From positions 1,156,540-1,215,980 of the forward strand of contig NZ_MQWB01000001.1 in the NCBI RefSeq assembly GCF_002257665.1: 59,441 nt of DNA. Reading direction: 5' to 3'. How positions within the stretch are numbered: the stretch's first letter is position 1; each line of letters starts with the position of its first letter. The notes under the pieces were generated by a model. That model made no database searches and had not been told where the DNA came from. It saw only the letters and a list, made by a program, of their open reading frames with translations. Shown piece after piece: positions 1 through 59,441 of the stretch. This stretch comes from Rubricoccus marinus (GTDB lineage: Bacteria > Bacteroidota > Rhodothermia > Rhodothermales > Rubricoccaceae). The position numbers and the translations under genes were made by a program.

Positions 1-1245
1 GGTGGCGTCACTCGTCAGTTCGAGCTCGATGCGCATCTCGCCATCGCGGCTCCATACCTGCCGCTGGCGCATGTAGCGCATCAGCGTATCGGCCGAAGCG
101 GTGGCGCGCGGTGGAGGCGGAGGGAGCACTTCCGGCTCTTCGGGTGCCTCCGGCGCTTCGGGCGCGGCCTCTGGCGCCAGAGGCGCGGCCTCGGGAGCGG
201 AGGGCGGTGTGGGAGACTGCAATTGCGACGTGAAGGCCTGCAGCGGGGCGTCTGGGAGGACGGCGGCGCTCGCGAGGAGCGGCAGCACGAGCAGCATCGC
301 GCCAACCAGGCGGGCGAGGCGGCGGCGTTCGGGGGTCGAGCGGGTCATGGCGTGTAGGCGTGTGAGGAGGGGGGACGAGGAGGCGCCGAGGCAAAACCGC
401 GGCGAGGGACGTGACGCGAGGGCATGAAGCAACTGGCCGTATTCGGCGGCGCGCTCCGGCCACAGGCGCAGCACGGCGGCGTCGGCCTCGCGCTCGCGGT
501 CCAGCGCGAGGCCGCGGCCGAGCACGTGCACCAGCGGGTGCCAGACGAACGCCGCTCGCACCAGCCGCTCGCCCACGGCCCACCCGAAGTGCGCGTCGCG
601 GACGTGTGCGAACTCATGGGCTAGCGCCAGCCGGCGCGCGTCGGCGTCGAGGTCCTGGGGAAGCGCGACGAGCGGGCGCCAGAGGCCGACGGTGAACGGC
701 GAGATGGCGTCGTCCACGACGGCGACGCGCACCTGGCGCGTGACGCCCATGCGGCGCGAGAGGCCTTCCGCCTCGTCGCGGACGGGCCGCGTGGCGGCCT
801 GAAGCCTCTGGCGGTACCGCGCGATCCACACCAGCCCCCCGGCGAGGATGAGCAGGGCGAGGGCTCCGGCCACGATCGCCGAGAGCGTGGCACTTCCCAC
901 CGCGAGAGCCGTCCAGTCGGTCGCAGGCGCAGGCATCACCTCTGGCGAGAACGAGGGAACGGAGGCGAGAACGTCGGGGATCGCTTCTCGCGAAGCCGAC
1001 GCCAGAGGCGCCACCGGTTCAGCCGGGAGGATGGACGGCACCCACCGCGCCAGAAGCGGCGGGCCAACAATGCTGAGCGGCAGGAGCGCCACAAGAGAGC
1101 CGCGGGTCGCGAGGCCAAGCCGGGCGGAGGGCTGGAGCGCGCGGAGGGTCACCTCCACGAGGAGGGCGAGTACGGTCCAGGCGAAAACAGGCACCCAGAA
1201 CGCTTCCAGGGCCACGGTGCCGAGGTCTGTGAGGGCGCTACTCAT
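1..1245 (-). CDS. BlaR1/MecR1-like M56 family metallopeptidase (3' end cut by window edge)
   Basis: Reading from the ATG at 1245 the frame stays open for 415 codons to the window edge. The N-terminal half has hydrophobic segments (about residues 10-60 and 105-140) as in M56 membrane peptidases. The zinc motif is HEFAH at residues 210-214, in the context LALAHEFAHVRDAHFG, which fits HExxH. A further hydrophobic stretch near residues 320-335 is followed by a Pro/Ala/Glu-rich segment partly encoded by a perfect 18-base palindrome (167-184). In the BlaR1/MecR1 family a sensor-peptidase cleaves or inactivates the partner repressor BlaI. The start overlaps the end of the BlaI gene (ATGAGTAG), so the pair is translated together. 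Family is clear; no penicillin-binding sensor domain is visible in the part present, so the signal is unknown. Confidence 0.85.
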   Translation of the reverse strand, partial: MSSALTDLGTVALEAFWVPVFAWTVLALLVEVTLRALQPSARLGLATRGSLVALLPLSIVGPPLLARWVPSILPAEPVAPLASASREAIPDVLASVPSFSPEVMPAPATDWTALAVGSATLSAIVAGALALLILAGGLVWIARYRQRLQAATRPVRDEAEGLSRRMGVTRQVRVAVVDDAISPFTVGLWRPLVALPQDLDADARRLALAHEFAHVRDAHFGWAVGERLVRAAFVWHPLVHVLGRGLALDREREADAAVLRLWPERAAEYGQLLHALASRPSPRFCLGASSSPLLTRLHAMTRSTPERRRLARLVGAMLLVLPLLASAAVLPDAPLQAFTSQLQSPTPPSAPEAAPLAPEAAPEAPEAPEEPEVLPPPPPRATASADTLMRYMRQRQVWSRDGEMRIELELTSDAT

Positions 1246-1630
1246 CGGAGGCTGTCGGCTCTGCGCCGAGTTGGTCCAACAGGCGGCGGACTTCGGCCTG
1301 CTCCGTCTCCGTCAGCGACTCGTGACCGGCTAGGGTTTGAATCAGCGTCCGGGCGGACCCGCCAAAGACTTTGTCCACGACCGAGGTGAGCAACGACCCG
1401 CGCACCTCTTCTGCCGGACGCGCCGGGGTGTAGACGTACGTGGCGCCGTCGCGCTCGATGGAGAGGTAGCCCTTGACTGCGAGGTTCTTGATCACGGTCG
1501 CGACCGTCGTGTAGGCCACCTGGTGGTCCATCGCGGCGTGGACCTCGCGGGCCGTGGCTCGTTCGAGGGACCAGACGAGGCGGAGGATCTCCATCTCGGT
1601 TCCGCCCAGGGAGGTGATCGGGTTGCGCAT
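1238..1630 (-). CDS. BlaI/MecI/CopY family transcriptional repressor
   Basis: A 130-residue protein of typical BlaI length. The N-terminal winged helix (residues about 8-75) contains the family pattern LGGTEMEILRLVW followed by the VAYTTVATVIKNL recognition-helix region, then the GYLSIERDGATYVYTP wing. The C-terminal part forms the dimerisation region. BlaI proteins bind promoter dyads as dimers and are inactivated by the BlaR1 peptidase encoded directly downstream, with which this gene overlaps by 8 bases. A sigma70-like promoter and an overlapping dyad lie immediately upstream, fitting autorepression. In Bacteroidota such pairs often control envelope or stress genes rather than beta-lactamase; no beta-lactamase is present in this window. 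Confidence 0.93.
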   Translation of the reverse strand: MRNPITSLGGTEMEILRLVWSLERATAREVHAAMDHQVAYTTVATVIKNLAVKGYLSIERDGATYVYTPARPAEEVRGSLLTSVVDKVFGGSARTLIQTLAGHESLTETEQAEVRRLLDQLGAEPTASDE

Positions 1631-1640
1631 GGCATGATTT

Positions 1641-1673
1641 GATTCGGTTCGAACAAAGGGTACGAACCGGATC
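1641..1673. promoter_or_regulatory. Dyad operator candidate for the BlaI-like repressor
   Basis: Two 13-base arms, GATTCGGTTCGAA (1641-1653) and TACGAACCGGATC (1661-1673), are inverted repeats with 11 of 13 matches, separated by 7 bases. They overlap the -10 of the promoter upstream of the repressor gene. The core differs from the TACA/TGTA operators of staphylococcal BlaI, so binding is inferred from position and symmetry only. Confidence 0.6.
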
Positions 1674-1685
1674 GAACCCTGTCAA
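1657..1685 (-). promoter_or_regulatory. Sigma70-like promoter of the BlaI-BlaR1 pair
   Basis: On the minus strand a perfect TTGACA (1685-1680) is followed after 17 bases by TACCCT (1662-1657), 27 bases before the ATG at 1630. Spacing is optimal for a -35/-10 pair, though the -10 matches only in part. The dyad at 1641-1673 covers the spacer and -10, the usual place for a repressor. Confidence 0.6.
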
Positions 1686-1701
1686 GTGCGGTACGCGTTT
1701 G

Positions 1702-1719
1702 GCCTCTGGCGCCAGAGGC
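1702..1719. repeat. 18-base decamer palindrome, intergenic
   Basis: A perfect palindrome made of two facing decamers; the symmetry extends outward to 1698-1723 (TTTGGCC...GGCCAAA). It lies upstream of the BlaI promoter and downstream of the FKBP gene that ends at 1799, both on the minus strand. It may act as a second terminator for the FKBP gene. Confidence 0.75.
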
Positions 1720-1730
1720 CAAAACGGCGA

Positions 1731-1761
1731 GAGGGGACGCCGCGCGTTGCAGCGTCCCCTC
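1731..1761 (-). terminator. Hairpin downstream of the first FKBP gene
   Basis: GAGGGGACGC (1731-1740) and GCGTCCCCTC (1752-1761) form a perfect 10-base stem with an 11-base loop, 37 bases past the stop codon of the gene ending at 1799. There is no strong T-run, so it is a probable rather than certain terminator. Confidence 0.55.
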
Positions 1762-1798
1762 TAGGAGTCCATCGCGCCAGAGGCGCCAGTCCGCAGGG

Positions 1799-2713
1799 CT
1801 ACTGCGGCGGCAGCTGCATCTGCATGTTCTGCTGCATGGGCTGCACGTCGAGCAGCTCGACCTCGAACACGAGGGCGGCGTTCGGCGGGATCGGGCCACC
1901 GGGCGTGCCCTGCTGGCCGTAGCCGAGGTCCGGCGGGAGGTACAGCGTGCGCTTGCCGCCGACCTTCATGCCCATGACGCCCTCGCGGAAGCCGGGAGCG
2001 ACCTGCGCGAGCGCGAACGTCGCCGTGCCGTCCGTGGACTGGTCGAAGATGGTCCCGTCGGCGAGCTTGCCGACGTAGTTGACCACCACCATGTCCGCGG
2101 CGCTCGGCGAAGCGCCGGAGCCCGTCTCCTCGACGGTGTAGAGGAGACCGCTGGAGGTCTTGGTGACGCCAGAGCGGCCGGCGACCTCACCGAGGAAGCG
2201 CGTCGCGGCGGCGGCGTTGGTGCCCATGTCGCGGAGCATGCGCTGAGCCGAGGTATCCGTCAGGGCCTGCTGGCGGAGCTGGCGGATCGAGATCGAATCC
2301 TGGACCGTGGTCGAGATGCGCTGGAGGTCCTCGTCGCTCAGGCCGGAGGAGTCGCTGTCGAGACCGGCGCGGAAGGCGCGGAGGAAGATCTCGGCGTCGA
2401 GGTTGGCCGTGGTGTCGCGGCCAAGGCGGTTGCCCATCTCGTAGCCGAAGAGGTAGGCGAGGCGCGAGGAGTCGGCGTTGAGGCCGTCGCGGAAGCCCTC
2501 CTCGAAGGTGGCGAACTCGAAGAACTTGAAGGAAGCGGAGTCAGCCTTGACGCCTTGCGCTGCCTCGAAGCCGAGGGCGTAGGCGAGCTGCTCGAAGGCG
2601 TTCATCTCGGAGAGATCGTCGCCAGAGGCGCCGCCCGTGGTCGCGTTGTCACCACAGCCTACGCCGACGACGAGGAGGGCGGCCAGCGCGAAGGGGAGAA
2701 TGCGGAAAGTCAT
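1799..2713 (-). CDS. FKBP-type peptidyl-prolyl isomerase, lipoprotein
   Basis: A 304-residue protein. The N-terminus is a lipoprotein signal: a hydrophobic run ending VGVGC with Cys20 as the lipidation site. Residues about 35-165 form a helical region resembling the FkpA/Mip N-terminal dimerisation domain, with a repeated pattern (AYALGFEAAQ, YLFGYEMGNRLG). Residues about 185-290 are the FKBP domain with VNYVGKLADGTIFDQS, FALAQVAPGFREGVMGMKVGG and GYGQQGTPGGPIPPNAALVFEVELLDV, keeping the catalytic pocket residues of the family. It should catalyse proline cis-trans isomerisation during envelope protein folding. The tail is rich in Gln and Met. It is a tandem paralogue of the gene at 2898-3785. 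Confidence 0.93.
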   Translation of the reverse strand: MTFRILPFALAALLVVGVGCGDNATTGGASGDDLSEMNAFEQLAYALGFEAAQGVKADSASFKFFEFATFEEGFRDGLNADSSRLAYLFGYEMGNRLGRDTTANLDAEIFLRAFRAGLDSDSSGLSDEDLQRISTTVQDSISIRQLRQQALTDTSAQRMLRDMGTNAAAATRFLGEVAGRSGVTKTSSGLLYTVEETGSGASPSAADMVVVNYVGKLADGTIFDQSTDGTATFALAQVAPGFREGVMGMKVGGKRTLYLPPDLGYGQQGTPGGPIPPNAALVFEVELLDVQPMQQNMQMQLPPQ

Positions 2714-2864
2714 ACGGTCTGAGGATCGAAAAGGAAGGATTCAAGCTACCCGGGCGCCAGAGGCCCCGGTGGGAAGACGTTGGGAACTGAGGGCGTGGGG
2801 GAGCTCTCGATGAGATTCCCTGCCGTCAGCCTCTGGCGCGGCGGCCGCGCGCGTCAGGAGCATT

Positions 2865-2890
2865 CGCCAGAGGCGAGGAGGCCTCTGGCG
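2865..2890 (-). terminator. Decamer-pair hairpin downstream of the second FKBP gene
   Basis: CGCCAGAGGC (2865-2874) and GCCTCTGGCG (2881-2890) form a 10-base stem with a 6-base loop, beginning 7 bases after the stop codon of the minus-strand gene ending at 2898. No T-run follows. The rest of 2714-2897 holds further single decamers and no gene. Confidence 0.55.
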
Positions 2891-2897
2891 CGGACGA

Positions 2898-3785
2898 CTA
2901 CTCCAGGCCTGGCGCCGGCGTGGGCGCGACGATCTCGACCAACTCGACCTCGAACGTGAGCGCTTTGTTGGGGCCGATGGGTCCGCCATTGGTGCCCTGC
3001 AGGCCATACGCGAGGCTGGGGGGGATGACCAGCGTGCGCGTGCCGCCCGCCTTCATGCCGGAGACGCCCTCGCCAAAGCCGGGGACCACACCCCTGAGCG
3101 CGAACTGCGCGGGCTCCTCGCCAGAGGCGTCGAATTCGGTCCCGTCGGCGAGTGTGCCGGTGTAGCGCACGAGGACGCGGTCGGTCATGGTCGCCTCGGG
3201 ACCAGTGCCCTCGGTACCGGGGATGACCACCAGGCCACTGGCGCGGACCTCCGCACCCGGGCGCTGGGCGGCCGCGGTGAGAAGGCTATCCGCCTCGCGG
3301 GCGCCCGCCTCAATCTGCGCGAGCTTCTGCTGCGCCTCGGGCTCGTCCTGGGCACGCTCGCGCAGGACGTTCATGAACAGCATGTCCTGCACCTGGTTCA
3401 TGACCGACCGCTTCTGCGCGTCGTCCAGTTGCGAGGCCGGAAACGCCAGGCCCTCGCGGAACGAGGCGAGAAACAGGTCCGGGGACATGCTCAGCGTGGT
3501 GTCGGAGCCGACGCGCGAGCCGATCTCGTAGCCGTACATGTACGCCAGGCGTGAGGAGTCGCCCGCGGCGCCGTCCTGGAAGCCGCTGGCGAAGGTGTCG
3601 TACGTGAAGTAGGCAAAGCTGGCGGAGTCCTGCTGGACGTTTTTCGCGGCGTCGAAGCCGAGCACGTAGGTCAGCTCACCGACGGTGTCGAGCGTGGAGA
3701 GGTCCAGGCGCTCCTGGGCGCGGACGCCAGAGGCGGCGCAAAGCGCGGCGGCGGCGAAAAGGGCGGCGGCGAAAAGGCGGGGCAT
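2898..3785 (-). CDS. FKBP-type peptidyl-prolyl isomerase, periplasmic
   Basis: A 295-residue paralogue of the neighbouring FKBP with the same layout: a cleavable signal peptide (MPRLFAAALFAAAALCAASGVRAQ, the last 4-5 residues giving the cleavage site), a helical N-terminal domain (YVLGFDAAKN, YMYGYEIGSRVG at about residues 40-100) and a C-terminal FKBP domain (about 180-290) with VRYTGTLADGTEFDAS, GVVPGFGEGVSGMKAGG and LTFEVELVEI. The loss of the lipobox relative to its neighbour suggests one soluble and one membrane-anchored copy. The tandem arrangement points to local duplication. Start ATG at 3785 is the first that gives a complete signal peptide. Confidence 0.92.
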   Translation of the reverse strand: MPRLFAAALFAAAALCAASGVRAQERLDLSTLDTVGELTYVLGFDAAKNVQQDSASFAYFTYDTFASGFQDGAAGDSSRLAYMYGYEIGSRVGSDTTLSMSPDLFLASFREGLAFPASQLDDAQKRSVMNQVQDMLFMNVLRERAQDEPEAQQKLAQIEAGAREADSLLTAAAQRPGAEVRASGLVVIPGTEGTGPEATMTDRVLVRYTGTLADGTEFDASGEEPAQFALRGVVPGFGEGVSGMKAGGTRTLVIPPSLAYGLQGTNGGPIGPNKALTFEVELVEIVAPTPAPGLE

Positions 3786-3863
3786 TCGAATGGGAGGGGT
3801 GAGGCGAGGAACCTACCGGCAACGGGGGCTCGCTAGCTTTCGCGTCCGCTTCGCACAGCTTCC

Positions 3864-6026
3864 ATGTCTCGCACCCCGCTTCTCGTCACCTCCGCGCTCC
3901 CGTACGCCAACGGGCCGCTCCACCTCGGCCACCTCGCGGGGGCCTACCTCCCCGCCGATCTCTATGTGCGCTACCAACGCCTCAAGGGGCGCGACGTGGT
4001 CTACGTCTGCGGGTCCGATGAGCATGGCGCGGCCATCACGCTTCGCGCGAGAAAAGAGGGGACGACGCCCCAGGCTATCGTGGACCGCTACCACGAGGAG
4101 TTGAAGCGGGCGCTGGAAGGCTTCGGGATCTCGTTCGACGCCTACGGGCGCACGTCGTCGGACATCCACCGTGAGACGAGCCAGGACATGTTTCTGGCGG
4201 TCGAAAAGGCGGGCGGGCTGCGCAAAAAGACGAGCACACAACTTTTCGACCCCGAGGCGGGACTGTTCCTCGCCGACCGCTACGTGACGGGCACCTGCCC
4301 CGTCTGCGGCTACGAAGCCGCCTACGGCGACCAGTGCGAGAACTGTGGCTCGGCGCTCTCGCCGGACGACTTGATTGAGCCGCGGAGCACGCTCACGGGC
4401 GCCACGCCGGAGCGCCGCGAGACCACGCACTGGTACCTCCCGCTGGGCGAGATGCAGCCCGACCTCCAGGCGTGGATCGACACCAAAAGCGATTGGAAGC
4501 CCAACGTGCTAGGACAGGTCCGTTCCTGGCTGCAAGACGGCCTCCAGGACCGCGCCATGACGCGGGACCTCGACTGGGGCGTGCCCGTCCCGCCAGAGGC
4601 CGAGGGCGAGACCGACGGCAAGGTGCTCTACGTGTGGTTCGACGCGCCGATTGGCTACGTCTCCATCACGCGCGAGTGGGCGGAGGCGCAGGGCGACCCG
4701 GACCTCTGGCGCCGGTACTGGCAGGTCCACGAAGACGAGGCGGGCGAAACAGTCACGCCCGAGTTGATGCACTTTATCGGCAAGGACAACATCGTTTTCC
4801 ACTGCCTGATCTTCCCCGCGATCCTGATGGCGCAGAACGCAGCGCGGCCAGAACTCCCGCAGTTCGTGCTGCCTGCGAACGTGCCCGCCAACGAGTTCCT
4901 CAACCTGGAAGGGCAGAAGCTGAGCACGAGCCGTGGCTGGGCCGTCTGGGCCGAGGAGGCGCTGGAGGCCTTCCCGCTCGACCTCTTGCGCTACGGCCTC
5001 GCGGTCAACCTGCCGGAGACGAAGGACGCGGACTTCTCGTGGGGCGAGTTCCAGGCCCGCGTCAACGGCGAGCTGGCCGACGTGGTCGGCAACTTCGTCA
5101 ACCGCGCGCTGACCTTTGCCGCCCGCTTCTGCGATGGGGAGGTGCCCGCACTCGCGAGCCCATCCGAGAAAGACCGCGCGATGCTGGACGCGCTGCCTCT
5201 GGCGTCCGAGAAAGTCGGCGCGGCGTACGAGAAAGTGCGGCTGCGCGACGCCACGCAAGAGGCCGTGGGCCTGGCGCGGCTGGGCAACCAGTATTTGCAG
5301 GAGACGGAGCCCTGGAAGACGCGCAAGACCGACGAGCAGGCCATGCGCAACACGGTCCACGTGGCGCTGCAGGTGTGCGCCTCGCTCTCGATCCTGCTGG
5401 ACCCCGTCGTGCCCGATTCCATGGCGCGTCTCCGCGCGATGCTAAACCTCGGTGCCATCCGCGCCTCTGGCGCGCCGGAAGCTGGAGCCACACCAGAGGC
5501 CTCTGGCGCGCTCGGCTGGGAGGACGCGGCCCGACCGGTTCTGGAAGCCGGTCACGCACTGGGCGAGTCCGACATCCTCTTTCGCAAAATCGAGGACGAG
5601 GAGATCGAAGCGCAGCGGCAACTTCTGGCGGATCGCTCGGCGTCCGCGTCGGCCTCTGGCGGGGACGCGCCAGAGGCGGAGGGCGAGCCGTATGCGCCTC
5701 TGGGAGCCGAGATCGTCTTCGATCAGTTCACGCCGCTGGACATGCGGGTCGGCAAGATCATCGCTGCGGAGCCGCACCCGAAGGCGGACAAACTGCTCCG
5801 CTTCGACGTGGATATGGGCTTCGAGACGCGGCAGATCCTCTCGGGCGTGCGCGAGCACCTCGCGCCAGAGGCCATGATCGGCCTCTCGGTCGTGGTCGTG
5901 GCCAACCTCGCGCCGCGGACGATTCGTGGGCTGGAATCGCAGGGGATGATCTTGTTTGCGGAGAATCGAGACGGTGCGCTTGTGCCCGTTAGTACGGAGG
6001 GGGAACCGGGCGCCATTGTGAAGTAA
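3864..6026 (+). CDS. metG: Methionyl-tRNA synthetase with C-terminal tRNA-binding domain
   Basis: A 720-residue class I synthetase that charges tRNA-Met. The HIGH motif is HLGH at residues 20-23 and the KMSKS motif is KLSTS at 352-356. Zinc knuckle cysteines are CPVC at 145-148 and CENC at 158-161. An anticodon-binding helical region follows, then a C-terminal EMAP II-like tRNA-binding domain (about 615-720, DMRVGKIIAAEPHPKADKLL). The linker between the last two (about residues 533-615) is low in complexity and largely spelled by decamers (5463-5472, around 5493-5508, 5652-5661, 5668-5677), giving Ala-Ser-Gly and Pro-Glu-Ala units. Catalytic parts have few decamers. Length fits long-form MetG of Bacteroidota. 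Confidence 0.97.
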   Translation: MSRTPLLVTSALPYANGPLHLGHLAGAYLPADLYVRYQRLKGRDVVYVCGSDEHGAAITLRARKEGTTPQAIVDRYHEELKRALEGFGISFDAYGRTSSDIHRETSQDMFLAVEKAGGLRKKTSTQLFDPEAGLFLADRYVTGTCPVCGYEAAYGDQCENCGSALSPDDLIEPRSTLTGATPERRETTHWYLPLGEMQPDLQAWIDTKSDWKPNVLGQVRSWLQDGLQDRAMTRDLDWGVPVPPEAEGETDGKVLYVWFDAPIGYVSITREWAEAQGDPDLWRRYWQVHEDEAGETVTPELMHFIGKDNIVFHCLIFPAILMAQNAARPELPQFVLPANVPANEFLNLEGQKLSTSRGWAVWAEEALEAFPLDLLRYGLAVNLPETKDADFSWGEFQARVNGELADVVGNFVNRALTFAARFCDGEVPALASPSEKDRAMLDALPLASEKVGAAYEKVRLRDATQEAVGLARLGNQYLQETEPWKTRKTDEQAMRNTVHVALQVCASLSILLDPVVPDSMARLRAMLNLGAIRASGAPEAGATPEASGALGWEDAARPVLEAGHALGESDILFRKIEDEEIEAQRQLLADRSASASASGGDAPEAEGEPYAPLGAEIVFDQFTPLDMRVGKIIAAEPHPKADKLLRFDVDMGFETRQILSGVREHLAPEAMIGLSVVVVANLAPRTIRGLESQGMILFAENRDGALVPVSTEGEPGAIVK

Positions 6027-6276
6027 CGCCCGGGTAGACGGGCTGTTTAAGCCTGTTGGAAGGCGTAGGTGGCGTTTGGGAGGGGTGGACAGACCGAGTG
6101 CGCTCATACATGGGGCTCCGCCGCCCAGAAATCGGGGCGGCGGGCGATGGGGGGAGGCCGCGCCTGTACGTTGCACACGTCGACACCACGCGACACTGCC
6201 AGGGGCGCTCCGCTTGCGGGAGTGCCCTCCCCGACTCTTACCGCTCAGCGTGGCGGTACTCCCCAGCCCTACGACT

Positions 6277-6963
6277 ATGTCCTGGTTCCGCAGCCTCCGT
6301 TCCAAACTCGCTTCTTCCACCGACGAGACCGTTTCGCGCCGACGTCTCTTTGCAGGCGCTGGCCTTGCCGCCGGTGGCCTTCTCCTCGCGCCAGAGGCGG
6401 CCGCTCGGGACATTGAGCCGGGCACGGTTGTGGACGCGCAGGGACGGCCTGTTACGAGTGCGAACGCGAGCTCCAACCCCTTTCTGGGGCAGTTGATGCT
6501 GTTCGGGGGCAACTTCGCGCCGCGGGGGTGGGCCCTCTGCGACGGGCAGCTGCAGGCCATCGCTCAGAACCAGGCGCTGTTCTCCCTGCTGGGGACGGCC
6601 TACGGCGGCGACGGGCGGACGACGTTCGGGCTCCCCGACCTCCGCGGCCGCTCGCCCATCGGGCGGGGCCAGGGCCCCGGGCTCGCCCCTGTCTCGTGGG
6701 GGCAGAGGGGCGGGAACGAGACGACGACGCTGAGCGCCGCGAACATGCCCCCGCACGTGCACACCCCCACGGCGCCGCAGGTGCAGGTGCGGGGGGCGGG
6801 GGCGCAGGCCGTCGGCGTGACGACGGGCGGGGCGGTGAGCGGCGGGGTCCCGGTGGGCTCGACGTCGAGCGCGGGCAACGGCAGCGGCTTCAGCAACCGA
6901 CCGCCCTACCTCGGGATGTACTGGTGCATCGCTACTCAAGGCGTCTTTCCCTCCCGCAACTAG
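6277..6963 (+). CDS. Tail-collar domain protein with Tat signal, copy 1
   Basis: 228 residues from the ATG at 6277 (starts MSWFRSLRSKL, matching its downstream paralogue; an upstream in-frame extension to 6076 has no such match). The N-terminus carries a twin-arginine signal (SRRRLFAGAGLAAGG), so the protein is probably exported folded. Residues about 68-228 form a phage tail-collar domain as in microcystin-dependent protein MdpB-like sequences: GQLMLFGGNFAPRGWALCDG, then LFSLLGTAYGGDGRTTFGLPDLRGR and a glycine-rich tail ending PSRN. Nucleotides 6510-6927 are identical to 7292-7709 in the next gene, while the first third is diverged. Function of exported collar proteins is not established; a surface or adhesion role is possible. 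The 250 bases upstream hold a 9-base-stem hairpin (6118-6143) that may end metG. Confidence 0.85.
   Translation: MSWFRSLRSKLASSTDETVSRRRLFAGAGLAAGGLLLAPEAAARDIEPGTVVDAQGRPVTSANASSNPFLGQLMLFGGNFAPRGWALCDGQLQAIAQNQALFSLLGTAYGGDGRTTFGLPDLRGRSPIGRGQGPGLAPVSWGQRGGNETTTLSAANMPPHVHTPTAPQVQVRGAGAQAVGVTTGGAVSGGVPVGSTSSAGNGSGFSNRPPYLGMYWCIATQGVFPSRN
6510..6927 (+). repeat. 418-base block identical to 7292-7709 (copy A)
   Basis: Aligned line by line, the block matches 7292-7709 at every base at a constant offset of 782. Flanking coding sequence on both sides is clearly diverged. The block is rich in G-runs and contains no copy of the decamer. Confidence 0.95.
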
Positions 6964-7046
6964 CTGATCAGTCGCAACGCGCCTATCGCTCTACGCCCTC
7001 GTGACGTGGAGGAACTGCCCGCTGTACCTACTTGCCCCGTTTCTAT

Positions 7047-7745
7047 ATGTCTTGGTTCCATACGCTTCGTTCGAAACTCGCCTCCTCGTCCGATGAGGCC
7101 TCTCTATCGCGCCGTCAACTCATTGCCGGCACCGGGCTGGGTGTAGGAGGCATGATGCTTCCACACGGTGCCGACGCCAAGCCCCTGGACGTAGAACCTG
7201 GCTCCGTTGTAGACGCGATGGGGCGTCCGGTCCCCCAAGCTGACGTATCAGGCACTGAGCCGTTTATCGGCCAGCTGATGCTCGTTGGGTTCAACTTCGC
7301 GCCGCGGGGGTGGGCCCTCTGCGACGGGCAGCTGCAGGCCATCGCTCAGAACCAGGCGCTGTTCTCCCTGCTGGGGACGGCCTACGGCGGCGACGGGCGG
7401 ACGACGTTCGGGCTCCCCGACCTCCGCGGCCGCTCGCCCATCGGGCGGGGCCAGGGCCCCGGGCTCGCCCCTGTCTCGTGGGGGCAGAGGGGCGGGAACG
7501 AGACGACGACGCTGAGCGCCGCGAACATGCCCCCGCACGTGCACACCCCCACGGCGCCGCAGGTGCAGGTGCGGGGGGCGGGGGCGCAGGCCGTCGGCGT
7601 GACGACGGGCGGGGCGGTGAGCGGCGGGGTCCCGGTGGGCTCGACGTCGAGCGCGGGCAACGGCAGCGGCTTCAGCAACCGACCGCCCTACCTCGGGATG
7701 TACTGGTGCGTCTCTCTCTTTGGCATTTACCCCTCGCGCAACTAA
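7047..7745 (+). CDS. Tail-collar domain protein with Tat signal, copy 2
   Basis: 232 residues from the ATG at 7047 (MSWFHTLRSKL). Layout is as in copy 1: a twin-arginine signal (SRRQLIAGTGLGVGG, about residues 22-45), a short linker (VEPGSVVDAMGRPVP), then the collar domain. The N-terminal third and the last dozen residues (CVSLFGIYPSRN against CIATQGVFPSRN) differ from copy 1, whereas the middle is identical in DNA. The gap between the genes is 83 bases, so they may be co-transcribed, and a strong hairpin follows. Recent gene conversion between the copies is the simplest reading. Confidence 0.85.
   Translation: MSWFHTLRSKLASSSDEASLSRRQLIAGTGLGVGGMMLPHGADAKPLDVEPGSVVDAMGRPVPQADVSGTEPFIGQLMLVGFNFAPRGWALCDGQLQAIAQNQALFSLLGTAYGGDGRTTFGLPDLRGRSPIGRGQGPGLAPVSWGQRGGNETTTLSAANMPPHVHTPTAPQVQVRGAGAQAVGVTTGGAVSGGVPVGSTSSAGNGSGFSNRPPYLGMYWCVSLFGIYPSRN
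7292..7709 (+). repeat. 418-base block identical to 6510-6927 (copy B)
   Basis: Second copy of the identical block, in the middle and end of the second collar gene. The exact identity at synonymous sites, next to diverged flanks, marks gene conversion or a very recent exchange. Confidence 0.95.
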
Positions 7746-7764
7746 AACGGCGCTGACTCGCCCC

Positions 7765-7790
7765 GTCCCGCCAGAAGCCTCTGGCGGGAC
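7765..7790 (+). terminator. Hairpin after the second collar gene
   Basis: GTCCCGCCAGA (7765-7775) and TCTGGCGGGAC (7780-7790) form a perfect 11-base stem with a 4-base loop, 20 bases after the stop codon. It incorporates a decamer on one arm. Confidence 0.7.
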
Positions 7791-7830
7791 GACTCTCGTT
7801 TCCGCCGTGTCCTAAACATTTTTTACTCCT

Positions 7831-9831
7831 ATGTATCGCTTCTTTTTACTCGCCTGCGCTCTGCTCCTCGCGGGCGCGCCCGCGTTCGCGCAAGGGACTG
7901 CAGCGGACGTATCCGGGACCACCGCCGGGGCCCCGACTGCTCTGCTACCCCTATTTAACTCTACGCCTGGTAGCTGCACGCTCAGTGGCACTGCGGACCC
8001 GTACGACGTGACGTCCTTCACCGTCGACACCGATGGGGACTACGACGTGACGGTTCTGGAGCCCATCAATGACCCCGCATTTCCTGGCACCGACGACACG
8101 GGGCTGATCGTCTATGAGACATCGTTCGATCCCGCGAACGCGTGTACGAACCTCGTAGGCATCGGGAACGAGATCGCTGGAAGCGGACTGACCGTCACGC
8201 TGGATGACGCCACGAACTACGTGCTCGTCGTCTTTGGCGTGTTCGGGACCGAGGACGACTACGAGGTTCGCATCCAGGGGCCTGCAGCAACGGTGGTAAC
8301 GGTTCCTCAGCCGGTTCTCACCACGGAACTCAACGGCGTGCGCGACTACCGCGTGCTCGCGTTGCCCACCGGCGGCACCTACGACGACCTCCTCGCGCCG
8401 CTCTGGACGCAAGGTTTCCAGAACTCAGACGACCCTGCCGGCGGTTGCTCGGCGTACGACTACGCCGAAACCGCGGCGAGCTTCGAGGGCGGCTACACCT
8501 GCTTTACGGACCAGAACGCGACGTGGCAGCGCGGCCGCGGGGCGTACGTCTACGTGTATGCCGACGATGACCTCACGACTCCGACGGTGATCGACGGCGG
8601 GTTCCCCAAGACCCTGAGCGTGGACGATCCCGGCTTCGCGGATGACGGGGCGCCCTTCACGTTCCCCGTAGCGGGCGACGCCGATCCGATCCTCACGTAC
8701 ACGAACAACCCCGGCGTGCCGAGCTACCAGGAGGGGTGGAACCTGCTGGGGAACCCTCTCACGGCCGGCATGGACTGGGACGAGACCGTCCGCGGCGGCG
8801 GGCTCACGCCGACGATCTACGTGCTCGACCCGAACTACTTCGGGGGGGACTACCGGACGTGGACGGCGAACATCGGGGGGGACCTCCCGGGCGGTGTCGT
8901 CCCGGCGTTCCAGGGCTTCTTCGCCAAGGCCGTCGCGGCGAACCCGACGCTGACCGTTCCCGTAGCGGCCGTGGTCGCGCCAGGCCCGAACGTGTATGGC
9001 AAGGACGCCTCTAGCGCTCCGCTCCGCTTCGAGCTCTCGCTGAACGGTGAGCCGGTCTCGGCCGCGTTCGTCGCGGCGGCGCCAGAGGCCGCGCTCGGCC
9101 TGGACACGCAGGATGCGTACCGGCTGACGCCCGCAGCATACCCGCGGACGGTTCTCAGCACGCACACGGTCGGTGATGCGGAGGCAACGCCTCTGGCGCT
9201 GAACGCACTCCCGGCCGAGGCCACAGGCGAGATCGAGATGGCGCTGGAAGTCGCGGCCGAGGGACACGGAGCCGGGCCTCTGGCGTTGACGCTGGCATGG
9301 AGCGGCGCGCTGCCCGAGGGCTGGACGGCGGAGATTGTGGACCGCGAACTGCAGACGACTGTCGCGCTGACGGAGGGAGGGACGTACGCGTTCGAGATGG
9401 ACGTGCTGCAGGGCGACGCGAAAGCGCGGCCCGCAGGACTCGGCCTCGCGCTCGGTGCCGACGCGGCGCCCCAGGCGAAATCCGCCGGTGCCGCCGTGAC
9501 CTCTGGCGAGCGCTTCGTCCTTCGGGTCACGCCGCAGTCGGTGACGACCGGGACGGACGCGCCAGAGGCCCCAAGCCTCGCGGTCTCGTCGGTATGGCCG
9601 AACCCGGCTTCGCGCCGCGCGGAGATCAAGGTCTCGGTCCCGAGCCCGGAGCACGTCCGCGTCAGCGTCCACGACGCCCTCGGCCGTGAGGTGGCAGTGG
9701 CGTACGACGCCGAACTCGCGGCGTCGGCCGATGTCGCGCTGGACCTCTCGCCTCTGGCGGTCGGCGTGTACGCCGTCCGCGTGGTGGGCACGAGCTTCCA
9801 GACCGTGCGCTCGATGACGGTCGTCCGCTAG
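7831..9831 (+). CDS. T9SS-secreted protein with type A C-terminal sorting domain
   Basis: A 666-residue protein. Residues 1-21 are a signal peptide (MYRFFLLACALLLAGAPAFA). Residues about 20-150 look like a beta-sandwich prepeptidase-like domain (aspartate and glycine rich, YDVTSFTVDTDGDYDVTV). A middle region (about 165-380) has aromatic- and glycine-rich repeats. The last 80 residues are a type IX secretion sorting domain: SSVWPNPASRRAEIKVSV, LGREVAVAY and a final beta hairpin GVYAVRVVG ending MTVVR. This domain directs passage through the outer membrane and is then removed. Decamers appear only in the second half, while the first 1.2 kb has none. It is preceded by an A/T-rich stretch (7810-7829). 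Substrate or binding function is unknown. Confidence 0.9.
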   Translation: MYRFFLLACALLLAGAPAFAQGTAADVSGTTAGAPTALLPLFNSTPGSCTLSGTADPYDVTSFTVDTDGDYDVTVLEPINDPAFPGTDDTGLIVYETSFDPANACTNLVGIGNEIAGSGLTVTLDDATNYVLVVFGVFGTEDDYEVRIQGPAATVVTVPQPVLTTELNGVRDYRVLALPTGGTYDDLLAPLWTQGFQNSDDPAGGCSAYDYAETAASFEGGYTCFTDQNATWQRGRGAYVYVYADDDLTTPTVIDGGFPKTLSVDDPGFADDGAPFTFPVAGDADPILTYTNNPGVPSYQEGWNLLGNPLTAGMDWDETVRGGGLTPTIYVLDPNYFGGDYRTWTANIGGDLPGGVVPAFQGFFAKAVAANPTLTVPVAAVVAPGPNVYGKDASSAPLRFELSLNGEPVSAAFVAAAPEAALGLDTQDAYRLTPAAYPRTVLSTHTVGDAEATPLALNALPAEATGEIEMALEVAAEGHGAGPLALTLAWSGALPEGWTAEIVDRELQTTVALTEGGTYAFEMDVLQGDAKARPAGLGLALGADAAPQAKSAGAAVTSGERFVLRVTPQSVTTGTDAPEAPSLAVSSVWPNPASRRAEIKVSVPSPEHVRVSVHDALGREVAVAYDAELAASADVALDLSPLAVGVYAVRVVGTSFQTVRSMTVVR

Positions 9832-9853
9832 ACCGAAGCACTCAGGCCTTTGT

Positions 9854-9882
9854 GGGGCGGGCGCCAGTGCGGCGCCCGCCCC
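9854..9882. terminator. Strong GC-rich terminator between convergent genes
   Basis: GGGGCGGGCGCC (9854-9865) and GGCGCCCGCCCC (9871-9882) form a perfect 12-base stem with a 5-base loop, followed by GCTTGTTTG. It sits 22 bases after the T9SS protein gene and before the end of the convergent glycosyltransferase gene. Confidence 0.8.
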
Positions 9883-9950
9883 GCTTGTTTGTCGGAGGCT
9901 CGCCCAGGCACCTCACAACCCCTGCCGGTCCACGTTCGCGAGAGGCGCGT

Positions 9951-11198
9951 CTAGCGGTCCAGCCGCCGCCCCTTCCACTCGAAGCCTGCCCCCATCGCGC
10001 CGCCGAGCCCGGCGAGAAGCGTCTGCGGGATGTGCAGCAGCGCGTAGAGCGGGTAGAGCGCGAGCAGACGCCTCTGGCGCAAGAGGCCCGTGGCAGGGAC
10101 CAGGAGCGAGAGGTCGCCTGCGGTTTTGAGGAGGAAACCGGCGAGGAGCCAGGCGCCGAACGCGGGCCACAGCGGAAGGCCGAGCGTTCCCACGAGTAGC
10201 ATGACGTAGAAGCCGCCGACCTGCGCGATGAGGAACTGGAGCCGTGCCGGGTAATGCGCGCCTTTGGAGGCCCAGCGCAGGCGTTGCGCCGTGAACTGCC
10301 GCAACGTGCGCGCAGGCTGGGTGACAACGGCCGCGTCGGGCCGGGCGACGAACCGGACGCCCGTGGTGGGCGTGTCTCGGCCGGCCGGCGCGTAGGCCAG
10401 CTTCTGCATCAGCAACTCGTCGTCGCCGCTGGTCACGTCGTCGATGCCGTCGAAGCCGCCCAGGCGTTCAAAGGCGTCGCGCCGGTAGCCCAGAGAGGCG
10501 CCGTTGGCGAGGTGCGGCTGTCCCAATAGGATCCCCCCGGCGCCGAGCGCCATCATGCCCACGAAGTCCAGCGCTTGCATACGCCCGAACAGCCCACCGC
10601 TGCCGTCGAAGCGGACCGGGCCGGAGACGAGCGCCGTGCCCTGGTCTGCGAGGCCGTCTGCCATCGCGCGCACCCACGAAGGTGGCACCACGCAGTCCGC
10701 GTCCGTCGTCAGCACGATCTCGCCTCTGGCGTGGCCAACGCCGGTCTCGATCGCGCGCTTTTTGTGAGCGCGGATGCGCAGCGGGTCGTGCGGGATGGAG
10801 AGCAGCCGTAGGCGCTCCGGGGGCGCGTCCGCCAGAGGCTCGGGCTCGTCATCGCCCGCGAGCACGAGGCCTCGGGCGGGGACGCTCGCGTTGACGGCCT
10901 TTTGCACGCGTCGCACGATCGCGGCCGTCGCGTCGGTCGAGTCGTCGTCGGCCACGATGACCTCCAACCGGTCCTCGGGGTAGTCGCTCGCGAGGATGCT
11001 CCGCACGCACGCCTCGATGGACGCTTCTTCGTTGCGAGCCGCCACCACGACCGTCACAACGGGGAGTGCGGCCTCTGGCGCCAGAGGCTCGGCGTCGGAG
11101 GCCCGCATCGCGCGCGCGAACGCGGCGCCCGAGCGACCGAGGTGCACCGCGTAGTGCACGCCCAGCCCGACCAGCAGCAGTCCGAAAGCGGTCGTCAC
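9951..11198 (-). CDS. Membrane glycosyltransferase, family 2
   Basis: 415 residues from a GTG at 11198 that overlaps the TGA of the upstream gene (GTGA); upstream sequence in frame belongs to another gene. A first membrane segment (TTAFGLLLVGLGVHYAVHLG) is followed by a GT-A catalytic domain: PVVTVVVAARNEE (about 45-57), VIVADDDSTDATA with the nucleotide-sugar aspartates, LTTDADCVVP carrying the DxD motif, SGDDELLMQKL and QFTAQRLRWASKG, the last matching the Q/RxxRW motif. Two or three further membrane helices lie near the C-terminus. It should transfer a sugar to a lipid or lipid-linked acceptor at the inner membrane. Pairing with a flippase-like protein suggests lipid, polyprenol or carotenoid glycosylation; the acceptor cannot be told from sequence. 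Confidence 0.85.
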   Translation of the reverse strand: MTTAFGLLLVGLGVHYAVHLGRSGAAFARAMRASDAEPLAPEAALPVVTVVVAARNEEASIEACVRSILASDYPEDRLEVIVADDDSTDATAAIVRRVQKAVNASVPARGLVLAGDDEPEPLADAPPERLRLLSIPHDPLRIRAHKKRAIETGVGHARGEIVLTTDADCVVPPSWVRAMADGLADQGTALVSGPVRFDGSGGLFGRMQALDFVGMMALGAGGILLGQPHLANGASLGYRRDAFERLGGFDGIDDVTSGDDELLMQKLAYAPAGRDTPTTGVRFVARPDAAVVTQPARTLRQFTAQRLRWASKGAHYPARLQFLIAQVGGFYVMLLVGTLGLPLWPAFGAWLLAGFLLKTAGDLSLLVPATGLLRQRRLLALYPLYALLHIPQTLLAGLGGAMGAGFEWKGRRLDR

Positions 11199-12148
11199 GA
11201 GATGGCGGGAGCGGAGGAGCGAGAGAGGCGGAGCCTCAGGAGGAACGGCACGCCGACGAGGGCCGGGAGGAGCAGGTTGAACCCGAAGATGGCGAGCGAA
11301 GCGTTCAACGCCGCGGCTTCGGAAACGCCCGCGCTTCCCAGGAAGAACACCGCCGCGCCCTCGCGGACCCCGAGATCGCCGAGGGTGACGGAGTGGACGG
11401 CGCTTTTGGCGAAGAGCACGAGCGCGACGCCAGAGGCCACGGCGCCGACGGCGGCCTGGGGCGCGAAGGCGAGCACGAGCAGCACGAACTGGCTCGCGAA
11501 GATGAGGTAGCGGCCGAACGAGAGCGCGAGAAGCGCGACGGCCTCGCGGGTTGGGATGGCGTCGAACGCGCCGAGGGCGCGGCGGACCGGCGCAAAGGGG
11601 AGAATGGCGCCGAGGAACGCCCGCGCGGCCGAGGGGTGCAAGACCGCGAGCAGGAGCACGGCGGTCCAGAGCGCGGTGAACACGACCGTCGGCACCCAGA
11701 GTGGCGACGGCGCGGCGCTCGTCAGCAGCAGGTGGCCCACGGCGATGAGCCCACCGACAAGGATGGCGGCCAGGGTCGCCACCTTTTCCGCGACTGTGAG
11801 CGCGGCGGACTGCCCGGCCGGGAGCGCCCGCAGCAGCGCCGCGCGCCCTGCGATCTCGCCGACGCGGCCGGGGGTAAGCAAACCCAGCGGATAGCCGCCC
11901 AGGATCGCGCCGAGAGCGCTTCGAAAGCGCACGTCGGGGGCGAGGTGCGTCACCAGCCGCCACCAGCGGTACGCTTCCAGACTGACGTTTGCGGGCACGA
12001 GCGCGAGCGCGAGCAGCAGCGGCGCCATCCAGGCCTCTCGCGCTGCGGCGAGCGCCGCCTCTGGATCCACGACCTGCACAACAAACGCGAGCACGAGCGC
12101 CGCGAGGAGCGCCTTCAGGGCGAAGAGGAGGGGGGCAGACACATGCAC
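11195..12148 (-). CDS. Flippase-like membrane protein (AglD/YbhN, LPG synthase TM-region family)
   Basis: 317 residues with about eight hydrophobic segments, starting ATG at 12148. Family patterns include ANVSLEAYRWWRLV (about 54-67), GYPLGLLTPGRVGEIAGRAALLR (about 90-112) and the C-terminal DLGVREGAAVFFL. This family includes the transmembrane part of lysylphosphatidylglycerol synthases and archaeal AglD-associated proteins, and is thought to move or accept lipid-linked groups. Its stop codon overlaps the GTG of the glycosyltransferase gene, so the two proteins are probably translated in coupled fashion and act on the same lipid. Several decamers fall in loops. Confidence 0.8.
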   Translation of the reverse strand: MHVSAPLLFALKALLAALVLAFVVQVVDPEAALAAAREAWMAPLLLALALVPANVSLEAYRWWRLVTHLAPDVRFRSALGAILGGYPLGLLTPGRVGEIAGRAALLRALPAGQSAALTVAEKVATLAAILVGGLIAVGHLLLTSAAPSPLWVPTVVFTALWTAVLLLAVLHPSAARAFLGAILPFAPVRRALGAFDAIPTREAVALLALSFGRYLIFASQFVLLVLAFAPQAAVGAVASGVALVLFAKSAVHSVTLGDLGVREGAAVFFLGSAGVSEAAALNASLAIFGFNLLLPALVGVPFLLRLRLSRSSAPAIS

Positions 12149-12198
12149 GCCGCGAAGGTACCGAGCCCCATCGGGGCCCGTCCGTGAGGCGTTGGGGG

Positions 12199-12218
12199 AG
12201 CCTCTGGCGCCAGAGGCT
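12199..12218. repeat. 20-base decamer palindrome, intergenic
   Basis: A perfect palindrome (AGCCTCTGGCGCCAGAGGCT) between the BamA-like gene, which ends at 12337 on the minus strand, and the flippase gene start at 12148. A further single decamer lies at about 12310. A likely terminator for the BamA-like gene. Confidence 0.65.
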
Positions 12219-12336
12219 CGGCTTTGTTCAGGCCGCGAGGGCTACGCCGCGCGATCGGCGGAGCGGTCGGCCTCGGTCACTCAGGTCTTGCCTCGCTCGG
12301 GCTTTGGGCGCCAGAGGCCCGGGGAGGGGTCGGGCT

Positions 12337-13647
12337 CTAGCGGAACAGCGGCCGCGCGTCGCGGAGGTCGTACGCGATGCGGAGGGTGGCGAGCGAGATG
12401 CCGTCCGGGCTGAACCCGACCAGGCCGCCGAGCACGACGCGCTCCTTGTCCAGGTTCACGATGCCGAGTCCGATGCCGAGCGCGGGCCGGAACGGCACCC
12501 GGCCGTCTTCCGCAAGCGCGCCCTGGCCGAACGTCACGTCGGCGCTGACCTGATCGAACACGTCGGTGTAGGCGTTGCCGAGGTAGCCCATGACGAGGGC
12601 GTCGATGCCGTAGACGCCGATAAAGTCCCGGATGGGGAAGCGGATGCCGCCGCCGAGCGCGAGCACGTCTCGGCCGACGAACCGGTCGGGCGGGTAGGCC
12701 GCCAGGAGCCGGGAGTCCAGGACCGGGAGGTAGTAGAACGGGATCTCCGCGTCGTTCTCGGCGCGCGTGATGATGAGGTTGGAGCGGCCGACGAGCGCCG
12801 TGCGCCCGCGGATGGGGAGGTAGCCCAGCGTGCTCACCGCGAAGCGGTTGAAGCGCAGCCCGGAGCCGTCCATCGCGTAGAACCGGCGGCCCTCAAGGCT
12901 TACGAACGTGCCTTTGCGTGGGTACGAGCGCCAGTCGCGCAGGTCGCTCGCCACCTCCAGTCCCAGCGAGATGCCGTAGCGCGTCTCGTCCAACACGTTC
13001 TGGACGGCCGCGAAGGATCTGGGATCGTCCCGCTCCAGGCGGTCGAGAGCGCCCTGCGAGTCCTCGTCCTCGTCTACCTCGCGGAGCTTGTCCAGCAGGA
13101 AGCGCACGCCCGGCTGGAGAAAGAGCCCCGTGTTGCCCAGCGGGTACGCCCCGATCCGTCCTTCGGCATTGATCGAGCTGTAATCGAGGAAAAGACGGTT
13201 CTCCTCCGTGGTGTACGGGCCAATGCCGTAGTAGCGCTGCCGCTCGGTCGTGCTCGCCTCAAAAGAGGCGGTCCCGAAAAACGCGGACTCGAATGGGTCC
13301 GCCGTAAAGGCCGAGAGCGCGATGGCCTGGTACCGCTGCGAGACGCGGAGGTCGAGCGTGACGTCGCTGCCGTCGAAGAGGATGTTGCGCACGCCGATTC
13401 CGGCGCCGATACCAACCCCTCGCGAGTTGGAGTACAGCGCGGATGGCGCGAGGCGCGGGCGGATCTGGATGGGCTCCCGCACGGTGTCGCGAGCGGGCAC
13501 GAGCGACGCCAGAGGCGCCTGGTAGAACGACCGGGCGGCCTCTGGCGAGGCGGCGGCCGAGTCCGCGAGCGTGGTGTCAGCAGGGACAAGCGCGGAAAGA
13601 ACGAGAAGGAGGAGGGCGAGCACGGGCCAGGGAGAAGGGGAGAGCAA
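12337..13647 (-). CDS. BamA/TamA-like outer-membrane barrel protein (surface antigen family)
   Basis: 436 residues. After a hydrophobic N-terminal segment, the sequence is beta-barrel like throughout: SNSRGVGIGAGIGVRN, YYGIGPYTTEENRLF, RKGTFVSLEGRRFYAMDGSG (compare the GTxxxLxxE pattern of Bac_surface_Ag proteins), RFVGRDVLALGGGIRFPI and FRPALGIGLGIVNLDKERV near the end. No POTRA repeats are evident, so it is closer to short barrel-only members than to true BamA. It would sit in the outer membrane; role in assembly or lipid export is open. The start used is TTG at 13647 and is uncertain; the signal peptide lacks an obvious basic residue. Divergent from purD, with only 56 bases between. Confidence 0.75.
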   Translation of the reverse strand: MLSPSPWPVLALLLLVLSALVPADTTLADSAAASPEAARSFYQAPLASLVPARDTVREPIQIRPRLAPSALYSNSRGVGIGAGIGVRNILFDGSDVTLDLRVSQRYQAIALSAFTADPFESAFFGTASFEASTTERQRYYGIGPYTTEENRLFLDYSSINAEGRIGAYPLGNTGLFLQPGVRFLLDKLREVDEDEDSQGALDRLERDDPRSFAAVQNVLDETRYGISLGLEVASDLRDWRSYPRKGTFVSLEGRRFYAMDGSGLRFNRFAVSTLGYLPIRGRTALVGRSNLIITRAENDAEIPFYYLPVLDSRLLAAYPPDRFVGRDVLALGGGIRFPIRDFIGVYGIDALVMGYLGNAYTDVFDQVSADVTFGQGALAEDGRVPFRPALGIGLGIVNLDKERVVLGGLVGFSPDGISLATLRIAYDLRDARPLFR

Positions 13648-13703
13648 GGTAGACGCGCCGGTTATCTTTTCGCTCCATCCGGCCTGCCTCTGGCGCCATT
13701 CGC

Positions 13704-14984
13704 ATGAAAGTCCTCGTCGTCGGAAGCGGAGGCCGTGAGCACGCGCTGCTCCTCGCGCTTGCCCGCAGCCCCCAGCGGCCCACCCTCCTGTGCGCGCCCG
13801 GCAACGCCGGGACGGCGCCCCTGGCGCGCAACGTCCCCATCGCCGCAGACGACATCGACGGGCTGGTTGGGCTCGCCCAATCCGAGGCCGTCGACCTCGT
13901 CGTCGTGGGCCCCGAGGTCCCGCTCGTCCTCGGCCTCGCCGACCGGCTCCGCGAAGCGGGCATCGCGACGTTCGGGCCGGACGCCAGAGGCGCGCGCATC
14001 GAGGGCTCCAAGGCCTACGCCAACACGCTCATGGACCGCGCGGGCGTGCCCACAGCGCGCTCGCGCACGTTCGAAGCGGGCGACGCCGAGGCGGCGCGGG
14101 GCTACGTCGAAGCCCACGCGCTTCCCGTCGTGCTCAAAGCCGACGGCCTCGCGGCTGGCAAAGGCGTCGTGATCGCGGAGTCCACGCCAGAGGCCCTCTC
14201 GGCGCTGGACGACATGCTGGGCGGGCAGTTCGGTGAGGCCGGCGCGACGGTCGTGATCGAGGACTTTCTGGAAGGGGAGGAGGCCAGCGTGTTTGCGGTC
14301 ACGGATGGCGAGGCGGTCGTTTTCCTCGCGACGGCGCAGGACCACAAGCGCATCGGCGAGGGCGACACGGGACCTAACACGGGCGGTATGGGAGCCTACG
14401 CTCCGGCGCCCGCCGTCACGCCAGAGACGCTGGAGCAGGTGCGCGAGCGCATCGTGCAGCCGGTCCTGAAGGCACTCCGCGACGAGGGCGCCGACTACCG
14501 CGGCGTGCTCTTCTGCGGCCTCATGCTGACGGATTCCGGTCCGCAGGTGATCGAGTTCAACTGCCGCTTCGGCGACCCCGAGACGCAGGTGATCCTGCCG
14601 CTCCTGGACTCGGATCCGCTCGACCTCCTCTGGCGCGCGGCCACCCACACGCTCGCGGGCGCCGAAGTCGCCATCTCGCCAGAGGCCGCGGCCTGTGTCG
14701 TCCTCGCCTCGGCGGGCTACCCTGGCAGCTACGAGAAGGGCAAGCCGATTGATGGTCTGGACGACGCCTCTGGCGTCGCGACCGTCATCCACGCCGGGAC
14801 GCGGCGCGAAGGCGACGAGGTGGTGACGAACGGCGGGCGCGTGCTCGGCGTCGTCGGGCGGGGGGCGACGCTCGTGCAGGCGCTCGGCGCGGCGTACGAG
14901 GGCGTGGACCTCATGACGTTCGAGGGCAAAACGTTCCGGCGCGACATCGGCCGCCGCGGCCTCGCGCACGTGGTGGACCCGTGA
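13704..14984 (+). CDS. purD: Phosphoribosylamine-glycine ligase
   Basis: 426 residues, normal length for PurD, which joins phosphoribosylamine and glycine using ATP in purine synthesis. The N-terminal domain begins MKVLVVGSGGREHAL. The GPEVPLVLGLADRL and FGPDARGARIEGSKAYAN segments lead into the ATP-grasp domain with PVVLKADGLAAGKGV, GEEASVFAVTDG and DTGPNTGGMGAYAPAP, then VLFCGLMLT and EFNCRFGDPETQ with metal ligands. Start ATG at 13704 gives the exact family N-terminus. Five or more decamers are tolerated, mostly as Pro-Glu-Ala or Ala-Ser-Gly in surface positions. No other purine genes are nearby. Confidence 0.97.
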   Translation: MKVLVVGSGGREHALLLALARSPQRPTLLCAPGNAGTAPLARNVPIAADDIDGLVGLAQSEAVDLVVVGPEVPLVLGLADRLREAGIATFGPDARGARIEGSKAYANTLMDRAGVPTARSRTFEAGDAEAARGYVEAHALPVVLKADGLAAGKGVVIAESTPEALSALDDMLGGQFGEAGATVVIEDFLEGEEASVFAVTDGEAVVFLATAQDHKRIGEGDTGPNTGGMGAYAPAPAVTPETLEQVRERIVQPVLKALRDEGADYRGVLFCGLMLTDSGPQVIEFNCRFGDPETQVILPLLDSDPLDLLWRAATHTLAGAEVAISPEAAACVVLASAGYPGSYEKGKPIDGLDDASGVATVIHAGTRREGDEVVTNGGRVLGVVGRGATLVQALGAAYEGVDLMTFEGKTFRRDIGRRGLAHVVDP

Positions 14985-15026
14985 GCCTTTGGCGCCAGGG
15001 GGGGCGGGCCCGAGCCAGGCCGGAAG

Positions 15027-15191
15027 TACCCCCCGCTTTGCTCCCCTTCGGTCGCAACGCTGTCCCCCTTGTCAAGGGGGACAATTCAGTTCCAGCCTGC
15101 GATGACCTTCCCGGTAGAACAAAGAAGCAGATTGTCCCCCTCCCCGAGGGGGAGAGGTTGACCGCCGTGCAGGCGTGTCAACCGGGGGGTA
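15027..15191. mobile_element. 165-base hairpin-rich MITE-like element
   Basis: The segment is bounded by an 8-base inverted repeat, TACCCCCC (15027-15034) and GGGGGGTA (15184-15191). Inside are three perfect hairpins: a 10-base stem with 3-base loop (15061-15083), an 8-base stem with 3-base loop (15135-15153) and a 7-base stem (15156-15183). GGGGGACAAT (15076-15085) and ATTGTCCCCC (15131-15140) can pair instead, giving a second fold. It contains no decamer and is less GC-rich than its surroundings. No clear target duplication was found. It sits between purD and the lipoprotein gene. Confidence 0.55.
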
Positions 15192-16144
15192 GCCGCGCCG
15201 CGCCGTGGTCCCTGCCTCTGGCGCTCGGGGCCGGTCCCTTTCGGGACCTCTGGCGCATCGCGTTGCTCGTGATGCTAGCCGCAGGATGCTCGGGGCCGCC
15301 AGAGGCAGCCTCTGGCCCCCACGCAGCGGGCGTGTCCTTCGAGGCGCCGCCCGTCGTCACCACCTTGAGCCTGAACGTTCCTTTCCTCGCGCTCGCGCCC
15401 ACTACGGACGGCCTGCAGGTGTTGTCGGAGCGAGGCGTAGAGCTTGTCCGGTGGAGCGGGTTCGGCTTGCTCCCCCGGGTGTCGCAAGAGGCCGTCGGTA
15501 CGCGCGACGTACGGGGAGGCCTCGATCTCGACGCCACGAACGGCCAAGACCTCTACGTCGCCGACGGCGCCCGCGTGCTGCGTTTCTCTAACGAGGGCCG
15601 TCTCGTCCAAACCATCCGCATTCCCGCCGTAGACCGACTCTTCGTCGCCGCGCCAGAGGCCGCTCCGTCCGGCGAGGCCGTCGCCGTCGCCTCTGGCGCC
15701 GAAGGGACTGTGTTCGTCGCCGAGGCCTCGCGCGGCGTGGTGCAGGTGTGGCGCGACGGGCAACTCGTGGACGTGCTCGAAGGCTTCGGTGAGCCTGTGG
15801 CCCTCGCCGTCGTGGGGCGGCGCCTGTTCGTTGCCGACCGCCAGAGGCAGAGCGTGGACGTCCGCGATACCGCCGGTCAGCCTCTGGAGACGTTGGACGC
15901 CAAAGAACTCGGCGGCGTGACAAACGTGTCGGCAAGCGAGACGGGCGTTCTGGTCCTCGGACCGCGCGGCGTGCTGTTGTTCTCGCCAGAGGCCGAACGC
16001 CTCTGGCGGGTCGACATTGAGAGCGAGGCGCCCGTCCTTGACGCGGCGATCCACGACGGCGTGCTGTTCGCGCTGACGGCCCGCGCGCTGACGGCGCTGG
16101 GCCGCGTCCCGCCAGAGACCTCTGGCGCCGGCGAAGCGCCTTGA
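15167..16144 (+). CDS. Lipoprotein with beta-propeller-like (NHL-type) repeats
   Basis: The reliable part begins at the lipobox LVMLAAGC (Cys encoded at 15287-15289). From a GTG at 15167 the protein has 325 residues; TTG at 15263 or ATG at 15272 would give very short leaders, so the start is uncertain. The mature protein has about five repeated blades with patterns such as QDLYVADGARVLRFSNEGRLVQTI, GTVFVAEASRGVVQVWRDGQLVDVL and RLFVADRQRQSVDVRDTAGQPLETL, typical of NHL or PQQ-like propellers. It is probably anchored in a membrane and faces the periplasm or surface. It lies upstream of the large outer-membrane protein gene at 16236, so they may be expressed together. Specific function unknown. 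Confidence 0.65.
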   Translation: MQACQPGGSRAAPWSLPLALGAGPFRDLWRIALLVMLAAGCSGPPEAASGPHAAGVSFEAPPVVTTLSLNVPFLALAPTTDGLQVLSERGVELVRWSGFGLLPRVSQEAVGTRDVRGGLDLDATNGQDLYVADGARVLRFSNEGRLVQTIRIPAVDRLFVAAPEAAPSGEAVAVASGAEGTVFVAEASRGVVQVWRDGQLVDVLEGFGEPVALAVVGRRLFVADRQRQSVDVRDTAGQPLETLDAKELGGVTNVSASETGVLVLGPRGVLLFSPEAERLWRVDIESEAPVLDAAIHDGVLFALTARALTALGRVPPETSGAGEAP

Positions 16145-16235
16145 ACACGCCCCGGCGCCCCGCTACGTTCAGGCGTCACTCTGCCCCCGATTGCTCCCGC
16201 GCCGTTCTCGACTCCCGTTCCCCCTCGCGACCGGC

Positions 16236-19200
16236 GTGACGCGCAGAGCCCTCCGTTTCTTCCTGCCTCTGGCGACGGCCGTGCTGTGCAGCATCGGCGC
16301 GCAGGCGCAGGACATTCCGGAGGGGCCGGGGTTGGGCGCCGAGCGCGATACCGTAGAGGTGCAGGCGGGCGCGGGATTTCTCCAACTCCGCGGGCCCATC
16401 GCGCCACGCTCCGTCCGCGTGGACGTGATCGCGCCCGAGGCCCGCACGCTGGAGCCGGGCGCGTACCTCGTGGACCTCGCCTCTGGCGCGTTCCGGCTCG
16501 TGGCCCCGTTCGACACGCTGACGACGCTCGTGATCGCGTACCGGACGCTCCCCCGCGTCGTCGCGCCTGCGCCGCTTCCGCGCTTCGAGGAGCCGGAGAC
16601 GGACTCCACGGGGCGCCAGAGGCCGCCGCCCCGGACGGGAGCCTCTGGCGCGAGCACCGTCACCACGAGCGGGAGCATCACGCGCGGCGTCGTGGCCGGG
16701 AGCAACCGCGACGTGTCGCTGACCTCCGGGCTCCGGCTCGATATCGGCGGTGAGATCGCGCCCGGCGTAACGGTCAGCGGCGCGCTGACGGACTCCGACA
16801 CGCCCATCGTGCCGGAGGGCACTACCCAAACGCTCTCGGACTTCGACCGCGTCTTCGTGCGCGTGGACGGCCCGGGAGCGGCAGCCCGCCTGGGCGACAT
16901 CGACCTCGCGCTCGACGGCACCTCGTTCGCGCCCATCCGCCGCAAGGTGCAGGGCGCCGCGCTCTCCGTCAATGTGCCCGCCAGAGGCTGGATCTCGGGC
17001 GGCAGGGTGGAGGCGGGCGCCTCCGCCGTGCGCGGCCGCTTCCGCTCGCAAGACCTCCTCCTGATCGAGGGCGTCCAAGGCCCATACCGGCTCGAAGGCG
17101 ACCGCGGCGAGCCGTTCGTGCTCGTCGTGCCCGGGTCCGAGCGTCTCTACTGGGACGGCCGGCCTCTGGCGCGAGGGCGCGACTACACCGTGGACTACGG
17201 GACCGGCGAGGTGACCTTCACCGCCGAGAACCTCGTGACCGCCGAGCGCCGCGCGACGGTCGACTTTGAGTACTCCGCCGGTGGCTACGCCCGCACACTC
17301 TCGGTCGCCGGGGCGTCGCTGGACTTCGGCCGCTCGCCTGCGGCCTCTGGCGCCAGCGGCCCGCTGGGCACGTTCGGGATCCGTGTCCTGCGCGAGGCCG
17401 ATGCGCCCGGGTTGGGCGACGCGCTCGGGCTCAGCGAGACGGACCTCGACTTGATCGCCGCTGCCGGCGACCGCGACGTGCTCGTGCCCGGCGAGACGCG
17501 CGTGCCGTTCGACCCCGAAAGCGCCACGCTGCTCTACACCGCCCGCGACACGACGCTGGCCTCTGGCGAGACCGTCCGCATCTTCGTCCCCGCGAGCGCG
17601 AGCGCTGATTCGGTCTTCCGGGTCCGCTTCTCGCGCGTGAGGCAAGGGCAGGGGACGTATCGCCGTGCGGGGCAAGCGCTCAACGGGATCCTCTACGAAT
17701 ATGCCGGACCCTCTGGCGGGGACTACGTGCCGTTCCGCATCCTGCCCCGCCCGGCCTCGCGCACCGTTCTGGACGTGCGTGCAAGCGCCGAGCCTCTGGC
17801 GGGGCTGACCGCCTTCGGTGAACTCGCGCGCTCCCTGGACGATGCCAACACGCTCTCGGACCTGGACGCTGCAGACGACGGCGCGACGGCCTACGAGACC
17901 GGCCTCCGCTTCGCGCCAGAGGCCTACGCGTGGGGCACCGTCGAGGCCAGCCTCTTGCGCCGCGACCGCGCGCGCGACTTCCGCACGCTGGACCGTGTCC
18001 GCGCCATCGACTACAACCGGCGCTGGAACCTCGCGCGCGCCGGGACGCCCTTCGAGGCGTCCATCGACTCGCTCGGCGAGACGCTGACCGAGGGACTTGC
18101 GCGCGTCACCGCCAGAGGCCTCGGCACCGTCGGGCTCGAAGCGGGCAAGGTCGCGCTCGGCGCCTACCGCGCCCGCCGCGCCGGGCTCACCGCTGGGCTC
18201 TTGCCCGACGCCCGCGACCTGCCTCTGGCGAGCTACGCGCTCGACGCCGTGGACTCCAGCGGCGACGACCCGCTGCTGGGCTCGGGCTCGTTCTTTCGCC
18301 AGAGGCTCGGGCTTCAGCGAGCGCTTCTGGGCGGACGCCTCACGCCGAGCCTCGGCCTGGAGCAAGAGACCCGCGAGCAGATCGGCGGGGCGCTGCCGCA
18401 GGACTCGCTCCTGGCGGCGACCTACAGCTTTGTCGCCGTCCAGCCCGGTCTGGCGTACACCTCGCGAGGGCTGAGCGCCAGCGGCCAACTCGACCTCCGG
18501 CAAGAGTCAGAGCCTCTGGCGCCTGCGGGCACGGCTGAGGACCTGGCGGACGCGGCGCGGTCGCTCGGCATCGAGGGCACGCTGCGCGTTCAGGGCGCGG
18601 CTGGCTTCCGCTCGGACCTCCGCGCGGCCTTCCGCCAGAGGCAGTTCACCGACGCCTTTCGCGAACGTGGGCGGCTGGATACCGAGAGCCTCGCGCTGGA
18701 CTGGACCGCCCGCGCGGCGCCTCTGGCGCGAGGGCTCGATGTCCGCACGCGCTACGTGGCGCTGACCGAGCGCACGCCGGTCCTGCAAGAGGCCTACGTC
18801 CTCGTCGGCCCCGAGGCTGGCCTGTACGTCTGGCGCGACGGGCAGGGAGAGCCGCGCGCCGGCGAGCCCGACGGCCGCCAGCAGGTCGACGAGTTCTTTC
18901 CCGAGACGACGCCCTACGAGGGCAGCTACCTCCGCACGTTTGTCCCCTCCGACGAACTGGTGCCCAGCGTCGGCGTGGACGCGCAACTGGCGCTCCGCAT
19001 GGACGGTGCCCGCCTCGCCGAGCGCTACGGCGCCACGCTCCTGCGCCACCTCGACGCCAGAGGCTCGGCGGAGGTGCGCGAGAAAACGGCCTCTGGCGGA
19101 CTGCTCCGCGTGCTCCTCCTGGACCCCGGCGTGCTCCAACAGCGCCCCGATGGCGACGCCGTCGGCACGCTGGACGGGCGCTTCCGTGCCGAGGGAGAGG

Positions 19201-19832
19201 TCTCTCTCTTTCCGCGCGACGCCCGACGTGGTCTCCGGCTGGGAGGGGACCACCTGACGACGACACGCAGGCTCGCCGCCGGTGCTGAAGCGCGCCTCAC
19301 CCAATCGCTCCGCGCCGAAGGCCGCCTCGCGCTCGGTCCCGCGTTTCTCGCGCGGCTCACGCTTCGCACCGAGCGCCGCCGCGCCACCAGCACGGCCTTC
19401 GCCACGCGCACCTTCGACATCGGCGCGCTCACGCTGGAGCCGTCCGTGACGTGGACGCCCTCGCCAGAGGCCACCGTCACCCTCGGCGCCTTTGCCTCCA
19501 CCCGCACGGACCGCCTCGCGACCGCGACAGCGCCGGACGGCGCGCTCCTCGTCCGCGTCCCCGCCGACGCCCGGTGGGCGCCCAGCCGCCGCGTCTCGCT
19601 GACCGCTCGCGCCGAGCTGTCCGTCGTGAGCCTGCGCGGGGCCTCTGGCGGCGGCCTCGCCCTCTACGAGCTCACCGACGGGCGCGGCGCCGGCACGTCC
19701 GCGCTGGGCGGGGTCCAGGCCACGCTCGGCGTGACCGAGGCCATCCGGGCGACCGTCACTTACGACGCGCGGCTTCCGGCTTCGGCGCCGCTCGTGCAAA
19801 CGGTTCGGGTCACGCTGTCCGCTGTTTTTTAG
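16236..19832 (+). CDS. Large outer-membrane or surface protein, function unknown
   Basis: 1,198 residues from a GTG at 16236, chosen because it gives a good signal peptide (VTRRALRFFLPLATAVLCSIGAQAQ; the mature chain begins near Asp). A TTG at 16191 would add 15 residues. The first half is beta-rich with LYWDGRPLARGRDYTVDYGTGEVTF-like segments seen in large envelope proteins of this phylum. The second half has long runs of alternating hydrophobic residues and aromatic turns and ends in LSAVF; a terminal Phe is usual for outer-membrane barrels. With 21 decamer cores it is the most heavily marked gene here, and the copies read in several frames without breaking it. I do not recognise a named family. 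Confidence 0.7.
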   Translation: MTRRALRFFLPLATAVLCSIGAQAQDIPEGPGLGAERDTVEVQAGAGFLQLRGPIAPRSVRVDVIAPEARTLEPGAYLVDLASGAFRLVAPFDTLTTLVIAYRTLPRVVAPAPLPRFEEPETDSTGRQRPPPRTGASGASTVTTSGSITRGVVAGSNRDVSLTSGLRLDIGGEIAPGVTVSGALTDSDTPIVPEGTTQTLSDFDRVFVRVDGPGAAARLGDIDLALDGTSFAPIRRKVQGAALSVNVPARGWISGGRVEAGASAVRGRFRSQDLLLIEGVQGPYRLEGDRGEPFVLVVPGSERLYWDGRPLARGRDYTVDYGTGEVTFTAENLVTAERRATVDFEYSAGGYARTLSVAGASLDFGRSPAASGASGPLGTFGIRVLREADAPGLGDALGLSETDLDLIAAAGDRDVLVPGETRVPFDPESATLLYTARDTTLASGETVRIFVPASASADSVFRVRFSRVRQGQGTYRRAGQALNGILYEYAGPSGGDYVPFRILPRPASRTVLDVRASAEPLAGLTAFGELARSLDDANTLSDLDAADDGATAYETGLRFAPEAYAWGTVEASLLRRDRARDFRTLDRVRAIDYNRRWNLARAGTPFEASIDSLGETLTEGLARVTARGLGTVGLEAGKVALGAYRARRAGLTAGLLPDARDLPLASYALDAVDSSGDDPLLGSGSFFRQRLGLQRALLGGRLTPSLGLEQETREQIGGALPQDSLLAATYSFVAVQPGLAYTSRGLSASGQLDLRQESEPLAPAGTAEDLADAARSLGIEGTLRVQGAAGFRSDLRAAFRQRQFTDAFRERGRLDTESLALDWTARAAPLARGLDVRTRYVALTERTPVLQEAYVLVGPEAGLYVWRDGQGEPRAGEPDGRQQVDEFFPETTPYEGSYLRTFVPSDELVPSVGVDAQLALRMDGARLAERYGATLLRHLDARGSAEVREKTASGGLLRVLLLDPGVLQQRPDGDAVGTLDGRFRAEGEVSLFPRDARRGLRLGGDHLTTTRRLAAGAEARLTQSLRAEGRLALGPAFLARLTLRTERRRATSTAFATRTFDIGALTLEPSVTWTPSPEATVTLGAFASTRTDRLATATAPDGALLVRVPADARWAPSRRVSLTARAELSVVSLRGASGGGLALYELTDGRGAGTSALGGVQATLGVTEAIRATVTYDARLPASAPLVQTVRVTLSAVF

Positions 19833-19888
19833 ACCTCTGGCGCCGTTTTGTCGGGAGATCCGGTGCAGTCCTGATCGCGCCAGAGGCG

Positions 19889-19906
19889 GTAACAGTAGCG
19901 TAACAG
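19889..19906. promoter_or_regulatory. Pho-box-like direct repeat upstream of the phosphate operon
   Basis: GTAACAG-TAGC-GTAACAG on the plus strand reads CTGTTAC-GCTA-CTGTTAC on the minus strand: two identical 7-base repeats with a 4-base spacer, the 11-base period of PhoB sites (consensus CTGTCAT-n4-CTGTCAT). It lies 72 bases before the GTG of a porin gene that is followed by a PhoU-like protein and a Na/Pi symporter. Orientation is opposite to the usual one, so the identification is by repeat form and gene context. Confidence 0.6.
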
Positions 19907-19978
19907 CTAGCCGCCATCTTGGCCGCGTGATGCTCCTTTGGACGGGCAGCGTCGCGACCTCCCACATCTCCCGTTTCC

Positions 19979-21094
19979 GTGACGTCTTTCCCTGCCCGCG
20001 CCCGGCGGTGGGGCCGAGCGCTTCCATGCGTCGGCCTTGCTCTCTTTGGCGCGCCTGCGGCATTGGCCCAGGCGGACCCCACCATGGCGACACGCTCCGA
20101 TAGCACCGCGTCGCCAGAGGCTTCGGTCTCCGTGGCGCCGCCCCCCGTTGAAGCCGCGCCTACGATCCGCTTTCGCGGCCTCGGCTTTTTCGACTACGAC
20201 TACACGTTAGCCTCTCCGGTCGAGGGAGAAGCGGGGGCCAACACCTTCGACTACCGCCGGTTGTACCTCACGGCGGATTACACACTGTCCGACGCGTTCG
20301 ACGGCCGGTTTCGGCTCGAAGCGCAGAGCTCGTCCACCACGGCCCAGGGCCGCCCAGCGCCGTTCGTCAAAGACGCCTTTATCCGTTGGAAGGGGCCTCT
20401 GGCGGAGGGGCACTCCTTTCGTCTCGGCCTCCAGCCGCCCCCGCTGCTTGAAGTCGTCGAGCGGGTCTGGGGCTACCGCAGCCTGGACCGCACCCTTCTC
20501 GACCGCGCACGCGCCAACGACTCCCGCGATTTCGGGCTCCGCGCCGACGGGCCTCTGGCGCCTCGCGTGAGCTACTCGCTCATGGTCGGAAACGGCCGGG
20601 GACTGGTCGAGGAACGCTCGACCGAGCGGGGCAAGCACGTCTACGGCCAACTCCAGGCACGTCCCACCGAAGCCACCTTCGCCACGCTCGGCCTGGACTA
20701 CACGCCCCACGAAGGCGAAGGCGAGGAGCGCGACGAGAGCGTCAAGGCATCCGCCTTTTACGGCGCCTCTGGCGAGACCGTCCGCGCCGGCGTCGAGGCC
20801 TACGCCGTCTATACCAACTACCAGGACCCCTCGCTTGAACCCACGCAGGGCGTCGGCGCGAGCGCGTTCGGGGTCTACCTCTTCGGCGCCAGAGGCGAGT
20901 ACCGCCTTATCGGCCGCTACGACTTCGTGCAGGGCGCCGCGCGCCGCGCCGACGCCGACGAGCACTACGGGCTCCTGGCGTTCTCCTACGCGCCCATCCC
21001 TAGCGTGGAGGTCATGCCCAACGTTCTCGTCTCGGCCTTCGAGGGCCAGGACGCCTCTGTCACTGGCCGCGTCACGGTCTCCGCACGGTTCTAG
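19979..21094 (+). CDS. Outer-membrane porin, probably phosphate-selective (OprP/OprO-like)
   Basis: 371 residues from GTG at 19979, which gives a signal peptide ending ALAQA. The mature part is a barrel of about 16 strands: IRFRGLGFFDYDYTL, FDYRRLYLTADYTLSDAFDGRFRLE, DAFIRWKGPLAEGHSFRLGLQPPPLLE and a terminal VSARF. The RRLYLTADYTL and FIRWKG patterns match the polyphosphate-selective porin family. It is the first gene of an operon with a PhoU-like protein (2-base gap) and a Na/Pi symporter (30-base gap), and a Pho-box-like repeat lies upstream, so uptake of phosphate across the outer membrane under starvation is a well supported inference. Confidence 0.8.
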   Translation: MTSFPARARRWGRALPCVGLALFGAPAALAQADPTMATRSDSTASPEASVSVAPPPVEAAPTIRFRGLGFFDYDYTLASPVEGEAGANTFDYRRLYLTADYTLSDAFDGRFRLEAQSSSTTAQGRPAPFVKDAFIRWKGPLAEGHSFRLGLQPPPLLEVVERVWGYRSLDRTLLDRARANDSRDFGLRADGPLAPRVSYSLMVGNGRGLVEERSTERGKHVYGQLQARPTEATFATLGLDYTPHEGEGEERDESVKASAFYGASGETVRAGVEAYAVYTNYQDPSLEPTQGVGASAFGVYLFGARGEYRLIGRYDFVQGAARRADADEHYGLLAFSYAPIPSVEVMPNVLVSAFEGQDASVTGRVTVSARF

Positions 21095-21096
21095 CC

Positions 21097-21765
21097 ATGA
21101 AGCTGTTCAACTTCCTCTCGGACGCCAAGCCGCCGCTGATCGCGCAAAGCGTCAACGATCTCATCGCGATGGTGGACCGCGCGGGCGAGATGTTCGACGC
21201 GGCCACAGGCGCGCTGCTGGACAACGAAACCATCCAGGTGGACCTCGCCGAAATGGACGAGGACATCAACATGCGTGAGGCGCTGATCCGCCGCGCGGTC
21301 TTGGAGCACGTCGCCGTCAACCCGCAGCAGGAGCTGTCGTTCAGCCTCATCATGGTCTCCGTCGTGCAAGACGCGGAGCGGTGCGGCGACCTCGCCAAAA
21401 GCATCGCCAAGGCGACGGCGCTGTCCACGGCGCCGCGGATGGGCGCCCACGTCGGAGAGCTATCCGCCATCCGGGACCGCGTGCACGCGCAGTTCCCGCG
21501 CGTCCACGCCGCCTTCTCTGCTGGCGACCGCCAGGGCGCGAACGAGGTGATGGCCGAGCACGAGGCGCTCAAGCGCGACATCGGCGTGTACCTCCAGGCC
21601 CTCGCGAGCGCGACGGACCTGACGCCCAACCAGGCGCTCGTCCTCGGGATCTCCGCTCGTATGATCGGCCGGGTCTCCAGCCACCTGTCCAACATCATCT
21701 CGGCCGTCGCGCTCCCCTTCGATCAACTCCGCCGCGCCCCGCGCGAGTCCGGCGGCGATCGATAA
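21097..21765 (+). CDS. PhoU-domain protein
   Basis: 222 residues, all helical. Two PhoU-type three-helix units are visible: residues about 15-110 (MVDRAGEMFDAATGALL, MREALIRRAVLEHVAV, DAERCGDLAKSIAKA) and 120-205 (HAQFPRVHAAFSAGD, SHLSNIISAVALPF). The DAERCGDLAKSI helix carries the conserved E-R-x-G-D metal-binding pattern. PhoU proteins restrain phosphate uptake and phosphate signalling; partners encoded beside Na/Pi symporters are thought to regulate the symporter. It is sandwiched between porin and symporter genes with very short gaps. No decamer occurs here; instead the variant GCCACAGGC appears. Confidence 0.88.
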   Translation: MKLFNFLSDAKPPLIAQSVNDLIAMVDRAGEMFDAATGALLDNETIQVDLAEMDEDINMREALIRRAVLEHVAVNPQQELSFSLIMVSVVQDAERCGDLAKSIAKATALSTAPRMGAHVGELSAIRDRVHAQFPRVHAAFSAGDRQGANEVMAEHEALKRDIGVYLQALASATDLTPNQALVLGISARMIGRVSSHLSNIISAVALPFDQLRRAPRESGGDR

Positions 21766-21795
21766 CCCTCTTTTCAGACTTCCCCACCCACGTTC

Positions 21796-23016
21796 ATGGC
21801 CACCCCCACCCGCCCTCACGACGAGGACCACACCGACCTCAAGACGGGCGTCGTCCCCCTCACCGATGACGACCTCGATGGGGACCCGCTGACGCCTGCC
21901 CAAGGGCTGCCGCTGTGGGTCCGCATCCTGCTCCTGATCGGCGTGATGATGATGTTCATCGTCGCGCTGGAGCTCATGGGCGACGGCATCAAGGGGCTGG
22001 GCAAGAGCTCGTTCGACCTCGAAGGCATCCTCGCGAAGGCCACAGGCAGCGCGTTGCTCGGTCTTATCACGGGCATCCTCGCGACGAGCTTGGTCCAGTC
22101 GTCCTCCACGACGACCTCGATCGTGGTGAGCCTCGTGGCCACAGGCGTGCTCTCCGTCGAAAGCGCGATCCCGGTCATCATGGGCGCCAACATCGGCACG
22201 ACGGTGACCAACACCATCGTCTCGATGGGCCACATTACGCAGCCGGAGGAGTTCCGCCGCGCGATGGCGGGGGCTACCGTCCACGACTTCTTTAACTGGC
22301 TGGCCGTCCTCATCCTGCTCCCGCTGGAGCTCCTCTTCGGCATCATCTCGAAGCCCGCGACGGCCCTCGCCAACTCCATCCCGGGCGTCGAAGGCGGCGG
22401 CCTGGGCGACACGCCGTTCGACATGTTCGCGAAGTGGATCGGCGGCTCCTTGCTGGGCGAGAACCCGTGGTTGATTGCGGGACTCGGCCTGCTGCTGCTG
22501 TTCATCGCGCTCCGCTACCTCGTGGTGCTGCTCAAGAGCATGGTGCTCGGCCGCAGCGAGGGCGCGCTCGACAAGTACATCTTCGGCAAGCCGCTTCTGG
22601 CGATGGGTTTCGGACTGGTGCTGACGTTTCTCGTGCAGTCCTCGTCGGTCACGACGAGCCTCGTGGTGCCCCTGATCGGCGCAGGCGTCCTGACCGTCCG
22701 GCAGGTGTTTCCGTACATGCTCGGCAGCAACGTCGGGACCACGGCCACGGCGCTTCTGGCAGCGCTGGTCGCCATCTCCGGCGGCGAACCGGCGGCCGTG
22801 GCGGGGCTCACCATCGCGCTGTGCCACATGATGTTCAACGTGTTCGGCATCGCCATTGTCTACCCGATCTCGTTTATCCGCGAGATCCCGATCCGGATGG
22901 CGGAGTTCATCGGCGACCTCGCGTTCAAGAACCGCTTTTACGCCATCGCCTACCTGTTGGGGCTGTTCTACGCGCTCCCGCTGGTTCTGGAGTTCGTCCT
23001 CGGCGCGATCCGGTAA
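21796..23016 (+). CDS. Na+/phosphate symporter (NptA/PNaS family)
   Basis: 406 residues with about eight membrane helices and the inverted duplication that defines the family. Each half has the QSSS signature: LVQSSSTTTSIVVSLVATG followed by GANIGTTVTN (about residues 98-140), and LVQSSSVTTSLVVPLIGAG followed by GSNVGTTATA (about 278-320). It imports phosphate with sodium across the inner membrane. It is the last gene of the porin-PhoU-symporter operon and is followed by a strong terminator. It carries no standard decamer but has two GCCACAGGC variants, consistent with strong constraint on its sequence. Confidence 0.93.
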   Translation: MATPTRPHDEDHTDLKTGVVPLTDDDLDGDPLTPAQGLPLWVRILLLIGVMMMFIVALELMGDGIKGLGKSSFDLEGILAKATGSALLGLITGILATSLVQSSSTTTSIVVSLVATGVLSVESAIPVIMGANIGTTVTNTIVSMGHITQPEEFRRAMAGATVHDFFNWLAVLILLPLELLFGIISKPATALANSIPGVEGGGLGDTPFDMFAKWIGGSLLGENPWLIAGLGLLLLFIALRYLVVLLKSMVLGRSEGALDKYIFGKPLLAMGFGLVLTFLVQSSSVTTSLVVPLIGAGVLTVRQVFPYMLGSNVGTTATALLAALVAISGGEPAAVAGLTIALCHMMFNVFGIAIVYPISFIREIPIRMAEFIGDLAFKNRFYAIAYLLGLFYALPLVLEFVLGAIR

Positions 23017-23033
23017 CCTCTGGCGATCCTCGG

Positions 23034-23067
23034 AGAGCCTCTGGCGGCTGCGGTCGCCAGAGGCTCT
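23034..23067 (+). terminator. Intrinsic terminator built from two facing decamers
   Basis: AGAGCCTCTGGCG (23034-23046) and CGCCAGAGGCTCT (23055-23067) form a perfect 13-base stem with an 8-base loop, followed by TTGCTTGTTTT. This is the clearest case of decamers serving as a terminator; it ends the phosphate operon. Confidence 0.9.
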
Positions 23068-23117
23068 TTGCTTGTTTTGTGCCAGCGGAGGGGCGCCGCG
23101 TCTACTAGAACCCTACG

Positions 23118-23603
23118 CTAGTCGGGAGTGGAGTCCGGGCATGCCACGTCGGCGCGGGGGCGCGGCCTCTGGCGGTTGGGGCCATTGACGGCGATCTCGA
23201 AGCGCATGCAGTCGAGCTGTTGTCCCTCGAGCCCTAGAAGGTGGACCGTCCCGGTGAGAACGCGGAGCGAGTCGGTGGGGGCGCGGTCGGCGAGGTCCAA
23301 CGCCAGAGGCAGATCGACGGTCTCGGTCCGGGCGCCGAACGAGCGATGCGTCACCGTCCCGGCCGACGCATGGCGCGGGACCTCGGCGGCGAGGTTCACG
23401 CGAGCGGGCGTCGGCTCCGGTTGCGGGCACGGGGTCCGCACGCAGTAGTGCGCGACGCGCTGGTGGACCTGAACCCGGAGCGTCAGGACGGTCCGGCTGC
23501 CGTCCCGTGCGATGGCGTCCGGCGCGATCACCGCGTTGCTGATGGAGAGGGGAGGCGGGACCGCGCCAGAGGCCAGGAGCAGGAGAAGGACGACGTGCAG
23601 CAT
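23118..23603 (-). CDS. Secreted protein of unknown function
   Basis: 161 residues from ATG at 23603, which starts a clear signal peptide (MLHVVLLLLLASGAVPPP). The mature part looks beta-rich (RTVLTLRVQVHQRVAHYC, ETVDLPLALDLAD, RVLTGTVHLLGLEG) with two or three cysteines (HYCVRTPC) that could form a disulfide. It follows the lipoprotein gene ending at 23621 with a 17-base gap and is probably co-transcribed with it. No family recognised. Confidence 0.6.
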   Translation of the reverse strand: MLHVVLLLLLASGAVPPPLSISNAVIAPDAIARDGSRTVLTLRVQVHQRVAHYCVRTPCPQPEPTPARVNLAAEVPRHASAGTVTHRSFGARTETVDLPLALDLADRAPTDSLRVLTGTVHLLGLEGQQLDCMRFEIAVNGPNRQRPRPRADVACPDSTPD

Positions 23604-23620
23604 GGATCTGGCGCCAGAGG

Positions 23621-24802
23621 CTATTCGGCCAGGCGACTGACGACGCCTCTCGCGATGGTCTCCATCTGATCGAGGTTGCACACCTGCTGCCGGGGCTCGT
23701 AGCTGTAGTCCGCAGACTTGAGCTCGACCATGTCCACGCCGCTGGCGACCGTGAGGATGCTGTTCTGGTTCTCCAGCGGGCTCAGGTCGTGGATGACTCG
23801 CGTGGCGGCGTCGCCGAGGCCTGAGATGTCGCGGCGGCTCCGCTGATCCGCGAAGTTCATCGAGGCGCTTTGCGCGGCGAGAGCGGTGCGCTCGTTCGAG
23901 AAGTGCGAGACGAGGAGGATGAGCCCGCCCGACTGCCCCTGGCGGTTGTACGTCCGGTTGCAGTTCTGGCCCTCCGTCTCAAACGGAGTGGACTTGACCC
24001 GAAGGCCCGTGACGCCGCACACGCGTTCCACCTCGGCGAGCGGCAAGATCACGTCGCAGTCCGCCAGAGGCGTGACCTCGGGCGCGGCCTGGGGTGCAGG
24101 CGTCGCCTCCGCCTCGGCGACGTTCTCGCGCCACTCCGCGATCGCGCCAGAGGCCCACGCGGGAGGTTCGAGGGGATCTGGCTCGCCATAGACGCCCGCG
24201 CCGGCCAGCCGTGAAAGGCCGCTGGCGTCGAACAGCCCCCACACGTCCTCGACGGTCATTTCCGGGTCCTGAGCCCGTACGATGACGTGGAAACGGTCGG
24301 CCAGAAGGATGTAGGCCTCTGGCGCGCCTGAGGATGGCGTGTAGCTGCGCCCGACGCCGCCCTCCAGCGTTCGCGCCTCGCTGACCTCGCCCGTCGTGCT
24401 GATGCTGAGGCCTTCGCCGGTCATGACTGCGCGCCTGTGCCGCTCAAGACTGCTCGGGTTGTCGACGTAGTCGTACACCGAGAACTCGACCTCCTGGTCC
24501 ATCGTCGGCGGCATCCGGTAGCGCACGTTGGCGTAGCTGTAGCTGTATTCGGATTCGCTCTCGCTGTCGTTGAGGCCGATCGACCTCAGGTTGGGCTCGC
24601 GGCCTCCGAGTTCGGCCGGGTAGTACGCCAGAAGCTGTGGCGGCGTAAGCCTCTGGCGGACCGCTGGATCGTCCGATACCAGCCGGACTTCGACGGGGCC
24701 GCTGGCGCTAGAAGCCGTCACGGCGGCGGAATCGCCAGGGGCGGGATCTCCGCCGCAGGCGAGGAGAGGGAGGGCGGCAAAAGTCAGGAGAACGCGAGTC
24801 AT
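23621..24802 (-). CDS. Lipoprotein of unknown function
   Basis: 393 residues from ATG at 24802 (a GTG one codon earlier is also possible). The leader ends in the lipobox ALPLLAC, so Cys17 is the likely lipidation site. Residues about 60-200 form a conserved-looking domain containing SESEYSYSYANVRY and VEFSVYDYVDNPSSLERHRRAVM, which suggests a ligand- or enzyme-like fold. The C-terminal region (about 245-390) has DCDVILPLAEVERVCGVTGLRV and EGQNCNRTYNRQGQSGGLILLVSHF, resembling DUF3558-like secreted lipoprotein domains, though this is a weak resemblance. Its neighbours are two other secreted unknowns on the same strand. Confidence 0.65.
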   Translation of the reverse strand: MTRVLLTFAALPLLACGGDPAPGDSAAVTASSASGPVEVRLVSDDPAVRQRLTPPQLLAYYPAELGGREPNLRSIGLNDSESESEYSYSYANVRYRMPPTMDQEVEFSVYDYVDNPSSLERHRRAVMTGEGLSISTTGEVSEARTLEGGVGRSYTPSSGAPEAYILLADRFHVIVRAQDPEMTVEDVWGLFDASGLSRLAGAGVYGEPDPLEPPAWASGAIAEWRENVAEAEATPAPQAAPEVTPLADCDVILPLAEVERVCGVTGLRVKSTPFETEGQNCNRTYNRQGQSGGLILLVSHFSNERTALAAQSASMNFADQRSRRDISGLGDAATRVIHDLSPLENQNSILTVASGVDMVELKSADYSYEPRQQVCNLDQMETIARGVVSRLAE

Positions 24803-24850
24803 CACGAGGGGGGAGGAGAGGGGAGGTCTGGCGCCAGAGGCCGGGGCGGA

Positions 24851-26044
24851 TCAGCCCTGAAGCCGGAGCGTGCCGTCGGGCTCGAATCGGATGTCATCGG
24901 TGCAGGCGAGCGGTGTTGTCTCTTCCTGGTTCTCTGCGCGGTTGCGCCCGTGACGCCCTGCCGCGCGGCTGATCGTGTTGAGGGTCGTCGTGATGGCGGC
25001 AATGCCGAACGGATCGGCAAAGACTCGCAAGAGGCTGCTCGGGCCCCCCGTGATGTCCGCGATGTGGAGGGTGAGCGCCCCGCCGTCGCACAGGGCCACC
25101 ACCTTAAAGGTGATGTCCACGTCGTTCATGCGCCGCACACTCCCGCTGGTGTTGAGGTCCGCTTTCGCGGTCACCATATTGAGCAGCGTGGCATGGCGCC
25201 GCATTGAAAGGTGCTGTGGACCGCGCCTACGCCCCCACTTGTACGGATCCAGGGGTTGGCCTGTCGCGATGAGGTGGCCCATCGAGGCTTCCAGCATGGA
25301 GCGAAGCGTCTCTCCGGGGATGACCTCAGGCATCATCGGGATGGTGACGCGCGCGCCGTCCAGGTTCCACGAGGGCGATGCGCGCAGGTCTTCATCCGTC
25401 GCGACGACCAGCGAGGGCGTAGACGCGCGGTCGTTGCGCAGCCACGTCGGCTCCAGTTCTTGGTCGTAGATGTGGAGCGCCTCGCTCCAACTCCCGGTCG
25501 AGTTGACGACCAGCGCCACGCGATCGATGCACCAGTCGTCTGTGCTGTTGGTGCCGAACTCGATGCGCGAGATGTCGCGGACGGTCGAAATCCCTGGCAT
25601 CATGATCTCGTAGGTCTCCATCGCTCCACGCCTGCGGTCGTCCCCGCCGCGGTCTATCCAGAACCGTGTGGCGTCGTCGGATGCCGTCGCAACGGCAGCG
25701 CCTCCGGTACTAGTTCCCGGCGCCGAGGTGGCGTTGCCTCTGCGGTCCTCTGGCGAGTGGAGGCGCACCCAAACCTCGCCCTCGGTCCCGCCGCCCTCCA
25801 CGTTGCAGGTGTGGACGCGGATCTGCGTGCGCCAGACCGGCACACGGTCCAGAAGGGCCTGGGGCGAGAGCGGGGCGAGCGTCGCCGTCTGAATCTGAAC
25901 GGGCGCGACGCGAGGCGACGGCTCGGGAATGGGCTGCGTGGGGCGGGTCGGGATCGGGCTCGGCCTCCGTACGTCGGGGAGCGGGCGGATCTGTGCGGCA
26001 GACGCCAGAGGCCAGAGGACGAGCAGTAGGAGAGCGTATCGCAT
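24851..26044 (-). CDS. Secreted protein, possible PLAT/LH2-like domain
   Basis: 397 residues with a short signal peptide (MRYALLLLVLWPLASAAQ). A Pro-rich linker follows, then residues about 70-180 with the pattern of a PLAT domain: TQIRVHTCNVEGGGTEGEVWVRL, TRFWIDRGGDD and DISRIEFGTNSTDDWCIDRVALVVN, the last being very close to the usual PLAT ending. The C-terminal half (180-397) is unrecognised. A minus-strand TTGACG at 26114-26109 may be part of a promoter. Only two decamers fall in this gene, both near its start. A role in lipid or protein binding in the periplasm is a guess from the domain. Confidence 0.6.
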   Translation of the reverse strand: MRYALLLLVLWPLASAAQIRPLPDVRRPSPIPTRPTQPIPEPSPRVAPVQIQTATLAPLSPQALLDRVPVWRTQIRVHTCNVEGGGTEGEVWVRLHSPEDRRGNATSAPGTSTGGAAVATASDDATRFWIDRGGDDRRRGAMETYEIMMPGISTVRDISRIEFGTNSTDDWCIDRVALVVNSTGSWSEALHIYDQELEPTWLRNDRASTPSLVVATDEDLRASPSWNLDGARVTIPMMPEVIPGETLRSMLEASMGHLIATGQPLDPYKWGRRRGPQHLSMRRHATLLNMVTAKADLNTSGSVRRMNDVDITFKVVALCDGGALTLHIADITGGPSSLLRVFADPFGIAAITTTLNTISRAAGRHGRNRAENQEETTPLACTDDIRFEPDGTLRLQG

Positions 26045-26169
26045 GGCGGCGTCGGGCTGAGGAGGGGGAGGCAGACTGCCTCTACCTACCGGACTTCTCC
26101 CGACATACCGTCAAGGCGCGACGACTCTTCCGCCGCCCGTGGTGGCCTGCGTCGCCAGAGGCCCGCACG

Positions 26170-26231
26170 AAAAACGCCCCGGCTGCACGGGGCAACCGGG
26201 GCGCGGGCCTCTGGCGGTTTCGCCAGAGGCC
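26170..26231 (-). terminator. Double hairpin terminator of dnaK
   Basis: Past the dnaK stop (minus strand) come first a decamer pair (26206-26216 and 26221-26231, 11-base perfect stem, 4-base loop) and then a second hairpin with arms 26196-26202 and 26176-26182, followed by GTTTTTCG. The second is a standard intrinsic terminator; the first is an added decamer hairpin. Confidence 0.88.
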
Positions 26232-26247
26232 GAAGCGTCAGGAGACG

Positions 26248-28173
26248 TTATGCGGTCTCGTCGCCTTCGTCCACGACTTCGAAGTCGGCGTCCTGGACCG
26301 TGTCGCCGTTGGCGTCGGCCACAGGCTCACCGTCCGCAGCGGGGGCGCCGTCGCCTCCGGCCTCGGCCTGCTGGGCGCGGTAGAGGTCCTCGCTCGCAGC
26401 GCTCCACGCGGCGTTGAGCTGCTCAATCGCGGAGTCGATCTCGTCCACGTTCTGAGCCTTCTGGACTTCCTTGAGGCGCTCCAAGCCACCCTGGATGGCT
26501 GCCCGCTTCTCGTCTGGGAGCTTGTCGCCGTACTCGGCGAGGTTCTTCTCCGACGAAAAGATGAGGCTATCCGCTTGGTTGAGCTTGTCCACGCTCTCCT
26601 TTTTGCGGGCGTCCTCGGCAGCGTTCTCGCGAGCGGCCTTCCGCATGCGCTCGATCTCCTCCTCGGTCAGACCAGAAGAGGCCTCAATGCGGATGGACTG
26701 CTCCTTGCCCGTCGCCTTGTCCTTCGCGCTGACGCTCAGGATGCCGTCGGCGTCGATGTCGAAGGTGACTTCAACCTGGGGCAGACCGCGCGGGGCGGGG
26801 GGGATCCCGTCGAGGTGGAAGCGGCCGATCGTGCGGTTGTCGATCGCCATCGGGCGGTCACCCTGCAGGACGTGGATCTCAACGCTCGGCTGGTTGTCGC
26901 TTGCGGTGGAGAACGTCTCCGACTTCCGCGTCGGGATGGTCGTGTTGGCGGGGATCAGCGCGGTCATGACCGCGCCGAGCGTTTCGATGCCGAGGTTGAG
27001 CGGCGTGACATCGAGCAGGAGCACGTCCTTGACGTCGCCTGAGAGGACGCCGCCCTGAATGGACGCGCCGACTGCGACGACCTCGTCCGGGTTGACGCTC
27101 TTGTTCGGCGCCTTGCCGAAGAACTCCTGCACGACCTCCTGAATCTTCGGGATCCGCGAGGAGCCGCCGACAAGGATGATCTCGTCGATGTCGCTCTTGC
27201 TGAGTCCGGCGTCCTCCAGAGCCTTCTTCATCGGCGGGATGGTGCGCTGCACCAAGTCGTCCACCAACTGCTCGAACTTGGAGCGGGAGAGGTCCAGCGT
27301 GAGGTGCTTCGGGCCGTCCTGGGTTGCCGTGATGAACGGCAGGTTGACCGTCGTGGAGGCCGCGCTGGAGAGCTCGATCTTGGCCTTCTCGGCCGCCTCC
27401 TTCAGGCGCTGAAGCGCCATCGGGTCCTGGCGGAGGTCGATGCCTTCCTGGGACTTGAACTCGTCCGCGATGTAATCGATGAGGCGCTGGTCGAAGTCGT
27501 CGCCGCCAAGGTGCGTGTCACCGTTGGTGGACTTGACCTCGAACACGCCGTCGCCGAGTTCGAGAATGGAGATGTCGTAGGTGCCGCCGCCAAGGTCGTA
27601 GACCGCAATCGTGGAGTCGGCTTCGTCCTTCTTGTCCAGGCCGTAGGCGAGAGCAGCGGCGGTCGGCTCGTTGAGGATGCGCTTCACGTCGAGGCCAGCA
27701 ATCTGACCGGCCTCCTTGGTCGCCTTGCGCTGCGCGTCGTTGAAGTATGCCGGGACCGTGATGACGGCCTCGGTCACGCGCTCGCCGAGGTAATCCTCTG
27801 CGGTCTGCTTCAGCTTGCCGAGGATCATCGCCGAGATCTCCTGCGGCGTGTACAGCTTGTCGTCAATAGAGATGCGGGCCGTTCCACCTTCGCCCTTGGA
27901 GACCGTGTATGGGACGGTCTTCAGCTCGGAGCTCACCTCGTCGAAGCCACGGCCCATGAAGCGCTTGGCCGAGAAGATGGTGTTCTGCGGGTTGGTGATC
28001 GCCTGCCGCTTGGCGGGGGCGCCCACGAGGCGCTCGCCGTCTTTTTTGAATGCTACGACGGAGGGCGTCGTCCGGCCGCCCTCCGCGTTGGGGATGACGA
28101 CGGGCTCGTCGCCTTCCATCACGGCGACGACGGAGTTCGTCGTGCCGAGGTCGATGCCGATAATCTTGCTCAT
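26248..28173 (-). CDS. dnaK: Chaperone DnaK (Hsp70)
   Basis: 641 residues, full length. The ATPase domain begins [19 protein letters not shown] with the phosphate-1 loop, followed by [34 protein letters not shown] and [13 protein letters not shown]. The substrate domain contains [16 protein letters not shown] and [19 protein letters not shown], and the C-terminus ends in the acidic VVDEGDETA. It binds exposed hydrophobic segments of unfolded proteins with DnaJ and GrpE, neither of which is present here. There is no decamer in 1.9 kb, unlike most genes in this window. I saw no CIRCE or clear heat-shock promoter in the 204 bases upstream, which hold two decamers. Confidence 0.99.
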
Positions 28174-28377
28174 CTTGGGAAGAGAAATCTGGGTTGGGAG
28201 GTGGTGTGGCTACGCAATCGCTGGCGGGAGGATCCGCGCGCCAGAGGCTGGCAGCGTGTCAGTCGTGCGAAGACGTGCAAGCGCCGTGCCACGTCCGTTA
28301 TTGCAACGAGTCCTCACACTCGCCTCTGGCGCTACCTTTGCGCCCCGCACCGCCCCCCGAGGTCCCATCCCCGGCCT

Positions 28378-29004
28378 GTGAAGCACGTCCCCAACGCCCT
28401 CACCATCGGTCGCATCCTGGTCGCGCCGCTCAGCCTGTACCTGCTGTGGACGGGCACGTTCTGGGGGCAGTTTAGCGGTACGACTCTTTTCATCCTTGCC
28501 GCCATCACCGATTGGCTGGATGGGAATCTGGCGCGGAAGTACGGCGTCGGCTCGCGGCTGGGGCAGTTTCTGGATCCTCTGGCGGACAAGATCCTCGTTC
28601 TGGGGGCTTTCCTGCTCGTGCCGTTCCTGGCGCCGCTGGATGCCAGCCTGACACGGCCGCTGGGAGCGTGGCTGCCGTGGCTCGCCATCGGCGCCATCGC
28701 AGCGCGTGACGTCGGCGTGACGTGGCTCCGGTCGGTGTACGAGCGGCGCAACCGGCCACTCCGCACGCTGAGCGCAGCGAAGTGGAAAACGGCGTGGCAG
28801 CTCACGTTCCTGATCTCCGTCTTCGTGTTCCTGACGGCCTCTCACGGCCGCGACCTGGACGGCTTCTTCGGAGGGCTCTTCCGGTTTACCTACGCCACGT
28901 TGACGAGCATCGGGCCGCTGATCTTTCTCCTCGTGACGTCTGCGATCACTGTGTACACGGGCGTGCTGTACTTCACCGGTAGGGAGGAGTCGGACTTGGT
29001 GTAG
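28378..29004 (+). CDS. pgsA: CDP-diacylglycerol-glycerol-3-phosphate 3-phosphatidyltransferase
   Basis: 208 residues from GTG at 28378; the following KHVPNALTIGRI is the family N-terminus. The CDP-alcohol phosphotransferase motif D-G-x2-A-R-x8-G-x3-D-x3-D is intact as DGNLARKYGVGSRLGQFLDPLAD, split over about residues 48-70. Five or six membrane helices follow, with ARDVGVTWLRSVYERRNRPL in the middle as in PgsA. It makes phosphatidylglycerol phosphate at the inner membrane. It is divergent from dnaK and convergent with the lipoprotein gene at 29076. A phosphatidylinositol-type CDP-alcohol transferase is less likely from these motifs. Confidence 0.9.
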   Translation: MKHVPNALTIGRILVAPLSLYLLWTGTFWGQFSGTTLFILAAITDWLDGNLARKYGVGSRLGQFLDPLADKILVLGAFLLVPFLAPLDASLTRPLGAWLPWLAIGAIAARDVGVTWLRSVYERRNRPLRTLSAAKWKTAWQLTFLISVFVFLTASHGRDLDGFFGGLFRFTYATLTSIGPLIFLLVTSAITVYTGVLYFTGREESDLV

Positions 29005-29057
29005 GGCCAGTGGGGAGGGGCCAGTAGTGAGTGGTAGTCTGGACCCCAACACAGATG

Positions 29058-29075
29058 GCCTCTGGCGCCAGAGGC
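29058..29075. repeat. 18-base decamer palindrome between convergent genes
   Basis: Perfect palindrome directly adjoining the stop codon (29076-29078) of the minus-strand lipoprotein gene, and 53 bases past the pgsA stop. Position and symmetry suit a bidirectional terminator, although no T-run follows. Confidence 0.7.
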
Positions 29076-30488
29076 TTAGCGTACCCGCGTGGTGCAGCTC
29101 ACCTCGCCAGAGGTCACCCGGATGGTATCGCCGGGCTTCCAGTCCGTCTCGAAGATGTATGCTTCGCGGCCGGGTGCTGACCGCGCGTATTGCTCGGCCG
29201 CGCGCCGCGCCAGAGACGTGACACGTGAGTCCCCGATGGCCGCGATCTCGCGGAAGTCGTCTGCCAGGCACCAGTACACGGCTCGGGCTCGGACGCCTCT
29301 CGGGGAGCCGACGGACTCGGCGCGGTGTCTCGCGAGCGCAAACAAGCTTGGCGCGTGCGTCGCCTGATAGCTCGTGGCCTGTCGGTAGAACGTCGCGGCA
29401 TCGCCGTAGCCTCTGACAGCGCGGGCGTACGCGAACTCGGCACGCTCGGCGCCAGAGGCTGCGTTGGTCAGCGCGCGGTCGTAATAGGCCTCTGCTTGCT
29501 CGTGGTCGCCGCGGGTCCACGAGCGCACGAAGAGCGCGTAGAGTTGTGTGGGATCAGCGATGTCAGTTGTCACGCAGTCCAAGAGCCGGTCCACGACGGC
29601 GTCGGGCTCACCGCCTGCTTCGGCTACCTGCTCTGGAAGCCGCGAGGCCGTGCCGATCAGCGTGCGGACATCGGCGGCTGGCTCGCAGTCATCGTAGTCG
29701 CCTCTGGCGAACGCGGCGAGGAGCGGCTCCAACGATGACACGGACGGCGTGGCTGCAACCGGGGTGCGAATCACCACCGCAAGCTGACGCAGGTAGTCGG
29801 CATACGCCGAGTCGTCCATGGGCTCAGCCAGAGCCTCCAAGAAGCTCGCATGGGCCTCTGGCGCCTCGATGAACTCGCCAGAGGCCGTTGCGAGGCGGCG
29901 CAGGTACCAATCGTCCAGGCTGTCCGGTTGCGCGTCGAAGGCGCGTCTCAGGGCGGCGAACTCGCGCTCGGGCGCGTCCGGGTACGCATCCGCGTGGGTG
30001 ATGAAGAAGAGGCTCTCGCGGAGGTCGCGTGTCCACGTCTCGGGCTCGGCGCCAGAGGCGCGGAACGCTCGGAGACCTCTGGCGCGCAGTGCAAGTGCGG
30101 AGTCCAGCCGGGAGCGGCGGTCTCCTTCGTCCGCGAAGTGCTCGTAGACGGTGGCGAGCCGCTCGAACGCACGGTCATCGGGCTCCCCGCCTGTGTACAG
30201 TGGCGCCTTGTCGACGAGCCACCGGAGGTAGACCGCTGCACCGCAGTAGGCATCGCGGCGGGTCTCAGGAGCCGAGTCCGCGTTCGCGTTGCGGTAGTAC
30301 TCCGCGGCGAGGCTGTAATTCTGACGCTCGCTCTGCAAGGGCTGGTAGGCGGCCTCGGGGCACAACTCGCCCTCCGTTGCTAGCGCCACCGCCGCTGAGG
30401 CCACTGGCGCCACGTCGGGTGCTGAAGGGGGAGCAGCAGAGCAGGCAGCGAGGGCAAGGAGCGTCGCCAGAGGGAGGTGTGAGCGCAT
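29076..30488 (-). CDS. Lipoprotein with TPR-like repeats, paralogue A
   Basis: 470 residues from ATG at 30488, giving the leader MRSHLPLATLLALAAC with a lipobox (Cys16). Mature part is helical with TPR-like units (RQNYSLAAEYYRNANA, DPTQLYALFVRSWTRGDHEQAEAYYDRALTNA, SYQATHAPSLFALARHRAES) and ends VSCTTRVR. The gene at 30661 encodes a paralogue of nearly the same length and the same ending, about 40 percent identical by eye. This copy carries eight or so decamers, whereas the paralogue has only about one. Where both align without gaps, decamer codons replace unrelated codons of the other copy. Function unknown; such lipoproteins may act as scaffolds in the envelope. Confidence 0.72.
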   Translation of the reverse strand: MRSHLPLATLLALAACSAAPPSAPDVAPVASAAVALATEGELCPEAAYQPLQSERQNYSLAAEYYRNANADSAPETRRDAYCGAAVYLRWLVDKAPLYTGGEPDDRAFERLATVYEHFADEGDRRSRLDSALALRARGLRAFRASGAEPETWTRDLRESLFFITHADAYPDAPEREFAALRRAFDAQPDSLDDWYLRRLATASGEFIEAPEAHASFLEALAEPMDDSAYADYLRQLAVVIRTPVAATPSVSSLEPLLAAFARGDYDDCEPAADVRTLIGTASRLPEQVAEAGGEPDAVVDRLLDCVTTDIADPTQLYALFVRSWTRGDHEQAEAYYDRALTNAASGAERAEFAYARAVRGYGDAATFYRQATSYQATHAPSLFALARHRAESVGSPRGVRARAVYWCLADDFREIAAIGDSRVTSLARRAAEQYARSAPGREAYIFETDWKPGDTIRVTSGEVSCTTRVR

Positions 30489-30582
30489 GGTCAGTTGCAG
30501 GCCGTTGCTCGGAGACCGCCAGAGGCTCGAAACGTTGCTCTCCTTGGAAGCCCCTGCCCGATCTCGCGCTGCCTGACCTTGC

Positions 30583-30642
30583 AAAAAAGCGGCCGCCCCC
30601 GAGGTGGGAGCGGCCGCAGTCGCCAGAGGCAGGCCTCTGGCG
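30583..30642 (-). terminator. Terminator pair downstream of lipoprotein paralogue B
   Basis: After the stop at 30661 (minus strand) there is first a decamer pair (30621-30630 and 30633-30642, 10-base stem with only 2 bases between) and then GCGGCCGC arms (30610-30617 and 30589-30596) followed by TTTTTTG. The second is a clear intrinsic terminator. Confidence 0.85.
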
Positions 30643-30660
30643 GAGTGCGAGACGCGAGAC

Positions 30661-32127
30661 TTAGCGCACGCGCGTCGTGCAGGAGACCGAGCCGGAAGAG
30701 GCGCGGATGCTCTGACCGGGCGACCACCCCTTGAAGAAGTAGTCATCGCGGCTTGGGCCAGCGCGGTTATAGCCCGCAGCCGTCCGGCGCGCAGCACTGG
30801 CGACGCGTGGGTCACCCGTTGCGGCGACGTTGCTGAAGCGGTCTGCGAGGCACCAGTATGCGGCGCGGCCGTCTACGCTGCCTGGGCGGCCGATGCCGCT
30901 GGCGTAATCACGGGCCTGCGCGAACAGCGTCGGGCCGTGGTTGGGCTGGTAGGAGAGGGCCTGCGCGTAGAGCGACGACTTGCTCCCGGCGCCAGCGGCG
31001 GCGCGGGAGTAGTAGAAGTCCGCACGCTGCGCGTTATTGGCGGCCTTCGCGATGGCCTGGTTGAAGTAGTCCTCAGCCTGCGTGCGGTCACCGCGACGGT
31101 AGGAGCGGCGGAACAGCGCGTACAGCTGGCTCGCGCTCAGCTGATCGATGCTGCCTGCGACGATCTCGTCGAAGTACGTGTCCTGGATCGCGTCCGGGTC
31201 GCCGCCGGCCTCGGTGATGAGGTCGGGGAGCTGGTTGGCCGTGCCGAAGATGGTGCGGCGCTCAGACTCGGTGAGGGACTGCGGGTCGGCCTGGTACTTC
31301 GCCACGAGGTCCGCGACGGCGTCCGGCGTCACGCCCTGGGACGGATCGGCTGGCGGCGTGCGCGAGAACTCGACGAGCTGCGCGATGTAGGTCTGCGTGC
31401 TCGCGTCGTCGAAGCTCGGGGCGAGCGTCTCGAGGTAGTCGGCGCGCTCCATCGGGTCCTCAATCACCTCGGCGGAGATGTTGACGAGCTGCTGGAGGTA
31501 CCAGTCGTCCAGGCTGTCCGGCTGCGCTTCGAACGCGCGGTTGAACGCGGCGTACTGGCGCTGGCTGGCGTCCTCGTACACGTCAGCGTAGGAGTAGAAG
31601 AAGTAGCCCTCGCGCAGGTCGCGCGTGTACTGGTCAAAGCTGACGCCAGCGGCCTCCATGGCGGCTTCGCCGCGGGCGCGCATTGCGAGCGACTCGTCCA
31701 GGAATTCCTTCTTCTTGGCCTCGTCCTCTACCTGCGTGGAGTAGAACTCGTACACATTGGCGAGGCGGAGGAAGTTGCGGTCGTCCGGGTCGCCGCCGGT
31801 GAACAGCGGGTCGTTCTCAACGAGCCACGTGAGGTAGACCTCGGACGCGCAGAAGGCGTCCAAGCGGGCGTCAATGTTCTCTTCCTCCGCGGAGTTCGCG
31901 TTGCGGTAGTACTCCGCTGCAAGGCTGAAATTCTGCCGCGTGCTCTCCAGAGGCGTGTAAAAGTTTTCGGGGCAGACGCCGTTGGCGGCAACCGTCGGCT
32001 CCATCGTGGTAGGCGTGGAGGTGTCGACGACGACGGTGTCGGCGGGCGCAGGCGCGGCGCAGGCGGCGAAGAGCAGCGCCAGCGGCAACGCGAGCAGACC
32101 CAGGGGGCGGGCGGCGGAACGGAGCAT
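30661..32127 (-). CDS. Lipoprotein with TPR-like repeats, paralogue B
   Basis: 488 residues. The leader MLRSAARPLGLLALPLALLFAAC ends in a lipobox. The mature chain parallels paralogue A (RQNFSLAAEYYRNANS, SRTQAEDYFNQAIAKAANNAQRADFYYSRA-like units, AQPDSLDDWYLQQLV, final VSCTTRVR). The conserved C-terminal Cys-Thr-Thr-Arg-Val-Arg suggests a fixed structural end, perhaps with a disulfide to the Cys in YWCLADRF. Almost free of decamers, unlike its neighbour, which makes the pair a natural experiment on how decamers arise. It follows the FadL-like gene ending at 32163 with a 35-base gap and shares its strand, so co-transcription is likely. Confidence 0.72.
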   Translation of the reverse strand: MLRSAARPLGLLALPLALLFAACAAPAPADTVVVDTSTPTTMEPTVAANGVCPENFYTPLESTRQNFSLAAEYYRNANSAEEENIDARLDAFCASEVYLTWLVENDPLFTGGDPDDRNFLRLANVYEFYSTQVEDEAKKKEFLDESLAMRARGEAAMEAAGVSFDQYTRDLREGYFFYSYADVYEDASQRQYAAFNRAFEAQPDSLDDWYLQQLVNISAEVIEDPMERADYLETLAPSFDDASTQTYIAQLVEFSRTPPADPSQGVTPDAVADLVAKYQADPQSLTESERRTIFGTANQLPDLITEAGGDPDAIQDTYFDEIVAGSIDQLSASQLYALFRRSYRRGDRTQAEDYFNQAIAKAANNAQRADFYYSRAAAGAGSKSSLYAQALSYQPNHGPTLFAQARDYASGIGRPGSVDGRAAYWCLADRFSNVAATGDPRVASAARRTAAGYNRAGPSRDDYFFKGWSPGQSIRASSGSVSCTTRVR

Positions 32128-32162
32128 GAAACGTGTAGGGGTGAGATAACGAGAGAGAGGGA

Positions 32163-33458
32163 CTAGCCGAGGCGGCGGCGGATAAACCAGCGCTCACCGA
32201 AGTTGAACGTGAACGTGCCGCGCCAGAAGCGGTCGCGGACGAGTACGCCCTCCGTCTCCCCTCGGGTCCCGACCTCGAAGCCGAGGTCGACCCGCGCGCC
32301 GGCAACGCGCGTGGGGAGGGAGAGGCCGCCGGTGAGCGCGTACGTCATCACGTCCTGGGCCTCTGGCGACATGAAGCCGGTCTCAGTGTAGGCGCCGAGG
32401 CGATAGTTGACGCGCTGGAAGTAGCTCGCATTGCGCTCGCCGCCGCCGGGCACCCACTCCAAGCCGGCGCCGACGCGCCAGCGGCTGCGCAGGTCCGAGG
32501 CGCCAGAGGCGTCGTAGCCGCCAAAGGCGAAGTCGCTCTCGAAGTCCTGCCAGGGCTCATAGACGACGTCCGTGGCGACGAGGAACTTGGGGCTGTACTG
32601 GTAGGAGATGCCGCCTCTGGCGGTGAGCGGAACGGTAACGTCGCCGTCCGACTGCGTGGAAAGCGTGTCGCGGTCCAGGTTGGCACCGAGAAGGCTGGAG
32701 CGCGAGGCGTTCAGCTTGGTCGGAAGCGTAAAGGCGGCGGAAAGCGTGAGCGCGTCGGCTTCGCGGCCGAGGTTGCGGAGCGAGGCGGCGGCTCCGAACG
32801 TGCCGGTAAAGCCGTACATCCGCGTCGAGAGCGATTCGCGTGTTTCCAAAAACGCCGAGCCGCCTTCGGGAAACTCCGTCCGCTGCAGGTACTCCACCGT
32901 CCCGACAAGCGCCTCCGCGCTCGCGCCGACCGTCAGCACGTCGCCAATGCGAGTACCGATGCCGATGGAGAGCCGCTGCAAACCGCCCTGACCCTCCAGG
33001 TTCGCGCGGTATGGCGTTGGTTCGTCGCCGTCGATGGCGATTTCGCCTTCCTCTGCCGCGCGGTAGTCCACGCGCGAGTACGGGCGGTACGCCAACGTCA
33101 GCCCGGTCCGGCCAGGGTAGAGCGGGATGCCAAGCTGGACAAGCCCGAGGTCCCCTGCGGTCGCCTCCGAAGTCGCGTCAGCAGCGTCGGTCGAGCGCAC
33201 GCCGCGCACGCCGGCCGAGGCCGTAAACGTGGTCAGCGATTGGTCGGCGCCAAGCGCGGGGTTCGCGAGACCGTTATAGATCCCGGAACGGATGGCGACG
33301 CCCGCCAGGCCCATCGCCTCCGCCTGCGAGGTCGAGAAGTCGTACCGCTGCCCGAGGGCGAAGCGGGAGTAGGCGGAGCCGTAGTCGTTCGAGGCCTGCG
33401 CGAGGGCAGGGCCGCTGGCGAGACCGAGGGCGGCGAGAAGGAAAAGAGAGCGGAGCAT
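32163..33458 (-). CDS. Outer-membrane barrel protein, FadL/PorV-like
   Basis: 431 residues with signal peptide MLRSLFLLAALGLASGPALAQ. The start of the mature chain, GSAYSRFALGQRYDFSTSQAEAMGLAGVAIRSGIYNGLANPA, is the N-terminal plug region of OmpP1/FadL-type proteins found widely in this phylum. Barrel strands follow: LTLAYRPYSRVDYR, QRLSIGIGTRIGDVLTVGASAEAL, RWRVGAGLEWVPGG and the final TFTFNFGERWFIRRRLG. A role in transport of hydrophobic compounds, or in type IX secretion like PorV, is possible. Downstream gene is lipoprotein paralogue B; upstream is the DUF4270-like lipoprotein, 48 bases away, all on one strand. Confidence 0.8.
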   Translation of the reverse strand: MLRSLFLLAALGLASGPALAQASNDYGSAYSRFALGQRYDFSTSQAEAMGLAGVAIRSGIYNGLANPALGADQSLTTFTASAGVRGVRSTDAADATSEATAGDLGLVQLGIPLYPGRTGLTLAYRPYSRVDYRAAEEGEIAIDGDEPTPYRANLEGQGGLQRLSIGIGTRIGDVLTVGASAEALVGTVEYLQRTEFPEGGSAFLETRESLSTRMYGFTGTFGAAASLRNLGREADALTLSAAFTLPTKLNASRSSLLGANLDRDTLSTQSDGDVTVPLTARGGISYQYSPKFLVATDVVYEPWQDFESDFAFGGYDASGASDLRSRWRVGAGLEWVPGGGERNASYFQRVNYRLGAYTETGFMSPEAQDVMTYALTGGLSLPTRVAGARVDLGFEVGTRGETEGVLVRDRFWRGTFTFNFGERWFIRRRLG

Positions 33459-33506
33459 CGGAGAGGGCAGCAGTCAGGAGATCAGGTCAGGCGCGAAACG
33501 TTGCTC

Positions 33507-34757
33507 TCAGGCGGGAGGCCCGCCGATGGTGACAAGCGAGAGGCGCGGACGGCGGAGGTCTCCCTCGACGGCGTCTTCGACGATGACAGGCAGAACGCCC
33601 AGGTCCAGCGGGTTGTTGGGAACGCCGATCTCAAACCCCGTGATGGCGAACCGGCCAAGCAGGACGGACTGGAGCAGCGTGTTAAAGGACTGGTTCGAGA
33701 GGTTGTTGTCTCGGAACACGATCTCGGTGGCGTCCTGCTCGACGGCCTGGCTCAAAATGGGCGTCCTTGTCCCGTCCTCCAGCACGGAGTAGAGCACGAC
33801 CGTCTGTGGCAGCGGGCGGTTGTAGCCCATCGGGCCATCGAGCAGGCTGCGGTCGAGCGGCACGCGGATCTTCGCGCTCGCCAGAGGCAGGTTTTCGAAG
33901 GCGGAGATATCGAAGTCCAGCGCCAGAGGCATGCTCGCGCCGCCGCGCAGGAACATCCGGCCGGGTGTGTCCATCGCGTCGCCTCTGGCGAGCGCGGTGT
34001 AGACCTCCACGAGCGGGTAATCCACGGTGTCGCGCGTGGTCTCGCCGTCGTCGTCGTAGTCGGCGCCGATCAGGCGGATGGAAGACTGCGAGGCGTTAAA
34101 GCCGAAGACGGCGCCCGTGGTCATGCCGGCGGGAGTAGAGCCGCTGGCGGTGCGGATCTGGAAGCCTTCGAACAGCGAGTCCAGGCTGTCGCGCAATACG
34201 ACGGTGTTCGCCGCGATGTAGGACTGCGGCAGGTCGATGGTGACGAGCGTGTCCTGCGGCGAGAGCGTCGCCGTGGTGAGGAGGTCGCCCGTCGCGAGCG
34301 TCGTGTCGGGCGGGAGGCCGTCCGGCGACCACGCCGGCGAGGGGTCGATCTGGCGAACCTCGACGGGCAGCGACGCGAGCGTGTCGCCGTAGGTCTCGGC
34401 GCGGCGGAGCAGGATCTGCACCTGCGCCAGAGGCCGGTCCCCGAAGTCGGCCGGCTGCGTGATCGACCGGGCATCGACGTACGCCGTCGCCTGCACGTCT
34501 CCAAAGCGGTCGTCGGTCATCGCGCCGACGAGGACGCGCGTCTGGAGAGGCGTGCCGGTACCGTTGGCGAACCCGCCCGTTACGGCCTGCTCATCGCCAA
34601 AGCTGAGGGTGGAGGCCGAGACCAACTGCGCGTTGGGGTCGGACGTCTCGTCACCGATTAGCGAGAGGCCGACGCCGGAGGGGTCCTGGCAGGCGGCGAG
34701 GGAGAACGCGAGAGCCGCGAGGGCAAGCGGGGCGGCGGAGCGGAGCGACAGGGTCAC
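33507..34757 (-). CDS. Lipoprotein, DUF4270-like
   Basis: 416 residues from GTG at 34757. The leader ends in the lipobox FSLAAC (Cys22), and the mature protein opens DPSGVGLSLIGDE, which resembles the start of DUF4270 lipoproteins of Bacteroidota. The rest is beta-rich with repeated patterns typical of adhesin-like or cell-surface sandwiches (LVGAMTDDRFGDVQATAYVDAR, LAQVQILLRRAETYGDTLASLPVEVRQI, ASAKIRVPLDRSLLDGPMGY). The gene reads toward the FadL-like gene. An open frame continues upstream to 36119, but this is antisense to the EF-G gene and has no support. Family assignment is by recall and moderate. Confidence 0.6.
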   Translation of the reverse strand: MTLSLRSAAPLALAALAFSLAACQDPSGVGLSLIGDETSDPNAQLVSASTLSFGDEQAVTGGFANGTGTPLQTRVLVGAMTDDRFGDVQATAYVDARSITQPADFGDRPLAQVQILLRRAETYGDTLASLPVEVRQIDPSPAWSPDGLPPDTTLATGDLLTTATLSPQDTLVTIDLPQSYIAANTVVLRDSLDSLFEGFQIRTASGSTPAGMTTGAVFGFNASQSSIRLIGADYDDDGETTRDTVDYPLVEVYTALARGDAMDTPGRMFLRGGASMPLALDFDISAFENLPLASAKIRVPLDRSLLDGPMGYNRPLPQTVVLYSVLEDGTRTPILSQAVEQDATEIVFRDNNLSNQSFNTLLQSVLLGRFAITGFEIGVPNNPLDLGVLPVIVEDAVEGDLRRPRLSLVTIGGPPA

Positions 34758-35111
34758 GGAGCGATGCGGGGAGAGCAGGCGGAGTCCTCCCCAACGCGGC
34801 CACGGCGGGTTTCGCATGGGCCGCTGCGGAGGGCATCCGAGACTACCCGCGCCTCTGGCGGGGGACTCTGCGGTTCCTGAGAAAACGAGGCGCTTCCACG
34901 GGTGGTTGTGGCCCGTCGCCAGAGGCCACGAGAGCGCGTGGGATGGCAGATAGGCAAACCGAGAACGGGAGGGTGCCGCGCCGCCTCTGGCGCTTGGTTG
35001 TAGCGCGATCCGCGACGGCACCTGACGAGTGTTGATAGTTCCTTCACATCCTGTACATTCGGCGTACTCCGCCAGAGGCGGACCCGTTCTCCCGCACTGC
35101 GCTCCCCTGCT
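34758..35111. other. Divergent intergenic region without a gene
   Basis: 354 bases between the DUF4270-like lipoprotein (minus) and the EF-G gene (plus). It holds four decamers and a probable promoter for the EF-G gene. I see no RNA gene and no start with a plausible reading frame. Confidence 0.7.
35032..35059 (+). promoter_or_regulatory. Sigma70-like promoter of the EF-G paralogue
   Basis: TTGATA (35032-35037) and TACATT (35054-35059) are separated by 16 bases, with the -10 located 53 bases before the ATG at 35112. The stretch is locally A/T-richer than its surroundings. Confidence 0.5.
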
Positions 35112-37232
35112 ATGACCGTCTACGACGCCGATCACATCCGCAACGTCGCCCTCGTGGGCCATCAGGGGACGGGCAAGACGACCCTGGCCGAGGCCATGCT
35201 CTACGCCTCTGGCGCGATCCCGCGCATGGGCGCGGTGGAGGACGGGAGCACCCGCAGTGACTACCACGAGTCCGAGCAGGAGCGCGGCATGAGCGTGTTC
35301 ACTAGTCTGCTCCACGCCGAGTGGAAGGGGCACAAGATCAACGTGCTGGACACGCCCGGCTACCTCGACTTCTCGGCCGAGACCATCACGGCGCTCAAGG
35401 TGGCCGACACCGCCATCTTCGTCCTCGACGCGGCCGAAGGCGTGCAGGTCGGGACCGAGCTGGGGTGGACGTATACCGAGATGACGGAGACGCCGGCGAT
35501 GTTCGTCCTCAACAAGCTGGACGGGCCGGGGTCGGACTTCGAGGACGCGCTCGCGCGCGTGCAGCAACGCTTCGGTCACGCCGCCACGCCAGTCCAACTC
35601 CCGGGCGGGACCGGCACGCGCACGATTATCGACGTCCTGCTGATGAAGCAGATTCGGTTCGCACCCGACGGCTCGCAGACCGTGGAGCCCATCGACGAGG
35701 CGTTTGCCGAGCGGGCCGCCGCACTCCACAACGAGCTCGTGGAGTCCATCGCCGAAAACGACGAGGGCCTTATGGAACTGTACTTCGAGAAGGGCACGCT
35801 CAGCGAGGACGAGATGCGCACGGGCCTGCACCACGCCATGCTCAAGCGGCAACTCTTCCCCATCTTCCTCACGGTCGCGACCGAGAACGTTGGGGTCTCG
35901 CGGCTCATGGGCTTTATCGACAACGTGTGCCCGTCGCCGGCGGAGATGCCGCCTCCGCACATGGCCTCTGGCGCGGTCCACACCTCGCCAGAGGCGGACC
36001 CTGTCGCGTTCGTGTGGCGCACCATGCACGAGGAGCACGTCGGCGAGTTCTCCTTTCTGAAGGTGTACGATGGCACGCTGGAGCCGGGGATGGACCTGGA
36101 GAACGCCAGCGACGGCCACGGCGAGCGGCTCGGGCAGCTTTACGCCATCAACGGCAATGCGAGGGACTCCATCGCGAGGCTTCCTGCGGGCGACATCGGC
36201 GCGACGGTCAAGCTCAAGAGCACGGGCACGGGCGACACGCTGCGCAAGAAAGGCTCAGACGCCGTGATCCAGGCCATCGAGTACCCGGAGCCGCGGATGC
36301 GCCTGGCGGTCCGCGCCAAGCGGCAGGGAGAGGAGGACAAGATGGCGCAGGGCCTGCACCAACTCGTCAAGGAAGACCCCAGCCTGCTCGTGGAGCACGA
36401 CGCGCACCTGGGGCAGATCACGCTCGGCGGGCAGGGACAGATGCACCTCGACATCGCGAAGTACCGCATGGCGCACCGGTCCGGCGTAGAGGTCGAGTTC
36501 GATCAGCCGCGCATCTCCTATCGCGAGACCGTGCAAGGGGAGTCCCGCACGTCTTACCGCCACAAGAAGCAGACGGGCGGGGCCGGGCAGTTCGCCGACA
36601 TCTCCATCATCGTCGCGCCTCTGGCGGGGGAGGAGTACGCCCCGCCGAGCGGGATGAAGGTGCGCAAAACGCACCAGGTGACGACCGACTGGGGCTCGAC
36701 GGTAGAACTCGTCGACGCGATCGTGGGCGGCGTGATCGACATGCAGCGGTTCACCGGCGCGATCCTCAAAGGCATCGGTGACGCGTTGCGGCAGGGGCCT
36801 GTGGCCGGCTACCCCGTCGGCGACGTGCGCGTGGTGGTCTACGACGGCGGCATGCACCCCGTGGACTCCAACGAGAACGCGTTCAAGACGGCGGCCAAGA
36901 TGGCCTTCCGCAACGGCTTCCGCGAGGCGCGGCCGACGATTCTGGAGCCGATCGTGGAGCTGGAGGTCAAGGTGCCAGATGCTCAGATGGGAGACGTGTT
37001 GGGAGACCTCAGCACCCGGCGTGCGCGCATCCAGGGCATGGACGCAGACGGCCCGTTCCAGGTCATCCGAGCCCACGTCCCTGAAGCGGAGCTGTACCGC
37101 TACTCCACAACGCTGCGCTCGCTTACCCAGGGTCGGGGCCTCCACCGCGCAACGTTTTCCGCGTATGAGCCCATGCCGCAACACGTCCAAGCGGATCTCG
37201 CGACCCGCCGTGGGGCGGACGACGACGAGTAA
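35112..37232 (+). CDS. Elongation factor G paralogue (EF-G class II)
   Basis: 706 residues with the five EF-G domains. The P-loop is GHQGTGKT at 16-23, switch II is DTPGY at 80-84, and NKLD is the guanine-specificity motif. The switch I end reads ERGMSV instead of the ERGITI typical of housekeeping EF-G, and the P-loop GHQG differs from GHID/GHVD, both marks of the second EF-G class. Domain IV contains GGAGQFADISI-like and FKTAAKMAFRNGF segments. It is isolated from ribosomal protein genes, as expected for a paralogue. Possible roles are a special translocation or ribosome recycling function. Four decamers are present, one coding Ala-Ser-Gly at residues 32-34 just after the P-loop helix. Confidence 0.9.
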   Translation: MTVYDADHIRNVALVGHQGTGKTTLAEAMLYASGAIPRMGAVEDGSTRSDYHESEQERGMSVFTSLLHAEWKGHKINVLDTPGYLDFSAETITALKVADTAIFVLDAAEGVQVGTELGWTYTEMTETPAMFVLNKLDGPGSDFEDALARVQQRFGHAATPVQLPGGTGTRTIIDVLLMKQIRFAPDGSQTVEPIDEAFAERAAALHNELVESIAENDEGLMELYFEKGTLSEDEMRTGLHHAMLKRQLFPIFLTVATENVGVSRLMGFIDNVCPSPAEMPPPHMASGAVHTSPEADPVAFVWRTMHEEHVGEFSFLKVYDGTLEPGMDLENASDGHGERLGQLYAINGNARDSIARLPAGDIGATVKLKSTGTGDTLRKKGSDAVIQAIEYPEPRMRLAVRAKRQGEEDKMAQGLHQLVKEDPSLLVEHDAHLGQITLGGQGQMHLDIAKYRMAHRSGVEVEFDQPRISYRETVQGESRTSYRHKKQTGGAGQFADISIIVAPLAGEEYAPPSGMKVRKTHQVTTDWGSTVELVDAIVGGVIDMQRFTGAILKGIGDALRQGPVAGYPVGDVRVVVYDGGMHPVDSNENAFKTAAKMAFRNGFREARPTILEPIVELEVKVPDAQMGDVLGDLSTRRARIQGMDADGPFQVIRAHVPEAELYRYSTTLRSLTQGRGLHRATFSAYEPMPQHVQADLATRRGADDDE

Positions 37233-37372
37233 GGCCAGTCCTGTGCTTCGTCTCTGACGCCAGAGGCGAGAGCAGGCAGAGAGGGCGAGGCCGGTGTGGT
37301 CAAGGAAGCGCGTGGGCGCCAGAGGCCGGAAGGCTCGCAGGAACAGGTATGTCCGCATGAAGCGCTCTCGAA

Positions 37373-37412
37373 ATGACGCATTGCGGAAACTCGACTTGCC
37401 GCGTTGCGTCAT
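37373..37412. promoter_or_regulatory. Dyad upstream of the PhaR-like gene, candidate operator
   Basis: ATGACGCA (37373-37380) and TGCGTCAT (37405-37412) are a perfect inverted repeat, and inner GCGG and CCGC add four more pairs after a 2-base mismatch on each side. It ends 24 bases before the ATG at 37437. PhaR proteins of PHA producers bind GC-box dyads before their own and phasin genes, so autoregulation is plausible. Confidence 0.5.
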
Positions 37413-37436
37413 ATTGCCAGCACAGCACTCCACACC

Positions 37437-37922
37437 ATGCCCCGACTCATCAAACGCTACGGCTCTCGAAAGCTCTACGACACAGAAGCCAGCGAGTACG
37501 TCTCTCTCGACCGCGTCGCCGCATTCGTCCGTGACGGCGAGGACGTTCGCATCGTCGACAACAAGACGGGCGAGGACGTGACCGTCGCCATCCTGAGCCA
37601 GGTGATCGCGGAGGAGGGGCGAAACGGCGGCAGCCTCTCGTCCACGTTTCTGCACGACCTCGTCCGCATGGGCGAGCGGGCCATCCGCACCGGTGCGGAG
37701 ACCATCACTCGGGCCGAGGAAACCGTCGGCGCTGTTGTCGGTGGGGCGCGCAAGAATGCCGCCGCCGTCGTCGGGGACGCCCGCCGCCGGATCGCCTCTG
37801 GCGCGCCTCTTGGAGACGTGCGCAACGAGATGGAGCGCCTCCGCGCCCGCCTGGACGCCCTCGAAGGCTCTCTTGCCTCTCTCGAAGAGGACGAGCCCAA
37901 GCCGCCCGCCGACGCCGGCTGA
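37437..37922 (+). CDS. PhaR-like polyhydroxyalkanoate regulator (PHB accumulation N-terminal domain)
   Basis: 161 residues from ATG at 37437. The first 65 residues match the PHB/PHA accumulation regulator DNA-binding domain: RLIKRYGSRKLYDTEASEYVSL, VRIVDNKTGEDVTVAILSQVIAEE. The rest is a helical region and coiled coil (DVRNEMERLRARLDALEGSLASLEE). PhaR binds both PHA granules and DNA and derepresses phasin genes when polymer appears. Two genes downstream, one of them a phasin, follow with gaps of 3 and 29 bases, supporting a granule operon. No PHA synthase is in the window. Unlike proteobacterial PhaR it lacks a clear second conserved domain. Confidence 0.82.
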   Translation: MPRLIKRYGSRKLYDTEASEYVSLDRVAAFVRDGEDVRIVDNKTGEDVTVAILSQVIAEEGRNGGSLSSTFLHDLVRMGERAIRTGAETITRAEETVGAVVGGARKNAAAVVGDARRRIASGAPLGDVRNEMERLRARLDALEGSLASLEEDEPKPPADAG

Positions 37923-37925
37923 CCG

Positions 37926-38138
37926 ATGCGCGACCCCATCGCCGCGCTCAAAGACGCCGCGCGCGTCGCTTTCGCCAGAGGCCTCTCCGGAGTTGCCGCG
38001 GCACAAGACGCGCTTGAGGCCTCTGGCGAGCGCTCCCTCCACACGTTGGGTCTCCCGACCCTGACCGACATCGACCGCCTGCAACGGGCCGTCGCTGACC
38101 TCGACCGCGCGGCGAACTCGCTCCGCGATCGTTCCTGA
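37926..38138 (+). CDS. Small helical protein in the PHA granule cluster
   Basis: 70 residues, starting ATG at 37926, just 3 bases after the PhaR-like gene. The sequence is amphipathic helix throughout (AALKDAARVAFARGLSGVAAAQDALE, IDRLQRAVADLDRAANSL) and could coat granules or pair with the phasin. It includes two decamers (coding Ala-Arg-Gly and Ala-Ser-Gly). No named family is recognised; the short length and its place between PhaR-like and phasin genes are the main clues. Confidence 0.6.
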   Translation: MRDPIAALKDAARVAFARGLSGVAAAQDALEASGERSLHTLGLPTLTDIDRLQRAVADLDRAANSLRDRS

Positions 38139-38167
38139 ACCTGTACATCCACACAACCCCTCTAAAC

Positions 38168-38926
38168 ATGTCGACCACCAAAGAACTCACCAAAGAAATC
38201 CGCAACTCCGCTGACGTCGCGGTGACGAACGCGAAAGAGACCGTCGACTCGGTCCGCCGCGGCTTCACCGACGCTGCCGGCAACGTGAAGGACGCCGCCC
38301 AGAACGTCTTCCTCGCAGGCCTCGGCGCGCTCGTCGCCGCGAAGGAGACGGGCGAAGAGACCTTCGAGTCCTTTGTTAAGAAGGGCGAGAAGGTGGACCT
38401 CGGCACGCTCGGGACCGAGCGCGTCAAGACCATCCGCAAGCAGATCGACGGCGCGACCGACAAGGTTGAGGACGCCGTCAAGGGCCGCGTCTCCGACGCC
38501 AAGTACGTCGCCGGCGAGACCGCGAACTCCCTCGAAGACCGCGTCCAGGACGCCGTCGCGACCGTCATGAAGCGCATCGGCGTACCGACGCGTGAGGAGA
38601 TCAGCGAACTGACCGCCTCCGTAGAGCGCCTCACGGCCCGCGTCGAAGAGGTCAAGGAGGCCCGCTCGCTGGACGCTGCCGCGCCCGCCGCGTTCACCGT
38701 CGAGTCCGTCGGTGGTGGCTGGTACGAGATCAAGACCGGCGACGTGGTCGTGGACAAGGTGAAGGGCCGCAAGGCGGTCGCCGCCAAGCTCTCCGACCTC
38801 CAGGGCACGGACGAGGTCACGGTCGTCTCCGTCGGAGGTGGCTGGTTCGAAGTCCGCGTCGGCGCCGCCGTCGTCGAGAAGGTCCAGGGTGAGGAGGCTG
38901 CCGAGGAGGCCGCCGCCAAGCTCTAG
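38168..38926 (+). CDS. Phasin-like PHA granule-associated protein with C-terminal repeat
   Basis: 252 residues. The first 165 residues are amphipathic helix with the phasin signature NVFLAGLGALVAAKETGEETFESFVKKGEK (about 41-70) and a coiled-coil stretch near ISELTASVERLTARVEEVK. Such proteins coat storage granules. Residues 181-203 and 222-244 are two copies of a short beta-like module (VGGGWYEIKTGDVVVDKVKG and VGGGWFEVRVGAAVVEKVQG) not usual in phasins. Codon use is very regular, with no decamer, suggesting high expression. A strong terminator follows. Confidence 0.8.
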   Translation: MSTTKELTKEIRNSADVAVTNAKETVDSVRRGFTDAAGNVKDAAQNVFLAGLGALVAAKETGEETFESFVKKGEKVDLGTLGTERVKTIRKQIDGATDKVEDAVKGRVSDAKYVAGETANSLEDRVQDAVATVMKRIGVPTREEISELTASVERLTARVEEVKEARSLDAAAPAAFTVESVGGGWYEIKTGDVVVDKVKGRKAVAAKLSDLQGTDEVTVVSVGGGWFEVRVGAAVVEKVQGEEAAEEAAAKL

Positions 38927-38966
38927 ACGTTCTGCTTCTGGCGGCCCGTAAGCCGCCGGGACATCT

Positions 38967-39001
38967 GCCCCGGGTCGCGTTCTGCGGCTCGGGGCTTTTT
39001 T
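38967..39001 (+). terminator. Intrinsic terminator of the PHA granule cluster
   Basis: A 12-pair stem (38967-38978 with 38984-38995, including two G-T pairs), a 5-base loop and a run of six T. Just beyond, two facing decamers (39006-39016 and 39026-39036) form a second 11-base stem, which may serve the convergent WbqC-like gene. Confidence 0.9.
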
Positions 39002-39044
39002 GTGAGCCTCTGGCGCGATGCCGCGGCGCCAGAGGCGCCGAGCG

Positions 39045-39758
39045 CTAGCCGTGTTCGGGGCGGGTGGGCTCCGGCGCGGCCTCAAGCGCCAGAGGCCTGA
39101 TCGTCGTTCGCTCGCGCACAAGGCGCGCGGCGTCAGGGCCGTGGTTGAGGATGAGGTCCAGCGAGGAGCACTCCGGCACCCAGCCCTCGAAGGTCTGCCG
39201 GTAGGGCCGGTGCTCGTAGCGCAGCACGTGCGTCTCCACGCCCAGCCTCTGGCGGTCGCGCGCGGCCGAGGAGGGGAGTGCGAGCAGCGCGCCCTCGCCA
39301 GAGGCGGTCCAGATGTCTGCGAGCGAGGCCGGCGCCTCTGGCGTCTCGGACGCGACGACGAGCTGTGAGGTGGCGCCCAGCCACCGGTGCGTCCACCGCG
39401 TCGTCGCGACGGTCAGCGCGCCGAGCGAGGGCCACCGCCCTGTCAGAAGTGCCTCGACCTCGGGCAGCACGTGCTCGGCAAAGGGCGCCATCCCGTACGC
39501 AGTCCGCAAGGCGTGGACGTGCTTCCGCGCCCACGCCGTCCCGGCGATTTCCAGCGACGCCAGAGGCTGGCGCTTCCCCGTATGGACGCGGGGGATGGAG
39601 AGCCGCTGCGCGCCTGCGGCCTCGCGGATCTGCGCGCGGTTGTAGGCGGCCTGCCGCGAAAACGGGAGCGTGTCCGCGAGCACGACGCGCTCGGCGTGGA
39701 GCAGCAGCGCGGCGACCTCTGGCGTCGGGAAGAACTCGGGCGGGCGGACGGCGGTCAC
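39045..39758 (-). CDS. WbqC-like family protein
   Basis: 237 residues from GTG at 39758, preferred because translation then begins at the family N-terminus (VTAVRPPEFFPTPEVAALLLHAERVVLADTLPFSRQAAYNRAQIR); an ATG at 39851 would run into the start of the divergent cruF gene. The pattern of R-x-N-R-x-x-I, then LSIPRV, IAGTAWARKHVHALRTAYGMAPF and SSLDLILNHG matches WbqC proteins, which occur with polysaccharide genes and are of uncertain activity. Decamers are frequent (at least four). The start is not certain. Confidence 0.75.
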   Translation of the reverse strand: MTAVRPPEFFPTPEVAALLLHAERVVLADTLPFSRQAAYNRAQIREAAGAQRLSIPRVHTGKRQPLASLEIAGTAWARKHVHALRTAYGMAPFAEHVLPEVEALLTGRWPSLGALTVATTRWTHRWLGATSQLVVASETPEAPASLADIWTASGEGALLALPSSAARDRQRLGVETHVLRYEHRPYRQTFEGWVPECSSLDLILNHGPDAARLVRERTTIRPLALEAAPEPTRPEHG

Positions 39759-39834
39759 GGGCAAGGGGGGGACGGTGCGATCTTGTGGATCCCTCACCGA
39801 GGCTCGCCGTTCCCGCGCTCCCTCTCTCGCTGTC

Positions 39835-40662
39835 ATGGATTCGCGCCGCACGTTTCAACTTCTGTTCTGGCTCCTCGCCGGGACCGTCTTCTTCGCCATC
39901 GCGGGGACGCTTTCGCTCTACATCGGCCCCGTGGAGGAGTTTTTCCGCCCGTACTACCAGAAGCTGGTGGCCGGCCCGACGTGGACGTACATGGCGCTGC
40001 TCCCGCTCGTCACGCTCGCGCTGTACTGGAAGACGCTCGGCCCCTGGCGCTCCATCCTGTTCCTGCTCGCCGCGAGCCTAATCGGCGCCGGGAGCGAACT
40101 GCTGGGCACGAACACCGGCATCCCGTTCGCGCCGTACGAATACACGGACCGCCTCGGCCCCAAAATCCTCGGCGACGTGCCGTGGTTCATCCCCACGAGT
40201 TGGTACGCCCTCGCTCTGCTCTGCTACGATCTGGGTGGGCGGCTGCGGGTCGGCGTGGCGGGCCGCGCGGTCGCGATGGCCGTGTTTATGATCGTGTGGG
40301 ACGTGGCGCTAGATCCCGCGATGAACCAGGGCGGCGGCACGTTCATCTTCTGGAACTACCCGGGCGGCGGTCCCTTTTTCGGGATGCCGTGGGTGAACTG
40401 GTACGGGTGGTTCGTGACCAGCATCCTGATCTCGCTGGCGTTTGAGATGTTGGGCGGGATGAGGGCCGCGGCGGACCCGTTCGTCGCGAAGTGGGGACCC
40501 ATCGCGTACGCGCTCAACGTCTTTTTTCCCATCTCGGTCTGCCTGCTGTACGGCCTGCCTCTGGCGGGACTTATCGCCTCGGTCACGCTCGTCGTCGCGC
40601 TCGGCGTCGTGTACTGGCGGAGCCAGACGGGCGGGCCGGCCGGCCTGACGATCTACTCCTGA
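39835..40662 (+). CDS. cruF: Carotenoid 1',2'-hydratase (CruF family)
   Basis: 275 residues with about seven membrane helices, ATG at 39835. Family features are the ASLIGAGSELLGTNTGIPFAPYEYTDRLGPKILG stretch (residues about 79-112), VPWFIPTSWYALALLC, and WDVALDPAMNQGGGTFIFWNYPGGGPFFGMPWVNWYGWF with conserved acidic and aromatic residues. CruF and bacterioruberin CruF-type enzymes add water to the 1,2 double bond of acyclic carotenoid ends. It overlaps crtB (TGATG), so the two are co-translated in a carotenoid operon that would feed a monocyclic hydroxylated or glycosylated carotenoid like those known in this phylum. Confidence 0.88.
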   Translation: MDSRRTFQLLFWLLAGTVFFAIAGTLSLYIGPVEEFFRPYYQKLVAGPTWTYMALLPLVTLALYWKTLGPWRSILFLLAASLIGAGSELLGTNTGIPFAPYEYTDRLGPKILGDVPWFIPTSWYALALLCYDLGGRLRVGVAGRAVAMAVFMIVWDVALDPAMNQGGGTFIFWNYPGGGPFFGMPWVNWYGWFVTSILISLAFEMLGGMRAAADPFVAKWGPIAYALNVFFPISVCLLYGLPLAGLIASVTLVVALGVVYWRSQTGGPAGLTIYS

Positions 40663-41678
40663 TGCCGGGGGCTTCTGCCGCGCCAGAGGCTCCGCAGGCC
40701 GGTCCGCGGACGGGCCCCGGCCTCGGCGCCGCGCCCCTGCCGCCGGGGCCTCTGGCGACTCGGGCGGAGGAGGACGCGTTTTTGCGCGAGGCGTTTCGGC
40801 ACCACAGCCGCACGTTCTCGTTCGCCGCGCGGCTGCTCCCACGCCGCGTGCGCCTCCCCGTCGCGACCGTCTACCTGTACTGCCGGACGGTGGACCACCT
40901 CGCCGACGAGCGGGCCTACCGCATCGGCCGAGAGGCCGCGCTGGAAGAGGCCAGCAAGATGCGCCTGGACCTGGACGTGACCCTCGCCGGGCACCCGCCA
41001 GAGGGCGGGCCGGACGCGCTCCTCTGGCGCCGGCTCGCGGACGTGCACCGGGAGTTCGAGCTGGACCCGTTCCCGCTCCACCAGCAACTCGATGGCGCGG
41101 TCTGGGACCTGGAAGAGACGCCCATCCAGACCAACCAGGACCTGCTGGACTACTCCGACCTCGTCGCGGGAAGCGTGGGAGCCATCGTGCTTCCGTTCCT
41201 CGTCCGCGAGGGCGCGGACCGATCCGAACTGGACCGCCCCGCGCGCGCGCTCGGCGCGGCGATGCAGCTCACCAACATCCTCCGCGACGTTGGCGAGGAC
41301 ATCCGAGAGCTCGGCCGCGTGTACCTCCCAGCCGACGACTTGGCGGCCGCCGGCATCTCGCCAGAGGCGCTCAGTCGCGCCGCATCGGGCGAGACGCCGC
41401 TCGGGCCTCTGGCGCCGCGCTACGCCGCGCTCGTCGAGGGGCTGATGGAGCAGGCCGAGGCGTTCTACGACGAAGCGGACCGCGGTATCGCGAGCCTGCG
41501 CTTTAACGCCAAATGGGGCATTCGAACCGCGCTGCGCACCTACCGAGAGATCCTCAACGAGGTCCGCGCCCGCGGCTACGACAACCTCACGCAGCGCGCG
41601 TGGGTGCCGAAGCGTCGCAAGGTGCGGCTCGCCGTAGCGCCCGGGTACGCGCGCCGGCGCCAGAGGCTGAGGGGGTAG
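40662..41678 (+). CDS. crtB: Phytoene synthase
   Basis: 338 residues from ATG at 40662, overlapping the cruF stop. The first 35 residues are a Pro/Ala/Gly-rich extension partly encoded by decamers; the conserved enzyme starts at EDAFLREAFRHHSRTFSFAARLLP. Aspartate motifs are VDHLADE and NILRDVGEDIRELGRVYLP, with AMQLTNILRDVGED the standard phytoene/squalene synthase signature. It condenses two geranylgeranyl diphosphates to phytoene, the first step of carotenoid formation, while the CruF partner acts late. A squalene synthase-like role is less likely next to cruF. Confidence 0.93.
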   Translation: MPGASAAPEAPQAGPRTGPGLGAAPLPPGPLATRAEEDAFLREAFRHHSRTFSFAARLLPRRVRLPVATVYLYCRTVDHLADERAYRIGREAALEEASKMRLDLDVTLAGHPPEGGPDALLWRRLADVHREFELDPFPLHQQLDGAVWDLEETPIQTNQDLLDYSDLVAGSVGAIVLPFLVREGADRSELDRPARALGAAMQLTNILRDVGEDIRELGRVYLPADDLAAAGISPEALSRAASGETPLGPLAPRYAALVEGLMEQAEAFYDEADRGIASLRFNAKWGIRTALRTYREILNEVRARGYDNLTQRAWVPKRRKVRLAVAPGYARRRQRLRG

Positions 41679-41679
41679 A

Positions 41680-41695
41680 CCTCTGGCGCCAGGGG
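41680..41695. repeat. Degenerate decamer palindrome filling the gap between crtB and aspS
   Basis: CCTCTGGCGCCAGGGG forms an 8-pair stem (one T-G pair). The two convergent stop codons leave only 18 bases, almost all of it this palindrome. A likely shared terminator. Confidence 0.65.
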
Positions 41696-41696
41696 C

Positions 41697-43574
<1,878 letters not shown>

Positions 43575-43772
43575 CGGGCGTGCGTCTTGGATGAGGCCGA
43601 AAGCTAGACGGCCTCTGGCGAGGGAAACGCGAGAAAGAAAGGAAGAGGGGTCGGGCCCGAACGGGAGGCGGCTACGTCTGAGCATCCGCGGCGGCTGCCC
43701 GTGTGGGCTAGCCCGTGCGGGAGTATCCTCCGTGCGCTCGCCGTTCTCTTTAGATCCGATTCCTCTGTGTTC

Positions 43773-44999
43773 ATGCGCGTCTTTCTGTTCCTCCTCTGTC
43801 TGCTTCCTTTCGTCGTGGGGCCTTCTGCGAGTGCCCAGACGGATTCGCTTGCAGCAGCGGACCAGGCTCGCCTTGACGCGCTGATTGGAGCTCCCGACGT
43901 TGAAGGGCTGCGGTCATGGCAGCGGGAGGGGGACGCTCCAGATGACGTGGGCGCGCTCTTGGAGCGCGTCGATGCGCGGACGGAGGCCGGTTCTGCGGCG
44001 GTCAAGACGTACGTGCTCCAGCAGGTGCGGGTGGGCGCGTCATACACCGAAGCGCTTGCAGGCCCAACCGCCGTCCGGCTCTACCAGCGCTTTCTCGAAC
44101 TCGCGGAAGCCGAGGACTACAACGAGGCACTGGTGTACATCGAGGCCTCGCGGTACTTCCTGGTTCGGCACACCCGAAGCGTGACGGCGATTCTGGACGC
44201 GGCCCAACAAAACGTGTTCGACCTCTTGCAAGACGGTCAGTACGTGGCCGCGCGCTCGGCCCTGAACGCCGTCGAGCAGTACATGGGTAGCCGCCACCCG
44301 GATCACCGCCCGTTTATCGACAGGCTCAGCACGCAGCGCGTGATCGCAGATGCCCGACTGGAGGACGGGGAGCGCCGCGTCTCGCGCTACGAGCGAAACG
44401 AGCCCGCCATCCGGCGTGCAGGGGGCTCGGTCAAGCTCGGTGTGGCCACGCGCTCCGCGCCGGGGTCGGTTAGCCTCGCGTCAGCCGGGGGGAATCTCGA
44501 TTTCGATGGGTTCGAAGGCGGCGTCACCCTCTCGGTAAACCCCGAGGGGTTCGTCTTCCTGACCCCACGCATCGCGCTCGGCCTCGGCGGTGAACTCACC
44601 CGGGCGACGTTCGAGAACCGCGGATCGTCGGACCCCTTCCAACTCGACATCCCGATGGAGACGACGTCGATCTATGGGATGGCTCGCTACATGCTCCGGA
44701 CGACGGTCGGAGTGAGGCCTTACCTGCAGGCGGGCGTTGGGCAGTTGCGCTCCCGTCGGCGTCGAGCCTCGGGGACGTACATCAGTAGAACCACCGGCGG
44801 ACCGCTGCCCTTTACGATCCCGGAGCGGAGCGAGGTGGGCATTCAAGTGAGAGCAGCGCTGGGATTGGACTACGTAACGTGCGCGTCGTGTCCGATCTCT
44901 CTGGGAGGAGAGTTCGCCGTTCTCCGCAACTCCACCGATGACGCCCTGGTCTCACCGTGGCAAAGCGGCTTCGGCTTCCGCGCCGCGTACTCGTTCTAG
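43773..44999 (+). CDS. Secreted protein with C-terminal outer-membrane barrel, unknown function
   Basis: 408 residues from ATG at 43773, with signal peptide [22 protein letters not shown]. Residues about 25-200 are helical ([33 protein letters not shown]), perhaps a TPR-like unit. Residues about 205-408 form a small barrel of the OmpW/outer-membrane protein beta-barrel kind ([48 protein letters not shown]), ending FRAAYSF with the terminal Phe of barrels. There is no decamer in its 1.2 kb although the palindrome follows 3 bases after the stop, so the gene may be a recent arrival or under different constraint. Confidence 0.65.
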
Positions 45000-45002
45000 G
45001 CG

Positions 45003-45020
45003 GCCTCTGGCGCCAGAGGC
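45003..45020. repeat. 18-base decamer palindrome behind a stop codon
   Basis: Perfect palindrome starting 3 bases after the stop codon at 44999 of the barrel protein gene and about 80 bases before the methyltransferase start. Probable terminator. Confidence 0.7.
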
Positions 45021-45099
45021 GGGCCCAGTGTTAACCCGAGAGACCTTGTACGTCTCGGCCTCTAGCGCGAGTGGGGTCGCTCTCGCCGACACAGTCTCC

Positions 45100-45702
45100 A
45101 TGCGTGAGTACGACGAGATCGCCGGCTGGTATGCCCGCGTCCGCGATGCAAACGTGGGTGCGGTCGATGTGCTCAGCTTTGCGCGCCGCCTCCCGCCAGA
45201 GGCCCGCGTCCTCGACCTCGGCTGCGGCGACGGCGTCCCGGTCTCGCAGCTCTTGCTCCGCGAGGGCTTCGAGGTCATCGGGCTCGATAGCTCGGCGGAG
45301 ATGATCGCGCGCTTCCGGGCGCGCTTCCCCGACGTCACCGTTCGACGCGAGAGGGCGCAAGAGGCCACGTTCGCAGCCGGGGCGTTCAACGGTGTGGTGG
45401 CGTGGGGCATGCTGTTCCATCTCTCGCCAGAGGACCAGCGCGCCACGATTGAGAAGGTCTCCGGGTGGCTGGCCTCTGGCGGGCGGTTTCTGTTCACGTC
45501 AGGCGGCGAGGCGGGCGAGATTGAGGGCGAGATGGACGGGGTGCGGTTTCGCTACATCTCGCTCGGCGTGGATGGGTACCGCGAGGCCCTCGAACGCACC
45601 GGAATGCACCTGGAACGTGAGTACCGCGACGCGTGGGACAACCACGTGTACCTCGCGGTGAAACCGCTCGCGCCAGAGGCCTCCGGCGCGCAGGGTGCGT
45701 AG
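45100..45702 (+). CDS. SAM-dependent class I methyltransferase
   Basis: 200 residues from ATG at 45100 (MREYDEIAGWYARVR). Motif I is VLDLGCGDGVPVSQLL (about 42-57), the acidic residue after strand 2 is in VIGLDSSAEM, and the motif IV region is GVVAWGMLFHLSPEDQ. This is a methyltransferase-11/25 type enzyme of small-molecule class. Substrate cannot be inferred. An in-frame upstream extension overlaps the palindrome and the preceding gene and is not used. The C-terminal tail (PLAPEASGAQGA) is decamer-encoded. Confidence 0.85.
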   Translation: MREYDEIAGWYARVRDANVGAVDVLSFARRLPPEARVLDLGCGDGVPVSQLLLREGFEVIGLDSSAEMIARFRARFPDVTVRRERAQEATFAAGAFNGVVAWGMLFHLSPEDQRATIEKVSGWLASGGRFLFTSGGEAGEIEGEMDGVRFRYISLGVDGYREALERTGMHLEREYRDAWDNHVYLAVKPLAPEASGAQGA

Positions 45703-45757
45703 AAACCGCGCCGCCGCTCGCGCCGTGCCATTCCTCCCCAGCGGATGAGCCGCTTCC

Positions 45758-46876
45758 ATGATGATGACTGTTCGCCCGTTCATTTCGGCTGCTCTGATGT
45801 GCCTCGCTGCGGCGACCACGCAGGCGCAGTCTCCAGAGCCCCTAGCGCCGGGAGCCATCGAGGCGATCCGCACGCCGAGCGAGACGCACCCCCGCGTCTA
45901 TGCCGCCGGACTGTCTGCAGACGGGGAACGGGTGGCGGGCGTGGCGAACGTGGACGACCTGCTCTCAACCGACTGGCCCCCGGCCGAGTCGAGGCCGTTT
46001 CTGTGGACCGCTGGCGAGCCCGCTCAGATGGTCGCGGCGCCGGATTCGCTCGGCCTCATCCGCGCCGGTACGGAGACGGCGCTGTCCGCCGACGGGTCCG
46101 TGGTCGTGGGATCGGTGCTGCTCGTGAACCCCGATCCTCTGGCGGGACCGATGCGGATGCGTGCGTTTCGGTGGAGCGAGGGCGGTGGGTCCTCGTGGCT
46201 CCCGACGCCAGAGGCCGCTCAGTCCTACGCGCGGGCGGCCTCTGGCGACGGATCGGTCGTCCTGGGGCGCATCGCGCCTCGGTCGCCAGAGGCGAGCCGG
46301 GAAGTCCTCTGGCGAGACGGCCGGGAGGCGGCCACGATCCCTCCGCTCGAAGGGCACGCGCGCGCGGTGGCGCGCGACCTCTCGCGGGACGGCTCGGTCG
46401 TCGTCGGAGCGAGCCTGCCGACGGGTGGCTTCGACAGGGCCGCGTTCCGGTGGACCGCCGAGACGGGCTCGGTACCGATTCCCGGACTGGAGGGCTTCAG
46501 CACGTCCGAAGCGAACGCCGTGTCTGCCGACGGGCGCGTCGTGGTGGGGTACGCGTACGACGGGTCGCTCGCAAACATCTCGGAGGCCGTCGCCTTCCGG
46601 TGGTCCGAAAAAGATGGCCTCACGTTTCTGGGCGAGTGGATCGCCCGCGACGTGTCTGCGGACGGCTCGACGGTCGTCGGGTCGTATCAAACAGCCCTGG
46701 CGGTAGTCTGGACGCCAGAGGCCGGGGTGCGCTTTGCCCGCGACGTGTTCGACGCCGACGGGTGGTGGCTGATGTCCATCGACGCCGTCTCGGCCGATGG
46801 CCTGTTTGTCCTCGGCGGCGGCGAGACGCCCGACGGCACCGAGACGGCATGGCGGGGCCGGATGCCCGCCGAGTAG
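45758..46876 (+). CDS. Secreted HAF-repeat protein
   Basis: 372 residues with a signal peptide ending TTQAQ (three ATG codons in a row at 45758 leave the exact start open). The mature protein is a tandem array of about seven units with the HAF pattern: VSADGSVVVGS or a variant, then AFRWSEGGG and L, for example ALSADGSVVVGSVLL, DLSRDGSVVVGASLPTGGFDRAAFRWT, AVSADGRVVVGYAYDGS and DVSADGSTVVGSYQ. Such repeats probably form a beta-propeller. Secreted or periplasmic; ligand unknown. Its stop codon is followed at once by the 18-base palindrome. Confidence 0.75.
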   Translation: MMMTVRPFISAALMCLAAATTQAQSPEPLAPGAIEAIRTPSETHPRVYAAGLSADGERVAGVANVDDLLSTDWPPAESRPFLWTAGEPAQMVAAPDSLGLIRAGTETALSADGSVVVGSVLLVNPDPLAGPMRMRAFRWSEGGGSSWLPTPEAAQSYARAASGDGSVVLGRIAPRSPEASREVLWRDGREAATIPPLEGHARAVARDLSRDGSVVVGASLPTGGFDRAAFRWTAETGSVPIPGLEGFSTSEANAVSADGRVVVGYAYDGSLANISEAVAFRWSEKDGLTFLGEWIARDVSADGSTVVGSYQTALAVVWTPEAGVRFARDVFDADGWWLMSIDAVSADGLFVLGGGETPDGTETAWRGRMPAE

Positions 46877-46894
46877 GCCTCTGGCGCCAGAGGC
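46877..46894. repeat. 18-base decamer palindrome exactly filling a convergent gap
   Basis: The palindrome starts at the base after the TAG of the HAF-repeat gene (46874-46876), and its last base is the first base of the stop codon of the opposite LptF/G gene (46894-46896). It is therefore the whole intergenic space and a likely two-way terminator. Confidence 0.8.
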
Positions 46895-48384
46895 TAGCCT
46901 TTGCGACGCTTTGCCAGTCCCGCAAGCGTAGCGATAGGGTCGCGCCACGCCGGGTCCCGGGCCTCTCGCGCGACGAGGTAGGCGCCGATGATGCCGATGA
47001 TGACGTTCGCCGCCCACATGCCCAGCCACGGCGGGAGCAGCCCGCGGTCGGCCAGCTTCTCGCCTTGCACGAGCGAGATCCAGTAGAAGAGGAAGATGAA
47101 GACGGACAGCGTGGCGATCACGCCGACGCCCGCGCGCGGGATCGCGAGGCCGAGCGGAACGCCGACGAGCACGAAGACGAGGCAGGCCAGCGCGATGGAG
47201 TTCTTCTTGTACACCTCCACCCGGTAGCGGTCGGCCCGCTGGCGCTCCCACTGCGCGGACGATGCCGCCGCCTCGGCCGTGCTCCGCACCTCGCGCGTGC
47301 GGTCCTGCGCCAGCGCCACCACCGAGCGGCGCGTCTGCGCGTCCAAGCCGGCCAGGAGCGGCGCCTCGCCTGAGGCAACCGGCGATCCCGCCTCTGGCGC
47401 CGTGCGCTCGAGGTCTTGGGGAGACCGGTCGCGGAACGCGTACGCCTCTGGCGAGACGGCGCCAGAGGCCAGGAGCGAATCGAGGCCGGGCGCGCCGGAG
47501 GCGACGGGCCGGCCGAGCCGGAGAGCCGTAGCGCGGGCGGAGTCGGCGCGGACCCGGACCTGGGCGTCCAGCGAGTCGATCACGGCGAGCATCTCGCTCG
47601 TCAGCATCGTGCGGTCGGACCGGGCGCCAGAGGCCTCGTCGCGGCGCTCGAAGCCGAGCGAGCCGAGGTCGAAGGCGACGCGGTGGCGGTCAAAGGCGAG
47701 GCGCTCGTAGCGGTCCTCGCCGCCTCCGCGCTTGGCGTGGGCCTGACCGTTCTCGAGCAGGAGGGTAAGCCGCTGGCCGCCGTACTCGCGCTGGATCGTG
47801 GCGCGCTCAGCCGCGAGGACGGTCTGCCCGCCGCCAGAGGTCCGGCCCTCCACGACGGTCACGCCGACGAGCACGCCGGTGGAGTCTGGCGGGATGGCGT
47901 CGGCGCGGATCGCGTAGCCGTCTACGCCGGTGTAGAACACGCCGGGCTCCAGCGCGAAGGCCGGGCGCGCGGTGCTGATGTCGCGCCAGAGGGCGTTCAT
48001 GCGGTAGTTCGCCTCGGGCAGGAGGATGTTGTTGAACACGCCCATGCCGAGCACGAGAAAGACGCCCACGAGCGCCGCCGGCCACGCCAGCCGCCACAGC
48101 GGCACACCCGCACTCTTGACGACGAGGTAGGCGCGGCTCTCGGCCAGCTTCCCGAACGCCGCGAGCTGCGCGATCAGCCACGCCATTGGGACGGCCAGCG
48201 TCACCATGTACGCGAGGCTGTACGCGATCAACTCCGCCATCGCGCCGAACGGCAGCCCGCGCCCCACCAACTCCGGCAGCCACTTGATGAGGAACTGCAT
48301 CAGGAGCAGAAACATCAGCGTGCCGAACGCTGCGAAAAACGGCAGCGGCAGCGCGCGGAGAATGGCCCAATGCAGGCGCTTCAC
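46894..48384 (-). CDS. LptF/LptG family lipopolysaccharide export permease
   Basis: 496 residues from GTG at 48384 (then KRLHWAILRALPLPFFAAFGTLMFLLLMQFL, the family N-terminus). Six membrane helices are arranged three before and three after a large periplasmic domain, as in LptF and LptG. The last helices contain KKNSIALACLVFVLVGVPLGLAIPRAGVG. With LptB these proteins extract lipopolysaccharide from the inner membrane. The periplasmic part is about 100 residues longer than usual, and the extra piece (about residues 240-360) consists largely of decamer-encoded Ala-Ser-Gly and Pro-Glu-Ala segments plus a probable helix. The single gene suggests that a partner lies elsewhere. Confidence 0.88.
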   Translation of the reverse strand: MKRLHWAILRALPLPFFAAFGTLMFLLLMQFLIKWLPELVGRGLPFGAMAELIAYSLAYMVTLAVPMAWLIAQLAAFGKLAESRAYLVVKSAGVPLWRLAWPAALVGVFLVLGMGVFNNILLPEANYRMNALWRDISTARPAFALEPGVFYTGVDGYAIRADAIPPDSTGVLVGVTVVEGRTSGGGQTVLAAERATIQREYGGQRLTLLLENGQAHAKRGGGEDRYERLAFDRHRVAFDLGSLGFERRDEASGARSDRTMLTSEMLAVIDSLDAQVRVRADSARATALRLGRPVASGAPGLDSLLASGAVSPEAYAFRDRSPQDLERTAPEAGSPVASGEAPLLAGLDAQTRRSVVALAQDRTREVRSTAEAAASSAQWERQRADRYRVEVYKKNSIALACLVFVLVGVPLGLAIPRAGVGVIATLSVFIFLFYWISLVQGEKLADRGLLPPWLGMWAANVIIGIIGAYLVAREARDPAWRDPIATLAGLAKRRKG

Positions 48385-48525
48385 GGTGGGGAGGGGGGAC
48401 GGCGGAAGATCGCCTCTGGCGGACCGGCGGGCGGCCCCTCGCGCCAGAGGCGCGGGAGAACCGGGCGGGCGCAAGGCCTTCGTGCGCGCGCCCCGACGGG
48501 CTTGCCTCTGGCGCCGGCGGCCCTG

Positions 48526-49644
48526 CTACGGCACGAACGTCTGGACCGGGCTCGTGCGCGTGCGCGTGCGTGAGACGTGGAGGTCCGGGAACGCGCCCGC
48601 GATGTGCTCGGCGAGAAGGCGCTCCGTGACCCACTCCGTCTCGTAATGCCCCGCGTCGATCAGCGCCATGCGCGAGCGGCCTCTGGCGTCGAGCGGCTCG
48701 AAAAAGCGGTGGTAGGTGACGTCGCCGGTGACGAAGGCATCGGCGCCAGAGGCGAGGGCGGCGCCGAAAAAGCTCATGCCGGAGCCGCCGCAGACGGCCA
48801 CGCGCGAGATCATGGCCTCGGGCGCGGCAGAATACCGGAGCACCTCGGCCTCGGTCCCGCTCGCGACGCGCGCGAGAAAGGCGTCCAGCGCCAGAGGCTC
48901 GGGCAGCGTGCCGACGGCGCCGTAGCCGATCGTCCGGGAGCTTTGCTCGATGGCGTACACGTCGTAGGCGACCTCCTCGTACGGGTGTGCCTCCTTCATC
49001 GCGCGCACGACGGCCCCCAGCGTCCAGCGCTCCACGAGCACCTCGATCCGCACCTCGGGCTCCACGTGCACCTCGCCTCTGGCGCCGACGTGCGGCGTCG
49101 CGGCGGCGGTCGCTCGGAAGCGCCCCTCGCCAGAGGCAGAAAACGAGCAGTCCTTGTAATCCCCGATCTGTCCCGCGCCGGCCTCGGCCATCGCTTTGCG
49201 GACGCCAGCGGCGTGCGTCTGAGGCGCGAACACGACGAGCTTTTTCAACATCCCGGCCTCTGGCGCGAGCGTGGTCACGCCTTGCAGCCCGAGGAGCCCC
49301 GCGAGCGCGAACGAGACGCCGCCAAACTGCGCGTCGAGGTTCGTGTGGATGGCGGCGAACGCGATGTTCTCCTGCGCGAGTCGGAACGCGAGTGCGGGCA
49401 CGAAGCCGTCCGGCACCAGCTTTGTGAGCGGCTTGAACAGCAGCGGGTGATGTGTCACGATCATCTCCGCGCCAGAGGCGACGGCCTCGTCGATCACCTC
49501 GGGCGTGAGGTCCAGCGCCACGATCACGCGCGTGACTTCGCGTGACGGGTCGCCCACCTGGAGCCCGACGTTGTCGAAGTCGGCTTTCTGCGCCTCTGGC
49601 GCCCAGCGGTTGAGGGAGGCGACGATGTCGGCGGCGGTAGGCAT
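48526..49644 (-). CDS. NIF3/YqfO-like dinuclear metal-centre protein
   Basis: 372 residues, the length of NIF3 proteins with an inserted PII/CutA-like domain. The N-terminal part has ADFDNVGLQVGD and MIVTHHPLLFKPL with the paired His metal ligands. The insert (about 130-235) ends WTLGAVVRAMKEAHPYEEVAYDVY, and the C-terminal part has VAVCGGSGMSFFGAALASGADAFVTGD and DAGHYETEWV with further ligands. Members form hexamers; activity is debated (GTP cyclohydrolase I type 2 annotations are doubtful). It is upstream of the LptF/G gene on the same strand with a 141-base gap containing decamers. Confidence 0.93.
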   Translation of the reverse strand: MPTAADIVASLNRWAPEAQKADFDNVGLQVGDPSREVTRVIVALDLTPEVIDEAVASGAEMIVTHHPLLFKPLTKLVPDGFVPALAFRLAQENIAFAAIHTNLDAQFGGVSFALAGLLGLQGVTTLAPEAGMLKKLVVFAPQTHAAGVRKAMAEAGAGQIGDYKDCSFSASGEGRFRATAAATPHVGARGEVHVEPEVRIEVLVERWTLGAVVRAMKEAHPYEEVAYDVYAIEQSSRTIGYGAVGTLPEPLALDAFLARVASGTEAEVLRYSAAPEAMISRVAVCGGSGMSFFGAALASGADAFVTGDVTYHRFFEPLDARGRSRMALIDAGHYETEWVTERLLAEHIAGAFPDLHVSRTRTRTSPVQTFVP

Positions 49645-49675
49645 TGAGTTCCGAGTTCCGAGGTTGCGGGCGTGG

Positions 49676-49693
49676 CGCCAGAGGCCTCTGGCG
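49676..49693. repeat. Decamer pair in reverse order (CGCCAGAGGCCTCTGGCG)
   Basis: The other possible 18-base palindrome of two decamers, joined at their GGC ends rather than at the GCG ends. It lies between the MFS transporter gene (ends 49723) and the NIF3 gene (starts 49644), both minus strand, in the terminator position of the former. Confidence 0.65.
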
Positions 49694-49722
49694 ATGGCGT
49701 GGGTGGGGGCCTGCGCCAGGGG

Positions 49723-51036
49723 CTAGAGCGCGGGCGTCGCCTGGGGGCTCGCGGAGGCGACGCGGAGCGCCGCGCCTTCCTGCTCGTTCACGCGCAGCAG
49801 GAAAAAGGCGCCGATGGCGAACAAGCCCAACACGGCGGCGATCCCGGCACGCGGCGTGCCGAATGCGGCGGTCAGCACACCGAACAGGACGGGGCCAATA
49901 AAGGCTGTGGCTTTGCCGGAGAAGGCAAAAAAGCCGTAGAACTCCGTCTCCTTGTCGTGCGGCACGAACCGGCCGAGCAGCGAGCGGCTGGCCGCTTGGT
50001 TGGGGCCGCTGGCGACGCCGATCAGCACGCCCGCGCCCCACAGCCACGCCCGCGATGGGCCGAGCACCGCGATCAGCGTCGCCACGCACAGGATGCCGAG
50101 CGAGATGAAGATGGTCGTCTTGCCGCCCAACTTGTCGTCCACGAAGCCAAAGCTAAACGCGCCGATGCCGGCTGCGACGTTGAGCACGATCCCGAAAAGG
50201 AGGATGTCGCTCTCGGAGAAGCCATAGGCCGTCGCGGCGAAGATGCCGCCCATGGCGAAGACCGTGACCAGTCCGTCGTTGTAGAACAGCCGCGCGAGGA
50301 GCAGGCGGATTACCTGGCGGTAGCGGCGGATCTCGACAAACGTGTTCTTGAGTTCGCCGAACGTCGTGGCAATCAGGCCGCGCTCGCTCGGGGCGGCCTC
50401 CGCTTTGGGCTCGCGGAGGTACAGGAACGCCGGGATGGAGAACAGCGCGAACCACCCCGCGACGAGGAGGTTGGTCACGCGGACATGCTCCCCCGTGTCC
50501 TTGTCTAGGCCGAACGGCGCCACCTCGGGCATGACGAGCGCGAGCGCGAGCGCCATGCACAGCAGCCCGCCCGCGTATCCCAGCGCCCACGCCCACCCGG
50601 AGATGCGGCCGATCTTGTCCTCTGGCGCGATCTCGGGCAGGAACGCGTTGTAAAACACCTGTCCCACCTCGAAGGCGACGTTGGCGATCACGACCAGCAC
50701 GATGGCCATCCATACGTCGCCGCGTTGGGGGAAGAACAACAGCGCCGTTGTGCCGACGCAGATCACCGTCGTGATGAACAGCGCGCGTTTGCGCGTGCCC
50801 GTCCGGTCCGCCATCGCGCCTAAGAGAGGGGAGAGGAGCGCGACGAGAATCGCCGTCGGCGTCACCACGCCGAGCGACCACAGCGTCGTCCCCGTGGTCT
50901 CGTCCGGCGCGACTCCCTTGACGAAGAACGTCGCGTAGATGAACGTGATGACGAGCGTCGTAAACGCCGAGTTGGCGAAGTCGTAGAGCGCCCACGAACG
51001 GATCTGAGCGGTCTGCGAGGCGGGAGGACGGGCCAT
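49723..51036 (-). CDS. MFS transporter, UMF1/Atg22-like family
   Basis: 437 residues from ATG at 51036, with about 12 membrane helices. The first helix has WALYDFANSAFTTLVITFIYATFF, the hallmark of the UMF1 family (YD-ANSAF), and the loop between helices 2 and 3 is GAMADRTGTRKRAL. Other matches are FYNAFLPEIAPEDKIGRISGWAWALGYAGGLL and GPNQAASRSLLGRFVPHDKETEFYGFFAFSGKATAFIGP. These are probably amino acid or small-solute effluxers by analogy with yeast Atg22; substrate not known. Decamers are rare in the membrane parts. Confidence 0.92.
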   Translation of the reverse strand: MARPPASQTAQIRSWALYDFANSAFTTLVITFIYATFFVKGVAPDETTGTTLWSLGVVTPTAILVALLSPLLGAMADRTGTRKRALFITTVICVGTTALLFFPQRGDVWMAIVLVVIANVAFEVGQVFYNAFLPEIAPEDKIGRISGWAWALGYAGGLLCMALALALVMPEVAPFGLDKDTGEHVRVTNLLVAGWFALFSIPAFLYLREPKAEAAPSERGLIATTFGELKNTFVEIRRYRQVIRLLLARLFYNDGLVTVFAMGGIFAATAYGFSESDILLFGIVLNVAAGIGAFSFGFVDDKLGGKTTIFISLGILCVATLIAVLGPSRAWLWGAGVLIGVASGPNQAASRSLLGRFVPHDKETEFYGFFAFSGKATAFIGPVLFGVLTAAFGTPRAGIAAVLGLFAIGAFFLLRVNEQEGAALRVASASPQATPAL

Positions 51037-51095
51037 CGTGGAGGGCTGGGGTTCGGGCGAAGCTAGCGCCAGAGGCTGCTTTATCTTGCGGACCC

Positions 51096-51169
51096 GCCCC
51101 GGTAGCTCAGGTGGATAGAGCGACCCTCTCCTAAAGGGTAGGCCACAGGTTCGACTCCTGTCCGGGGCA
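51096..51169 (+). tRNA. tRNA-Arg (anticodon CCT)
   Basis: Full cloverleaf: acceptor GCCCCGG with CCGGGGC (51162-51168), D arm GCTC...GAGC, anticodon stem ACCCT/AGGGT around loop CTCCTAA giving anticodon CCT, T arm ACAGG/CCTGT around TTCGACT, discriminator A. CCA is not encoded. It reads AGG codons. A decamer lies about 20 bases upstream, and TATCTT (51082-51087) may be the -10. Confidence 0.97.
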
Positions 51170-51172
51170 CCC

Positions 51173-51208
51173 CGCCAGAGGCGCCTTCCGCGCACGCGGC
51201 CTCTGGCG
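51173..51208 (+). terminator. Decamer-pair hairpin after tRNA-Arg
   Basis: CGCCAGAGGC (51173-51182) and GCCTCTGGCG (51199-51208) form a 10-base stem with a 16-base loop, starting 4 bases after the tRNA. No T-run follows. Confidence 0.55.
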
Positions 51209-51236
51209 CCGATCACGCGCGACTGCTTCTCACTCC

Positions 51237-51746
51237 TTGCCTGCTGTGGACGACTTGCCTGCGTACCGCGAACTTCCACAAATCGTCGCCACGCAAGCAG
51301 AGCGGGTCCGGTTTAGATCAGGGGAGCTACTCCAGGAATGGGTTGATAAATACCCCTGGACCTTTGATCCGCACGAAGTAAGAACTGCCTTGAATCAGAG
51401 GACGGGGCATTTCTACGAATGGTTTTCGGCAGTCCACTTTTGCGAAACGATGGGTTGGAACTCTCTCATCGAGAGCTATCAGTGGAAGAACCAAACGTGG
51501 AAGCGCGGAGTGGTGAGCCGCCTCGGAGGCGACGACTTGCTTCGCTTCTTCGACACACAGCGGCGGCGCTATGGCATGCTTCACGCCCCAGACTTACTCG
51601 TCTTCGCACCCGACTTCTCGGACTACTTCTTTTGCGAAGTCAAAGGGCCCCGTGACCGGTTGCGTGATGTCCAAGTCCAGTATTTCGCTGAGGTCGCGAA
51701 GGTGAGCGGCAAGGAGATCGTGGTGCTGCCTGTAGATCTGATATAG
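51237..51746 (+). CDS. VRR-NUC / PD-(D/E)XK nuclease-like orphan protein
   Basis: 169 residues from TTG at 51237, or 166 from GTG at 51246. The C-terminal half has the nuclease pattern APDLLVFAPDFSDYFFCEVKGPRDRLRDVQVQYF, where PD, EVK and the following KGPRDRL-x-Q match the VRR-NUC fold active site (about residues 117-150). The N-terminal part is unfamiliar. The DNA is noticeably richer in A and T than its surroundings and has no decamer; codons such as ATA, AGA and TTA-type ones are more frequent. It lies alone 68 bases after tRNA-Arg, a common integration site, so acquisition by transfer is likely. Its target is unknown; such lone nucleases may act in phage defence or repair. Confidence 0.65.
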   Translation: MPAVDDLPAYRELPQIVATQAERVRFRSGELLQEWVDKYPWTFDPHEVRTALNQRTGHFYEWFSAVHFCETMGWNSLIESYQWKNQTWKRGVVSRLGGDDLLRFFDTQRRRYGMLHAPDLLVFAPDFSDYFFCEVKGPRDRLRDVQVQYFAEVAKVSGKEIVVLPVDLI

Positions 51747-51793
51747 CGCCCTCATTCGATTCTGATTTATGACTCTAGTGCTCCCGCGAGACT

Positions 51794-52849
51794 GTGCTTG
51801 ATTTCGACGTTCCTAAGTACTCCCCGCCGGTCGGCCTCGGCGGCGGCCACCGCCAGACCGTCGTGCCCTCCGTCTTCCGTGAGGTAACCGGCATCCGCTA
51901 CCGCCGCCAGCGGCTGGAGCTAGACGACGGCGACTTTCTGGATCTCGATCTCGTCCCGGCCTCTGGCGGCTCCTGGAGGGCCGCAGCCTCTGGCGCCAGA
52001 GGCGCAGGCCGGGCGTCGCACCGGGTGGTGCTGATCTCACACGGGCTGGAGGGCACGTCGGAGCGCGCGTACGTACGCGGGATGGCCAAGGCGTTCGCCT
52101 CGCGCGGGTGGGACGCCGTGGCGTGGAACCACCGTGGCTGCTCCGGCGAGCCCAACCGGCTCGCGCGGGCCTACCACAGCGGCACGACCGAGGACCTCGC
52201 GGCCGTCGTGGACTGGGCGCTCGCCAGAGGCTACGCGCACCTCGGGCTGGTGGGCTTCAGCTTGGGCGGGAACGTGACGCTGAAGTACGTGGGCGACGCA
52301 GGGGAGGCCATCGCGCCGGAGATCGTGGGCGCGGTCGGGATCTCGGTTCCGGTGGACCTCGCGGGATCGGCGGAAACGATGAAGGCGCTGGACCGGCGGT
52401 TGTACATGAAGCGCTTTATCGGCTCGCTCGCGAGCAAGGCCGAAGAGAAGGCGCTCCGGTTCGAGGACGCGCCGGACCCGGAGCCCATCCGCGCGATGAC
52501 CTCGTTTGCCGAGTTCGACGCGCACGTGACCGCGCCGCTGCACGGGTTCGAGTCCGCGGAGGACTACTGGGCGCAGAGCTCGGCGCTCCCGGTCCTCGAA
52601 CGCGTCGCGGTCCCGACGCTGCTGCTCAACGCGCGCAACGACCCGTTTCTCGCGCCGTCGTGCTTCCCCGAGGATCTCGCCAACCCGCTCGTGCGGCTGA
52701 TCGCGCCAGAGGAGGGCGGCCACGTCGGGTGGCCGCAGCGGCCTCTGGCGGGCGAGCTGTGGGACGAGACCGTCGCGGCGCGGTGGTTGGAAGCGGCCTA
52801 CGCCGCGTCCTCGGCGTCCAAGAGCGCCGCGCCGTCCTCGACGGCGTAG
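51794..52849 (+). CDS. Alpha/beta hydrolase, YheT-like
   Basis: 351 residues from GTG at 51794. The N-terminal GLGGGHRQTVVPSVFR motif, HGLEGTSERAYVRGMAKAF oxyanion region, WNHRGCSGEPN, nucleophile elbow GFSLGGN (Ser156), acid in LLLNARNDPFL and catalytic His in EEGGHVGW together define the YheT/ABHD1-3 type hydrolases (esterase/lipase-like). A loop near residues 55-75 (PASGGSWRAAASGARGAG) is made of three decamers and looks like an extra insertion. The last 52 bases overlap the end of the convergent glutamine amidotransferase gene. Confidence 0.88.
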   Translation: MLDFDVPKYSPPVGLGGGHRQTVVPSVFREVTGIRYRRQRLELDDGDFLDLDLVPASGGSWRAAASGARGAGRASHRVVLISHGLEGTSERAYVRGMAKAFASRGWDAVAWNHRGCSGEPNRLARAYHSGTTEDLAAVVDWALARGYAHLGLVGFSLGGNVTLKYVGDAGEAIAPEIVGAVGISVPVDLAGSAETMKALDRRLYMKRFIGSLASKAEEKALRFEDAPDPEPIRAMTSFAEFDAHVTAPLHGFESAEDYWAQSSALPVLERVAVPTLLLNARNDPFLAPSCFPEDLANPLVRLIAPEEGGHVGWPQRPLAGELWDETVAARWLEAAYAASSASKSAAPSSTA

Positions 52850-53571
52850 AGCAGGAGCCAGCGGCGCAAGAGGTCGTCCGCATGCGGGGACGGTTTGAGC
52901 GCGTCCAGCGCGGCCTGGAACACGGCGTCGTCCTGCATCTCCGGGTAGTGATCGCGGTAGGCGAACAGCCTCTGGCGCTCGGTGTGCTCGTCGAGCTCGC
53001 TGTGGAACTGCGTGCCATAGATGGGCAGGCCGTCCATGCGAAACGCCTGGTAGGGCGCCACCTCGTTGGTGGCGAGCTCGGTCGCGCCAGAGGGGAGGAC
53101 GCTCACGCGGTCGTGGTGGCCCATCTGCGTGGCAAAGCGGCGGGGCAGCGAGCCCATGAGCGGGTCGGCCTCGCCGGCTTCGGTGAGCTCCACGTCCACC
53201 GTCCCCATCTCCGCGCGCTCGGGGTCATTGATGACGGTCCCGCCAAAAGCACGTGCTACGAACTGGTGGCCCCAGCAGGAGCCGAACAGCGGGAGCTCTC
53301 GGTCGGCGCTGGCCTGGCAGAGGTCGATGAGGTCCTGGGTCCAGCGGTACGTCTCGGTCACGGAGTACGCGCCCGCGCCGCCGATCATGAGCGCGTCCAC
53401 GTCGTCCAGCAACGCTGGCGCCAGAGGCTCGGAGAGCGCATCGGTGATGAGGAGCTGGTCCCGGCGCATCTGCGCGCGCGCGCAAAAGCTGGCCTGCTCT
53501 TCCTCGATGATGTCGGGCTTCTCGCGGATCTGGACGAGGCGGACGCGGAGGCGGTCGTGGCTGGGGGCCAT
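52798..53571 (-). CDS. Class I glutamine amidotransferase
   Basis: 257 residues from ATG at 53571. The nucleophile elbow is FGSCWGHQ with Cys99; the catalytic His-x-Glu is in GTQFHSELDEH. LMIGGAGAYSVTE and the QMGHHDRVSVLPSGATELATN region match stand-alone GuaA-like amidotransferases, which hydrolyse glutamine or related gamma-glutamyl compounds. It overlaps the end of the hydrolase gene by 52 bases, tail to tail, so both C-termini use the same DNA. Several decamers occur, for example coding Pro-Leu-Ala-Pro at residues 49-52. Substrate unknown. Confidence 0.87.
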   Translation of the reverse strand: MAPSHDRLRVRLVQIREKPDIIEEEQASFCARAQMRRDQLLITDALSEPLAPALLDDVDALMIGGAGAYSVTETYRWTQDLIDLCQASADRELPLFGSCWGHQFVARAFGGTVINDPERAEMGTVDVELTEAGEADPLMGSLPRRFATQMGHHDRVSVLPSGATELATNEVAPYQAFRMDGLPIYGTQFHSELDEHTERQRLFAYRDHYPEMQDDAVFQAALDALKPSPHADDLLRRWLLLYAVEDGAALLDAEDAA

Positions 53572-53640
53572 AAGCGTGGGAGAGCGGAAACGGTGCGCAA
53601 GATCGTCGGTTGACGCCGAGCGCACCTCCGACGATCCCTC

Positions 53641-54333
53641 ATGCCGCTCCTCTCCGTCCGCGACGCCGGCCGCCGCATCCCCGACCGCTGGCTGTGGCGT
53701 GGACTCTCGTTCGAGGTGGATGGGGGCGAACGCGTCGCCATTGCAGGCCCGTCGGGCTCGGGGAAATCGCTGCTGCTCCGCGCGCTGATCGGGTTGGACG
53801 ACCTGGACGAGGGCACCGTCTCCGTGGACGAGAGGCCTCTGGCGGACTGGCACCTGCCGGATCTCCGCATGCGCGTGCGCTACGTGCCGCAGTCGCCGGC
53901 CTTCGCCGATGGGACCGTGCGTGACGCGCTGTCGGGTGCGCGGGCGTTCGCGGCGGCCTCTGGCGCCGCGCCAGAGGCCTGGGCAGTGGAGCGGCTTGGA
54001 CGACTCGGGCGCGGCGCGGGCTTTCTCGACGCGCGCACGGAGACGCTCTCGGGCGGCGAGGCGCAGATCGCAGCACTCCTCCGCGCGATGCAGAGCGGTC
54101 CGCACCTCTTGCTCTTGGACGAGCCCACGGCCAGCCTGGACCCTGACGCGACCGATGCCGTCGAGCGCCTCGTCTCGGACTGGCTGGACGAGGACGGCGC
54201 CCGCGCCGCCATCTGGACGAGCCATAGCGAGGAGCAGCGCGCGCGCGTGGCAACCCGCGTGGTCGACCTCGGCACCGCCATACCGGCGCCAGAGGCCTCT
54301 GGCGAACGCGCCACCGAGACCGCCGCACTCTGA
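53641..54333 (+). CDS. ABC transporter ATP-binding protein (FetA/YbbL-like)
   Basis: 230 residues. Walker A is GPSGSGKS (36-43), the Q-loop is in VRYVPQSPAF, the signature is LSGGEAQ and Walker B is LLLLDEPTASLD. Paired with the UPF0014 permease encoded next (TGATG overlap), it forms a FetAB/YbbLM-type exporter, linked in E. coli to iron homeostasis and oxidative stress resistance. The helical subdomain contains a decamer-encoded AAASGAAPEAWAVERL segment and the C-terminal tail is made of decamers too (PAPEASGERATE). msrA, another oxidative stress gene, follows the pair. Confidence 0.9.
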   Translation: MPLLSVRDAGRRIPDRWLWRGLSFEVDGGERVAIAGPSGSGKSLLLRALIGLDDLDEGTVSVDERPLADWHLPDLRMRVRYVPQSPAFADGTVRDALSGARAFAAASGAAPEAWAVERLGRLGRGAGFLDARTETLSGGEAQIAALLRAMQSGPHLLLLDEPTASLDPDATDAVERLVSDWLDEDGARAAIWTSHSEEQRARVATRVVDLGTAIPAPEASGERATETAAL

Positions 54334-55124
54334 TGGACACGATCGACATCGGCTTTGGCCAACTCGCGCTCGGGGCGTTGCTGCTGGCGGTCAACCTCGG
54401 GCTGTCGGTCGCGCTCCGGCTGGGGCTCGCGAAAGACCTGGTCATTGGCGCGGCGCGGATGACGGTGCAGCTCCTGCTCGTGGGGCTCGTGCTGGACTGG
54501 GTGTTCGCGTCGGAGAACGCGTGGCTGATCCTCGGCATCGCCACGGTGATGGCGGCGCTGGCGGGTCGCGCGGCTGTGAACCGGACCGTTCGGCGCTACC
54601 CCGGGATTCTGTGGAACGCGCTCGTCGTCATCCTGGGCGCTTCGTTTCTCGTGACCGGCGCGACGGTCCTCGGCATCCTGCGCGTGGAGCCGTGGTTCGA
54701 CCCGCAGTACCTCATCCCGCTCCATGGGATGTTGCTTGGCAACGCGCTCAACGGCATCTCGCTGGGGCTCGACCGGTTCATGGAAGGCTGCGCCAAGGAT
54801 CGCCCTCTGATCGAGACCCGCCTCGCGCTTGGCGCGACGCGGTGGGAGGCCGCGCGGCCTGTGGCCAAAGAAGCCATCCGAACCGGTATGATCCCGGTCG
54901 TCAACTCGATGATGATCATGGGCCTCGTAAGCCTACCGGGCATGATGACCGGCCAGATTCTCGCCGGTGCCGATCCCGCGCAGGCGGTCCGGTACCAGAT
55001 CCTGATCATGTTCATGATCGCCTCGTGCGTCGCGCTCGCCACCGGCGGAGTGGTCGCGCTGGCCTACCGCGCGCTGTTCTCGCCTCGGCACCAGTTGCGG
55101 AGCGAGAAGCTGCGCCGCGCGTGA
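54333..55124 (+). CDS. ABC exporter permease (FetB/YbbM-like, UPF0014)
   Basis: 263 residues from ATG at 54333, overlapping the stop of the ATPase gene. About seven membrane helices. Conserved parts are LVGLVLDWVF, MLLGNALNGISLGLDRFMEG, ALGATRWEAARPVAKEAIRTGMIPVVNSMMIMGLVSLPGMMTGQILAGADP, of which the GMMTGQILAG segment is the family hallmark, and VRYQILIMFMIASCVAL. With the ATPase it should export a metal or metal complex. No decamer within the gene, but the 20-base palindrome starts right after its stop codon. Confidence 0.92.
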   Translation: MDTIDIGFGQLALGALLLAVNLGLSVALRLGLAKDLVIGAARMTVQLLLVGLVLDWVFASENAWLILGIATVMAALAGRAAVNRTVRRYPGILWNALVVILGASFLVTGATVLGILRVEPWFDPQYLIPLHGMLLGNALNGISLGLDRFMEGCAKDRPLIETRLALGATRWEAARPVAKEAIRTGMIPVVNSMMIMGLVSLPGMMTGQILAGADPAQAVRYQILIMFMIASCVALATGGVVALAYRALFSPRHQLRSEKLRRA

Positions 55125-55144
55125 GGCCTCTGGCGCCAGAGGCC
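55125..55144. repeat. 20-base decamer palindrome directly after the FetB stop codon
   Basis: GGCCTCTGGCGCCAGAGGCC starts at the base after the TGA at 55122-55124. Probable terminator of the ABC operon. Confidence 0.75.
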
Positions 55145-55222
55145 GGCCGGCGCGAAGACAGTGCGGAGGCAGAATCACCGAGAACCGCCGGGCGTTAGCA
55201 CGCCAAACACCCCCTGATTCCC

Positions 55223-55756
55223 ATGGCGACGACTGAAACGGCCACCCTCGGTGGCGGATGCTTCTGGTGCACCGAGGCCGTCCTCGAAAAGCTGCGCGGC
55301 GTGAAAAGCGTGACGAGCGGCTACGCGGGCGGCAAGATTCCCAACCCGTCCTACCGCGAGATCTGCACCGGCCTTACGGGCCACGCCGAGGTCGTGCGCG
55401 TCGAGTTCGATCCGGACGTGATCTCCTACGCGGACCTCTTGCGCGTCTTCTTCGCGACGCACGACCCGACAACGCTCAACCAGCAGGGCGCCGACCGCGG
55501 CACGCAGTACCGGTCTACGATCATGTACGACAGCGAGGAGCACCGCAAGACTGCCGAGGCGGTGATTGAGGAGCTGAAAGACACGTTCGACCGGCCTATC
55601 GTGACCGAGGTGGTGGAGGAGCCAACGTTCTACCCGGCCGAGGACTACCACCAGGAGTACTACCGCTCCAACCCCGGGCAGCCGTACTGCCAGGCCGTGA
55701 TCGCGCCAAAGGTGGCGAAGCTTCGCGCGCACTATCTGGACAAGCTCGCGGCCTGA
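55223..55756 (+). CDS. msrA: Peptide methionine sulfoxide reductase MsrA
   Basis: 177 residues with the active site GCFWC (catalytic Cys13) and the family patterns TEAVLEKLRGVKSVTSGYAGG, GHAEVVRVEFDP, DPTTLNQQGADRGTQYRS and AEDYHQEYY. It reduces methionine S-sulfoxide in proteins and so repairs oxidative damage. No C-terminal recycling cysteines are obvious beyond PYCQAVI. No MsrB domain is fused. Gene is short of decamers, as expected for a highly conserved enzyme. Confidence 0.97.
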   Translation: MATTETATLGGGCFWCTEAVLEKLRGVKSVTSGYAGGKIPNPSYREICTGLTGHAEVVRVEFDPDVISYADLLRVFFATHDPTTLNQQGADRGTQYRSTIMYDSEEHRKTAEAVIEELKDTFDRPIVTEVVEEPTFYPAEDYHQEYYRSNPGQPYCQAVIAPKVAKLRAHYLDKLAA

Positions 55757-55789
55757 TCCGATCGTTCCGCACAACTCGCGCCAGAGGCT

Positions 55790-56134
55790 CTACGACCGGG
55801 CCTCTGGCGCGTTGCTGTCGGGGTCCCGCCATTCCTTCGGCATGGGGCCGATGCCAGGGAGGTACATCTCGTCCTCGGTCTGCAGCGGCTCGGCGCCAGA
55901 GGCGTAGAGCGAGTCTTGCAGTCGAGCCGCGAGGTCGCGGTCATCGGTGTGCTCGTCCTGGCTCCACGCGCGGTGCTGGAGCGCCTGGGTGCGGTCCCGG
56001 ATCTCGTCCTCGCGCGCCCGGTCCATCGCAGGTTTGAACACCGCCCGGAGCGCGTCGATGCGGTGCAGCCATAGCGCGAGCACGCCCGCGCCGACGACGA
56101 AGAGCAGGAGCCAGGTGGTCAGGTCGGTCGGCAT
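55790..56134 (-). CDS. Small membrane protein of unknown function
   Basis: 114 residues from ATG at 56134 (MPTDLTTWLLLFVVGAGVLALWLH); an upstream ATG at 56167 would add 11 residues that include a decamer. One membrane helix lies at the N-terminus, followed by a charged helix (RAREDEIRDRTQALQHRAW) and a Pro-rich tail with a decamer-encoded part. It is downstream of the rhodanese gene on the same strand with a 63-base gap. Confidence 0.5.
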   Translation of the reverse strand: MPTDLTTWLLLFVVGAGVLALWLHRIDALRAVFKPAMDRAREDEIRDRTQALQHRAWSQDEHTDDRDLAARLQDSLYASGAEPLQTEDEMYLPGIGPMPKEWRDPDSNAPEARS

Positions 56135-56197
56135 CGGAGCAGAGGCAGAGCCTCTGGTGTCGGCCAAACCCGTCGCGGGCTAAAGGCGCCTCTGGCG

Positions 56198-56743
56198 CTA
56201 CCCGTCCGCCAGGGGCGCGCGGCGCTCGGGGTCGAGAAGCCGCCCCCACGTCTCGCTGTACGGATGCACGAGCCCGGCCTCACCCTGGGCGCCCGCCAGA
56301 GGCCGCCCCTCGTTGGCCCATCGGAAGATGGAGCCTTCCAAGTTGGACACCCGCCCCGCGCCGGCCTCGCGCAAGCGCTGGATCAGTTGGGCGGATCGGT
56401 AGCCGACCGAGCAGTACACCACGACGTCGCGCCCCTCGGGAATCGCGGCGACCGCGCCTGTGAGAGCCTCGCCTCTGGCATCGGGGTCGATGCGGAGCGC
56501 GCCGGGGATGTGGCTGACGGCGTACTCGTCGGGCTCGCGCGCGTCGAGAAGGAGGGGCGCAGTGGAGGAGTCCGCTAGCGCCTGTGCCAGTTGTTCGGTG
56601 GTGACCGTGGCGACGCCTGGAAATTGGTTGCGGACGGTCGCCTCCACGGCGTCGAGCGTGAGCGAGCGGCCACGCCACAAGAGGAGGGCCGTCACGCCAG
56701 AGGCGACGAGGACGAGTCCGATCAGGAGCCGGCGGCGGGTCAT
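56198..56743 (-). CDS. Membrane-anchored rhodanese-like protein
   Basis: 181 residues from ATG at 56743 (MTRRRLLIGLVLVASGVTALLLWRG, an N-terminal anchor or signal). The rhodanese domain covers about 45-155: LLLDAREPDEYAVSHIPGALRI, then the active-site loop VVVYCSVGYRS with Cys111. The domain should bind or transfer sulfane sulfur outside the cytoplasm. An in-frame extension upstream runs through the tRNA-Asn gene and is not coding. The last part (RPLAGAQGEAG) includes decamer codons. Confidence 0.88.
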   Translation of the reverse strand: MTRRRLLIGLVLVASGVTALLLWRGRSLTLDAVEATVRNQFPGVATVTTEQLAQALADSSTAPLLLDAREPDEYAVSHIPGALRIDPDARGEALTGAVAAIPEGRDVVVYCSVGYRSAQLIQRLREAGAGRVSNLEGSIFRWANEGRPLAGAQGEAGLVHPYSETWGRLLDPERRAPLADG

Positions 56744-56762
56744 GGGCCTGGGTAGATATGAC

Positions 56763-56795
56763 AAACCCTCGCGACGCTGGGCATCGCGAGGGTTT
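56763..56795 (-). terminator. Terminator of tRNA-Asn
   Basis: AAACCCTCGCGA (56763-56774) and TCGCGAGGGTTT (56784-56795) form a perfect 12-base stem with a 9-base loop, 4 bases after the tRNA end on the minus strand. Confidence 0.75.
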
Positions 56796-56799
56796 GAAG

Positions 56800-56871
56800 C
56801 GCCCCGAGCAGGATTTGAACCTGCGACCGTCCGATTAACAGTCGGATGCTCTACCGCTGAGCTATCGAGGC
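56800..56871 (-). tRNA. tRNA-Asn (anticodon GTT)
   Basis: Minus-strand cloverleaf: acceptor GCCTCGA pairing with TCGGGGC (one T-G pair), D arm GCTC/GAGC, anticodon loop CTGTTAA giving GTT, T loop TTCAAAT, discriminator G. Reads AAC/AAT. Confidence 0.97.
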
Positions 56872-56989
56872 GGGCGTCCGTCGCGAGGCGAACCTCGCGG
56901 GGAGCGCCAAGGTACGGGAACGCCGAGGACGGAGACAAGACGGCGCGTACATCGTCGGCGCACCGGGTCGTCTTTTCACCCGGCGTTCG

Positions 56990-57017
56990 CGCCAGAGGCC
57001 GCAGCAGGCCTCTGGCG
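56990..57017 (-). terminator. Decamer-pair hairpin after the M1 peptidase gene
   Basis: CGCCAGAGGCC (56990-57000) and GGCCTCTGGCG (57007-57017) form an 11-base stem with a 6-base loop, 8 bases past the stop codon of the minus-strand gene ending at 57026. A short A-run reads on further (GAAAAGAC), not a T-run. Confidence 0.65.
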
Positions 57018-57025
57018 CAGGGTGG

Positions 57026-59002
57026 CTACATCGCGGGCGTGTAGACGTTGTCCGAGGGGTCGATGTCGAGAATCGTGTCCGACGGGAGTTCCACGCGCGT
57101 TACCTCGCCGGCGGGGAACGTGAGGACGGCCTCTCTCGCGCCGGAAAGCCACGTCTGGACAGGGACGGTCTGCTCCTGCACCGTTCCGCCAGCGTAGGTC
57201 ACCGTCACGCGCACCGGCATGGGCGCGAGGTCCTTGTCCTGAACCGTCACGATCACGCCAGAGGCCGTGCTCTCCACGGACGCGATGGCCACGTCCACGG
57301 TCCACGTCTCGAACAGCGTGGGCGTCCACAGCCAGTCGAGGTCCTGACCGAGGTCGGCCTCGAACGAGTTCATGAGGTCGTACGGGTACGGGTGCTTAAA
57401 AGCCCACGTCGTGCCGTAGTCGCGGTAGGCGCTCCAGAAGGCGTCGTAGCCGAACAGGTCTTCCATCGCGTGGAGCAGGACTGCAGGCGTGGAGTAGCTG
57501 GCGGTCCCACGCGCGGGGGTGCCGAGCGGGTAGCGGTCGTTGTGCCGCATGGGCTCGACGGCGGCACCGGACCCGGCGAGGCGGTAGTGACCCTGGTTCT
57601 CGCGCGCCCACGCGTCCTCAAAGGGGCGCCCGTCGGCCGAGCCGTCGAAGAAAGCCTCGCGGCCTTCGTTCGTGTTAAAGCTCGTGAGGCCCTCGTCCAT
57701 CCACGTAAAGCTCTTCTCGTCCTGCTGCGTCATCATCGGGTACCACATGTGCGCGATCTCGTGGTAGGTGACGCCGAACAGGCGCGAGTCCGTGCGGTTG
57801 CCGCCGATGAGCGTCATCATGGGGAACTCCATGCCGCCGCCGATGATGCCTTCCACGGCCGTCATGTGCGGCCACGGGTAGGGCCACAAGATCTCGGAGA
57901 GGTGCTCGATGGAGAAGGCGGAGAACTCAGCGGAGCGCTCCCACGGGGCGTCGTACGGGCTCTCGGCGCCCGGGCGGTAGAGCGCGTTGATGAGGACGGC
58001 CTCTGGCGTGCCGTCGCCGTCCTGGTCCACGTTGGCGCGCGTGGCGTCCCACACGTACTTGTCGGAGCCCGCGAAGGCGAAGTCCCGGATGTTGGTGGCT
58101 GTGAACTCCCACGTGAGCACGTCGCCAGAGGCGTCGCGGGTAGCGCTCCCGCGCTCGTCGGCGCGGACCACGTGGACGATGTCGTCCTTGAGCAGGGCGC
58201 GTTCGAGGCGACCGCGAGTCTCGTCGGTCAGGACCGCCTCGGGGTTCTCCAACTCGCCCGTCGCGTACATGATGAAGTCCTCTGGCGCGGTGATGCTAAC
58301 GCGGTAATCGGAGAACGGCATGTAGTGCTCGCCGTTGCCGAGGTACGGGTCGTCGTGCCAGCCGACGACGTCGTCGTACATGGCGAACTGCGGGTACCAG
58401 TAGCCGACGTAGTACACCTCGTCGTCCGTGCCCTGTCGGAACGTGCCGCCCTCAACGGTCGCGAGCGCGTAGTGCCACGCTACGTCGAGGTCCAGGCTCG
58501 ACCCGGGCGCCAGAGGCTGTGGCAGACGGATCGTCAGGATGGTGCCGTCTATGGAGTATTGGCCTGGCTCCATGCGGCCTGTGGCCTGTGTCAGGTCCAT
58601 TCCGCCGAGCGAGAGGCCGCTCAGGGTGACGCCGCCGGTGACCTCGGCAGGACGGTTGCGCGGCACGCCAGGGGCGTGGAGGTTCTGGCGCAGCTTGACA
58701 AGCAGGGTGGGGAGCGCGTCGGGGGAGCGGTTGATGTACGTCATCGTGCCGGTCCCGCGGACGGTCCGCGTCTCGGGCTCCAGCGTCACGTCAATGTCGT
58801 ACGCGCCGCCGTTCTGCCAGTAGTTCGGGCCGGGCTCGCCAGAGGCAGTGCGGGTCCCGTTGGCGACGGCCTTCTCAAAAGCGGGCGGCGGCATCACGGG
58901 GTAGGGCCGCGGTCGCTCTTGCGCGGCGGCCTCTGGCGCGAGGGCGCTGCCGGCGCCAGAGGCAAGGAGCAGAAGGGTGGCAAGACGGAGCGGTTTCATC
59001 AT
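57026..59002 (-). CDS. M1 family zinc metallopeptidase (aminopeptidase N-like), secreted
   Basis: 658 residues with a signal peptide (ATLLLLASGAGSALAPEAAAQ); ATG at 59002 or 58999. The M1 zinc site is HEIAH at 414-418 with the third ligand Glu437 in WMDEGLTSF, 18 residues on. The exopeptidase-type motif is GGGMEFPMM, and a catalytic Tyr region follows. The N-terminal beta domain (about 60-270) contains the YDIDVTLEPETRTVRGTGTMTYINRSPDALPTL pattern. It should remove N-terminal amino acids in the periplasm or outside the cell. No type IX sorting domain is present. The decamers fall mainly in the signal region and surface loops. Confidence 0.93.
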   Translation of the reverse strand: MMKPLRLATLLLLASGAGSALAPEAAAQERPRPYPVMPPPAFEKAVANGTRTASGEPGPNYWQNGGAYDIDVTLEPETRTVRGTGTMTYINRSPDALPTLLVKLRQNLHAPGVPRNRPAEVTGGVTLSGLSLGGMDLTQATGRMEPGQYSIDGTILTIRLPQPLAPGSSLDLDVAWHYALATVEGGTFRQGTDDEVYYVGYWYPQFAMYDDVVGWHDDPYLGNGEHYMPFSDYRVSITAPEDFIMYATGELENPEAVLTDETRGRLERALLKDDIVHVVRADERGSATRDASGDVLTWEFTATNIRDFAFAGSDKYVWDATRANVDQDGDGTPEAVLINALYRPGAESPYDAPWERSAEFSAFSIEHLSEILWPYPWPHMTAVEGIIGGGMEFPMMTLIGGNRTDSRLFGVTYHEIAHMWYPMMTQQDEKSFTWMDEGLTSFNTNEGREAFFDGSADGRPFEDAWARENQGHYRLAGSGAAVEPMRHNDRYPLGTPARGTASYSTPAVLLHAMEDLFGYDAFWSAYRDYGTTWAFKHPYPYDLMNSFEADLGQDLDWLWTPTLFETWTVDVAIASVESTASGVIVTVQDKDLAPMPVRVTVTYAGGTVQEQTVPVQTWLSGAREAVLTFPAGEVTRVELPSDTILDIDPSDNVYTPAM

Positions 59003-59171
59003 GGAGTGGTGGGGAGGATGCAGGGACTAGACGATACAGACGCGTGCGGGGTCACACGTGAGGATGCGGTGAGGGAGGAGCGAGACCGTTGTGGCACGGG
59101 CGGAGGTGCTCGTACCTTCGAGGCTGTCGCCAGAGGCCGCATCCCGTTTCGGGGGCCTCCGCTTCGCACTT

Positions 59172-59255
59172 GCCCGAGTGGCGGAATTGGTAGACGCGCA
59201 CGATTCAGGGTCGTGTGTCCTCACGGACGTGCTGGTTCGATTCCAGTCTCGGGCA
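59172..59255 (+). tRNA. tRNA-Leu (anticodon CAG)
   Basis: 84-base class II tRNA: acceptor GCCCGAG with CTCGGGC (59248-59254), D loop GGCGGAATTGGTAGACGC, anticodon stem CACGA/TCGTG around loop TTCAGGG giving CAG, long variable arm, T arm CTGG/CCAG around TTCGATT, discriminator A. Reads CTG. The likely integrase gene starting 136 bases downstream suggests its 3' end is an attachment site. Confidence 0.97.
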
Positions 59256-59260
59256 CCCCT

Positions 59261-59295
59261 CAGGGCCTCTCAAGAGCGATTCTTGGGAGGCCCTG
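59261..59295 (+). terminator. Hairpin after tRNA-Leu
   Basis: A 15-pair stem (59261-59275 with 59281-59295; one T-G pair) with a 5-base loop, 5 bases after the tRNA, followed by TCGTTCGTCT. Probable tRNA terminator; it may also be part of an integration site. Confidence 0.7.
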
Positions 59296-59391
59296 TCGTT
59301 CGTCTGGGCCTCTGGCGGCTGCGCTGCTGCCGGGACTGCTGCTACAGTGCTGCTACGGAGACGCGTCGTCTACTGCCCGCTGGGCACGACC

Positions 59392-59441
59392 ATGGCAACC
59401 CTCCTGAAGCGAAGCACCGGCATCTACGCCGTGCAGTTTTA
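59392..59441 (+). CDS. Possible tyrosine recombinase (integrase), N-terminal fragment cut by window edge
   Basis: The frame from ATG at 59392 reads MATLLKRSTGIYAVQF and then leaves the window. This matches the common start of phage- and transposon-type integrases (a short basic stretch and a beta strand with aromatic residues of the AP2/Arm-like DNA-binding domain). Only 16 residues are visible, so identification rests on this and on the position 136 bases after a tRNA-Leu gene, a standard integration site. The bases before it are low in decamers and contain repeated GCTGCTAC-like units. Confidence 0.45.
   Translation, partial: MATLLKRSTGIYAVQF

Follow-up and report, generated by a model that had tools for sequence, protein, structure and literature searches.

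The decamer CGCCAGAGGC is probably a self-DNA uptake word that works like the DUS and USS of Neisseriaceae and Pasteurellaceae, a reading to which our analysis assigns a probability of roughly 0.7 and which claims likeness to these systems rather than membership. The reading is based on a strand-balanced excess of the decamer, mutually exclusive words in related genomes, turnover of the individual sites, depletion on other replicons and the presence of transformation machinery. In the window, i.e. the whole stretch of 59,441 nucleotides (1..59441), the decamer occurs 205 times, 110 times on the plus and 95 times on the minus strand, in coding as well as intergenic DNA. The 4.43-Mb genome that holds the window (G000, with C1 as its chromosome contig) carries 14,176 copies, 7,127 and 7,049 on the two strands, against 61 copies of the reversed control, giving a genome-wide density of about 3.2/kb; as for DUS and USS, thousands of copies are found on both strands, far above chance. 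The 18-base palindrome formed by two overlapping copies is present 873 times in exact form, while its reversed control is absent, and matches with at most three mismatches number 34 against 0.11 expected. In viral contigs this palindrome is lacking.

We looked for corresponding words in eight relatives (G001-G008) by k-mer counts and whole-genome searches. No more than 99 copies of CGCCAGAGGC occur in any of the 113 other genomes of the order. Two other words take its place: CCGCCAGCG has 3,973 copies in G004 (reversed control 614) and 3,889 in G008 (575), and CCGCCTCGG has 4,084 (reversed control 459), 3,300 (241) and 2,523 (304) copies in G005-G007, both words being balanced between the strands. 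Across these six genomes of the family, the three words are mutually exclusive, each present in 2,500 to 14,000 copies and near background where another word dominates, which is the pattern of lineage-specific dialects known from DUS and USS. None of the three words shows a comparable excess in G001-G003. The words also cross genus labels, with G004, assigned to the genus of G000, using the same word as G008, and other members of the genus of G008 using CCGCCTCGG.

The sites themselves turn over between species. Of 59 aligned decamer sites of G000, none has been retained, and eight have the relative's own word in place or close by, about four times the approximately 3.6% at random positions, although these are small numbers. 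In G004 and G008, enrichment past stop codons and in facing pairs is seen for the word CCGCCAGC as well. At orthologous stops the words can be seen to be swapped: gene 54333-55124 ends in TGA GGCCTCTGGCGCCAGAGGCC in G000, whereas its orthologue in G004 ends in TAG CGCGTCCGGCTGGCGG...CATCCGCCAGCGCGG, with that genome's own word as a facing pair past the stop. Similarly, for the window site 49676..49693, G004 has its own word in facing orientation after the counterpart of gene 49723-51036.

Copies are scarce on the other replicons of G000. C10, C11, C14 and C15, which have similar G+C and are presumably plasmids, carry 0.63, 1.0, 0.33 and 0.10 copies/kb, respectively, against 3.7/kb on the chromosome, and these low densities fit a slow accumulation of the word on resident DNA. 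C11 contains a chromosome-like block at 70-130 kb. The short contigs C2-C9, C12 and C13 appear as N throughout in the sequence used. On C14, the relatives' word CCGCCAGC occurs 55 times against 16 expected, as if the replicon had come from a host with that dialect.

The chromosome also encodes transformation machinery, as expected for a DUS or USS: ComEC, DprA, an HHH_3/ComEA-like protein, PilB and PilC, together with a single gene run that comprises a PilT-like ATPase (score 317.9, just under the curated cut-off of 319.1), a weak PilN match and a secretin. Genes for ComEC, DprA and ComEA-like proteins are present in many genomes without uptake words. When we searched for a pilin receptor, N_methyl matches were obtained only on C11, where the word is scarce. 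Three consecutive small proteins with an N-terminal hydrophobic (TM) segment and without any Pfam or NCBIfam match are encoded at C1:690215-693389, upstream of the PilT-like gene, and we consider them receptor candidates. A second set resembling a pilus or type II secretion system, with two N_methyl proteins, a secretin and an ATPase, is located at C11:12898-21258.

The distribution of the decamer was analyzed in a main sample (C1:1-800,000) and in a replication stretch (C1:2,000,001-2,400,000, 400 kb) for which the predictions were fixed beforehand. The statistics thus cover 1.2 Mb from a single species, together with smaller samples from its relatives. Genes were called by an in-house codon model, whose stop positions are more reliable than its approximate starts. 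The main sample contains 2,966 copies, balanced between the strands, at 9.4/kb in noncoding against 2.8/kb in coding DNA. Pairs within 40 nt are predominantly facing (495, against 79 in tandem), and 286 of the facing pairs (58%) overlap by two bases, 177 as GCCTCTGGCGCCAGAGGC and 109 as CGCCAGAGGCCTCTGGCG. Overlapping tandem pairs are entirely lacking in the main sample, where simple arithmetic from the pair counts would give about 15. Roughly two thirds of the copies sit outside facing pairs. In coding DNA, the word imprints on the proteins the tripeptides ASG (640 in the 800 kb), PEA (496), PLA (372), ARG (272), RQR (118) and xLW (46), an order that is identical in the replication stretch.

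Part of the pairing follows from the word itself. Because its ends are CG and GC, a facing pair may have two bases in common, which makes it 16-fold easier to form than from copies that stay separate. On a combinatorial estimate that presumes an even background at 10-40 nt, about 68 coding pairs are expected at d=8 and 92 were found, whereas the noncoding pairs at this distance number 65 and 139 against about 26 and 38 expected; for the GCCTCTGGCGCCAGAGGC type, the ratio is approximately 3.6 in noncoding and 1.1 in coding DNA. Combinatorics therefore accounts for most coding palindromes, and the intergenic palindromes, which exceed it 2.5 to 3.6 times, are favored by something further.

Facing pairs are enriched right after stops, 15-fold over the chromosome and 3.5-fold over noncoding DNA, and inverted pairs concentrated at gene ends are also a feature of DUS and USS. 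The first 20 nt hold 13.4 pairs/kb past convergent and 7.9 pairs/kb past co-directional stops, whereas divergent gaps have 1.5 and coding DNA 0.30. The sequence-only reading had proposed a genome-wide test of whether palindromic pairs cluster within 20 bases past stop codons; in the main sample, 94 of 286 noncoding pairs do so, against 27 ± 5 under an even noncoding spread. About 18% of genes have a decamer that begins precisely where the stop codon ends or overlaps its last base. Among 587 genes, GCCTCTGGCG is found at offset -1 in 47, where it has the G of TAG in common with the stop, and at offset 0 in 36, and CGCCAGAGGC is found at offset 0 in 22, against about five at each offset from 14 nt on. 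This spike was not seen in the smaller samples of G004 and G008. An uptake word by itself would not predict it, and it counts against the uptake reading. A residual-spacer model, in which deletion spares only the words, is insufficient, as the first 20 nt past convergent stops are 32-38% decamer even in gaps >250 nt, and an extended motif that includes the TA of TAG was rejected because TA does not precede the word elsewhere.

The window illustrates these arrangements (palindromes are given without strand). The perfect 18-bp palindrome GCCTCTGGCGCCAGAGGC at 46877..46894 fills the whole gap between two convergent genes, beginning 0 bases past the TAG of the plus-strand gene 45797..46876; its last C doubles as the opening base of the CTA with which the minus-strand gene 46894..48384 stops. 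The former gene (359 aa, without Pfam match) is an in-house call whose existence is backed by codon statistics only; the latter encodes an LptF/LptG family protein of 496 aa, to whose end the orthologues of G004 and G008 align within 0-4 residues. The same palindrome lies at 29058..29075, 0 bases from the stop of the minus-strand gene 29076-30389, and at 45003..45020, 3 bases past the stop of 43947-44999, and a 20-bp palindrome at 55125..55144 adjoins the TGA of 54333-55124. All these sites had been pointed out from the letters alone, with stop distances that proved right, together with 41680..41695, which lies between convergent genes at 1 base from each stop and is a degenerate palindrome with one T.G pair rather than a perfect one. 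They are a selected subset. The window has nine exact palindromes, four of them at 0-3 bases from a stop, three elsewhere in intergenic DNA and two in predicted genes, namely at 11071..11088 in 9951-11198, hence not a 3'-end element, and at 51986..52003 in 51794-52849. It also has two palindromes of the opposite overlap type CGCCAGAGGCCTCTGGCG, of which the one at 49676..49693 is intergenic.

The strongest alternative is that the pairs are selected chiefly as a U-independent element at transcript 3' ends, REP-like or acting after Rho-dependent termination, whose hairpin marks the mRNA end or shields it. Clustering past stops, a decamer excess there at every gap size, the noncoding surplus of palindromes and hairpins that fold at about -11 kcal/mol would all be in accord with such an element. 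Nevertheless, it leaves unexplained the copies outside facing pairs, the copies in coding DNA, the species-specific words and the strand balance, and the stop-boundary spike is also formed by single decamers. We regard it as an unlikely, if respectable, explanation of the pairs.

It seems improbable that the decamer is a HIP1-like word or the binding site of a methylase, a nucleoid protein or a chromosome segregation factor, unrelated to uptake. The cyanobacterial HIP1 octamer has a high, even and strand-balanced density, which the present word shares, and a dimer could bind the facing pairs. However, this 10-mer is not palindromic, it is in excess in noncoding DNA, and other words replace it in other species. 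Words of the Chi or KOPS kind should be strand-biased, and no consistent bias appeared across 20-kb bins of the 800 kb, so this candidate was rejected.

The sequence-only reading had further taken facing decamers to act as terminators, with the geometry of DUS/USS terminators. If they were DUS-style intrinsic terminators, their location at gene ends would be explained, and the share of gaps that hold a pair indeed falls from convergent (72%) over co-directional (49%) to divergent (31%). The full geometry is found at 23034..23067 on the plus strand, 17 bases past the stop of 21796-23016, where the arms 23037-23046 and 23055-23064 make up a 15-bp stem of -31.8 kcal/mol followed by TTGCTTGTTTTG; this looped pair with its T-rich tail, as originally described, is likely a true intrinsic terminator. 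Among the post-stop looped pairs in the order GCCTCTGGCG..CGCCAGAGGC, seven of 36 have U-tracts (defined as at least 4 T in 8 nt) against a background of 3.4%, and several hairpin-plus-U terminators have decamers in both arms.

For the majority of pairs, the data point the other way. A hairpin after the stop is present, but a U-tract directly past the stem is a feature of a looped minority. The five nucleotides 3' of post-stop overlapping palindromes contain 0.68 T, against a noncoding expectation of 0.79, and those of looped pairs contain 1.07; the tail-to-tail pairs of Neisseria have 3.18 T in five bases (PMC1852404). U-tracts accompany only 15 of 270 post-stop pairs (5.6%; 12/181 in the main sample and 3/89 in the replication stretch), compared with 3.4% at random post-stop positions. 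Twelve of these 15 lie >12 nt from the stop, whereas 163 of the 255 U-less pairs lie at ≤12 nt (Fisher p 0.0015), inside the ribosome footprint, and stems this near would be covered by a ribosome pausing on the stop codon (reviewed in PMC7858274). Nor are the pairs kept out of coding sequence, which contains about 42% of them (209/495 in the main sample and 93/222 in the replication stretch), whereas only three intragenic hairpins are reported for N. meningitidis (PMC1852404). A general association of pairs with U-tract terminators was not found at convergent ends, where a hairpin plus U occurs at 15% of ends with a pair and at 14% of ends without any copy.

The T content, the distance split and the coding share together indicate two populations, a few DUS-style terminators and many U-less palindromes that abut the stop, the latter with stems of 7 bp that touch the stop codon or lie very close to it. 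Looped pairs that have a U-tract, most of them separated from the stop by about 15 nt or more, are a minority that looks like genuine intrinsic terminators. Thus the gene-end clustering and the likeness to DUS/USS that had been noticed at the outset hold, as does the terminator geometry for this minority, and a terminator function is not supported for most sites. As a general account of the facing decamers, we find intrinsic termination distinctly improbable.

These observations were reproduced in the replication stretch. The facing excess, the absence of tandem overlaps, the stop-boundary spike, the background T content of the palindrome tails, the share of about 40% coding pairs, the balanced strands and the order of reading contexts all held, as did the distance split, which rests there on three U-tract pairs. 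That the word is a mobile or REP-like repeat which has multiplied by copying, to which the high copy number and the palindromic pairs might point, is hardly credible, given that there is no longer unit, that the sequence flanking the ten bases is not strongly conserved, that copies occur in six reading contexts and that words at gene ends are swapped in place between species.

For an uptake word, the following mechanism may be envisaged. A surface receptor of a type IV pilus/ComEA/ComEC route would prefer DNA that bears the word, and through transformation and recombination the word would be written again and again into the resident chromosome, at the places where it costs least. The first bases past a stop codon would be a preferred landing place, where facing copies are tolerated or favored. 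Given the surplus of intergenic palindromes, the hairpin may have acquired an additional role in the transcript, at mRNA 3' ends, e.g. in protection from 3'-exonucleases. Taken as a whole, the proposal that self-DNA uptake with three or more dialects has arisen outside Neisseriaceae and Pasteurellaceae, using a receptor that is not related to ComP and, in one species, the densest known word set doubling as a stop-abutting, U-tract-free hairpin at mRNA 3' ends, is tentative and stands at somewhat less than even odds.

The best-documented uptake words come from two families of proteobacteria. Dialects in another lineage, if true, would provide an independent case for how words spread, switch and choose their sites, and the three matched words offer a route to the receptor by co-variation. 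The word would mark self against foreign DNA in these genomes, as the low-word replicons illustrate. In addition, the U-less palindromes abutting stops make a clean test of whether a word kept for uptake can take on a role at mRNA 3' ends and still not turn into an intrinsic terminator. Our literature search found no report of these words, most subscription papers being outside its reach; in two competent Riemerella species and in Flavobacterium johnsoniae, a k-mer survey gave weak candidates only (PMC7965970).

Judged by the features that sequence can test, the pattern agrees with DUS and USS in all but the nature of the pairs. With the neisserial DUS dialects it shares a non-palindromic word of about 10 bp in thousands of copies equally divided between the strands, mutually exclusive words within one family, inverted pairs at gene ends and the absence of tandem neighbors, which are nearly absent in known USS genomes as well (PMC1852404). 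It differs from them in its lineage, in the many pairs in coding DNA and in its density of 3.2/kb, the highest density reported for Neisseriaceae dialects in 2013 being 5,918 copies in 2.4 Mb (PMC3630211). Moreover, most pairs overlap here by two bases, many abut the stop and most are without a U-tract, whereas Neisseria DUS pairs are mostly non-overlapping (PMC3630211); no ComP-like receptor was found, and the likeness in uptake is by analogy. The Pasteurellacean USS (AAGTGCGGT) is likewise a genome-wide word with balanced strands and facing pairs at some terminators, but the present word is unrelated in sequence, shows no A/T extension and has far more copies. HIP1 (GCGATCGC) of cyanobacteria (cited in PMC1939737) resembles it in a very high, even density over coding and noncoding DNA, although HIP1 is palindromic and the present unit is not, and the latter is strongly over-represented between genes and past stops. 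Finally, intrinsic (Rho-independent) terminators are matched by the looped minority, with its stem and U-tract past the stop, in contrast to the U-less majority at or near the stop.
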